Shown piece by piece: positions 1 to 60,000 of a stretch of DNA of 60,000 bases; position 1 is the first letter of the stretch; each line of letters opens with the position of its first letter. The notes under the pieces are model-generated. The model was not told where the DNA came from. It saw only the letters and a program-made list of their open reading frames with translations, and made no database searches. The stretch is from Bolinopsis microptera (lineage: Eukaryota; Ctenophora; Tentaculata; Lobata; Bolinopsidae), in NCBI RefSeq assembly GCF_026151205.1, contig NC_087078.1:3192175-3252174 (forward strand), written 5' to 3'. A program made the position numbers and the translations under genes.

Positions 1-515
1 TGCGTCCAACAACTGCGTGATTGCAGGTGATTTCAATGGACACCATACACAGTGGGACTCATATCAAAATGAAGACGAAAGGGGCAAGAAGATCGAACGA
101 TTTATGTTATCAAAAGATATAGTTTGCTGTAACAACAAAGAGTCACACACGAGAAAAAATCCTAGGTGCAAATACTAATATGATCGATTTATTTATTTTC
201 ATTTAAACAAAACCAGCACTTGCTGAAATGGGTTTGAGTAAATGATTAACGAAAATCGCTGCAAAGAGCTGTTGATTTTTAACTGAGCCTTCAATTTAAC
301 TTTTCCGCAGCAACGCACGAAGCACAAGAACCGGAGGTAAAAGTTCCCCAGATATAACGCTGGTGTCCAAAAACCTTAAAGACTCAACCAAGTGGCGTAC
401 TCATGATGATCAACTAGGTTCAGACCACCTACCTATCCTATTTGAAATCACAGGAGATGAACATGAAGTCGAACTTGCAGATAGGACCTTATTTGAGGTG
501 CCAGTCGAAGAATAA
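1..515 (+). pseudogene. Endonuclease-domain fragment of a non-LTR retrotransposon
   Basis: Two open stretches read as an apurinic-like endonuclease of the exonuclease/endonuclease/phosphatase fold. The first (about 2-165) contains GDFNGHHTQWDS, the Asn/His region typical of LINE endonucleases. The second (311-515) contains SSPDITLVS and GSDHLPI, the C-terminal catalytic SDH motif, and ends at a TAA at 513-515. They are separated by 145 bases that start with GT (166) and end with CAG (310), and joining them keeps the frame. No reverse transcriptase follows. The 5' part lies outside the window. It is either a decayed LINE piece or an intron-containing endonuclease-like host gene; the former is more likely. 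Confidence 0.6.
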
Positions 516-2067
516 CGAGGTATTGTAGTATATACATGGCCGGTACAGAAACATCATTTGTTTGCAGCAAATGTTTGCAACTTAATACTTTTTATTCAAA
601 AACCACAATAATATCACGGTAAATACTTATTAAAAAAACATTTTCAATACAATTGACAAATGTCTCTTAGTTTTAACCGATAAAAGGTTTCCTTTCGAGA
701 TCTTACTGACGAGATAAAATCACAACAATCAGCTTTTATTAATTTACCCAAAGATTTTTTCATTTAAATTATATCATTACTTTAAGTCATCATCATGATT
801 ATGCATGCGTAGACAATTTACAAATTTTTCAATCACTATTCATCGGATATTGTACAAACAGAATGAACACTTTTTATTCGATGATAAGAAAATATTACAA
901 TTATGATAAATTGATTCAGTTTTTCAAAAAAAACATTTTCAATACAATTGACAAATGTCTCTTAGTTTTAACCGATAAAAGGTTTCCTTTCGAGATCTTA
1001 CTGACGAGATAAAATCACAACAATCAGCTCCTATTAATGCTCGCGTTCAAAAGGTTAAACTATTGCCTTATTACAAAAGGGTGAACGGAAAAAATATTTG
1101 CTCCGTTTAATTGAGCGAACAGAACATGAAAACGGCGATATCGTGGTATAAGCCAGCCTCGCCCATGTTCAGCCTCTTAACTGTTAACCATGTCCCTCCA
1201 CCAGGCCCAGTGGTCCGCACTGTCCAGCAGAACTGCGGCTGTTCCTTCGTCACCGTCAGTCATTACTTTTGCTACATCCTCCAGTATCTAAAAATGGGTT
1301 TGTTTTTATAGGAAAAGAAGGTGATTTGCAGACGTTCAATTTGGGACGTCTTTTAAATGTTCCCTGACACACTGTTGTGAATTATAAAGCTTGCACTAAA
1401 AACGACTCAGCTGCCAGATTGAAAATTGTCGGCTTTTTGTTTGACAACCTTTCGCCACCAATCGATTAAATTGGACTTATGAAATTACGGCAGTTTGCAA
1501 ATCAATCAATTTAATGATTCGATAGTTAAATGAATCAATTAATTAAATCGTCTGTTACCTCCAAATCACTGAGGTCGAAGTCCAGTTTATGGAAATCTGG
1601 GCGAGGAGTCCTCAGATAATAATATATTGGAATTACCCCAGCAAAAATCGTAGTACTCGTAGTCATACTCTTCATCTATGCTTCGTTTAGCTCTTCCCTC
1701 TCAATCTCTGAACAAATCTGGGAGTTTTAGTTCAGTATAGACACCAAATATTAATGTTCCATCCTACAGCGTACAGGATCGACTGCAGTGCTGCACGCCG
1801 CTGTTTTTTCCCAAAAAGACGGCGGCGTGGTCAACATCGTCGGCGGCGTAATCGGCGTAAGGTCACGTACGATTTCGCGGATTAAATTTTCCTCTAGAAT
1901 AATGCCATGTGGTGAGCAATTTTTAACAGTTTTGAATTCTGACAAGAAGTTCGTAATATGAGGAAAAATATCGACATTAGCGATGCCTGCTACAGTATCC
2001 TGGCCTGATCCACTCGTGTAGAAATTATAAATATATAGAAAATAATATGTAATATGGTCTGAAATTT
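516..2067. other. Intergenic, AT-rich, no gene recognised
   Basis: No conserved coding sequence seen. It holds a direct repeat of about 98 bp (634-731 and 932-1028, nearly identical, offset 298 bp). A 66-codon open frame at 1111-1311 has no recognisable motif and is not called. Confidence 0.5.
634..1028. repeat. Direct repeat pair of about 98 bp
   Basis: The stretch beginning AAAAAACATTTTCAATACAA and ending near CACAACAATCAGCT occurs at 634-731 and again at 932-1028 in the same orientation. The roughly 200 bases between are unrelated AT-rich sequence. It could be remnants of the ends of a short element or a local duplication. Confidence 0.75.
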
Positions 2068-2182
2068 GTAGCGCGATGCACTACTGGGTCGCGCGCGCAT
2101 CAAATAATGCTTCTCGCAACCGGTAGATCGGCGAGATGCACCACTGTGCCTCACCGAGCTGCGAAGGATTGACATCGTGAAT
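2068..2182 (+). repeat. GC-rich dispersed repeat, copy 1
   Basis: About 115 bp beginning TAGCGCGATGCACTACTGGG and ending near GACATCGTGAAT. A second copy lies at 3,917-4,032. Each copy holds two sub-repeats of a GCGATGC..TACTGTG core. It is out of character with the AT-rich surroundings. No clear RNA polymerase III A and B boxes were found, so a SINE label is not justified. Confidence 0.65.
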
Positions 2183-2195
2183 CAAGTCTGAAATG

Positions 2196-2640
2196 TTAGA
2201 TTTCGTTCAAAAAATTCTTAATCTCACCAAAAATACGAAACGGTGCATTTGGCGTATAAGTATAACTATAAACAGGTTCACGCCATGTACGTCGTTTGAA
2301 AACGGCGGCGGCGGCCGGAAAATCATCGGCGGCGGCGTGCAGCACTGACAAAGGGGAAATGGACATGACACAAGGACGGATGACATAAAGGCGGATGACA
2401 CTTTTCTTGACCATTGTTAATGGTCTGGCCTGGCGCGCGCTACTTCGAAGCACGTGCCATCGAGAATTACCTGAGGACCCCAGGCTTTAATGTTGGTAAA
2501 TCATCTAATAGAGATTAGGCGGAATGACAGGCTGAGCGCGGCCCAGTAACATCGAGAAGAAAGCGGCGCGCGCTACTTCGAAGAAATTTAGATGAGTACA
2601 GAGTAACATCCGTCAACACTTTCCTAAAAAGGGTGGACAC
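2196..2640. repeat. Partial relative of the 1.56-kb X unit and of the big TIR element
   Basis: The CCATTGTTAATGGTCTGG...GGCGCGCGCTACTTCGAAG stretch (about 2,410-2,460) and the CGCGCGCTACTTCGAAGAAA stretch (about 2,565-2,590) match the X unit at 24,260-24,400 and 39,935-40,050. Between them, about 2,466-2,545, is a short block like the subterminal part of the large TIR element (compare 23,215-23,270: GACCCCAGGC..., GCGGAATGACAGGCTG). So a small piece of that element interrupts a third, partial X-unit copy. Confidence 0.6.
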
Positions 2641-3301
2641 GAGGGCGGATCACATTCACATGATCTCAGATCTGGCTATAAATATAAACCATAAACTACC
2701 GCACTCGTTGTCATACGTTGTATGACCCGCCGCGCACGAGTGCGCGGCTCCCCCTGTATCGTAGAAACTCTACCATAGTGAAACGACCGTGGGGTCACAA
2801 CGTGATACAACGCACTCGTAGTCGTGTCCTCTGGCTCTACCCCAGTGAATAATGAACATAATTAGTTTAATAATAATCGAATAAGACGAGAACTTAAGAA
2901 CTAGCAAACTGGTTCTTTAAAAAATGTCCAAGGTTTTCTATTTTCTCCATAGAAATTTATGCCATTTTGGAATTTAAAATTCAGAAAAACTAATCTTTTA
3001 CAAAGTTTTAGCCATATTGCATATGAACTGAATTCAATGTTCAGACCAAAATCCATGGCATTAAAATGGCATAACATGTCAATTTACTCAAAGGTTTTTC
3101 CATTAATTTCTCCATCAACATTTATGCAATTTTAGGTCATCCCCATCACTCCATAGCGGCCTTGTTAACCAAAATTACCTTTGATACCAACTATCAGGTC
3201 TTTAAAAATGAAACTCAAGTTTTACATCTTGTACATCCAGTGTACTTACACTATAATATTGTATGAATAATTTATCAATCATATTGAACAAAATATATAG
3301 G

Positions 3302-3328
3302 AGGGGGGGGGGGGGGGGGGGCGGGGGG
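3302..3328. repeat. Poly-G tract
   Basis: A run of about 20 G, then one C, then more G. Its true length is unreliable in any assembly. The flanks from 2,640 to 3,916 are AT-rich with no gene seen. Confidence 0.9.
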
Positions 3329-3916
3329 TCTCAAATAGGAAACAAACATTTTGTAATACTGAATATAGGTGCGTATGCTTAATAAATAGTTATTGTTAGT
3401 ACCTGGCCAAATCTTAAGGAACCCTAGGCCTAGCTAGGTCGCAGAGAGTAATATCTAATAGTTAATTTCCACTTTCCAGTATATCAATGGGAATAATCTT
3501 TTTGAGATTTTTTCTAACTCTAACTCTAAGTTAACTTATATTTCCTATAGACTTGACTTATTCATTTGGCTCTTAGAAAGTTAATAAAAGATTTATGAAA
3601 TACATAAAATATTCACACAACAGTTTCCATCAACTTGAAATAGATTAATTTGAAACCACAAAAGTTAAAAAATATTCTTACATTTACTTCGCATGTGTCA
3701 TAAACAAGAACTAATATTATTCAATCGAGATAAAATTTTCAATTATGGTTCAATCACGTATTATGCAAGCCAGCCTTGGGGGAGGGGTTTGGAAACGATT
3801 TATGATTTCTGTATACTGTATAGTAGCTTACATGGTGGGGGTCTAAGAATTTAAGAAGGTCAACATCTGGCTTACATAATATGTGAATGGTACCTCATCA
3901 ACATCAGCTAAAGATT

Positions 3917-4032
3917 TGTAGCGCGATGCGTTACTGTGCCGCGCCGCGCACTCAATGAGGCTTCTCACAGCTAGATCGGCGAGATGCGCTACTGTGCCGC
4001 GCCGAGCTGCCATGAATTGACATCGTCAATTA
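3917..4032 (+). repeat. GC-rich dispersed repeat, copy 2
   Basis: Second copy of the repeat at 2,068-2,182, same orientation, roughly 80-85% identical by eye. It begins TAGCGCGATGCGTTACTGTG and ends near GACATCGTCAAT. The region between the two copies carries no recognised gene. Confidence 0.65.
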
Positions 4033-4754
4033 ACTAAAGATTAGAATCATATCCACAAAATCAATCACACCGACTAGAATAGACCGTCATATTTCATTAA
4101 TACTAACAGTTTAACATAATTCTAAACGAAACAAGTTCATCTTTTAAGAACATTAGCCCTTTTAGCGTGACTAAACCTAGAGTTTTTTAAATGAAGGAAG
4201 TGAGATATTCTGTAAGTCAGCTAGTTTGGGCAGGTTAACGTTTGGAGCCATGCTCTTAGCAGCAGAGAGAGCTCGAGCTGGGGCCCCGCCCATTCCTGAA
4301 AGAGATTCCAAGTAGAGCAGAGTGAATATGGTAGCTAAGACATCGTGCTAGCTAGTTTTTTCGTAGTAGTCAGTAGTAGAAGTCAGTAAAGTATCAGTCC
4401 ATTGTCGATGTAAAATTGCAAATTTGGACCCAGGTCTCTACGTCACATGAGTCAAATGTAGTGGTCAGTGCTCTTCAGTAGAGGTCAGTAGAGACAGAAA
4501 TATAATCATTACCATCCTGATTTGCGGTAAAAAGATGTTAATGACAATGTCTTATTAATACGTACAAAATACAAAACGTCATCATTTACAAAAAGACAGT
4601 GCTCACAATAGTTGAAGCATTACATTGCCAATCGCTGCACTATAAGTGTAACGACAAATCGTTTTCATCATTTTAAAATCGAAAAGTGGTCAATATACAT
4701 TCTACAGGCAAACAATGAGTTTCTATTGTACAAACAAACAAGCTACAATATATA

Positions 4755-5731
4755 CAGGGTGAGTTGAAAATAGTGTGTGGAAAGTAAAAATCGATAATTT
4801 TTTTTATGAAGGAGCAAATTTTGAAAGGTGAATTGCTATCAGTTCATAAACTTTACATATTTCATTCTTGCCTCTCATTTGATTCTAACTCATAATTTGG
4901 TTGATTTTTGGCAGTTTTCCAAAAAATCTTAAATTCGTCCTAATGGGGTTCTCAAATCGTGTGCCCTGAAAATCGAGTCTAAAAATCTATATTCTCCTAC
5001 ATTTTTCAAGCAATCACCCTGAAACTTTCAGGATATGTTCTAGGGATCATTTAAAAGAGATGAGCCAGACAAAATTTTGAGATAGGCCTTTTAAAAATTT
5101 TTATTGGATTTTGAAAATCGTGGACCTCAAAAAATCATCAAAAAACGAGGTCCAAGATTTTCAAAATCGAATACAAATTTTTTAAAGGCCTATCTCAAAA
5201 TTTTGTCTGGCTCATCTCTTCTAAATGATCCTTAGAACATATACTGAAAGTTTCAGGGTGATTGCTCAAAAAATGCAGGAGAAAATAGATTTTTAGACTC
5301 GATTTTCAGGGCACGCGATCAAAAATCGCTCGCGCAATACAATTACCACACACGCGCTGACCTTTGACCGGCAATAATTTCGGCTAGGAACGATATTTTT
5401 CCACGGCATCAAAAGCATCTGATAGATATTACTCCCCTCTATCAGAAACAACTAACTAAAAAGTCTATTTTGAGAAAATTTCCATGAAGACCCCCCTGCC
5501 CCCATAATACAGTCAAGTCGGCTATAGACAATTGTCTTACACGTTATCAATATGTCCTAGCTAATAAAGGACGATGGGTTGAGCAAATTATTAATTATTA
5601 AGTATTTTAATTGTATTATTATAAAAAGTATCTATTTTCATTACCTAAATATGCAAAAATTAAGTGGAAATTTCATTTGTCAAAAAAATTAGAGCCATTT
5701 ACTTTCCACACACTATTTTCAACTCACCCTG
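4755..5731. mobile_element. 977-bp TIR/foldback element (Tc1/mariner-like ends)
   Basis: The ends are inverted repeats: CAGGGTGAGTTGAAAATAGT at the left and its reverse complement at the right, continuing for about 30 bp. TA lies directly outside both ends (4753-4754 and 5732-5733), as expected for a TA target duplication. Inside, about 4,960-5,320 is a second long palindrome centred near 5,138: the stretch with GTGCCCTGAAAATCGAGTCT recurs inverted. No transposase frame is present, so it is non-autonomous. The CAGGGTG start is shared with the element at 42,784-43,696. Confidence 0.85.
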
Positions 5732-5967
5732 TAGTCCAAAAGTTCTTATTTGACATCAATCGAAAAGTAATCGATTAAAAATCAATTACAATTTACAGAC
5801 AAAATGTACAACATTTGACAATTACTCAGGCATAAATCACCAAACTTACTTGCACCCTGTTTAAAAATTCCTGCAGTTTGTTTTGGTGAATCTATCATTT
5901 AACAATTAAACTGACGTTGATTAAAAATAAATTATATCTGAATAAAGCATGCGCCCAGAAATGAAGC

Positions 5968-7043
5968 TCACAACTTTAAATTAAACATAATCGGACCTGC
6001 TTCCTGTTTCTCTATCCTCTGTTGGGCCTCAATGTGAGTTAGTATCTCAGTCTGATTAGTCTCTACAACCATTCCCCCCATTACTATCTCCTGGAATTAA
6101 TTTTACATTTTACAACATGAGCTCCTAAAACTCATTCTATTTTTATCACTACTGGTGGTTAATGATTTACTGGTTTTGTAATCTTTGAGGATCTCATTAA
6201 CACAATTCAAGATAGGCACGTTATTATGGAGATTGTCGCCATCAACTTATAAAATTATTATTTTATATCAATCCAGCTGAGAGCTCCGATAAGATGTACC
6301 TGCAATATATAGTGCACTTTGTCCATGTGGAAGATCAGATCCAACTCGCAGACATTCTCAAAACAACGGTCTAGTGTTTCCACAAATACCTGCAAGAAAA
6401 AACTGTTAAAAAGGTAAAATATATTAGTATCAAAAATTCGTCTAAAAGGTAAAAAGTATTCACGGTAAAAGGTAAAACGTAGTCGACAGTCGTGGTAGAA
6501 AGTGGAAAACCACATATTTTTTGTCGAAATCACAAAACTGTGGAAGTTTACTACATCATTAACCAAATTGCCAATTAGCTATTTAAATTCTAATAACCCA
6601 CCTGAATGAGATCGAGTATTCCCAGTTCGCTCTCACTGCTATCCACACAGAACACAAAGTACAGAGTAGCGTAGTGTCGGTACACTAGCCGGAAATCGCT
6701 GCCCCCAATTAGGGTACCACCTACAGGGTTAATAACCATCAACCAAACAGTATTAGTTAATTAATTCACTTGTTTGTTAAATTTCAGTACTATCAACCAA
6801 ATATAAGAATGCTACTGAGTGCGCGGACTGCTTTCAAAGGCGCATTTAAAGAATAAAGAATAAAGAATATAGTGTAAATATGAACCTACCCTCGAGAAAG
6901 TTACAGACTGAATCTTCTCTCTTAGACAAGAGAAGGAACGTTTCTCTTATTATCTGTTGCTGCATTTCTTCAGTGTAATATGTGAAAAACTTTGAGAGTC
7001 GAGGTTTCCCATGATTATTGAATATTAATGCTGCTTTTATCAT
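5968..7043 (-). CDS. AP3S1: AP-3 complex subunit sigma
   Basis: Small (sigma) subunit of the AP-3 adaptor, which sorts cargo from endosomes/TGN to lysosome-related organelles. There are four exons on the minus strand: 7043-6890, 6720-6602, 6389-6300 and 6090-5968. All junctions are GT-AG and the phases match. The product is about 161 residues. It starts MIKAALIFNNHGKPRLSKF and contains IIRETF, the VCNFLEGG junction across exons 1-2, YRHYATLYFVFCVDSSESEL, and FVETLDRCFENVCELDLIFH, all hallmark longin-fold blocks of AP-3 sigma rather than AP-1/2/4. Exon 4 gives EIVMGGMVVETN and stops at TGA. The C-terminus is about 30 residues shorter than my recollection of the human protein, lacking the distal tail. 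Paralogue 1 versus 2 cannot be distinguished, and invertebrates usually have one. Confidence 0.95.
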
Positions 7044-7456
7044 AGCTAAGGCAATTATGGATCAGTACAGAATAGGCAGGGGTGGTCAGAAATATTCAAT
7101 CAATATTCGTCAACCGACGTTGTAAGATAGATGTAATCAAAAGGTTAACCATCCTAACGAAAGTGGCGAAATTTAAAAGTTCAGGAACTTTAAATATTGA
7201 CGGATATCTCAAAGTTACCAAGCAGAGTTTACACTTCATAATAAGCACGACACAAAATGTTATCATAGTAATAAATTACAGAATAAGTTAAACTTAAAGA
7301 ATCTACATATAAAACCTGTAAATTTGTGTAAATATCAATAGATCATATAAATCAAAATTAGCTGTTTTCTCATGAAACTATGAACTAAATCACACAAAGC
7401 TCAAATATCAATCAAAATAAACAATGATGTGGGAACTGGGACGGCTGGAGGAGATG

Positions 7457-8609
7457 TTAGGATGGGTCCGGGGTTTGTTCCTTTAGTGCCTCTATCTGAG
7501 TGTGAAGATTTCCCACTTGTCTTTGTAATGATCTGGAAAATGTTGGTGTTGCAAGTGGCAGTTTGTTCTGGAAAATTCTCGAGACTTAATTTTAAAGTTG
7601 CATTCGTAAACTTAGATTTAAGAATTCATTTAGAGGAATTGCAAATTTCAAAAAGGGTTAATTAAAAACCTGATTTCAGCTCCTTGCTCCTCGATTATAA
7701 ACACTGATTCTAACGAATCATTCTTAGTTTCAATAGCTCGTCCTCGATCCGTTCTGTATTCTTTTTTATCTGTCTCTCTTTTCGTTCTTCCTAAAGAAAA
7801 GATCACATGTTAATGAATAATGATTCATGGTAAACGAGGAATTAACTGTAATATTTACATATTACGTATTGAAGGGAGGAGGGGTTTCTAAATGATAACG
7901 TTAGTGAAATTTTAACACAATAGCTATCAGCTATGTGTAAATCTGATTACGGAGGGGGGAGGATTTAAGAAATTGGGCAAAAATTGATTACGTGATATGT
8001 GAAAGATGGGATGGCTTACTTTATTAGCACTTCTATTATATTCATAAAGAAGAATCGCACTCCCAAAAGCGTAGAGAAAGAACTCCGAGATGAATTCAGC
8101 TCCGTACTCCACCGCCAACTTCTCGTTTAGTTTGTATACCTGGACAATCGTAGATCAAAGAGATGACAATTTAAGTGAGAGGTACGCGTTTATTGGTTTT
8201 AAAACTAACTCGATGGTAAATCTATCTGAAGAGCCGGGAGATCTACCTTAGCGTTGGCAGCACCCATTAATCTAGTCTTGACTTTAACATCGACCCAATG
8301 TACACCTGTGAAATTACATTTGGTTAATCGCATTTGATATTATCATATGGTATAGTAGTCCGAAAATGATTCAGTACATTTTAACTCTATATATAATACA
8401 TTTTAAAACTCTAATAATAAGTATAATTTATGACTAAAGTTACTAATTTATGACTGAACAACCGACCGGTTACCTTGAGCGACTGGCAGTATGACGTAGT
8501 TTTTTAAGATACTCGAGTTCTTGGCTCCATTTTTCAGACCCTTTGAGATAGGTTTAGCGACCTGTTTGACAGTTAGAATAGCTAACTTTCCGAGAGGTAG
8601 TGCAGGCAT
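7457..8609 (-). CDS. OPA3: OPA3-like mitochondrial protein (apparent frame break in exon 4)
   Basis: OPA3 family, linked to mitochondrial membranes and to optic atrophy in humans. The minus-strand exons are 8609-8474, 8305-8247, 8139-8020, 7790-7670 and 7532-7457. The N-terminus MPALPLGKLAILTVKQVAKP matches the family's leader and KQVSKP-like segment. It is followed by LKNYVILPVAQG, VHWVDVKVKTRLMG (family HWVEMRTKMRIMG), and a helix with GAEFISEFFLYAFGSAILLYEY, the hydrophobic segment. Exon 4 begins EERKERQIKKNTERIEDELL in the inherited frame but reaches TAG soon after. The frame one base off continues open to the donor and splices in phase to exon 5, which encodes a coiled-coil tail (QRQVGNLHTQIEALKEQ). 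One missing base in exon 4 would explain this; a real short C-terminus is the alternative. Confidence 0.85.
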
Positions 8610-8764
8610 AGTGTCGCGAAGTAACAGGGTTTATAGAAGCTTGATAGAAGATTTATAGCATATTCGGCGTCTTTAGATCATCCACATATTTCAGACATGA
8701 CTTTCTGCAGTAGTTAAATGTTATCTATGTTCAAAAATTAATAGATGTGGATTCTGTTGACTCA

Positions 8765-8800
8765 TGACAGCAATTAACCAATTAACCAATTAACCAATTA
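8765..8800. repeat. 9-bp tandem repeat (AATTAACC-type)
   Basis: Four units of CAATTAACC in the 453-bp gap between the RARS1 stop and the OPA3 start. Confidence 0.8.
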
Positions 8801-9061
8801 ACCGATCCAATCACAGAATAAAGTGTCAAACAATATGCCTCATCTCCCCACCAGAATCCACATCTATAATGCAATGTCCACATACACAATTACACATGGT
8901 GCTTCAGGTGTAAGTCGTCAGAAATATATGATCAAGTAAATATCGAAAACAGTATTTAATTTACATGATTTTCACTTTTCAGTTTCTATTTGAAATAAGC
9001 AATTAAACATATCTGCGTATAAATTAAGAATAGATAAAAGAAACCTAAAACTAGAACTAAA

Positions 9062-13926
<4,865 letters not shown>

Positions 13927-14519
13927 GTTGTAAGAGGCTAGATGCGGGATGAAATAGCTAGATCGCTTCACAAGTCTGGCGAGAATGATTCACCCTTCTA
14001 TTAAGAATTAAAACAATATTATACTGGAACATGTAACAAGTTTGAGAGTTATTCATTACTTTTTGTATGATCAAGTAAACGCCAAACGGAAATGACTTTG
14101 CTATGTACCATGACTGGAATTTTTCAATTGGAGATTAAGATGAAATCGATTGTAACAGGAAAAAATTTCGTTTTCAAAAATATCAATAACAATTATAACT
14201 ATAAGTAAAACAGTCTTTTTACACACATAACAATACTTACTTGTTTCAGGAAATTACAAATACAAAATTCAATAAATATAAAAAATAAGCGAATTCGGAA
14301 TGTAACACGCATGATAACAAATCTATGATAAAGAGAGAACTTATTTAATGTAAATCATTTTAATTTGAACTTGAATTAGAATAAACTTTAACTCTAAATA
14401 TTTACAAAAACTGCTGTATTTCACTTTTTAGTTATTTGAAACTGCTTAAAATCTTTAGAAATGTAATTGAATTTCATTGGTTAGAATTATGGCTGTAAAT
14501 ATTTTCAATAATGCACACA

Positions 14520-15331
14520 CTAAGCTTCAGCAATTTCCCCCCCCCCCCCCCCCAGGTGATCGGGTATTACATTTGTCAGCATGAAAAACAGCAATAACCC
14601 ACTAAGATCATCATCAACTATGAAAACTGCAACACAAATCACTGCTATTGACATTAATAATTGACTACAGTCCGATCGATGAACGGTGTCTTTGCCAAAA
14701 TCACCCAATATTTGATGCTGCCTCAAATAGACCATTTCAAGAATTGATGAGGCACCGTCTACTTTGAGTGATGGACTGTTTGGCTATGATTAGTGGATGG
14801 TTTCTTTCAAATAAGTTCTGGACAAAATAGAGCAAAATGTCGATTATGTCAAGGGGCAGTAAGAAGTTCAGGTCATAATTTACTGTCTGCAATATTTCTA
14901 ACTCTGCCATGATCACATCCCTTTTGGTGATACGTCGCTGTCTGTTGCCATTGATATGATTCAAGTGATTCATAATGCTGCGTTGAGGGATTGCTTTGTA
15001 ATGACTTGACATTTTGCTAGATATCTGGATACAAACTAAAATGTAAAGAGTGCTTTTAGAGCAATAAGCGAGCATCTTTTCCTTCTGTTGAAAACTGTTG
15101 CACATATCTCTTGGTAAATCCTTGGAATAGTTCAACAGCAAAGAAACTGGCCTCTGGTGCAAGTTTAAATGATTCACAAAAATAGAACATAACCTCTGGT
15201 AGCCTTTTATCAAGAACAAATTGACAATTTTTATTTGACACCTTGCTGTTCTTCGAACATATTGTTTCAAACACGTCATCAAGTAGTGAAGCACAATCTA
15301 GGTCCGATATCTTCACAATGTAGTCGACCAT
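14520..15331 (-). pseudogene. CNTD1: CNTD1-like cyclin-box protein, intronless, two frame breaks
   Basis: The reading moves through three frames. 15331 to about 15060 starts MVDYIVKISDLDC and contains LAPEASFFAVELFQGF, a cyclin-box helix. About 15060 to 14790 contains VCIQISSKMSSHY and AELEILQTVNYDLNFLLPLD, the EIDVLKTLNF-type cyclin block. About 14795 to 14520 contains ILEMVYLRQ and LLMSIAVICVAVF. Order and spacing match CNTD1, the animal counterpart of worm COSA-1, which matures meiotic crossovers. Each break is explained by one extra base. The last frame ends in a poly-C run (14,540-14,557), so the true C-terminus is uncertain. It is either a real single-exon gene with sequencing errors or a decayed retrocopy. 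The family assignment is moderately sure. Confidence 0.55.
14540..14557. repeat. Poly-C tract
   Basis: About 17-18 C within the last part of the CNTD1-like frame. On the minus strand it reads as poly-glycine. Its length is unreliable. Confidence 0.9.
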
Positions 15332-15529
15332 AACACTACTTGGATAAACTGTTATTTACTTTTGCTCAATATTTACTGGATATATTTCGATTTTCTTAAC
15401 ATAAACATATAAATCTAGAAGTGCGACTGAGTAAAATAACGAATCTGGCAAAATATGTCAAAGACACCTGTGAAATTGTAGAACTAGGTAATATTTCAAA
15501 GGAGTATGACGATAGTGATCATGTATGGT

Positions 15530-15829
15530 CAGAGGCGTATCGTTGCATGTTGGCGCCCCCCTGCCGAAAAAAGCGCACCCCCTGGTTGGCGCCCCTCCCC
15601 TTTTGGTGCCCCTCCCTAAAAATTGAACAAATAGGTGATTTTAAAGAATTACGCGTAAATCTCTAAAAAAGTGTGTATCTAGACTCTAGAGCAAAAACGC
15701 CGCTGTTTTGCTAGTACTTTAGTTAAGTTTTCGAAATTGTCCGCCACATTCAACGACAGATTTTGGGGCGCCCCCTAAGACGGCGCCCCCTTGCACAGCG
15801 GGGTCAGCATGGCCTTTCGTTACGCCCTG
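15530..15829. mobile_element. hAT-type MITE, copy 1
   Basis: About 300 bp, starting CAGAGGCGTATCGTTGC and ending CGTTACGCCCTG, so the ends are imperfect inverted repeats. The interior has GGCGCCCC-rich subterminal parts and a shared AT core (TCTCTAAAAAAGTGTGTATC, TAGTACTTTAGTTAAGTTTT). It is the same family as 41,082-41,359 and 52,079-52,365. No clear target duplication is left here. Confidence 0.8.
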
Positions 15830-17526
15830 GTCAGGATTCCTTATTGTAGATACGAAGAAATGAACAGTGATAAGAAAGCTGGGAGCTGATAATCTTACAA
15901 CTTTAATGGATAGTGTTATATACATCAAGCACAGTTATAAGGAGTTGTATTAAGACGGCATATGCATGTGCGTCTTTATTCTTTCCTGCGCTGTAACATA
16001 CCCTTTTCTGGTTGGGAAGCAACACTTACATGGAATAAGGATGGAATAAGGATGGAATAAAGATGGAATAAGGATGAAATAAGGATGGAATAAGGATGGA
16101 ATAAGGATGGAATAAAAATTAAAAGGGATGAAGAGTGGTGGTCCACAGGGGTCCGAAAAAGCCGTACAGGCACTTGGGTCCTTATCCTTGTCACTAATCT
16201 CAATTGGATTCGGTTTACACAGAACATGAACATTTAGACGTACACATTGACACGACATTTACTAGAAAGCAATTGTCAAACATGTCAATCTTACAAATGT
16301 CAACAATCCTAAAATAATTTGAACCTGAACGTGATCCTTTGAGATTATATGTCCCAAAAGTCAAATTGACTGTACTCAAGTATAAAATCGAATAATTTAC
16401 TCCAATAACCACGGTTACTAGCAAGTTCTCTCAATGAAGAATTTCATCTCTTCGATCCGACAGCAAGATGAAAACGCTTCCAGTGGTCAACCTTCAGGTG
16501 GTGCTAGGAGGTGACGTCTGGTGAGCCCGAGTCTACCAACTTCACTACACCATCTCGACAGCAAAGCACAGAGCAGGCTTGAGCTGGTGATCTTATGCTC
16601 TTCAGGTATGTGTCCTAGCATCTTCCAACTAGATAACTAGCACGCTCGTGAATAGGGGTAGAGTTACTTCTGTTTGTAGAGGGTATCTTTGGCATAATTA
16701 CTTGCGTGGCCAGCTGACATAGAAAGCAAAAAAAGTATAAAATACTAACGTGGCGTGCACGGCTTGAGCAGCCGCCGCACAAGAACGGATGCGTGCAGGG
16801 GCTGGAGTACGCTTGTATGTAGATTATAAAAATGTTGCATTGTAAATATTTAGAATATTGACGATCTATTTTGATCAAATAGTAACATTTTACAAATGGC
16901 TTTGGATTTTGGTAAGATTTAATTTATTTAAAAAAAATCACGGTAGTTTTTAAATGTATTTCTACTTGGTGGAAATCATAACAATTTAATTCTGTTTTCA
17001 GAATGCGCGCTTTGGCGGCCAGTTATTGACTTTTCATTAAATTGTATTTTAAATAGAAATGTGAATATTATTAAGTTTAAATATTATTATTTTTGATTGT
17101 AAATAAAGGATAAAATTTTAAATTTGTTTCACTAAAATTTGTTTCACTGAACTCAAAGTGAGCTTGATGACCTTGATTTGATTTTAAGATTTACTATACA
17201 AAAGTCTATGATTGTGGCCATCTGCTCCAGTACAGTACATGAAGTCAGCTTTTTTTAAATTGTATTCCTTATTAATTATAATATAGCAACAATTTGATAT
17301 CGAAAACATAACGGGGTAAAGATTCTTTGTAGAAGGGATAAAGAATACAAACACAGTTGGTGCATAAAACGATCCGCAGACAAGAAGCATCTGCGTAGCG
17401 CTCAATTTTTTAAATTAACTATGGGACAGAAATTTAAAAAGCTTTATGCGCGGCGTCATGAATCAATTTATTCGCGACGCGCAGAATTAGGCCCATATCA
17501 ATTTAGTTACTAGTACGTTTTATAAA
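15830..17526. other. Intergenic, no gene recognised
   Basis: It holds an 11-bp tandem repeat (about 16,030-16,117; unit GATGGAATAAG, about 8 copies). The rest is AT-rich with no motif-bearing frame on either strand. Frames up to 102 codons at 15,950-16,258 come from the tandem repeat. Confidence 0.5.
16030..16117. repeat. 11-bp tandem repeat
   Basis: About eight near-perfect units of GATGGAATAAG. The strand-reversed reading gives the spurious FHPYSILI peptide repeat. Confidence 0.9.
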
Positions 17527-18924
17527 CTTCGAAAACATAACAAATTTGATAAAATCACACACGAAGCTATGCGCCGATGGTAATTCAGCCCAGAATTTAA
17601 TAAACAAAAACTGACGGGGTTAATGGAAAATCTTGTTAAATTTATAATTTTTAATAATATTATCGCTTGTTATAATTTTGATTGTATACCTCGAATTGAT
17701 TTTAATATTCTAACGATACAAATTTTTTTGTCGCAGTGATCTTTTCAGAAGCTTTATCAAATTTAAAGGAATCCGAACAAATAAAACAAAATTATTAAAT
17801 TAAAAGAATTAGCATTCACAATTCAAAAATAATTAAATATTGATCTTGGTGATTTAAATTTCTTATCATGTCGGGACCTTTCAAAAGTTTTGGTAGACAC
17901 GTATTTTAAGATTGCATTGCTTCGCGTAATTTTAATTTTGGCGCCGCGCAGTATCATGCTGCCTTTCTTGAGTTCACAAACCAGGGTCTAAGCGTATGCG
18001 TGATCGCGCTTGTTTCACAACAATTAGCGGCTTCGTAGAGTGGCGGTTTTTTTCGATTTTTTTTCGAGGAAAATTACAGTTGTAATGCTTATTTCGAGCG
18101 ATAAATATGGATGGCGGGGAGTTTTTTTCGAAAATGACTTGACCCAGCAACAAAAATCGGTTAATAAACAAACTAACAATTATACAAACTAATCCAGAGT
18201 GTGTTTGGGAGCTTGCTACGACTGTTTACTATTGATCTTCACAAGCCTTAGGGGAACCCCGTTGTTCAGGTGATACATGTATGAAAAATTGTACGACTAC
18301 CGAAGCGGGAAGCCCCGTACTAAATCGGGCCGGACTAATTGTCATTTTCGATTTAATGAGGTTTTCCGAGTGCTATCTTGAGAGATAAATGGTCGGGTTT
18401 TCTACTAGTTAGTAATCTGACACTCACACTTTCTGTTATATCATATAATTATAAGTATAATAACTACACATTAAACAGCTAACGCGCTTATTTATCTTGT
18501 TAGATTATGGGGAGATATATTAAATGCCAGAAGAATATGCCAAAGTTTACAACGAGAAATTGTTACAACTATGTTAAGATGTTGGTAATGAAAACGTAAT
18601 TATATTGCTAATCTAATGCGTATAAATGCGTTACACTATTATTGCACGGCCACAGCCGAGTGCAAATTGTTACAATAAATCGTACAAGCCGAATAAAAGC
18701 TGAATAAAAGCCGATTACAAGCTTACTCCGTCGGCAAACAGTCTTGTCATCCGCTTAATCTCTATTTTTGAACATTATAGACTGGCGGTCCCCAAAGTAA
18801 ATAAACCCGTTACAAACCAATAATCGATAACAAGCTGGAAAAGTTGATTCAAGCAGTTAGCAGAGTTCAATTATTGCAGTTTATTTCACGCGAGGGGCGT
18901 CAGCTATAGTTTTCTAGCTTATCA

Positions 18925-19490
18925 GTTCATCACGTGACTATTGCTAAACAACCATCACTTGACTATGCTAACAACCAATCACGTGACTACGGTAACAACC
19001 ATCTCAGTGGCTATGTAAACAACCATCATGTGCTATGGTAACAACCATTCACGTTATATGCTAACAAACCATCAGTGACTATGGTAACCAACCATCACGT
19101 GGCTATGCTAACAACCATCATGTGACTATGGTAAGGAACCTTCGCGTTTTTCTATGCTAACAACCATCACATGACTATGTAAACAAAACCATCACGTGAC
19201 TATGGGAAAACTTCACGTGACTATCTAACAACCATCAGTGACTATGGTAACAACAATTCCACGTGACTATGCTAACAACCCTCACGGACTATGGAGTAAC
19301 AACATCACGTGACTATGGTAACAACCGTCACGTGACTATGGTAACCACCACACGTGGACTATGCTATAATCCATCATGTGTCCTATGCCTAAAACCATCA
19401 CGTGACTATGGTATCAACAATCAGTGGACTATGGTAACAACCATCACGTGGACTCTGGTATCAACCATCCGTGACTATGGTAATGTACTT
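18925..19490. repeat. 23-bp minisatellite, orientation A
   Basis: About 24 degenerate units of CAACCATCACGTGACTATGG plus about three bases, forming the left part of the core of the large TIR element. Confidence 0.9.
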
Positions 19491-19509
19491 GGTGTATTTG
19501 TTGTCATTT

Positions 19510-22500
19510 TAAGTCACGTGATTGTTGTTACCACAGGTCACATGATGGTTGTTAGGCATAGTCACGTGATGGTGTTACCTTAGTCACGTGATTGTTGTTT
19601 CACATTGTCCCACGTGATGGTTGTGTAGCATTAGTTACATGATTGTTGTTAGCATAGTAACGTGATGTTGTTACCATAAGTACGTGTTGGTTTGTTCCAT
19701 AGTCACGTGAGGGTTGTGACCATAGTCACATGATGGTTGTTTGCATTAGTTCAGGATGGTGGTTACCCATAGTCACGTGATTGTTGTTACCATATTTATG
19801 TGATGGTTGTTACCATAGTCACGTGATGGTTGTTAGCATAGTCACGTGGATTGTTGTTGCATAGTCAGTGATGGTTGTACCATAGTTATGTGAAGGTTGG
19901 TATTATAGTCACGTGATATTTGTTACGCATAGTCACGTGATGGTTGTTAGCATAGGGTCACGTGATGGTTGTTAGCATTGTCACGTGATTGTTTGTTACC
20001 ATAAGTCACGTGATGGTTGTTACCATAGGCACGTGTTGTTGTTAGCATAGTCACGTGATGGTTGTTAGCATAGTCACGTGAATGGTGTTAGCATAGGCAC
20101 AGATTTTGTTACCATAGTCACGTGATGGTGTTACCATAGTCACGTGATATTGGTTGTCATAGTCACATGATAGTTTTTACCAAGTCAGTGCGTGATGGTT
20201 GTTGCATAGTCATATAATGTGTTGTTACCATAGTCCACCATGATTGTTTTGAATACCATAGTCACGTGATGGTTGTTTGCATTGTCACGTGATGGGTTGT
20301 AGCATAGTCACGTTGATGGTTGTTACCCATAGTTCACGTGATGGTTGTTACCATTTTCACGTGATGGTTGTTACCTTAGTCACGTGATGGTGTTAACAAG
20401 TCACGTTATATTTGTTACCATTGTCACGTGATGTTGTTAGCATTGTCACGTGATGGTGTTAGCATAGCACGTGATTGTTGTTACATAGTCTCGTGATGGT
20501 TGTTACCATAGTCAGTGATGGTTGTTAGCATAGTCACGTGATGGTTGTTAGCATAGACATGATGGTAGTTAGCATAGGCACATGATGGTTGTTACCATAG
20601 TCCAGTGTTATTTGTTGGCGTAGTGACATGAAAGTTTTACCATAGTCAAGTGATGGTTGTTAGCATAGTTCATATAATTGTTGTTACCAGAGTCACATGA
20701 TTGTTGTTACCATAGTCACGTGATGGTTGTTACCATAGTAAGTGATGGTTGTTAGCATAGTACGTTGATGATTGTATTGCATAGTCTCATGATTGTTGTT
20801 TCCATAGTCACGTGATGGTTGTTACCATAGTTGTCACGTGATATTGTTGTTCATAGTCACGTGATGGTTTTGTTAGCATAGTTACATGATTGTTGTTTAC
20901 CATCGTCACATGGGATGGTTGTTACCATAGTCACGTGATGGTTGTTACATAGTCACGTGTTATTTGTTACCATTAGTCAACGTGATGGTTGTTTGCATTA
21001 GTCAGTGATGGTTGTTAGCATAGTCAAGTGATTGGTGTTTACCATAGTCACGTGATATTGTTGTCATTAGTCACATGATAGTTGTTACCATAGTCAAAGT
21101 GATGGTTGTATAGCATAGTCATATATTGTTGTTCTTAGTCCACATGGATGGTTGTTACCTTAGTTCAAGTGGATGGTTGTTAGCCATAGTCACAGTGATG
21201 GTTGTTTACATAGTCACGTGTGGTACATATCGACCGCCCACGCGAGTTTACCATCCCAGTCACGTGTTGGTTAGTTAGCTTAGGTCACGTGTTGGTGTTT
21301 GACCCACTCTCTAGTCTCGTGATGGTTGTTAGCATGGCCACCATGATTGTTGTTACCATAGTCACGTGATGATGGTTGTTACCACTCTAGTCACGTGATA
21401 TTGTTGTAATAGTCACATGATAGTGTTACCATAGTCCGTGATGGTTGTTAGCACATAGTCATATAACGCGACAGCGAGAGTTACCATGTAGAATGCTATC
21501 TTTGATTTTTGTTTTACCATAGTAACGTGATGGTTGTTAGCATAGTCACGTGATGGTTCCCCCCACCCCCCCCCCCCACCCCCTGTCCCTCGCCATACTT
21601 GCTCCACGTGATGGTTCCGTTTACCCTGTACAGTCACGTGTGGTTGTTGCATAGTCACGTTGATGGGTTGTTAGCATTAGTCACGTGATGTAGCACACGC
21701 GCGTTAGCATAGGCTACATGATTGTGTAACCATAGTCACGTGTTGGTTGTTAACATAGTCCAAGTGAATATTTGTTTGTCATAGTCACTGATAGTTGTTC
21801 CATCAGTCACGGGGATGGTTGAGTTAGCATAGTCATATAATTGTTGTTACTTTAGTCACATGATGTTGTTACCTAGTCACGTGATGGTTGTTAACATAGT
21901 TCAAGTGATGGTTGTTTTAGCATTTGCACGTGATGGTTGTTAGCATAGTCACGTGATGGTTGTTACAATAGTCAGTGTGGTTGTTACCATAGTCACGTGA
22001 TGGTTGTTTACCATAGTCACGTGATGGTTGTTACATTGTCACGTGATATTGGTTACCATAGTCACGTGATGGTTTGTTAGCTTAGTCAGTGATGGTTGTT
22101 AGCTTAGTCACGTGAGTGTTTGTTGTTTACCATAGTACGTGATGGTTGTTACCTTAGTCACGTGATGGTGTTAGCATAGTACGTTGATGGTTGTTTGCAT
22201 GGCACATGATTGTTTGGTTACCCATAGTAACGTGATGGTTGTTACCATAGTCACGTTGATAAGTTGTTGTCTAGTAACATGATAGTTGTTTCCATAGTCA
22301 CGTGATGGTTGTTAAGCATGTCATATTTTCCAACATCCCCGGGTTCGTTCATTCATAGTCACAGTATGGTTGTTACCATAGTCACGTGATGGTTTGTCCA
22401 TTGTCAAGTGATGGTTGTTAGCATAGTCACGTGATGGTTGTTTAGCATAGTCACATGATTGTTGTTACCATAGGTCTCGTGATGGATGTTACCTTAGTCA

Positions 22501-23080
22501 CGGTATTGTTGTCATAGTCACGTGATGGTTGTTATCATAGTTACGTGATGGTTGTTAGCATAGACACATGATGGTGGTTAGCATAGTAACGTGATGGGTT
22601 GTTACCATGTCACGTGTTGGTTGTTAAACATAGTCACGTGACGGTTCTTACCATAGTCACATGTGGTTGTTGCTTAGCCTCGTTGATGGTTGTTACAATA
22701 GTCAAGTGATGGTTGTTAGATAGTCACGTGATGGTTGTTAGCATAGTCACAGTATTTGGGGTTACCATAGTCACGTGATGGTTGTACCATAGGTCGTGAT
22801 ATTATGTTGTCATAGTCACGTGATGGTTGTTATCATTGTTAAGTGATGGTTGTTTGCATAGGACACATGATGGTGGTTTGCATAGTCCACGTGATGGTTG
22901 TTACCATTGTCACGTGTGGTTGTTAACATGTCACGTGCGGTTTCTTACTAGTCAATGATGGTTGTTAGCATAGCCAAGTGAATGGTTGTTAGGCATAGTC
23001 ACGTGATGGTTGTTAGCATAGTAAACGTGATGGTTGTTAACCATAGTCAATGTTGGTTGTTAGCTAGGTTCTCTTGATGA
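19510..23080. repeat. 23-bp minisatellite, orientation B (reverse of A)
   Basis: About 150 degenerate units of TCACGTGATGGTTGTTAC plus about five bases (CATAG), the reverse complement of the left array. The two meet at a short spacer near 19,480-19,510. Many units carry one-base gaps or insertions, in part probably read error. Foreign patches interrupt at about 21,225-21,245, 21,465-21,515, 21,560-21,600 and 22,325-22,350. Confidence 0.92.
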
Positions 23081-24929
23081 AACGGATAAGCTAGAAACTG
23101 ATAGCTAAGCCCCTCGCGTGTATTTAACTGCAATAATTGAAAACTCTGCTACTGCTTGATTCTAACTTTTCAGCTTGATCGATTATTGGGTTTTGTAACG
23201 GGTTTTAGTTTACTGGGGACCCCAGGCCTATAATGTTCATAAATAGAGATTAAGCGGAATGACAGGCTGTTTGCCGACGAGTAAGCTTGTATCGGCTTTT
23301 ATCAGCTTTTATCGGCTTGTATCGATTTTTGTATCAAATTTGCACTCGGCTGTGGCGCGTGCAATTATTAGTGTAATCGCATTATACGCAGTTAGATTAG
23401 CATATATAATTACATTTTTCATACCAACTTCCTTATCATTGTTTGTTCAATCCTTTCTCGCTGTAAAAACTTTTGGCATTTTCTGGCTTTTTAAATAGAT
23501 CTTCCACATAATTCTAACATGATACAACTAAGCTGCGTTAGCTGTTTTAAATGTGTAGTGTATTATACTTATAATTTATGTTATACTTTATAGTGTGAGT
23601 GGTGTAGTATACTACTAGTAGAACCGACCATGTATCTCAAGATAGCAGTCGGAAACTCATTTAAATCGAAAAATAGACAAATTAGGCGGCCACCGGTTTA
23701 GTAAGGGGCTTCCCGCTTCGGTCGTCGTTACATTTTTTCTTACATGATTCACGTCAGTGAACAACGAGGGTTCCCTAAGGCTTGGAAGATCAATTAGTAA
23801 CAGTTGTTAGCAGCTCCCTATCACACTGGATTGTTGTTAATTGTTAGTTTGTTTATTATCGTTTTTTGTTGCTGGGTCAATACCATTTTCGAAAAAAACT
23901 TCCGCCATCCCTATGTCTCGAAAATAAGCATTACACGGTATTTTCCTCGAAAAAATTCGAAAACAACCCGCCACTCTCTTACGCATTCGGTGGGTTCACG
24001 CGCTACTGCAAACGAGAGGGCTAGTGGTTAGGCAACCTTCTGAGTACTAATATAGTATAATATATATTGAATTTATATATATTGAATAAATAATAGAATA
24101 TTTTAATACGTGATCGTGTTTATGCACTTAAAGGGTGATGATACTCGTAAAAATATTTGTTCCATTGCATATATTTATATTAGGACCGTCGACAGAGTCC
24201 AGACTCGGCGGCGCGTTCTGGTAGGTTATAAACCATTACAATTTTGAACCACAAAAATTCTTTGACCATTGTTAATGATCTGGCCCGGCGCGCGCTACTT
24301 CTTAGCACTTGCCATCGTGATACTTGCTTTCGAGAAGAAAGGAAAGCTGCCGCCGCGCTTACTTTCGCGTGTCTGACAACTGGCTTAGTCCATACCAACG
24401 AGTAACATCCGTCAAAAAATTTAAGGTCCCAAGGCAAATTGTTCATTATTGTTAAAAACTTAACGGACATGAAAATTGAAACCTGAGTAATTTTATTTTC
24501 GAGTATCAAAAATTATAAACATTCCAATTTATTGAAGATTTAGATTTAATATATTGAGCCCTTTGGCTAGGAATATTTCTTAGATATTTTGGACAGTTTT
24601 TAAATTATATTGATAATGTTATGAATTGTTATTGATTGTTATGTATTTTTTAGGCCCGTGGCCAGCTTTTTCTAGTGTAAGTAATAATAAACTAAATATT
24701 ATATGCTTTAGTTAGCTTCAATTACTGACGTAAATGACGATGTGTACCTTCAGTTGCAGCATCGCAAGCCCATTTCATACCTCATCTTTTTATTTATATA
24801 CTAGGCGTATATGACATTTTATGCTATTCACAGAGGCCAGGTATTACAGGGTGGGCTAAGTCACTGGAAATGCGTTGGCCTTAATTTGCTACGCCCACAG
24901 GAGGAGCTAAGTGCAAAGATACTGTCCAA

Positions 24930-25140
24930 CTAACTGCTACAAACTGCCACTAACTAACTTGCCACAAACTGCACTAACTGCCACAAAACTGCCACTAACT
25001 GCTACAAACTGCCACTAACTGCCAACTAACTGCCACAAACTGCTTAACAATCGCGCCCACTAGGCATTTGCGCGCGACAGTAGCAGTTAGTGGCAGTAGT
25101 GGCAGTTGTGCAGTTTAGTTGCAGTTAGTGGAAGTTTTAT
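24930..25140. repeat. Subterminal ACTGCCACTA tandem repeats, left
   Basis: Repeated ACTGCCACTAACTGC-type units, then a GCGCGC-containing turn (about 25,050-25,075), then the same units inverted. The block itself can fold back. The mirror block is at 37,455-37,690. Confidence 0.85.
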
Positions 25141-28059
25141 GCGCGTCGGATTTTCATATCGAGCGCTCATCTATTTTTATAATAGCCAAGTCCGCAGCGT
25201 TTAGAGCTGCACTTGTTGATATGGGCAGCTCTCAGCCTGTACATTCCACCGAATTCTCTATTCATTAATGAACATGATAGAAACTGAGGTTCCCCAGGTA
25301 CATTGTTGACTAACCAGACTGTGCACGTTGTGCTAGATGTCAAATGTTGCAGATAGCGTTATTACGTTTTTAAAACCTATGTTTGATTTGATTTGCTTGA
25401 CTTACTTGTAGTAAACGGTCGGCCGTTTTACAACACGGCCAATTTGACTGCTTGTGTTAGTTTCGACCACTAAAATTTTGTTCTCGCAGCATGGTATATA
25501 AAGGTTTGATATGAATTATGAAATGAGAAGGTCGTGTATTATGTTGTTTATAATAGATTCAGAAAGGACTCGTATATGTGCATAAGTATATTGAATATTT
25601 ATTATTATTTCATATCCATGAATTATATTCATGCAGCTAAAAGCAATCAGCATTTATTTTTATTTATGATAAGATGATAAGTTCATATGAGCAATTTTTA
25701 ATTTAGTCCGCATAGGCTAGGAGTCTCCCCCCCAGTATCGAGTTTTATTTGTGATTAAAAATTCTCTCGGTATTAGGAAAACTGCTGTTGATAGACCGGA
25801 GCGCTGCAAAAAATTTATAGCTTGTCTGACGAATTTACAATTATTTATACAAGTATGACCACTTTTCGGATTTTAGAGGGTGCTGTCCAGACTATGAGTT
25901 GTTATCGGTGCGTTGTATATCGTTTGAAGTAAAAGTCGGCACTAAAAATTAAAGTAAATATTACCTCACGCACACACTAATTGCATACGTTTGTTAATTT
26001 TATTGTACTCTTATCAGCTGAGCTTATTCTCCTACCTGAACGCCTAACGGAGAGATTACTTTTTTTTTTTTACGTTTCTGACAGGTAAAAATTAATAAAC
26101 AATAAATTTCACTATGAAACGTATTCATAATATGAATATATATTAGAAAAGTTGCTAGTTGGTTCGCCACCGTGCAATAGGATCTGTTTCCGTTCCGTTC
26201 ACTTTTAAGGTTTAAAAGCCTCTATCCGATTGATTTTGCCCTTATGACTTAGTTGTACTTGTAGTGAATTCGTACGGAGTCGTTCACTAAATATTCGTTT
26301 GTGAACGCGTTCGCTAAAGATTTTTTAAACGTTTGGAACTGCCTATAAGGATACGTTAAAACACGGGCCTCCACGGAATTTAACAGTTTGTGCGGAGAAA
26401 GATAGTGAAAGAGTGTACGAAGCCAAAGAGTTCTCGACAATTGTTCCAAGCCTGCCTCACCGCTGGCAACGCCAAATGCATGCAGGACTTATTTCCTAAT
26501 CATGCAAACCTATACAACGGCTGACCAAGAATGGACACAGGAATGCACGGTACCACTATAATATTTGATTTGATTCTCGTGATACTGATTGACTAGCAGT
26601 AGCAGGAATTTGCTGCTGCTTATAATTCATGGGCGTTGCTAAACCTGTCATTCCGCCCTATCTGCTAACGCTAGAGAACATATTTTTAGCGCAATAATAT
26701 TCAATGTTAAATCAATGTGTTTACTTATAAATGAAAAGCCTGAGCGGGTTACCGTACACAGGTAAATTGCTTTGCAGTTGAATTTGCGTTTCTGAAACCA
26801 CTTCTGCACTGGTAATTGTATTTAAAAGGGAACACAAAATGAATAATCGTGTCCAAAATTATTCCCTGCGCGAACCGCCTGTGATAGCCGATATCTGATA
26901 AGATTCTCTTTCAAGCATTCAGTTTCAGTTAATTCTGGGTAATTCGCGCGTAAATTCATATTGGCTCGTGTGCGTTCCATGTTCTCAGAATTAGGCAACG
27001 GTACGTATATAATCTTTAACTTTAAATGTTTGCAAACAGGTTGTTGTTTATTTTATGCTGGAATCCCAAAAAGTGCTTGATCGGCCAGTTCATCATTGTG
27101 TCTTGCATAATTACTTTGCTAGTTTCATTATGCTTCGACGAATCATCACTGTTTTGCTTGGGGTGGTATTCAACTGTTAGGGTCCCTACTGTAAACAGCC
27201 ATTGTTTCGCTTATAGTTATCAAACAGCAACTAACCGATTGTCCAATGGGTCTCAGCCTTAGATTAGAACATTTAGGCTAACGTGTGGCTCGGAAAAGTA
27301 TAATCTTCATGGTATGGTCTTATATATGATTTTGGTCTATTAGAACGAGTTTTAGTGAAAATTATCCTGGACCAGAGATGATTAGGGAATAAAAATAATA
27401 CTTCGTTCCGTGAAAACTGACTTTTTTGATATTAGTCATTACTATCATATCAATATTTATAAAGGGAAATTTTTTTTTAAAAACTTTTCGACAAGAGGAT
27501 CGATGATAATTTTGATGCATTAATTATCAGTCCGTTAGTTTAGCTGTATTAATAGTTCTATAACAGTTTTAGTTTAGATGTAATATTTAGTTCGTAAACG
27601 TGCACGACAAAGTTTTAATATTGCTGAACCTTGCGCAAACGGTTTGAAATCTTTTGTCGACAAGGTTTTTTAACATTTGGGGATAAATTTGGGATTAATT
27701 TTACTTCGGAATATGGGATTTTAGCATGACGTGTCATTCTTTTTTTTTAGTTCAGTTCGTTTTCAAATTTTTAATCTTAATTTTAATTTTCAGTACGTTT
27801 TACTAACAAAATCTTTTTTACTTTTAGTAGCAGAATGGTTTTCAGATTGCTTAATGAACTGTGCTATAGAGCTGGTCCCAAGTCCAGAGCCATTTTATTC
27901 TTGTAATTTTCATTAACCATGTCTAGTCATTGACTACTGATTTATGAAATCACTAATCTTTCGATTTCTGTGACACTAAACGCCTTGATTTATCAGTCCC
28001 TATATTGAATAGTTCATGCGCAAATTACCTAGTTTAGCCGTCATTTAATTAGGTACAGA

Positions 28060-28250
28060 CCACTAAAAATAGTTTAGTGAAAGCGTTCGCTAAAAGATTT
28101 TAACGTTCGCAAAATAATGGTAAAGGAACGTTATCAGATTAAAATATCAACACGTCGACACGCCTATCGTTTCCGCAATTTGACATGTTCTAGTTAGTTA
28201 GGAGTGTTTTAGCGCGCATGCATGCACGTTCACTTTTTCAGGCACTTTAA
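28060..28250 (+). repeat. Dispersed repeat R, copy in the left palindrome arm
   Basis: Contains ACTAAAAATAGTTTAGTGAA, AAAGGAACGTTA, ACACGTCGACACGCCT and GCATGCACGT. It recurs inverted at 31,850-32,060 and, in part, at 26,235-26,350. The right arm of the palindrome does not carry it at the mirrored place, so it inserted after the palindrome formed or moved within it. Confidence 0.65.
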
Positions 28251-31200
28251 AAACTCCGTATATAGTGTTTCTGGATTAGAAGTCGACTATTTATGCTAAT
28301 TCTCGAGACGATAATAGTCTTGCTTGATTTTCAGACAATAGTCTTAAGTTTCCAGTTGGTTTCATTGGTGTGTTTATTACAAATATTATCTGTTCGCCTT
28401 AAGTTAGCAAATTTTGCTTTCGCAATTGAAACTATTAAAGCGATATGATTGGTCTGCAACAAAAGGGGCTCGAGCGCCATTCCCGCCTACATTCAGTAGG
28501 GTTTTGTGTTCACCCGGCTTATATATCAGGGATTTGATCAACACACGATTCTGATGTCTGGAGGAGTTTCGGCAGTATCGAGATAGCCCGGGACCAATGT
28601 CCGCGGGACAATGTCACGAAACACCTGTCTACCAGATCTTTACTGCATTTTTGGACGCTATCCCTGAATCAAGCAGGGTTACATCATCCCCTGAATCAAG
28701 CAGGGTTTCACATATCCCCTAAAATCAAGCAGGGTTCACATTCAACGCACGCGAATTTCATTCAGCGGTGGTTGTCAGGCTTATTAAACGATTAAGCAAC
28801 CTGACGGGAGGCGGGGGGTCCAGTAATTTCGTCCATTAGACAGTAGAGTACATGTAGGAATTGGAATAGCTGTTGTTGTTGTGTTGATGATGGCAACTGA
28901 TAATACTTTCACCAAAATCGAAACGACTTATATACCACATTTTAACTCGTAATATTTTTTTCATTGAGCAATCAATATTATTCTACTACCTTGGAAGGGA
29001 GTTTCTAGATGTCAATGTGACAAGTGGTATGTGACGGCGCTAACAAAGAAGAAGATACTTTAATTTCGCTGTACACTGTTCTACAGAGAGAAAAAGTGGC
29101 TTATTCTCTACTGACGCTATGCCTATGTTTTAGCAAGTTTCTGACGGGTCCAGTCTCTTGGTGGTGAGCATCTTCGGTTGAGATGTACCCGAACATACAG
29201 AGTCTTTCCAATGAAAGCGCTGTCGCAATCGACATCAGCCTAACCCTGATGAGACGTATTTGGAGCTTGTACGAATGGGTGATAAACAAAAAAGAAACCG
29301 CCCCACAGTTAACAAGCAGCGATACCTTATTATTATTTATGTTATTAATTTAAGTTATTATATTATGTTAACACAAGTTTGCGTTTTATGAAAAATTCAC
29401 GAATTAAGGAGCACATAAATTTTAATTATTATTTGCTATTGCGATACTAGGTGGACTTATTTTTTTTCATTGTTGTTTATTTACTGTCTATTCCGACAAC
29501 ATAGTTTTTTCTTTTCATTGTATCATTTAAGTTAAAAACGGACCTTAAATGAACGCTCGGAGCGGAGGATTCAAACGTTTACGTACGGGCGTTTTGACTT
29601 GAACGTATATGGGCAGACAGACTTAGTGATCTTTAAGTTAAACGGATATTAATATATGTACGCTATGCTAGCTGGGGCCTCTTCTCAGACTCTCGCGCGT
29701 TCAATTTGAATTGATGTCGATTCAAAATTAAAGTTATTTAAAGGTTCAATAAGATATACTTGTCATTGTGGTTTGATTTTGGAACCTTCTCTAGACCTAG
29801 TAATTTTGGTTTCAGTAATTTATGTGCGAGAAATAGCTTCCCAGTCCCACGTCAAAGTGATTTTATAGATTATCCTTATTTTTAAGGGAATCGTTAGGTA
29901 TTCGTATTACTTATAGTATAGTTTTATTATTACACGGTACCTGACCAATATTATTCCCGCGCGATGTTATGACAAATTAGATTCTCTCTTCACTTTGATC
30001 ACTGTTTCTTTCATAAAACAGATTGCTGCGTCAAAGATATTGTTTGCGCGGCTTTTGGTACTCCCAAAAGTACGTCAAATTGTAATTCTGTGAATTGCAT
30101 TATTATAATTTATAGTCATAGGTATAGCTCCATGTTAGTGTCCTACTGGGACTGGTCACCGTTATCCTTGTTTAACTTTAACTGGTCGGAAAAGCGGATG
30201 TGTTATGAAAAATATGTTTATCGCTTTGGCCATTCGGCCGGTAGGAATTAGATCAGAAAATCATGCGGGATACCGATTATAAGACGATAAAACAGTTATC
30301 GCATTTTTTACCTTTACTAAGGCTAATGGTGATGCACGCTAATGGAATTACCTTGATCAGAAGAAGTAAAGACTTTTGCTTTTGGCAAATCTAACAACCA
30401 CGGATATTAAATTTTTCAGCGACATCAACGCTAAAATCGAAACGATTTTCACTTCAAGTTCTTATTTGAGAAAGTAAGAAGTCGGTGGGGGATCGCGACC
30501 GGGTTGGGGGAATTTTTTTTTTACAAAGTAGTACTAGTATGGTTTTCTACTAGTTATGGAACTGTGAAGGTAATTCGTTAGAAGGCTTCTTTACATCTCC
30601 GATCCCCCGGGGTGCGGATAGAAGAAAAACATTTTTTATAGTCTTGGACACTTATTACTAGCTGATAGCACAGACTAAGTTTTTGTTAGGAAGAATTAGG
30701 GTCCGCAAAAGATGACGGTCAGGATAAGTTCTTTGTCTGTAATGTACAATATATTATTATAGGGAGACGAAACACTTTTTGGGTTAGAGAATGGTATGCT
30801 ATAGAAAGTATCATGTAAATTAAGGTACGTATTGGTACCTATTGGTAGAATTGTGGAACACAACAAGAAAATTGAGAATTATCTTGTGCGAGGGTAGGAA
30901 ACCCAGATGGCTGTTTTCTAACCCAATAAAAACTTTATGGAGTACTTTTTCGCAGTAGCCGACCTGATCCTTAATTCGGGTTCTGAAAACTGGTTTATAT
31001 GGGCTTACCAGACGGCCAGACGAGTCTTACCATCCACTTCCTTCTTAGGAGTTCATCACAAGTAGCACCCACCTTGAAGATCTTTGACACCCAGACACAA
31101 CCATTGGCGAACATCTTTGGATATAATCTTACATGCTCCCGATGGATCCCAGGTTTATGGTCTATCTCCTCGTCACCAGCACTTTCGCTAGATCGTCACC

Positions 31201-31849
31201 AGCCCTTTCACTGGGAGTATCAGCCCAATCATTGAAGTGTACACGAATACAGTTGTGTGTTAGATCAATTCTTGGTCTAACATTTAATACTAATTCGTGG
31301 TAAAATCAATTCGCAATGTGCACTCAATGGCAGTTCTGGTCCAGTACGGTAACTTTAGTCTTTAACTTAAACTGTTTGGTAAACGATGTGTACATGGGAA
31401 GTTTTTTATTGTTTATCAGCCGGTAAGTATTTGGAGGGAAAAATCTGCATACACCAGACGAAAATTTTGTATGATTGAGAGTTTGCTTTTACTTATCATG
31501 TCTAAATATTAATAAGGTTTCTTGGCTCAGGTTTTTGATGTATGGGAATGAAAAATAATTTCACTCGAATTTCGACAGATCTTATTACTAACTTGACTGT
31601 ACTTGTATGCTCAAACCGCATGAGTTTATTGATCATCAACTTTCAATAGTTCAAAAGGTATTTTCAACCATAATTAATGATGACACATTTATCTGTTTAA
31701 TGCTCGATACGTCATTCCGTGTACTTTACAGTGTCACAATTACGTAGAGATGCTGTGATGATAGACATTGCGGATGCTGTCCATTTTCGATAATGAGATA
31801 ACATATTTTTTCATTAAATAACTAAAAATTATTAGACATTTTAATAGTT

Positions 31850-32060
31850 ATCTGCTGGCACGTGCATGCTCGCAGCGCTAAATCTCTTCTAACTCATCTA
31901 GAACAAGTAAATTGCCGGGAGGAGGAAACGGAGGCGTGTCGACGTGTTAATATTTCAAATTGATTAACGTTCCTTTACCTTATAGTTCCGAAACGTTAAA
32001 TCTTATAGCGACGCGTTCACAAACTATTTTTAGTGAAGTTCCGTAACGTTCACTACAACT
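31850..32060 (-). repeat. Dispersed repeat R, inverted copy
   Basis: Reverse-complement relative of 28,060-28,250: CGTGCATGC, AGGCGTGTCGACGTGTTAAT, TAACGTTCCTTTACCT and AAACTATTTTTAGTGAAG appear in mirrored order. It lies near the centre of the 12.8-kb palindrome. Confidence 0.65.
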
Positions 32061-32270
32061 AAAGCCGGGTGTCTTCAAAGTTAAACTAAACTTCATCTTG
32101 GACAATGGGACATCATATTTGCGGGACCTATTTCTTCCTAACAAAAACGTAGTCTGTGCTATAGCTAGTTATTAAGTGTCCAAGACTATAAATAATGTTT
32201 TTCTTCTATCGTACACCGGGATCGAGTTGTAAGCTTCTAAACGAATTACCTTCAGCAGTTCGGTTCACGT

Positions 32271-33650
32271 ACTGTAGTGCGCACGACTCTAGTGAGGCTG
32301 TTACCCTAGTGCGAAACTCCAAGTCGACACTGTCGCTAGGAGAGTTACGCTACGGATCGTAGTGCGATCACGTACCCTAGTGCGACAGGAAATTTTCAGG
32401 CGACACTGTCGCACTACAGTCGCGTTCCTGGACTGTAGTGGCTGTGCAGACACGAACTAAAGGGCGACAAAACACTTTACGCAATAAAAATTTGACTTCC
32501 ATTTTTAGTTTTGTTTTAAATGAACAGAGTGTAGTGTGTATGAGTATATATGGGGTTAAATATAAAATCAAAGTTACCAATCCACGAAGATTAGGTCACG
32601 GAGGATTAGGTCCACGAGCAAAAGCACCCGATCCATTCTTAAAGTACTTCCATACTGCTGAGTTTCTCTGCGTTGTATTCCGGGACTAGGTCATGTTGCT
32701 GCATTTTCCTCCAAAGTTGCTTGCTTGTGGTGGAAGAAAAGCATTACTCTCTTGGTAGTATACAGGTTGTCTCACAGCGTTTATCAGGGCTCTCTCGTAG
32801 TCGCTATGACTGATGAGGTGTCGACTCCAAAAGCAAGGAGCTCATCCAAGAGGGCTTCATATGGTCCAACAGCATCTGCAATTTGGTGTTTCGTAGGAGA
32901 GGTCAGTATCGGAAGCTTTCCGTTTTCATTTGTGCTTTGCTGTGTGGACTGAGTTTGCTGCAGGAGTAGGTGGGTGGGATTAAGTCTTCGAATGCGTCAC
33001 TGTAGTGTAGTTCATCAGACTGAGCGTCCGGAGGCATGATTCTTCCTAGTGGGATAGCCAGTAGGGTCTGTCGTCGCGCTTCTAATTATCCAGGCAGTAG
33101 CGGTATCCGTGTGGATAACGTTTCTTGAACCAGTAGTGCGTCAGGACATGGAGGTGATTGAAGAATACATGTTGTGTTGTCGATGCTTGGGTAGATAGAC
33201 ATCATCGTGACTTTATATATATGCCCAAGAATATGAACTTGTTATCCAAATCGGAAGATATACTTCATCCGATACGTGTGATAGGAATGAGGATCATTTG
33301 CTGCTTAAGAGTTACCCGGTGGGGATCTCACACTGCATACGTGGATTGAATGACCCGTAAGGAATTGGATCAGTGGATCACTTCGATAACCGTGGATAGT
33401 GAACCGACGAATGTATTCGCAAGATTCAAATCGAATAAGTGACGTGAACCGACCCGACGAATCCACTTATGGTACTTAAGAAGGATGGATGTGACTGAGC
33501 TTGGAATAAGTAAGGATATTTTTGTGCAGGTAGTGTACGCTACCGGATGGGTAGTGCGACACGTACCCTAGTGCGGACAGCTGAGGGTGTTTTTGTCGGA
33601 CTTCGCACTAGAGTACGTGTAGAATTACAGTAGTGGTCGCACTACAGTAA
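32271..33650. mobile_element. Nested insertion with GTAGTGCG inverted ends
   Basis: It interrupts the right palindrome arm. 32,120-32,260 and 33,665-33,800 are both mirrored by 30,360-30,720 in the left arm, where this segment is absent. The left end carries TACTGTAGTGCG and CCCTAGTGCG; the right end carries CGCACTAGAG and CGCACTACAGTA, roughly inverted. No motif-bearing frame inside. Borders are approximate. Confidence 0.55.
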
Positions 33651-33916
33651 GATTACCCTTTCTCTAAGTAGATCTTCGAAGTGGAAAATCGTTTCCTATT
33701 TTACTTTTTAGATTGTTGTCGTGAAAATTTCCGTGGTTTTTAGATTTGCCAAAAGCAAAGTTCTTACTTCTTTCTTCTGATCAAGGAATTCCTTAGCGTT
33801 GCATCACCATTGCCTTAGGTAAGGTATAAAATTCGTTAACTGTTTTATCGTTTATCGGTTATACGGCTGATTGTCTGATCTAATTCTACCGGCCCGAATG
33901 GCATAAGCGTAAAACA

Positions 33917-34298
33917 GCTCCTACTAATCGCTCGCAAATTTTAAGAAAATTCTTGTAGAAAAAAGGCCACATTTAGGCATATGAAAGTGATCTGGATCGG
34001 TGTTTTTTTGGACGCTGATTCCGATTCACCCCCCATGACGTTGGGTTAAAATGCTTCCCTGGAGAGTTATGGGCAAAAACCGTTTTGGTCACGTGACAGG
34101 CTAGTTAAACGTGAATTTCGATTATTTAGGGCACGGGTTAGGGTTAGGGGTTTGTGGTTAAGATTATGATAGCTTCGGGGTTATGGTTAGGGTTAGGGTT
34201 GGGATTGGGTTTATGTAAACCGTGTTTGTTACGGCTGCAAAACCAAAAAAACCAAAGTCACGTGAAATTTTTGGGCGAGAGATTTTGTAAGAGCCGCG
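33917..34298. mobile_element. MITE with 8-bp target duplication and telomere-like core
   Basis: Imperfect inverted ends: left GCTCCTACTAATCGCTCGCA; the right end reads GGCTCTTACAAAATCTCTCG on the other strand. Flanks GTAAAACA (33,909-33,916) and ATAAAACA (34,299-34,306) agree at 7 of 8 bases. The mirrored left arm (about 30,190-30,230) lacks the insert and reads through GATAAACA on the equivalent strand. The core has degenerate TTAGGG units (34,135-34,205). Confidence 0.65.
34135..34205. repeat. Degenerate TTAGGG repeats
   Basis: GGGTTAGGGTTAGGGG and GGTTAGGGTTAGGGTTGGG are separated by a less regular stretch. It is inside the MITE, so it is not evidence for a chromosome end. Confidence 0.8.
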
Positions 34299-37200
34299 AT
34301 AAAACAGTATTTTTTCATTAAACAAATCCGCCGCGGTTTCCAACAGTTTAAGTTAAACAAAGGTTAACGGTGCCAGTTCCTCGTGGGTCAATGACATGGA
34401 GCCTTATTTCCTATGACTATAAATTTATAATAATGCAATTCCAAATTCACAGAATTGCATTTTGACGTAATTTTGGGAGTACCAAAAGCGCGCCAAACTA
34501 AATATATTTGACGCGCGAATCTGTTTTTGAAAGAATCTGTCAGAGTGAAAGATCTAAATTTGTTAATAAACATCGCGAGGGGATTAATATTGAGTCACGT
34601 ACGTGTAATAATAAAAACTATATATAAGTATACGCATACCTAACGTTCCCTTAAAAATAAGGATAATTATAAATCACTTTGGCGTGGGGACTGGGAAGCT
34701 ATTCTCGCACATAACTTACGACATCCAAAATTCTAGGGTCTAGGAGGTTCAAAATCAAAACCAGCAATGATAAGTTTATCTTATTGAACTTTAATTAACT
34801 TTAATTTGAATCGACACCAATTCAAATTGAAGCTCGAGAGTCTGAGAAGAGGCCCCAGCTAGGGCATAGCGTACATTTATTAATATCCGTTTATCCTTAA
34901 GTTTTAAATAGGTCTGGGGGGCCCCATTTACGTTCAAGTCAACGCCCGAAGTAAACGTTTGAATGCCTCGGGGCTCCGAGCGTTCATTTTAATGTCCGTT
35001 TTTAACTTTAAATGGTTAAATGAGATATTAAACTATGTTGTCGGAATTAGCAGTAAATAAACAACAATGAATAAAATAAGTCACTAGTATAGCAAGAAGC
35101 AAATAATAATAATTATTGCTCTTAATTCGTGGAATTTTTCATAAGACGCAAAACTTGTGTTAAACATAAATATAATAACATAAATATAATAACATAAATA
35201 ATTAATAAGTCTCGCTGCTTGTTAACTGTGGCGGGCAGTTTTTTTTGTTTATCTCCCAGTCCGTGCAAGTCCAATTCGTCTCACAGGGTGAGGTGATGTC
35301 GATTTGCGACAGCGCTTTCATTGGAAAACTCTGTAGTTCGGGTACCTCTCAACCGAAGTTGGCTCCACCATGAGACTGGACCGTCAGAATCTTGGCCTAA
35401 ACTTGAGGCAGCGTCAGTAGAGAATTCAGTAGAGATATAAGCCTATTTTCTCTCTGTAGAACGTGTACTGCGAAATTAAAGTATCTTCTTCTTTGTTGCG
35501 CCGTCAACCACCATCGTGTCCATAACATCTAGAACTCCTTCCAGACATACTGATTCGTGTGTTTATCATTTCCCTGATATATATGCGGGGCTGAACACAA
35601 AACCCTACTGAATGTAGGGGGGAATTGGGTGCTCGTGCCACCTTTTGTTGGCAAGACTAATCATATCGCTTTTATAGTTTCAATTGCGAAAAGCAATATT
35701 TGCTAACTTTAAGGTGAACAGTAATATGTATTAATTACACCGATGAAACCAACAGGAATCTTAAGATATTGTCTGAAAATTCTAAGCAAGGACTATATCG
35801 GCTCGAGAAATTGAGCATAAATAGTGAACTTCTATCCCAGAAAACCTAGGAGATTCGGGGGACTCCTGTTGTCATATTGATGGGAGGTCGACTTTACGGC
35901 TTTGATCACAGACGTCCGATACAGCTTGGAAAGCGCAAGATCTGCTGATGAGCAATTCCGTGGTCTGTACTCCTAATCAATGACGGCTAAAACTAGGTAA
36001 TTTTGCGCATGAACTTTTCAATATTATTCGATTTACTTTTCAGAGCCACCGAATTGAAGCCTGTATTGTTTATGGCTGAGGAACCCATCTGGATATCGTG
36101 TTAGTAGCTGTCTGCAAACTATTAAGCGTATTAATGGCTATTACAGTAGGCCCTCAACAGTTTGAATACCATCCCCAAAGCCAACAGTGATGATTAGTCG
36201 AAGCATAATGAAACTAGCAAGTATTTTAGCGAGACACAATGATGAAACTGGCCGATCAAGCACTTTTTTGGATTCCCAGCACTAAAATAAGATCACTGTT
36301 TCCAACAGTTAAAGTTAAGATTTATAAACTTAACGTTGCCTAAGTCTGAGAACATGGAAGCACAGTGCCAATATGATTTTACGCGCGAATTACCCAGATT
36401 AACTAAAAAAGGAATGCCGTAAAGAGAATCTTATCGCGTCGCGCTGGAATAATTTTGGTCACGACATCTTTTTGTGTTCCCTTTTGAAAACCAATACCAG
36501 TGCAGAGAGTAGTTTCAGAAACGCATATCAACTTGCAAAGATTAATGTACCTGGGTAACTACGCTCAGCTTTTGCATTTTATTAAGTTTAAACACATGTG
36601 ATTTAACATGAAAATTTTTTATGGCGATCTTAAAAAATGCTATAGCTGATAGGGCGGTATGACAGGTTTAGCAACGCCCGGGGAATTATAGCAGCAAATT
36701 CTGCTACTGCTAGATTGCCTTATTCAGTATCACGGAGAATCGAAGCTAATATTATAGTGGTACGATGGCATGTCCATTCTGGGTCAGCGGTGTAATTGTA
36801 TTTACTTATTATGTTGCATGGATAGTCCCTGCTTGCTGTTGGCGTTGCTGCTGCGAGGCTGGCTGGTATAATTGTCGGAGAAAACTCTTTGGCTTCGTAC
36901 TCTCTTCACTTCTTTCTCCGCACAAAAATGTTCAATCCGTTGGGAGGCCCTGTTTAGTCAAATAAAAGTATGAACCCTCAATCATGGTTTAGTTCTAAAA
37001 CTTTGGTAATGGAAATTGTAGTTTTGTGCTTTCTCATAACTATCGTCTATTCGAACTGTGATCAATAAAACATCACGCGGTTGCTACACTCAAAGTTCAG
37101 TTAAGGAGTCGTTTACTATCAGCAGAGGGGTCTTCCAAATTGCAAATGATTACGATTGACCATATAATATTGTAATTTTGGCACCAATAGCACAATATCT

Positions 37201-37454
37201 AATAGCGATACCCGGATTTATTTAACATTTAACAATTTTGTTAATCGTATTGCCATGCAGTTGTTTGTGTAAACTGTAGTACTAGTTGGTAATCGTTTTC
37301 TTGTAAAAAGTAATTTTTGTTTCCTTCGATAGTAAATTATTTTGTCCCCAAAATTCATATATTTTATAATAATACAAAATTGTTTTTAGACCAATTATTC
37401 AAATGTCAATAAGTCATGTGGCATGTAAGCGCCAAAGACAAATTGCTAAAAGGC

Positions 37455-37690
37455 TCGGCGCAACTGCAGAAACTGCCACTAACTGCCATAACTGCTACAT
37501 ACTGCCACTAACTGCTACAAACTGCACTAACTGCTGCAAACTAGCGCGCGCAGTGCGTTGGGCGCGAATTGTAGCTGTTAGTGGCAGTTGAGTGGCAGTT
37601 AGTGGCAGTTAGTAGAGTTGTGGCGTTTGTAACAGTTAGTGGCAGTTTGTGGCAGCATAGTGGCAGTTGTTGCAGTTAGTGACAGTTTTC
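37455..37690. repeat. Subterminal ACTGCCACTA tandem repeats, right
   Basis: Mirror of 24,930-25,140: units of ACTGCCACTAACTGC, a GCGCGC turn (about 37,543-37,565), then GCAGTTAGTGGCAGTT units up to the right terminus of the large element. Confidence 0.85.
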
Positions 37691-37917
37691 TTTGCACTTT
37701 GTCCTCCTGTGCGGCCGTGTTTTGTATTTGAGAGCTGTTGCTATGCTCGTTAGCATACTGTTCCTTCTGGTAACTGGTCAAGATTCCGTGTCAAATTTGA
37801 AAAATTCGAATATTTTTAGACCACGCCCATTCAAAATTAAAAACACCTATATTGTTTTTTTCTCTGAACTTGCTGGGACGCCTAATTTTTCAGAGACGGT
37901 AATTATTAAATGTTGCA

Positions 37918-39171
37918 AGTTAATTCACTACTTAAGGTCTTGTGGGTGGGTGCAACAAATTTCAGCTTCTAACACACAGAGATTGGGGGCATATTAGATC
38001 TTGTTATTACCAGGATGGTTTCTTTTTTTATTTTTAAACTCACGATTGCATTGAAGTTCTAGATCCTGTAATTACTGATTCTGGCACATCGTCTGTCCAC
38101 TACTTTGTTCTTTTAATTGCAATGTTTGTAATCTCCAGCCCCATTGGCACTCTATAGAACCAATTACTTACAGAAAACATTGCTTTTGCTTTAGACCTAG
38201 ATGCTTTTTATTCTGAGGACATTCTTAAGTCCAAAAACTATGTGACACTGATTGCTTCAATGACCTCGTAGTGCAGTTGATATCTATGAGTATGTGCTGT
38301 GCAGTATTTTGGAACAAGCTTGCTAAAGAAAAACTTTCATCCCAAGAAAAGATCATAAACGCCTGAATGGGGTCTACACACTGTGCAACTAGCAAAAGCA
38401 ATGAGAAGGAAGAAAGGATTGAGAGAATGTATCAAAAGAATCATGATTGCCCAGATTTTTAACGACTGTACAGGAAAGCATCAGAGAGTGGCATCCTTAG
38501 TCATTGTTTTCCACAAGAGATCACTTCTACAACACAAGGTCTACAAGATAGTGCAGGTGATGTAAAAAGACTTATTCCACGTTAATAAGTTGCTCAATTA
38601 AAGAAAAAGGTTGATACTACTACACCTTCTTGCTCCTTCATATCTTGATGAGTGCTAAAAACTGTGCACAGTTCTTTAAATCAAAGGTCGACAACATATA
38701 CAACAACATTTATTTAGAACAACAATCCAGGATTCTCCTAACTCCAGAGGATTTGTTCTCTTTTAATAGCCCAAAGATAGTTCAATTCCGTCTTGTGTCT
38801 GATGAAGAAACTAGTAAGGCTTCATAAAGAATATGTCTAACAAATTGTGATCTTGACCCCATACCTACAATGATTCTCATTCAAGTGTATACAGAATCTT
38901 CCTTCTGATTCATTTATAGTCAATGAATCATTAGTTAAATGTGAGTTTCCTATAAACTTAAGGGAGGCTCATCATTCGTCCAAGTTTGAGAAAGAAGAAA
39001 ATGGCCTTGACGATGAATCTCTATCTAACTTATAGGCCCTATTTAGCAATCTTTCTTTCTTGTCAAAATTCATTGAGAATGTGTATCTTACAGCTCACGT
39101 TATCTTGAGGATAACATAACTTGCCTTTCTAAAGTTCAGTCCGGCGATAGGAAGTTTCATAGTGTGAAACT
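37918..39171 (+). pseudogene. Decayed non-LTR retrotransposon fragment
   Basis: Translation in shifting frames gives the end of a LINE endonuclease (CGWVQQISASNTQRLGAY, then LDLVITR and DPVITDSGTSSVHYFVLL, where the SDH-like motif is degraded to SVH). Linker-like sequence follows (WNKLAKEKLSSQEK, AMRRKKGLRECIK, CAQFFKSKVDNIYNNIY), as found between endonuclease and reverse transcriptase. There are many stops and frame changes and no polymerase. It separates the two X-unit copies. Confidence 0.6.
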
Positions 39172-40736
39172 CTTCGAAAACATAACAAATTTGATAAAAT
39201 CACACACGAAGCTATGCGCCGAGTAATTCAGCCCAAGAATATATAAACAAAAACTGACGAGTTAATGGAAAATCATAGTTAAATTAATAATTATAATAAT
39301 ATTATCGCTTGTTAAATTTTGATTGTATACCTCGAATCTGATTTTAATTTTACTAAACGGAACATATTTTTTTGCGCAGTGATCTTTTCGAGCTTTATCA
39401 AATTAAAAGGAACCGAACAAATAAAACAAAAATTAAATTAAAGATTAGCATTCACAATTCAAAAATAAATAAATATTGATCCTTGTTGATTTAAATTTCA
39501 TATCATGTCGGGACCTTTCAAAAGTTTTTGGTAGCACCGTATTATATAATTTGCATTGCTTCGCGTAATTATTAATTTGTGGCGCCGCGCATTATCATGC
39601 TGCCTTCTGAGTTCACAAAGCCATGTATCTACGCGTACTGCGTGACGCGCTTGTTTCACAACAATTAGCGCCTTCGGCGGTCACGCGCTACTGCAAGCGA
39701 GAGGGCTAGCTGGTTAGAGCAACCTTCTGAGTACTAATATAGTATAATATATATTGAATATATATATTGAATATAATAGAATATTTTTAATAACGTGATC
39801 GTGTTTATGAACTTAACGGGTGATACTCGTAAAATATTTGTTCCATTGCATATATTTATATTAGGACCGTCGACGAGTCCAACTCGGCGCGCGTCCTGGT
39901 AGGTTATAAACCTACAATTATGAACACAAAAATTCTTGACCATTGTTAATGATCTGGCCCGGCGCGCGCTACTTCTTAGCACTTGCCATCGAGAACTTGC
40001 TTTCGAGAAGAAAGCTGCGCGCGCTACTTCGAAGAAATTTAGACGAGTAACATCCGTCAAAAAAATTCAGGTCCCAAGGCAAATTGTACATTAAATGTTA
40101 AAACTTAACGACATGAAAATTGAAACCTGAGTAAATTTTATTTTCGAGTATCAAAAATTTATAAACATTCCAATTATATTGAAGATTTAGATTTAAATAT
40201 TGAGCCCTTTGGCTAGAGAATATTTTCTTAGATAGGACAGTTTTTAATATATGATAATGTTAATGAATTGTAATTGATTGATATGTAATATTTAGGCCCG
40301 TGGCCAGCTTTTTCTAGTAGTATTGTATAATAAACATAAAATATTATATGCTTTCGTAGCTTCATTACTGAGTAAATGACGATGTACCTTCAGTTGCAGC
40401 ATCGCAAGCCATTTCATACCTCTTCTTTATTATATATATAATAGGCGTATATGACATTATATGCTATTCCACAGAGCCAGGTAATACAGGGTGGGCCAAA
40501 AGTCACTGGACATGCGTTGGCCTTAATTAGCTCCGCCGTGTTTTGTATTTGAGAGCTGTTGCTTTGCAGATAGCATACTGTACCTTCTGGTAACTGGTTC
40601 AAGGATTCCGTTGTCAAAATTTGAAAATTCGAATATTTTAGACCACGCCCATTCAAAATTAAAACACCTATATTGTTTTCTCTGAACATGCTGGACGCCT
40701 AATTTTTTCAGAGACGGTAGATTATTAAATGTTGCA
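39172..40736. repeat. X unit, copy 2 (uninterrupted)
   Basis: 1.56 kb, matching 17,527-18,035 plus 23,990-24,895 plus 37,712-37,917 with small indels. It preserves both empty insertion sites: GCGCCTTCG at about 39,668-39,676 and AGCTCCGCCGTG near 40,530. The short GAGGGCTAGCTGGTTAGAGC stretch looks like a polymerase III A box, but no tRNA fold follows. Confidence 0.85.
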
Positions 40737-41081
40737 TCTGATCTGAAAAAAATGACGTGAAACGGATTAGAAATGACGAAGTTATCAAGCATTTTGTGTA
40801 TCACGTTAACAAAATTGACTGGGTGATTATGTGACACATCTCTAATTTTTTCAGGACAAACGTAATTCGAATGGCCAAACACAATTCAATAAAATTTAGC
40901 TCGATCCAACTATCCAAACTATAAAATAAATGCAAAAAAGAACCTTCATTTGAAAAAAATGAAATCGAATATTTTTCGATTTGACAAATTCCTCGAACCA
41001 GTGGTGATAGTAAGTCGTATTGGCCACTCAGTGACTGAGCTATTAAGGAATACAATTTTTTTTCTGGGAGGGGTGGTTGGA

Positions 41082-41359
41082 CAGTGGCGTAACGCTGCCT
41101 GTTGGCACCCTCACTGAAAAAGCGCCCCCTTGTTGGCGCCCCCTCCCCTTTTGTTGTCCCTTCCCTAAAATTGGACAAATCAGATGATTTTAGAGGATAG
41201 GCCTATAAAATCTCTAAAAAAGTGTGTTTCTAGAGCAAAACACACAGTTTTGCTAATACTGCAGTTAAGTTTTTCAAAATTGTCCCATATTCAAACGACA
41301 ATTTGGCGCCCCCTTAAGATGGCGCCCTCCCGCACAGCAGGGTTAGCCGCACGCCAATG
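41082..41359. mobile_element. hAT-type MITE, copy 2
   Basis: Starts CAGTGGCGTAACGCTGCC; the right end is degraded (ACGCCAATG). Flanks TGGTTGGA (41,074-41,081) and TGGTTGCG (41,360-41,367) agree at 6 of 8, an aged 8-bp duplication. It shares the GGCGCCCCCTCCCC and AAAAAAGTGTGT blocks of the family. The 460 bases from here to TMEM218 hold nothing recognised. Confidence 0.85.
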
Positions 41360-41824
41360 TGGTTGCGGCTAAAAAAATTTTGTTTTACTTTAATTCAATA
41401 TTACCACACCAGAGGAGTGGGAACATTTGGGATGTCTTACAGTGCAGTTTCTTGCATTTAAAAAAATTGTGTCTCTGTTCACAGTAGGCAACCTGCAGCT
41501 TTAAATCAATTTTTAGTTCTATCAACCGTTGGTTATATTATTGCAGTGAATTCGATATCAAGGGATTGTGAATGCTAACAAAAATAAGCAAATTTTCATG
41601 GGTGCCTGCACTCTCTTTGTCAAATTCGTGTGGACCCCTGATAAAAGATCTAGAATCTGTTATGGGCAACACTTAATCATAACACTTTTCACTTGATGGA
41701 TATTAAATCCCTAAGATACCTTGGCTTGGAGAGTACTGTAAAATCTAGTATTGAGAATTGATAATTCAATCCTGCAGTTTCATCAAAGTTTTGAGTGTAA
41801 CCTATATTTTTAGTTTGCAGCACC

Positions 41825-42434
41825 ATGGCTCTAGTGTTTGGAATCGGAGTGGGATTGTTCATACTCATTGTGCTCTGGACTGTTGTCATCTTCACAGGTT
41901 TTCTTACAATGCAGTGGAGTAATGGAGGACCCATCACAGCAGCTACTGTTCTTCTGGCTTCAGTTGTCACACTTATTCTTGTTTTAATCCCTAGAGGTAA
42001 TTTCATTGAAAAAACTGCCTTAGCCTAGATTAAACCTGATAATGTACAATGTACATTCTTATGTTGTATGACATTAAATGTTCAGCTGGTTGATATACAA
42101 CTATCAAGCACTTATTTGTGCATCAAATAAGTATGATACTTTCGTCTGTGTTATTAGTTCCTTTTTATTCCACTAAATCACAGTTTTGAGATAAAGATTG
42201 TTTTTAAAATATTTGAAATATCCCACAGGTAACACCAGTGATGATAAAACTGAGCAAGTAGATGAATTTTTCATTCCACGAATAATAATGCTGTGCGTGA
42301 TGAGCCTCTCTGCCCTTCTTGGAGGAGTGCTTTGGTTTGTAATGAAGTGTGTTCAGCCTGTCTATGCCAAACAATCTGTAACTTTATATCATGGTATAAA
42401 TTATGGGAATTATCAACCTTACAAGGGTAATTGA
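41825..42434 (+). CDS. TMEM218: Transmembrane protein 218 (ciliary transition zone)
   Basis: Two exons, 41825-41996 and 42229-42434; donor GTAATT, acceptor CCCACAG, phase 1. About 125 residues (human about 115). Exon 1 begins MALVFGIGVGLFILIVLW and has two membrane helices, ending LILVLIPRG (family LLFPR). Exon 2 has EQVDEFFIPRIIMLC (family VDDFFIGRYVLL), a third helix with GGVLWFV, and VQPVYAKQ, matching the conserved EPIYAK tail. TMEM218 acts at the ciliary transition zone and is mutated in Joubert/Meckel-type ciliopathies. It ends with a few extra polar residues. It is on the same strand as the next gene, DRC7. Confidence 0.87.
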
Positions 42435-42783
42435 GTGTTAGGAATATTTTGGATGACATGAATTGAGAATTGTACTTGCCTACTTGTCGTTATTGGTTAT
42501 GATATTGTAGTTTGTCGTTGTCCGAAAATAATTTCTCTACAAGATATTTATGTTTTACTACAGTATAAATATATATTTCATTTTATTGACCATTACCTGA
42601 TAGTGCTCAATTATGCCATTGATCACAAGACCAGACTTTTAATAGATTTTGACAAGTTATCTAAATTGTTAAGTAACATTGCTATCTTATAAATGTTTGT
42701 GTGTTTGCATTCACTACTTTCTGATGGAAAATTTTTTCATATAATGACTTATTAAATGATATTTTTGTTAAAAAATATAATTG

Positions 42784-43696
42784 CAGTCAGAAGTAACTGC
42801 CCACACGCAACCCTTTAATAACTCACGTAATTTGTGTCAGAATTGCACACAAATTTCAGAGAATATAGATATGGGTCAAACTTAAATTTCCTGAAAGTTT
42901 CGTAAAATTTCATTGATTAGAGAAGGTGTGGCACGCCACTCCCTCTTTTTCACTATTGTTACCATAAAGTAAGAACGCTTTCAGCTATGAACTCCAAAGT
43001 TTCTAGACACATTTGGTTTGATAATTGAAGTGCTGTCCCAAAATTTCAAGTTGGTTGTTCACAATTTAAGCGAGTTATGGCACCATTTCAAGATCTTGCA
43101 GATATGTGATCTCTGCACTTAATCAGTGATTTCGTCGCCCAACCATTAATCTCATAGGGAGCTATTCGCTTGAGTGAAATAATGAGCCTCATTAAACGGT
43201 ACCGAGCATGTTGGGGGATGACGATCTGATCACTTTGAGTGAATACTGATAGTGACTTTCCCTAAAATCAAAGAAGTTTGCGTTATATAGCGCTTCGGTT
43301 GCTGTCCTACCAATCAGGCCATTGATTGAGTGAAGATATCACTGACTCACTGATTCATTACCAGATAACGTATGATCTGTAAGATCTTGAAATTGTCATA
43401 ACTTGGCTTAGTTGTAAACAATCAACTTGAAATTTTGGGAGCACTTTAATTATTAAACCGAATGTGTCTAGAAACTTTGGAGTTCCTAGCTGAAAGTGTT
43501 CTCGCTTTATGGTGACAATAGTGAAAAAGAGGAAGTGGTGTGCCAGACCCTTTTTAATCAATGACATTTTACGAAACTTTCAGGAAATCTAAGTTTGACT
43601 TATATCTACATTCTCTGAAATTTGTGTACAATTTTGACACGAATTACGTGAGTTATTAAAGGGTTGCGTGTGGGCAGTTACTTCTGGGCCACCCTG
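42784..43696. mobile_element. Foldback element with arms of about 320 bp
   Basis: The left arm (AGAAGTAACTGCCCACACGC onward) and the right arm (ending GCGTGTGGGCAGTTACTTCT plus GGGCCACCCTG) are inverted copies over about 320 bp, flanking a spacer of about 250 bp. The right end finishes CACCCTG followed by TA, as in Tc1/mariner-like ends. The left terminus is shortened (CAGTCAGAAG). No transposase. It lies between TMEM218 and DRC7. Confidence 0.8.
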
Positions 43697-43964
43697 TAAT
43701 ATACATTTTCCTTATATTGTCTGACTAAGTATTTATGTAAAATATTTATTACTGATGTATTTGCTTTTATTTGCTTTCAGTATATTTTGTCTTTAATCAT
43801 TGCTTTTGCTTACATTGTCCAGACACTTCTTTAAATGTTATTGCCCAAAAATGTTTACTTGACCTTCAGCTACATCTACAGTAGTTACTATTAACTTCAC
43901 TCATCATTCACAATCAAAATTGAAGTCAATAACCGGATATAATCCTGTCTAGCCTGAATCATAC

Positions 43965-46900
43965 ATGGAGGATCTTGACATAGAATTGTCGAAAATCACA
44001 GTCAGCAAACCTAAAGTACAAGAAAACGAAGTCGTCCCTGACAAAAATGCACCTAACTCTTACAAGTCAAACAACGCAAAAGAGATAGAGGTCCTGAACT
44101 ATGCAGAGAACTTTCGAAGACAATTTGTACACCTTTACAGAGATAGGAAGCCTCTGTTTCTTGCACCTCCTAACGAGTTCAGCATAGAGGTTTATTTTGT
44201 GATTACATAATATTGATAACAATGACTAAAACAACGTTTAGACTGTAGATTACAGTTTTTTTAATATTTTGGGGTTCAAATGTATTTAAATTTTTAACTA
44301 TAAGATAGTAGTGAAACTGATATGTACTGAATATTGAGCAGTTCCTCAGAGAGATACAATAATATCGGATCAGAAAACAAAAACAGCTGCTGACATTGAT
44401 TGTCGTTTAACACTATGAGATTGTACCGATGGTGTTCACCAAAAATGCATTTTATCTTGTTCTATTTCAGAAATTGGTTTGCACTACGTTGAGACCCACT
44501 TTACTTCCATACAAAGAGCTTTATGATTGGGATGGTGCATCTCAGTTTGTCAGTGATTATTTGAGCTACGTTCCACTTGAGTGTCCTAATGAGCTTGTGA
44601 GTATAATTGACATTTATTTCAGCTCAAAGGTATTTCTTAAAGTAATTATAAACGATACAGATTAAATAATCGCTTAAAAGCATATTATAGAATAAGATCT
44701 ATAATAATTTTCATTCTTACCTTCAAATAATCGACGTATTTTAATACTTAATAATAATCGACAATATCAGTCATGAAAATATTTTCAGCCAGAAAGCTTG
44801 TTTTCACCAACTGAAGTTTTACGCCGTCAGAAAGGAAATTGTTTTGACTTTTCCAATCTTCTCTGTTCTCTGCTCCTCGGAGCGGGTTATGATGCTTATT
44901 GTGTCTGTGGGTACGCCACCAAAGAGGTTTGTCTAAATAGCTTTGTTTTTATTGACAATCGTAGATAGACGTTCGAAAGTTGTAGAATTACAATGCAAGA
45001 ATCAATGACATAAAATTGATACTTTTTGGTTTTCTAAAGTTTTTGTCATCCACTGTTTCTCAATAGTCAGAGCAACTGTGGCCCAAAAAAGCTTGCAAAA
45101 TAAGTATTTATTTCCTACTTACTATGTATCTAGGTAACTCTGATGGATCAAAGTCGGAGTCAGTGTCCTTTGTTGAAAAAGAAAGATACCGTTCTAAAAG
45201 AAGAAGGCAAGGCAAAAGAGAACAAGTATGATGTTAAACCTCCTCGAGATCTCAGAAGCAAATATCTTATCAAGGTCAACGATTTATCACTATCTTTTCT
45301 AATTAACAAGCAGACAAACAAAAAAGTGAAGCCAAGAAAATACAAACAATGACGTGATGTCTATTTCAAAAGGCCCTCAAGTAATACAAAATCCTTAACC
45401 TTGTTAGCAGCACAGTAACTAATACGGAATATTGCAGATGGAGGAACGCACAGTGAAGGAGCGTCAAGATGAAGAGCAGCGTGTCAAAGATGCAGAACTT
45501 GCGCGCATCGCTGAGCTGGAGAAACCTGCTCCTGATGAGTTATATGGAATGAGAGTTCATTGCTGGGTCCTTGTGTTGGCTGGTAAACGTGAGGTGTTGG
45601 ACCGTTTTATATTAACTTTCTGAGTTTTATCAAAGAAACAAAATTATGGTTTTAAAATAGTCTGTATGATGCTAAAATGATTGAATCTTAAATAAGTAAT
45701 TTCAGGTGCCCGAGAATTTCTTCATTGAACCGACGACTGGTAACTGTGTTGAAGCAGACGAATATCTTGGTATTGAAACTCTGTGGAACAATACCAACTA
45801 CTGGGTGAACATGCAGGACTGCTCTCATGGTATTGGGGTATGATTCTCTTCTTATTCTTTTAGATTTACCGTACAGAATTATAAGAACTCATCATCAGGA
45901 TCATAAAATTGTAATTTTAACATAATTCAAGGTTTATGGGTGCACTTAAACATTACATTTCAATTATACTCTTTGACTTGACAGGAGATGAGCTATGACC
46001 TGGGAGACATTGCACGCTGGGAGTTCATGTTTCCACATAACGATAAGCCACTGTTGATGCTGCCTGGAGAGGAAGAGTATGACATGCCACTTGATGAGGA
46101 GGAGGTTAGTTTACGTTGTAGTGCACTGTAAATTATATAATATATTATATAAAAGGAAAATAACCAAGTAAAACTATCGTAAAACAATGAATTTTAATCA
46201 AAATACAACATGATTTTCCCAACAACTTTTATTAAATATATAAATATAAATATTTCAGCAAGATGTAGATGTTCTGATTTTCATTCAGTACTAGACATAA
46301 GATCTTAAATTTTCTTAAATTCAGTTTGCTGCTACAATATATGCAGATGTAACTTCTTTACTAGGATAACTCTAGCGGTAACCCAATACTTCCGGTTCAA
46401 TATTTCGACTCAAAAGATCTCTCCTCATTCCGCTGAAATTCAGCGTTGAACTTGCTTACAATGATTGTCATAGGTAGAGCCAGCATGATGACACCCAGAC
46501 AAAGAACCAGAGATCCAGCCAACTTTCCCACTATTGTGACCGGATACATGTCACCATACCCTACCGTTGTGATTGAAACCAGCACCCACCAACATGACAT
46601 AAGAATGGAGGAGAAACCGGAACTGGGACCTGAACCATCAGGAGGTTGATGAATTTTTGAAGGGTCGTTCTCAAGGTAGAACATAATGGAGCCAAACGTG
46701 ATGACGAAGAGGAACATGCATATAAGCAGTATAAGGAGTTCTTGCCGAGCTTTGCCTATCGTTTTCAGGACTAGCACAAGACTCTCTGAGTGGCGCAGAA
46801 ACTTGAAAACTCTCACTACACGTATTAGTTTCAAGGCACGGAAAACACCGTAATTGCCAATATCTGAGTTTGAAGTGCACGCCAATTGAACCATTTCTAT

Positions 46901-49900
46901 GTAAAACGGCAGCACAGATAATATGTCCATTAAGTTCATGATGTTTTTCCAATAGTCGATCAACTTTGGCCAGGTTGCCATTCTGAGGATAATATCTACG
47001 GTGAACCAGAGCATTGTCATTGCATTCAGTGCAAAGAGCCATACGTTGATTGCCGCGTCACTCATCTTTGATAGATCAAATTTGTCTTTAAGAGTATCCT
47101 CTGACTCCAATAAAAACAATAGTGTCCCTAAAAGGATCATTGCAATATCCGTCATTTGGTAAAGTGAGGCAAAGCAGCTCTTCGGAGGATTGACCAGAAA
47201 GTTGTGAATCATCATTCTTCTCTCTCTAAAGCATAAGGGGGAGCTATCTTTCGTGGTGCTGTCCTCAATCTCAATTACTTTGTCGCCGGACTCCTGGAGA
47301 CCATAGAAAACCTTTTCTGTTCGATAAATGTTAAAGTCTATGAATGGCGGAGGGCATTCTATCCCAGTTTGATAGAACTGAAGGATTGACTCGAAGCACG
47401 GCCTGTGTCTGTCAAGGTAGAGCGCATCTAGTTTCTGGGAATACAGCGCTTGTCGTTCTTTCAGATCTCCGAGTAACGAGTTTGGGAACCGACTTAAAGT
47501 CTCTTCTGTGATTACATACTGCAACCCTGAACAGTTTATGTATACGAGGTTTAAATCGTCCACTGCATCTTCTACTTCTACTGTAACTGTAAGCGGATCC
47601 TTTTGTAGAAGTTCGTCTTGCTTTGTCTTTTCACTCAAAGTTTTCTTGGGATTATCAACTTCAATCGATTCGTAGCTGTTTGTACTGGCTGGAGCCATCT
47701 TAGCGAGATTTATACTGCCTGGAGACATCTTAGCGAGATTCATTCTGGCTAGAGACATCTTATGCCTATGGAAATTTATACTGGCTGGAGACATATTAGC
47801 GAGAGGTATATTACTTACAGTCATAGATCGCCGTAAGTTTTTGTTGATGCCGTTTCTTTTTGAGCCGGGGATTGTTGCTTCTAATCTGGGGCTTGAATTT
47901 GGACTCTGTTTATAAGTAGGAGGTCGTCTTCCATTTAGCATGGGGCTATATACCGCTGAGTGTATATGCATTGTTGATACGCCGGAAAGAAAGCCAGCTT
48001 GTTTATAGAGTACAAAAGTTCAAAACGAGGATCATTTGGACGAATAGAAAATGAGAACTGAGCTAACGAATTTACTTAAGTATAAATTTCTTGTTAAAAG
48101 CATATAATACATATTAATTAATCAGGCAATGACGTATAAAAGTGACACTTATGAATTAACTAGAATCGATAATTCATTAAATCAATGATTTCCGCTCACT
48201 GAAGGATATATTTAGTCAATTCTTGGGAATAAAGTATTGGTTGAATATACTGAAGCCAGTCAGGACAATCGCTATAATTGGAAAGTTTAAAATCTAATTT
48301 TTTCTATAGAAATATGCGTTTAATAAAATGAGGGCATAATAAAGGTACTGTATTCAATTATTATTCCCGGAAAATTGAGATAAGTCATACATAATTCCTC
48401 ATAAATTCAACTCGATTATATTCGACTTGAATTTCCGGCTTCCACATCTCAAGGAGAGACTATTTTATTGATGGAGTTGCAATAATCGGACGATTCGCTT
48501 AAAACGGTGCATCTTCTAAAAACACACTCAAAAAGTCAAAACGATCGGCTGAAATCGGGAGGATTGTAAAGGTTTAAATATTGTATCTGAACGCAGGGAA
48601 TTGTTTTTAGGACGAGGTTGAAGAAGATTCAGATATGCCTGGTTCTTGGGTCAACGAGATCACCATTCCTTTGGAAGGTTTGTACTTGAATTATGTCCTA
48701 ACAATATGAGCCTTACATCGTATACGTGCTACATTTCATTAATTATTTCACTAATTATTATACGTTTTATTAATTATTACACTAATTATTATACGTTTCA
48801 TTAATTATTCGGCTTGAGAGTCATCATCAAAAACGCTTTCTTTCTTAATCAGATGAAACTTTACGTGTAAACCAATATTTCAGATCTGCAACGAAGATGT
48901 CCCCAAGGAAAGAGGACAATACTGTACAAGCAAGCCAAGTATGAAATATTTGCTGAGTACTTGATGCAGGATGGTATGGTTTCAAGGCTCACTGAATACG
49001 CGGATAGTGCACGTGCGTTATCTTTAGATCTTATTGTTAAATATGTTCATTAATTTTAAGTTTAAACACTGTTTTTAACTAATTTACATCTTATTCAACA
49101 CAAGTATATGTACAATTTACTAAATTTACAATAAAAGCGATGGAATATAAATGACTCATTCGTCAAATTTGACGAATGAATACAATTTTTTAGTTCAGTC
49201 TGCCTCCTTAGCAAAATTTTCTATCATAAAATCTTCTACTCTAATTTCGGCGTCATTTTCATTTCTCTGATCAGGACTTCTTCTTCCGTTTGACAAATCA
49301 TTGCTGATAAATGTAAAGCGTATTTTCAAAGCGTTCATGAAAGTAAGGCCTTTCGTCTGCTTTGCATCCGCAACAGAAACATATACAAACTCAACCAAAA
49401 ACAAAGTCAAAGAAATGGCGACTCCTAAACACAATAAATAAAACACTCCGGCTACAGTATCCAGATCCCACGTGACCTTCTCTCCCATTCCTGATGCGGA
49501 ACACACGGTGGCTCCGGCTGCCCACTTTTCCCACAGAGTATCAATAAAACCTTCCTCTCTGAACTTGAGAAGGTATGTGTCTATAAGAGATTCATACGGA
49601 GAGTTTTTTGGTAGACCAAAAGCGTATTCAAAGGATTGAAACTCTTCTCCGACAGAAAATATATCACAGTCCCCTCTGAGATTGTATGCTAGGACGGGCG
49701 ACTCGTCTATGAAGACAAAGTACCCATCACGTACTGTTTCCACCGCATCGTTCAGTCCCTGTAACTTGATTCCTTCATTAACAAGTCTTGAGTAACTTGA
49801 GTCCATGTGCGTCTTCAGAAGAGTCTCAGGATGTCTGCTCCCAATGACCCCCCATTTGTACGTATCCTGTGCCAGTAGATCAAGGACTGTGCTCAAGGAT

Positions 49901-52900
49901 ATCCCGAGGTTACTGAGAGTAAGGGAGGCGGTGAGGTTGGCGGTGTACATGGAGGTTACAATTAACATGAACGTCCACCAAGTCATGAGGAGGAATCGTC
50001 CGGATATACAATGGGGGAGTGCTCCAATTGTTTGTCCCACCAGACCAGTGCTCATTAACCACAACGAGCTGTAGAAAGAAACATCCTCCTCCTCCTTTAC
50101 CTTCTCCACGAGGCAATTATATTTCTTTGTGCTGTGCAGTGAGCACTGTTTCTTTTTCATTTCATCTCTCCGTGTTACACATTCAGTACAAGAACACCTT
50201 CTCACTGCGTTAAGTTTAGCTCCGTACTTACCATAGGGGGAGAACTTGCCTAGAAAGCAGATGAGAGCAACCAGGATGAAATATGTGAGCAGAACCATCG
50301 ACCAGACAAGAGGGTCGAATGGAGACAAGAAGAAGAATCTGTTACCTGTCCCTGATTCACCCTTCACCACCGCTTTTATACCTGCGTCCATAAAAGGGAA
50401 GCTGTAATCAATGACATTTTTTCTGGCTGAGTTGGTTGACAGATCGATCATGGCTATCATGTCAGTTTTATCTGCTAGCAAATCTCCGATCATCCCATTC
50501 CATTCCTTGGTAGTCTCGTTTATTGCTCCAAACTTTAAATCAGCCGGAGGAATATACTCGTATGTGAAAGACAACTCTTCAGCAAGCCGGACCACCATGT
50601 CGTTTACCATTCCCGACCAGCAGGCATTTCCCTTGCATTCCTCCGTGGAATAAAACATGAAAGGTTTCTCCTCTACTGACCCTAATCTCAAGTGTTTACC
50701 TGCCAAATTCTTCGCTACACCAGTTGGACGTCAGTGGTTCCAGCGAAAAACTGTATTTCTTTCGTCATCTGGAGGCCTGATGAGTTGGTCCAAGTACCAA
50801 CCGTTGTGAACTTATCATCAACAAAGTTCAGTATATCGTAAGACGGCTCATTTCTTTCTCCGTGATTCGTGAAACTGATTTCTCCCGAAATTCCCGTATA
50901 CCTGGTTTGTAGTATTGAGTCCAGTACAGTTTTACCTTGGTTCCAACTTTCTGATCCAGAAGAGCATTCCGCATCCTGTGTAATTTCCTCTGAAACTCCT
51001 CCCAGTGCTGCGTCAACAAATCCTACTGCATCGTATGTCAGGACTGTGTAACTGGTCAAATCTTCAGCGCTACCACCGTTCAAAATGTACGAGTCTTTAA
51101 ATTGCTTGTACTTGCTACCTTTTATTTGTGCTGGCTTGATCCCTATTAATCCCTCGTAGAAACTCAGACAGCTGCCATTATCTTCCGCTAAATATTGAGG
51201 TTGTGAGGCTATGGCATCCGTCACTATCCACACATATTCTGGTCCCATCAGACCTAACTCGTGGGCCTTTTCCAGGACTTGTTTCCCAAACTCAGCTGCA
51301 ACATTGAGCACGATAACCTTGACGAGGGAGTGCCGGATATGGGACAGTGGACCTGATATGTCCGTTGTAGTATTATCTGAGAAAAATATCAAATCTTTTA
51401 TCCTTACACTTGAGTCTGTTATCAATAAATTTTCTAGTTTTACCATCCCGTTTAGTCCATACGAATCTGCCGTTGCCAGAATTGAAACTTCGTGCCAGTT
51501 GTTATATTTGATCAAACTGTAGATAGCTTCGCTCTGATAAAAATCCGATGCCAACATTCGAATAATGTATTCCCGATTTTTATTCCAAAGAAACGGATCA
51601 GTAGCTGAGACTGCTATATGTGGGATTTCCAATGGTGAAAATATGTCGGACTGAATGGCGGTGTCTGAAGAATCTCCCTTGGTGATAACCATAGAAACTC
51701 CGTCCGTCACCAGCTGACAACATGCCTCTATCATGCTCTGTAAGTTGGTGTCATCATACTCCACTGTTACCAGAGTATAGGACACGTTCTGCGCGGCGTA
51801 GCTGGACAAGCTCTTCAGGGCATTGTTGTACCTGTCTTGTTTTGAGAATAGCAATCCCACTTTCGTTTCTGAGGAGGAGGATGCGAGGGCGCAGATAAAG
51901 AGCAGTAGTTTATACATCCTGAAGTGTTGTGTAGATTAATTATGGTTCGACTTAGAGTGATATTATAGTGATGTTATATATATTAGAGTGATGTTATATA
52001 TATTAGAGTGATGTATATCAGTTTCTTGTTGGTGTTTCATTCTGCTTATTTGGTTCACAGGTTTTTCTTAGACTCCGTCAGTGGCGTAACGTTGCCTGTT
52101 GGCGCCCCCCTGCCGAAAAGGCGCCCCCCTGTTGGCGCCCCTCCCCTTTTGGTGCCCCTCCCTAAAATTGAACAAATTAGGTGATTTTAGAGGATACGCA
52201 GATAAAATCTCTAAAAAAGTGTGTATCTAGAGCAAAACGCGCAGTTTTGCTAGTACTTTAGTTAAGTTTTCGAAATTGTCCCACATTCAAACGACGATTT
52301 GGCGCCCCCCTAAGACGGCGCCCCCCTGCACAGCAGGGTCAGCAGGGCCCTTCGTTACGCCATTGGACTCCGTGTTAGGACATTAGCTTTCTGTACCACT
52401 TTTTCGTTATCTTAGAATTTATTTCCCTTTTATTTTATTCCCACTCTCGATTCCTCGCTAGCAGTCCGGTTAATTTTAATCATTAGGTCTTATTAAAGAA
52501 CCTCTCACCCTCTAAGAAAACTCCGTTTGGAGATATTCCTTGTTACGTTCTATGTTATTAGAATTTTACTAAATTTTCTAACACGTGCATAATGCATTAT
52601 AAAGGAGTAAAATGCCTCCGCAGGCATTCTAGAACGGTATTTATTTTAACACTTCATGCACGGGTGCCATTCTGCTTATTTGGTTCACAGGTTTTTCTTA
52701 GACTCCGTGTTAGGACATTAGCTTTCTGTACCACTTTTTCGTTATCTTAGAATTTATTTCGCTTTTATTTTATTCCCACTCTCGATTCCTCGCTAGCAGT
52801 CCGGTTAATTTTAATCATTAGGTCTTACTCTTATTAAAGAACCTCTCACCCTCTAAGAAAACTCCGTTTGGAAGATATTCCTTGTTACGTTCTATGTTAT

Positions 52901-55900
52901 TAAATTTCCTTGTGTTTGAATACTGTCACTTTTTAACTGCTTTTAGTATCTGTTATTTTAGGCCGATTTCTGCAATTTTACACTGGGTCATCATTCATTA
53001 TTTCTGGGATGGAGACGACTTATATCTCCATTTAACCTGAAGCGTTTGCTTGTCTGACTTACTTCATTAGACTTTATTTCAACATACCGTGTCGTATCAT
53101 GCTTTATCGTGTCTCCTTCATCAGACACTGGCTTTCTTTCAACATACCGTGTCGTATCATGCTTTATCGTCTCTCCTTCTTCAGAGACAGGCTTTATTTC
53201 AACATACCGTGTCGTATCATGCTTTATCGTCTCTCCTTCTTCAGAGACAGGCTTTCTTTCAACATACCGTGTCGTATCATGCTTTATCGTCTCTCCTTAT
53301 TCAGAGACAGGCTTTCTTTCAACATACCGTGTCGTATCATGCTTTATCGTGTCTCCTTCATCAGACACAGGCTTTCTTTCAACATACCGTGTCGTATCAT
53401 GCTTTATCGTGTCTCCTTCATCAGACACTGGCTTTCTTTCAACATACCGTGTCGTATCATGCTTTATCGTCTCTCCTTCTTCAGAGACAGGCTTTATTTA
53501 AACATACCGTGTCGTATCATGCTTTATCGCCTCTCCTTCTTCAGACACAGGCTTTCTTTCAACATACCGTGTCGTATCATGCTTTATCGTCTCTCCTTAT
53601 TCAGAGACAGGCTTTCTTTCAACATACCGTGTCGTATCATGCTTTATCGTGTCTCCTTCATCAGACACAGGCTTTCTTTCAACAAACCGTGTCGTATCAT
53701 GCTTTATCGTCTCTCCTTCTTCAGAAACAGGCTTTATTTCAACATACCGTGTCGTATCATGCTTTATCGTGTCTCCTTCATCAGACACAGGCTTTCTTTC
53801 AACATACCGTGTCGTATCATGCTTTATTGTGTCTCCTTCATCAGACACAGGCTTTCTTTCAACATACCGTGTCGTATCATGCTTTATCGTCTCTCCTTCT
53901 TCAGAGACTGGCTTTATTTCAACATACCGTGTCGTATCATGCTTTATCGTGTCTCCTTCATCAGACACAGGCTTTCTTTCAACATACCGTGTCGTATCAT
54001 GCTTTATCATCTCTCCTTCTTCAGAGACATTCACTATTTCAGTCAAGGTATTTATCCTTATATTTATTATTGGTTTTTGAATTTTTATTTTATTTATCAG
54101 TTTAATTTGTAGAAAGTGGTTTCAATATTATCAATTATCCTTCTTCCAACTACTTCAAAAATAGGTACCATGGACACTGGATCTCAGCAACATACAGAAG
54201 ATACTACCTGTCATCATTATAGAGTCTAATGAACTCTACCCACAGGTTAGTCAGGCAGTGGATCACACTCTGATGACATCTCCTTTTGGAGATTTTCGGA
54301 CTCTCGTCTCTCAGACTACCTATACTAGTTGAGTGTGTTCCATAACCTAGCACCCTGCCTAAACGTTCGGTACTCCTGGACCTATGTGGCAAGCCTGCTC
54401 CCTGAACAAACAAATTCTTGTTGGTGTTTTGTCTGTGTTTGTTTGTCCGTAGTAGGAATTTACTGTAACTTTGGAGACTGGGCGCAGTAATGTCCCAGAG
54501 GGTTTGTAACATCATGGATGCTGACTAAGCTTACCTGATCCTCTCCAACTTGTATTAGTACACTACTTCATTCACACCAGTCATTTCACTACATTAAACT
54601 GATTGAGGTTATGCCCTTTGTACATGCTGAAGCGATATGCTATGATGAGTGGAATATGAGTTAGGATCAGTTTGGTCCGTTTCATGGCAAAAACATTTAT
54701 TGATATTAGAGTGATCTTATATATATTAGAGTGATGTTATATATATTAGAGTGATGTTGTATATATTAGAGTGATGTTATATATATTAGAGTGATGTTAT
54801 GTATATTAGAGTGATGTTATATATATTAGAGTGATGTTATATATATTAGAGTGATGTTGTATATATTAGAGTGATGTTATATATATTAGAGTGATGTTAT
54901 ATATATTAGAGTGATGTTATATATACCTTAATTCCCAAAAATTTGGGCGACAAAAAATTTGAGCGGGCCTCTCGCCCAAATTTTTTGCAGACCAAATTAA
55001 TTGCATAAATCTTTTCCGTCCGCTAAATTTTTTGCTAACCAAACTTTTGGCATTTGGCCTGTGGCCCTGAAATCTATAGAAAGATGGCTTTTTCTTCATA
55101 TCCAAGTGAAATAATATTTGAAATTTTAGTTTTCTAATTCTGCTTAAAATTGAAAGCAAAATGACTTGAACAATAAGGAATAATAATGAACTAAGGCAAA
55201 TATCTAACTGAAATTTTAGTGGAAAATCGTTAATTTTTCGAAGAATTTGTGCCCAAATTTTCGGTCGCCCAAATGAGTTCAAATTTTCTGCCCAAATTTT
55301 TCGGGCTCAAATAAATTGTGCTCAATATAATGGCGCACAAATTTTTGGGAACTAAGGTATTAGAGTGATGTTATATATATTAGCGTGATGTTATATATAT
55401 TAGAGTGATGTTATATATATTAGAGTGATGTTATATATATTAGAGTGATGTTATATATATTAGAGTGATGTTATATATATTAGAGTGATGTTATATATAT
55501 TAGAGTGATGTTATATATATTAGAGTGATGTTATATATATATTAGAGTGATGTTATATATATTAGAGTGATGTTATATGTATTAGAGTGATGTTATATAT
55601 ATTAGAGTGATGTTATATATTAGAGTGATGTTATATGTATTAGAGTGATGTTATATATATTAGAGTGATGTTATATATATTAGAGTGATGTTATATATAT
55701 TAGAGTGATGTTATATATATTAGAGTGATGTTATATATATTAGAGTGATGTTATATATATTAGAGTGATGTTATATATATTAGAGTGATGTTATATATAT
55801 TAGAGTGATGTTATATATATTAGAGTGATGTTATATATATTAGAGTGATGTTATATATATTAGAGTGATGTTATATATATTAGAGTGATATTATATATAT

Positions 55901-58900
55901 TAGAGTGATGTTATATATATATATATTAGAGTGATGTTATATATATTAGAGTGATGTTATATATATTAGAGTGATGTTATATATATTAGAGTGATGTTAT
56001 ATATATTAGAGTGATGTTATATATATTAGAGTGATGTTATATATATTAGAGTGATGTTATATATATTAGAGTGATATTATATGCTTCAATGGAAATATTA
56101 CACTGCCTACAATCAGAACATCAACGAAAGCTGGCAGCATTACGAAATGGTGTATATAATTATAAACTATATTTCCTGCCCAAACAGGAATAAGCTTTAA
56201 TCCCTTTAATCACTGGTAAAGTGGTTGACATTAGCAGTGCATGTGTAGATCAGTTTAGCTTTGAAACTCTTCATAACCTCTAGTGGTTCAAGAGTGATTA
56301 GAGACGGGTATAACGTATAGGAGACGTGAGTAAAACCACTAACGTCTCCCAGCTGTTGACATCTAGATCTGGATATCTATCAGTATCCGGATCTATTTAC
56401 CCATTATTCGGTATTTTACGGTATCCATTATATTTATATTACCTGATAACCGACATTGTTTTGCAATAGCCTGCAATTATAAAATCTACAAGGACTAATT
56501 CTGGCACCGACTATGATTACTGTGGAAGTTCTGCTGAAGTTTTGTGGCTTATTGTGGAAGTTTAGGAGCTGCCAGACGAGAAGGCTCGCTGAGATTTAAC
56601 TACAATTAACAAGCAGACCAATCAGGGGATTGTTGGCCCGACACGTATTAACCAATCAACAAGAATTCCAAGAATTACAAATCAACAAGAATTCCAAACG
56701 GTTATCATATCCAGTGCATAATATCTCAAGATTGCAGTTTTATCTAAAGAACTAAAGCTTAACAAATATAAAGGCGAATTTTTTGGCACCAAAAACGGTT
56801 TTGGTGTATGTCCCCTTAATAGTATACAGAATATCATGTCTGAACATTCAAGCTACTGCAAACAAATACTCCATTTTGCTAGGGTATGTGGAGTAAAATG
56901 AGCAGAGATAATGAAGATGAGTGTGGCAAGTCCTTCTCTTCTTCTTAGAGGGTGTCTTACCAACACTAATCCTGATACTAATGCTCTAAATACTATGTTC
57001 TTGGCTTTAACATGACATCTAGACTTGTTATACTGGATCTTATTGTATGGTCTATACTTTATGTAAGTACATATCATTGTCTATATTACAATGGTCTATA
57101 AAGAGATCCTAAGGGCGTGGTCTTTATCAACAGACTGCTACATCCCCCCCCTACAGACTGCTACATCCCCCCCCCCCCCCCCCTACAGACTGCTACATCC
57201 CCCCCCCCCCCTTATAGACTGCTACATCCCCCCTACAAAACTATGATATAATAGGTAGAAAGAGTGGCCAAATCAAAGAAATTTGAAAACATATATCATT
57301 ACCGGTTGCAGTGAGCATGCAGCTATTTTTATGGAACAGAAAACAGTGAAAAGTTAATGACTGATCGTTAACAAAGTTCTTTTTTATAAAGTTATAACAC
57401 AGACAATATGTTAACCAACCGTGTGAATAGTTGAAATATAGTGGTGATTTGTAAAATGATATCTTAATCATGAGCCGTAAAACACGCATACTGTTCACAG
57501 AAAACCACTAACATGACAATTATTTAACTTATAATACTTTCAGCACTTGTAAGAGGGCACAAATGTCACTACCCAACACGTGGGCTTACTTCTTTTTCAC
57601 TGGGCGCCGTATTTTAACAATTCTTTCTGATATGGTTTGCTTGAGATGTATAACACGGGAATTTTGAAAATTGGCATCAAAATCACCACCAATTAATCGC
57701 TAAGCAACGACTAGCTCAACAAGCTTAGCCGAAGGGAGCAACTTTAAGCTTGGAATACTCCAAATACCAGTTAGTGAGCATAAGCTCCTTACCACTTACT
57801 TCCGGGTACCCTCTGCTTAGCAACGTATAGCAAATGTCTTGCCGAATGCCGGTGTCGGCAGTTTGCATTCGATTATAAACCTTAGAAGTACCTTAATTAA
57901 GTAGGTAACCAGTCTAAAGTGTTAATTAAGTAGGTAACCAGTCTAAAGTGTTAATTAAGTAGGTAACCAGTCTAAAGTGTTAATTAAGTAGGTAACCAGT
58001 CTAAAGTGTTAATTAAGTAGGTAACCAGTCTAAAGTGAACAATGAATTAGCTTCAATAAAAACTGTTTAATAAAGAGACTCTTATAATATCATAAAACTT
58101 TTGGAGACCCAAGAAAACAATAAATACAAGAAAAGAACAAACTTTCATTTAAATCAATTATAGCAACAATTTTATAGGACATTTAAATTATTCCATTATT
58201 CAGGAATGTACGAGTAGAAGGGTACAAAAAATATGCGAGATATGAAAGGCAGCTACGTGTCTACATAATAACTTACGCACAATGAAATATGCATGATCAG
58301 TTTTTAGACAAATGACTGCAGATTGAATTGTATTATTTTTATTTACCTAAAGATAAGATCCAGACAGTAAATTGGACCGATTATTGAAATTTGGAGCCAT
58401 CACGTACTACAGTAAGTAGACAGTTATTAGAAACTGTCATTGTTAGTCGTCAGTACCAACATAGCGTGTCATCTTTTTACAGTTCAGTCATTTCGATTTG
58501 GGACCATTGCTTAAATTCAAAAGCTAGGATGTTGTAAATTGACGGTCACACTAATGATAGGATCTTGGTCCTACAAATATGCAAAATAGATTTATGTTAA
58601 TTAGTTTATCTAATTGTTTGTTTGTTTGAATCCGGACGGTGCCGGCACTTCTAATGACTGATTTAAAAAATATAATTACATAATAATATGACATCAAATT
58701 CCTGTCAAACTTAGTAGAATAGACGAATGTAATAAAAGGAGGATTCTTATTAAATAAACTGCTCACAGATTTATGAGTCTGGTACCTATCTGTGCGAATT
58801 TATTCACAACTTTAACAGCTGTCATGAAGGTTAAAAATTTACGGATTTAAGGTATTTGGACCTGTGTTAAATTATCACACAGAAAAAAGAGTTTTAACAA

Positions 58901-58999
58901 TTTGTTGTTTCAGTGACACAGCCTGTGAAGTCTATGGAGTGGTTCAAACACCGTGTAGATAAACTAGAGACGAGAGAAACTGATCTCGTCACAAACAAG
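43965..58999 (+). CDS. DRC7: Dynein regulatory complex subunit 7, 5' part (continues beyond window)
   Basis: A subunit of the nexin-dynein regulatory complex that tunes ciliary and sperm-tail beating. Exons: 43965-44189, 44471-44596, 44789-44926, 45134-45274, 45438-45593, 45706-45837, 45985-46104, 48611-48677, 48884-49012 and 58914-58999; GT-AG, phases consistent, about 440 codons. Key blocks are CTTLRPTLLPYKELYDWDGA, QKGNCFDFSNLLCSLLLGAG and YDAYCVCGY (the transglutaminase-like domain with its Cys), KPPRDLRSKY, a coiled coil (EERTVKERQDEEQRVKDAEL), MRVHCWVLVLAGKREVPENF, YWVNMQDC and RCPQGKRTILYKQAKYE. About half of the vertebrate protein is covered. Introns are 82-281 bp except those of 2.5 kb and 9.9 kb, which hold the Kv and iGluR genes. 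The start is the first in-frame ATG; a longer N-terminus in an unseen exon is possible. Confidence 0.95.
46397..47971 (-). CDS. Shaker-like voltage-gated K+ channel alpha subunit, intronless
   Basis: 524 residues in one exon. Residues 1-130 are polar, with a serine/methionine-rich repeat (56-98: NMSPASIN, KMSPGSIN, KMAPASTN). The T1 tetramerisation domain is about 139-235 (INCSGLQYVITEETLSRFPN). S1 is about 272-290, S2 310-333 (WFTVDIILR), S3 343-362 (NLMDILSVLPFYI), S4 375-394 with Arg/Lys every third residue (FRALKLIRVVRVFKFLRH), S5 411-433. The pore has TTVGYGD (468-474). S6 is 483-508. The S6 hinge reads LPMT instead of PVP, so the second proline is lost, as in silent KvS subunits. The channel would act in the plasma membrane of excitable cells. 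It lies wholly within a 2.5-kb DRC7 intron on the opposite strand. No zinc-binding HxxxC..CC signature was seen in T1, which favours the Kv1/Shaker group. Confidence 0.96.
   Translation of the reverse strand: MHIHSAVYSPMLNGRRPPTYKQSPNSSPRLEATIPGSKRNGINKNLRRSMTVSNIPLANMSPASINFHRHKMSLARMNLAKMSPGSINLAKMAPASTNSYESIEVDNPKKTLSEKTKQDELLQKDPLTVTVEVEDAVDDLNLVYINCSGLQYVITEETLSRFPNSLLGDLKERQALYSQKLDALYLDRHRPCFESILQFYQTGIECPPPFIDFNIYRTEKVFYGLQESGDKVIEIEDSTTKDSSPLCFRERRMMIHNFLVNPPKSCFASLYQMTDIAMILLGTLLFLLESEDTLKDKFDLSKMSDAAINVWLFALNAMTMLWFTVDIILRMATWPKLIDYWKNIMNLMDILSVLPFYIEMVQLACTSNSDIGNYGVFRALKLIRVVRVFKFLRHSESLVLVLKTIGKARQELLILLICMFLFVITFGSIMFYLENDPSKIHQPPDGSGPSSGFSSILMSCWWVLVSITTVGYGDMYPVTIVGKLAGSLVLCLGVIMLALPMTIIVSKFNAEFQRNEERSFESKY
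48000..48610. other. Intronic/upstream stretch of the Kv gene
   Basis: AT-rich, no open frame with motifs. It should contain the Kv promoter (minus strand) and the branch point of DRC7 exon 8. No TATA-type element can be assigned with confidence. Confidence 0.4.
49195..51917 (-). CDS. Ionotropic glutamate receptor subunit, intronless, one-base frame break
   Basis: The first frame (51917-50715, 400 aa) has a signal peptide (MYKLLLFICALASSSS) and an LIVBP-like amino-terminal domain, ending FFAGTTDVQLV, then TAG. The second frame (50706 or slightly upstream to 49195, about 503 aa) starts VAKNLAGKHLRLGSVEEKPF: S1 of the ligand-binding domain with the agonist-binding Arg (SARKNVIDYSFPF). M1 is about 131-153. 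The M2 re-entrant loop (SLWLMSTGLVGQTIG) has Gly at the Q/R site. M3 has the YTANLTASLT gate. S2 has IDESPVLAY (binding acid Glu), and M4 is about 418-442. A single missing base near 50,718-50,733 joins them in the usual ATD-LBD linker. The long M1-M2 loop (about 155-210) is Cys-rich. It is nested in DRC7 intron 9, opposite strand. Agonist (glutamate or glycine) is not decidable here. Confidence 0.95.
51950..52018. repeat. 18-bp satellite, short array upstream of iGluR
   Basis: Three to four units of ATATATTAGAGTGATGTT, the same unit as the large arrays at 54,700-56,080. It starts about 35 bp upstream of the iGluR ATG. Confidence 0.9.
52039..52902. repeat. Tandem duplication, about 234-bp unit, one copy carrying a MITE
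   Basis: Copy A (52,039-52,560) and copy B (52,669-52,902) share ATTCTGCTTATTTGGTTCAC through CTTGTTACGTTCTATGTTAT at about 97% identity. Copy A is longer only because of the hAT-type MITE and its duplicated target. No coding function is recognised. Confidence 0.9.
52079..52365. mobile_element. hAT-type MITE, copy 3, perfect 8-bp target duplication
   Basis: The left end is CAGTGGCGTAACG; the right end CGTTACGCCATTG is its complement at 12 of 13 bases. Flanking GACTCCGT at 52,071-52,078 and 52,366-52,373. The paralogous stretch at about 52,700-52,715 has a single GACTCCGT and no insert. The 287-bp interior is like copies 1 and 2. No coding capacity. Confidence 0.95.
53067..54040. repeat. 60-bp tandem array, about 16 units
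   Basis: Each unit contains CATACCGTGTCGTATCATGC followed by a short inverted pair. Two main unit types alternate: GTGTCTCCTTCATCAGACAC and GTCTCTCCTTCTTCAGAGAC. Because the period is a multiple of three, long frames run through on both strands. On the minus strand most variants fall on third codon positions of a 20-residue peptide repeat (KHDTTRYVE.KPVS[D/E]EG[D/E]TI). The array lies inside the 9.9-kb DRC7 intron. Confidence 0.92.
54204..54515 (-). CDS. Unassigned open frame upstream of the 60-bp array (doubtful)
   Basis: 103 codons on the minus strand, with a Ser/Arg-rich middle (HRSRSTERLGRVLGYGTHS). It is not recognised. It sits 5' of the array on the strand where the array could code, so it might be an exon of a third nested gene, but no phase-compatible splice to the array was found. 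Confidence 0.2.
   Translation of the reverse strand: MMLQTLWDITAPSLQSYSKFLLRTNKHRQNTNKNLFVQGAGLPHRSRSTERLGRVLGYGTHSTSIGSLRDESPKISKRRCHQSVIHCLTNLWVEFIRLYNDDR
54700..54925. repeat. 18-bp satellite, left block
   Basis: About 12 units of ATATATTAGAGTGATGTT with occasional G or C substitutions; it continues at 55,358 after a MITE. Confidence 0.95.
54926..55357. mobile_element. 432-bp MITE inside the 18-bp satellite (TA duplication)
   Basis: Ends CCTTAATTCCCAAAAATTTG (left) and, on the other strand, CCTTAGTTCCCAAAAATTTG (right). TA lies at 54,924-54,925 and again at 55,358-55,359. Removing the element and one TA restores a perfect satellite unit. Inner sequence repeats CCCAAATTTTT motifs. No frame of note. 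The ends and TA target suggest the Tc1/mariner group. Confidence 0.9.
55358..56081. repeat. 18-bp satellite, right block
   Basis: About 40 units of the same 18-mer, very homogeneous, with a few units gaining or losing AT steps (for example near 55,915-55,925). Confidence 0.95.
56082..57130. other. DRC7 intron, unique sequence
   Basis: No gene, RNA or clear transposon end recognised. A 74-codon frame at 56,853-57,077 (minus) has no motif. Confidence 0.4.
57138..57240. repeat. CTACAGACTGCTACATC plus poly-C tandem repeat
   Basis: Four units of TACAGACTGCTACATC followed by C runs of varying length (about 6-15). The run lengths are probably unreliable. Confidence 0.9.
57893..58037. repeat. 29-bp tandem repeat, 5 units
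   Basis: Five essentially identical units starting TTAATTAAGTAGGTAACCAG and ending TCTAAAGTG. A recent or homogenised expansion in the DRC7 intron. Confidence 0.95.
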
Positions 59000-60000
59000 G
59001 TAAAGTTGAGCATAATGAACATAATAATGATAAAAATGAGCTTATAGAACTTCTTAAACGTTGTTCAGGAGCCCAGTTCAGTTTTATCAGATAAAGTTGG
59101 TATTCGGCTAGCCTCCATTCTTCGGAGGCGGTGCCACTTTGGTTAACACGTGTCAACGATTATAATAATCGACTAATAAAAACAGCCACTAAGATACTCT
59201 TGCTGTGGTCACGTGTCAAAACAAACAGAGCTTATAAGTCACTAAATCATCTTATAACCGAGGGAGGGCTGTTCAGCAACAATACAAAATATTGGGGTTC
59301 TTAAGAAGCACTTAATAATAAGATTTACAATCTTTATTCTTCCTATCATTTTACATCTTATGCCACTGAAAATGCGAGCTTAACTGAAGAGTTGGGGTGA
59401 ATTCATTCGCCATAAACTTCTACATCGTAACCATTGGCTATTGACTACGTACATGTTACAAACTAGGAGACGAGTAAATGGGAATAAGTGGGGCGGCTTC
59501 TACTGTAGCTATATAATCACGGAACTTCTAATGTAATGCAAATATTTAAGCAGTGTGCACTTTGCATCTTATTATAAACCGTTTAAATGTTGAAGTAGCT
59601 AAATTACATGGTTACAGTAGAACCCAACTCACTAAGTGGTCGATCACACTTTGAGGGAGGGAGGGGGTTTCTAAATGATTACGTTTACGTACGCTAGCAT
59701 AATCAGACGCTAGTATAATCAGAACATAATAGCTAGTATAATCAGAACATAATTCGGGGTAATTACATTGGCTAATAATGATTTAAAGTAATGTGTTAAC
59801 GACCCCTTACTTTCATTTGCTTGTCTTCTAATTCACAATTCATATTAAAGCGGAGACGACCATCTAATAATAAAGACGATAATCATTAACCAGGCCTAAT
59901 TAATTTCTAAAAGTGTACAGACATACATTAATATTTTACTTTCGCCTCGATCTTGAAACAAATATCAGTACAACAATAATTTGATCTTCCTTGCCATCTC
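59000..60000. other. DRC7 intron 10, no further exon seen
   Basis: It starts with the donor GTAAAG. No frame matching the rest of DRC7 was recognised, so the remaining half of the gene lies to the right of the window. Confidence 0.5.

Follow-up and report, generated by a model that had tools for sequence, protein, structure and literature searches.

Two unrelated transposon families and a probable unpolished gap fill at one locus of Bolinopsis microptera

Among the described systems closest to the elements treated here, hAT transposons make 8-bp target duplications, for which nTnnnnAn is the consensus target, and foldback elements include FB/NOF. Tetris of D. virilis is likewise a foldback element (PMC4079207), and Chapaev/CMC transposons, as far as the source describes them, have 5'-CAC...GTG-3' termini and duplicate 3-4 bp of their target (PMC4079192). 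A different kind of precedent is given by false (haplotypic) duplications in genome assemblies (PMC9516828). The locus considered here lies in a stretch of 60,000 nucleotides from the ctenophore Bolinopsis microptera, called the window below, and brings together two matters that had seemed one. Two of its insertions, E1 and E2, are genuine and young TIR elements, active in the recent past and duplicating their target, and their transposition would be of the cut-and-paste type; the unit that they interrupt is probably a single locus that the assembly presents twice.

Layout of the locus

The block-to-block match within the window was determined by self-BLAST, which confirms that a unit continuous at 39,172-40,736 recurs from 17,527 on, cut twice by elements of 5.9 and 12.8 kb, as the original prediction had it (Table 1). 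All three blocks of the interrupted version align to the continuous one in this self-alignment, run as a check: 17,527-18,035 matches 39,172-39,676 at 89% identity, 23,982-24,895 matches 39,669-40,537 at 87% and 37,714-37,917 matches 40,535-40,736 at 90%. Neighbouring matches overlap in the continuous copy by 8 and 3 bases, at the two target sites, and the proposal that this empty copy gives the borders of the elements is borne out by other genomic copies with the same ends and with target duplications. Leaving aside its high-copy 3' end, the whole unit has at least two genomic copies among the 40 of 4055 candidates scored, both in the window and 21.6 kb apart. The MITE at its 3' end is presumably mariner-like, judging by the look of its end and the flanking TA, and continues as in the empty copy in 7/7 other genomic copies examined.

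Table 1. Features of the locus (positions in the window)
Feature	Position	Strand	Basis
Noisy block: filled version of the locus plus third insertion, probable unpolished long-read gap fill	17527..39171	+	~10% indel-rich, strand-biased differences from clean relatives wherever a comparator exists
Unit block 1, its last bases (18,028-18,035) being the E1 target site CGGCTTCG	17527..18035	+	self-BLAST
E1, TIR element with 8-bp target duplication (left CGGCTTCG, right CGCATTCG, empty CGCCTTCG)	18036..23981	.	self-BLAST, genomic relatives
E1 left arm	18036..18926	+	inverted copy of right arm
Inverted arrays within E1, their 23-bp unit containing CACGTGA (18,928-19,483 and 19,512-23,062)	18928..23062	.	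TRF
E1 right arm	23087..23981	-	self-BLAST
Unit block 2, 3' end within mariner-like MITE	23982..24895	+	self-BLAST
E2, 12.8-kb element, CACAGGAGG...CCTCCTGTG, apparent ~4-bp target duplication	24896..37711	.	self-BLAST, genomic ends
E2 arm segment repeated in inverse orientation at 36,030-36,955	26359..27305	+	self-BLAST
E2 arm segments repeated in inverse orientation within 33,658-35,843	28268..30474	+	self-BLAST
Unit block 3, remainder of the interrupted MITE as far as the third insertion	37714..37917	+	self-BLAST
High-copy repeat copy of 1.25 kb, seemingly noisy as well, splitting the MITE in the filled version	37920..39171	.	34 genomic rows
Continuous (empty) unit version	39172..40736	+	alignment to the three blocks; MITE part 3/234 positions off the consensus of 7 other copies
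Clean mariner-like MITE of the empty version	40484..40837	+	comparison with other genomic copies

The E1 and E2 families

Searching the genome with the termini, as had been suggested, yielded further copies of both elements, target duplications and a candidate autonomous relative of E1, termed E1b. E1 itself, 5,946 bp long, has inverted arms and tandem arrays of 23-bp units and shares the terminus TAG[A/G]GTGGCGG with its relatives; of the eight copies whose two ends were read, with E1, E1b-like and TAGGG relatives pooled, six have a perfect 8-bp target duplication, and C11b and the window E1 an imperfect one. One E1 subfamily has eight genomic ends at up to two mismatches. The C4 copy carries a 0.6-kb outer TIR at 99%, followed by arrays of 43.8 and 54.5 units in inverted orientation, and a short related form of 835 bp is found on C12. 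E1b is larger (8.6-9.3 kb), has ends 71-77% identical to those of E1 and carries a multi-exon gene; E1 thus has a candidate autonomous partner, by whose gene it is probably mobilised. Eight ORF pieces of this gene gave no significant Pfam match (three at chance level, E 0.09-0.19), a 732-aa chain gave none at all, and no hAT transposase domain was found by Pfam in either; in the PDB the chain had no match and one piece only a chance-level match (E 0.51), and the viral contigs scanned with an E1b exon held no relative.

E1 and E1b resemble hAT elements in their 8-bp target duplication, and their termini, TAGAG and TAGGG, fit the hAT pattern 5'-YARNG; the hAT target consensus is matched at 3/8 E1-family sites. 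Unlike hAT elements, E1b has gene pieces and a 732-aa chain devoid of significant Pfam matches, and inverted 23-bp arrays occupy the core of E1. As in foldback elements, the C4 copy has long inverted repeats accompanied by tandem arrays, and, as far as the account of Tetris goes (PMC4079207), E1 is like it in having TIRs followed by internal tandem repeats, in being apparently non-autonomous and in having a short related form; it departs from that account in that its arrays are paired in inverted orientation within the core, and in the candidate autonomous relative within the same genome. It is conceivable, if rather unlikely, that E1 and E1b represent a lineage of transposons that duplicate 8 bp of their target, with a multi-exon protein in no Pfam family and outside the named superfamilies, and non-autonomous members whose kilobase-scale inverted CACGTG arrays are able to fold back.

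E2 (12,816 bp) has broken inverted arms with subterminal 10/20-bp arrays. Its end occurs 303 times in the genome at up to one mismatch (control, 0), the ends pairing at a spacing of 9-24 kb or 0.14-0.54 kb, and E2 is apparently an abundant non-autonomous family with MITE-sized derivatives. The end was found in 26/30 loci (window included), each time with CCTGTG, but not in L048, L058, L059 and L070. Target duplications were read in two copies: TCGA stands on either side of the C2 copy, and the window site is compatible with CGCC given the noise. E2 agrees with what is described of Chapaev/CMC (PMC4079192) in its 5'-CAC...GTG-3' termini and, to judge by these two copies, may also share the 3-4-bp target duplication; it differs in the 9-24 kb separating long-form end pairs, in its long broken inverted arms, in the hAT-type C-terminal fragment of a related element, C3, and in that the typing of 12 ORF pieces or chains from the C2 and C3 copies revealed no Chapaev DDE transposase. 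The hAT-type fragment lies in the arms of C3 and scores E 9.3e-8 when two frames are joined into one chain and 0.027 for a single frame. Matches to DUF6524 (E 0.0014) and to a MULE (E 0.12, joined chain) fell below their own cut-offs and were discarded, and the remaining matches of the typed ORF pieces are at chance level. Neither window element contains a closed ORF of at least 120 aa (stop to stop), and, within the tests made, the claim that a transposase is lacking stands for the E1 copy of the window; among the relatives, E1b has its multi-exon gene and C3 the hAT-type fragment.

The original prediction had suggested that E1 and E2 may form a single foldback family, which would imply a common mechanism and to which the inverted arms and tandem repeats of both would point. 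Such a family is highly improbable, however: the termini (TAGAG in E1, CACAG in E2) are unrelated, the target duplications measure 8 and apparently ~4 bp, the tandem units differ, and so does the abundance of the ends given above. E1 and E2 are two unrelated families, new elements of kinds already known, and a literature search on titles and abstract openings found no paper on either.

Read-type noise in the filled block

Rates were taken from indel-neutral scoring of the E2, E1 and flank comparisons, since the gap costs of MAFFT make mismatches of short indels and its substitution counts are therefore inflated. Scored in this way, the window E2 differs from the clean C2 copy by 2.9% substitutions, 4.3% insertions and 3.2% deletions, with a ts/tv of 50/236, 124 A>T and 18 T>A changes; the same error profile is found in the E1 arms against C4 (A>T 25 vs T>A 1) and recurs when the unit flanks are compared with the empty copy (25 vs 5). 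With L043 as the reference, five clean E2 copies show 0.25% substitutions, a ts/tv of 18/6 and neither A>T nor T>A. In CLR-like errors insertions exceed deletions, and these exceed substitutions. In E2 (113:46 and 75:34) as in E1 (16:7, p 0.14 alone, and 23:6, p 0.0005), the A>T excess keeps to the assembly strand whichever inverted arm is considered, and is therefore a property of the read and not of the element.

The noise lies on one side only. Transitions among the flank substitutions (6/50) do not exceed what noise would give, and the two unit copies thus hardly differ otherwise: their 10-13% difference is nearly all read-type noise, and the continuous copy is clean. The filled MITE is off the consensus at 24/228 positions and the empty one at 3/234, the seven other copies deviating by 0-2.6% (MAFFT), with edit distances to those seven of 30-33 and 12-17, respectively. 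Similarly, the window E1 ends are 87.7-89.2% identical (87.9-89.2% for the first 600 bases of the left arm) to the clean ends of C4, C9 and C11a, which are 97.8-99.7% alike among themselves; these ranges exclude the E1b rows and C11a_R, whose scores of 75-86% against the other rows reflect an extract limited to 511 bases of that end. Each of 34 full-length genomic rows of the 1.25-kb repeat is at 89% to the window copy, their scores being nearly equal, and the noise of the repeat continues (88% over 38,856-39,171) directly up to 39,172, where the clean unit copy begins. We infer the exact ends of the noisy block, the left one being defined by the unit itself. Dating by arm divergence was dropped, since the differences within the window are noise.

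Origin of the two unit versions

The interval 17,527-39,171 is probably a gap fill from an uncorrected read, so that the supposed duplication would be one locus shown twice. One uncorrected PacBio CLR-type read, from a haplotype, or a near-identical paralogue, with E1, E2 and the 1.25-kb repeat inserted at the locus, was probably patched in ahead of the corrected, insertion-free version that runs from 39,172 on; the "empty-site record" is then probably the other allele. The read-type error profile is confined to one unit copy, as in a haplotypic gap-fill artefact. This resembles false duplications, as far as the source describes them (PMC9516828), in placing two versions of one locus side by side, and differs in that one version is an unpolished read with transposon insertions. 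The assembly was made with wtdbg, HiRise, TGS-GapCloser, Purge Haplotigs and pilon; according to its methods section, the libraries of three species were CLR or HiFi, with no assignment to B. microptera, for which CLR would be the read type. Several points count against a gap fill. By its published description, TGS-GapCloser corrects errors in its candidates and reports inserts at Q35, and pilon ran afterwards, so correction must have failed or been skipped; the program wants a read aligning on both sides, which is simplest if the read truly held two units; it is a lot for one allele to hold three insertions and the other not a single one; and the E2 loci L048, L054, L058, L068 and L070 are 2.8-30% off consensus.

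A true tandem duplication, in which E1 and E2 entered the left copy afterwards and a raw read legitimately spanning the region closed the gap, agrees with the two whole unit copies found in the genome. We hold it to be unlikely, as the right-hand copy begins just where the noise ends and residual divergence is about zero, so that the duplication would be very recent and yet hold three insertions. Far less probable still is a naturally old or hypermutated filled block with ancient insertions, to which the 14-25% of aligned sites differing between the window arm segments (MAFFT) might point. Against it stand the A>T excess that keeps to one strand in either inverted arm, the indel-rich profile with a ts/tv of ~0.2 under the indel-neutral aligner, and the fact that 23/29 further E2 loci deviate from consensus by no more than 0.9%. 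Moreover, the K2P between arms (0.15-0.30, MAFFT) exceeds that between filled and empty flanks (0.09-0.14), which is incompatible with arms alike at insertion and an earlier branching of the empty copy; it was this paradox that led to the artefact reading.

If a gap fill is indeed the source, the apparent age, degeneracy and duplication of the window most likely stem from read errors and from the mixing of haplotypes, which calls for caution in repeat dating and segmental-duplication calling in gap-filled long-read assemblies. The strand-bias test works without reads, requires clean relatives only and could reveal similar patches elsewhere. With the real transposon families separated from the probable assembly artefact, comb-jelly genomics gains two young element families with defined ends and, in E1b, a candidate autonomous gene of unassigned class.

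Interruption of the unit and its empty site

The original prediction held that a 1.56-kb unit, continuous at 39,172-40,736, recurs from 17,527 in a copy split by two large elements with terminal inverted repeats (TIRs), and this alignment is borne out by self-comparison, with 17,527-18,035, 23,982-24,895 and 37,714-37,917 being successive pieces of the continuous copy. The empty-site logic likewise gave the correct borders of both elements, E1 (5,946 bp) and E2 (12,816 bp): the E1 site reads CGCCTTCG in the continuous copy versus CGGCTTCG and CGCATTCG flanking E1, and the E2 site in the continuous copy is CCGCC. A third insertion in the filled version is a 1.25-kb repeat (37,920-39,171), which splits the mariner-like element (MITE) at the 3' end of the unit where the empty copy and 7/7 other MITE copies run on. 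By eye, no TIR was seen at either end of this repeat; scoring 40 of its 73 candidates in the genome gave at least 34 matches of full length, all at 89% to it with near-equal scores, and it appears to be noisy too.

The genome comprises 264.65 Mb in 232 contigs, 13 of which measure 15-26 Mb and hold 97.5% of the bases; the window lies on contig C7, at 3,192,175-3,252,174. Elsewhere in the window, minus-strand open reading frames (ORFs) of 540, 511 and 406 aa at 46,400-51,935 correspond to a Kv-type channel (BTB_2 and Ion_trans) and an ionotropic glutamate receptor.

Coordinates of the elements in the window and of the larger E1 relatives (E1b) in two comparison loci
Feature	Location	Remark
E1	window 18,036-23,981	first interruption of filled unit copy
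E2	window 24,896-37,711	second interruption of filled unit copy
E1b	L071 301-9583	98% alike to L072 copy
E1b	L072 301-8939	98% alike to L071 copy

Read-type noise and the origin of the filled block

When 30 E2 loci are aligned with MAFFT along 1.85 kb, the window copy is 9.6% off consensus, and 24 of the 29 other loci lie within 1.4% (23 within 0.9%). The outliers L048 (2.8%), L054 (3.9%), and L058, L068 and L070 (17.7-30%) could be older copies, subfamilies, misalignments or more unpolished patches. Indel-neutral alignment of the window E2 with a clean copy on C2, covering two of three aligned parts, gave 286 substitutions (2.9%) over 9,823 positions, along with 421 inserted and 315 deleted bases, a transition/transversion ratio of 50/236 and 124 A>T versus 18 T>A changes. 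The same method gave 58 substitutions, 79 inserted and 50 deleted bases over 1,704 positions for the E1 arms against a copy on C4 (A>T 25, T>A 1), and 50, 95 and 41, respectively, over 1,524 positions for the flanks, from empty to filled (A>T 25, T>A 5; by block 8:2, 13:2 and 4:1). As a control, five clean E2 copies, picked from near-consensus ones, differ from locus L043 by 24 substitutions over 9,465 positions (18/6), none of them A>T or T>A. Pooled, A>T changes outnumber T>A changes by 174 to 24 (under equal chances, p is about 3e-29). Whichever of the two inverted arms is taken, this bias points the same way relative to the assembly strand, in E2 (113:46 and 75:34) as in E1 (16:7, alone not significant, and 23:6), and is thus a property of the strand read, not of the element. 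Among tandem arrays, those of E1 within the noisy block show 70-75% matches, those of the clean C4 copy 88-89%, and those at window 53,072-56,082 (60-bp and 20-bp units) 93-96%.

In the empty copy the sequence is clean: the MITE part departs from the consensus of seven other copies at 3/234 positions, versus 24/228 positions and 10 indels in the filled copy. Transitions among the flank substitutions (6/50) are no higher than noise gives, so the unit copies are nearly identical once noise is allowed for. The Bolinopsis microptera assembly was made with wtdbg, HiRise, TGS-GapCloser, Purge Haplotigs and pilon from PacBio and Illumina data (PMC10232365), and TGS-GapCloser is described as inserting the read segment between two contigs without keeping the estimated gap size (PMC7476103). 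If a read of the insertion-bearing haplotype had been put between two contigs, the first ending at 17,526 and the second beginning at 39,172, the observed layout would follow: the unit start at both edges, raw in the filled version and corrected in the empty one, with short reads then polishing only the clean copy. Such a gap fill is at odds with the error correction built into the program and with its reliance on reads that align to either side of the gap, and the main rival is a real, very recent duplication of the unit with the gap closed by a raw read. Assembly effects most likely account for both the duplication and the apparent age.

The E1 family and the gene of its larger relative

A genome search with the termini of E1 and E2 recovered further copies with the same ends, some of them with target duplications. 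E1 is a real family, with copies on C4, C9, C11 and elsewhere (first 600 bases of E1 as query) whose clean ends (C4 both ends, C9 outer, C11a left) are 97.8-99.7% alike. For E1 and its relatives pooled, six of the eight copies read at both ends carry perfect 8-bp target duplications (TAATTTAA, CTCTACAG, ATTTTAAC, CCGACCAT, GGCCATGA and TTGTTGCT); those of the C11b and window copies are imperfect. The 4,978-bp C4 copy has 0.6-kb TIRs followed by two inverted arrays (43.8 and 54.5 copies) of a 23-bp CACGTGA-containing unit.

E1b is a diverged relative with the same outermost bases as E1. It measures 8.64 kb on C11 and 9.28 kb on C9, where it is nested within an E1; these copies are 98% alike across 8.7 kb and have 0.53-kb TIRs at 98-99%. 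At C9:9436104-9451543, the E1b and the E1 copy enclosing it both have perfect 8-bp target duplications. Adjoining the C11 element (L072 1-298) is a 6-bp GACCCT array of 49.7 perfect copies. Both E1b copies have a common set of ORF pieces reading as exons of one gene, and neither the pieces nor their 732-aa chain had a significant match in Pfam or PDB. With 61 of the 259 candidates scored, the pieces match exon clusters at at least 13 further places in the genome, in keeping with a mobile gene, and the common ends suggest that the E1b protein may move E1. A diverged match is also found in an open frame of 455 aa, at C1:7397391-7398338.

The E2 family and its affinities

E2 is a second family, unrelated to E1. 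Its end, CACAGGAGGAGCNAAGTGCAAAG, occurs 303 times in the genome at up to one mismatch (159 plus, 144 minus), and the same sequence read backwards 0 times. Among 100 listed places of the 303, neighbouring plus/minus pairs fall into two spacing classes, 23 at 9.2-24.2 kb and 10 at 144-539 bp (crude random expectation, 0.3 within 30 kb), so the ends are common to long and MITE-sized forms. The longest pairs may have nested elements inside; the pair at C1:10,490,797-10,515,034 encloses one E1b-type exon cluster. The end is present in 26 of 30 loci examined, each reading CCTGTG and then unrelated sequence. The 12.4-kb C2 copy and the window E2 align from one end to the other, interrupted by a few larger indels. 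Two arm segments of the C2 copy show differences of 0.7% and 3.4%, and TCGA is present at both of its flanks.

A 9.2-kb relative at C3:7538000-7547000 (L079 with L076 and L077) has 1.3-kb arms 98% alike and a differing core with a 159-aa ORF inside; the longer arms of E2 resemble an additional inverted duplication of the inner part of this relative. It also holds a C-terminal stretch of hAT type (PF05699), with an E value of 9.3e-8 when two frames are joined into a chain and 0.027 with a single frame. No Chapaev/CMC-type transposase was found among the E2-family pieces tested; the ends of E2 agree with the Chapaev/CMC hallmarks in print, and its target duplication, as read in the C2 copy, appears to agree in length (PMC4079192). 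E1 and E2 are new families of known kinds.
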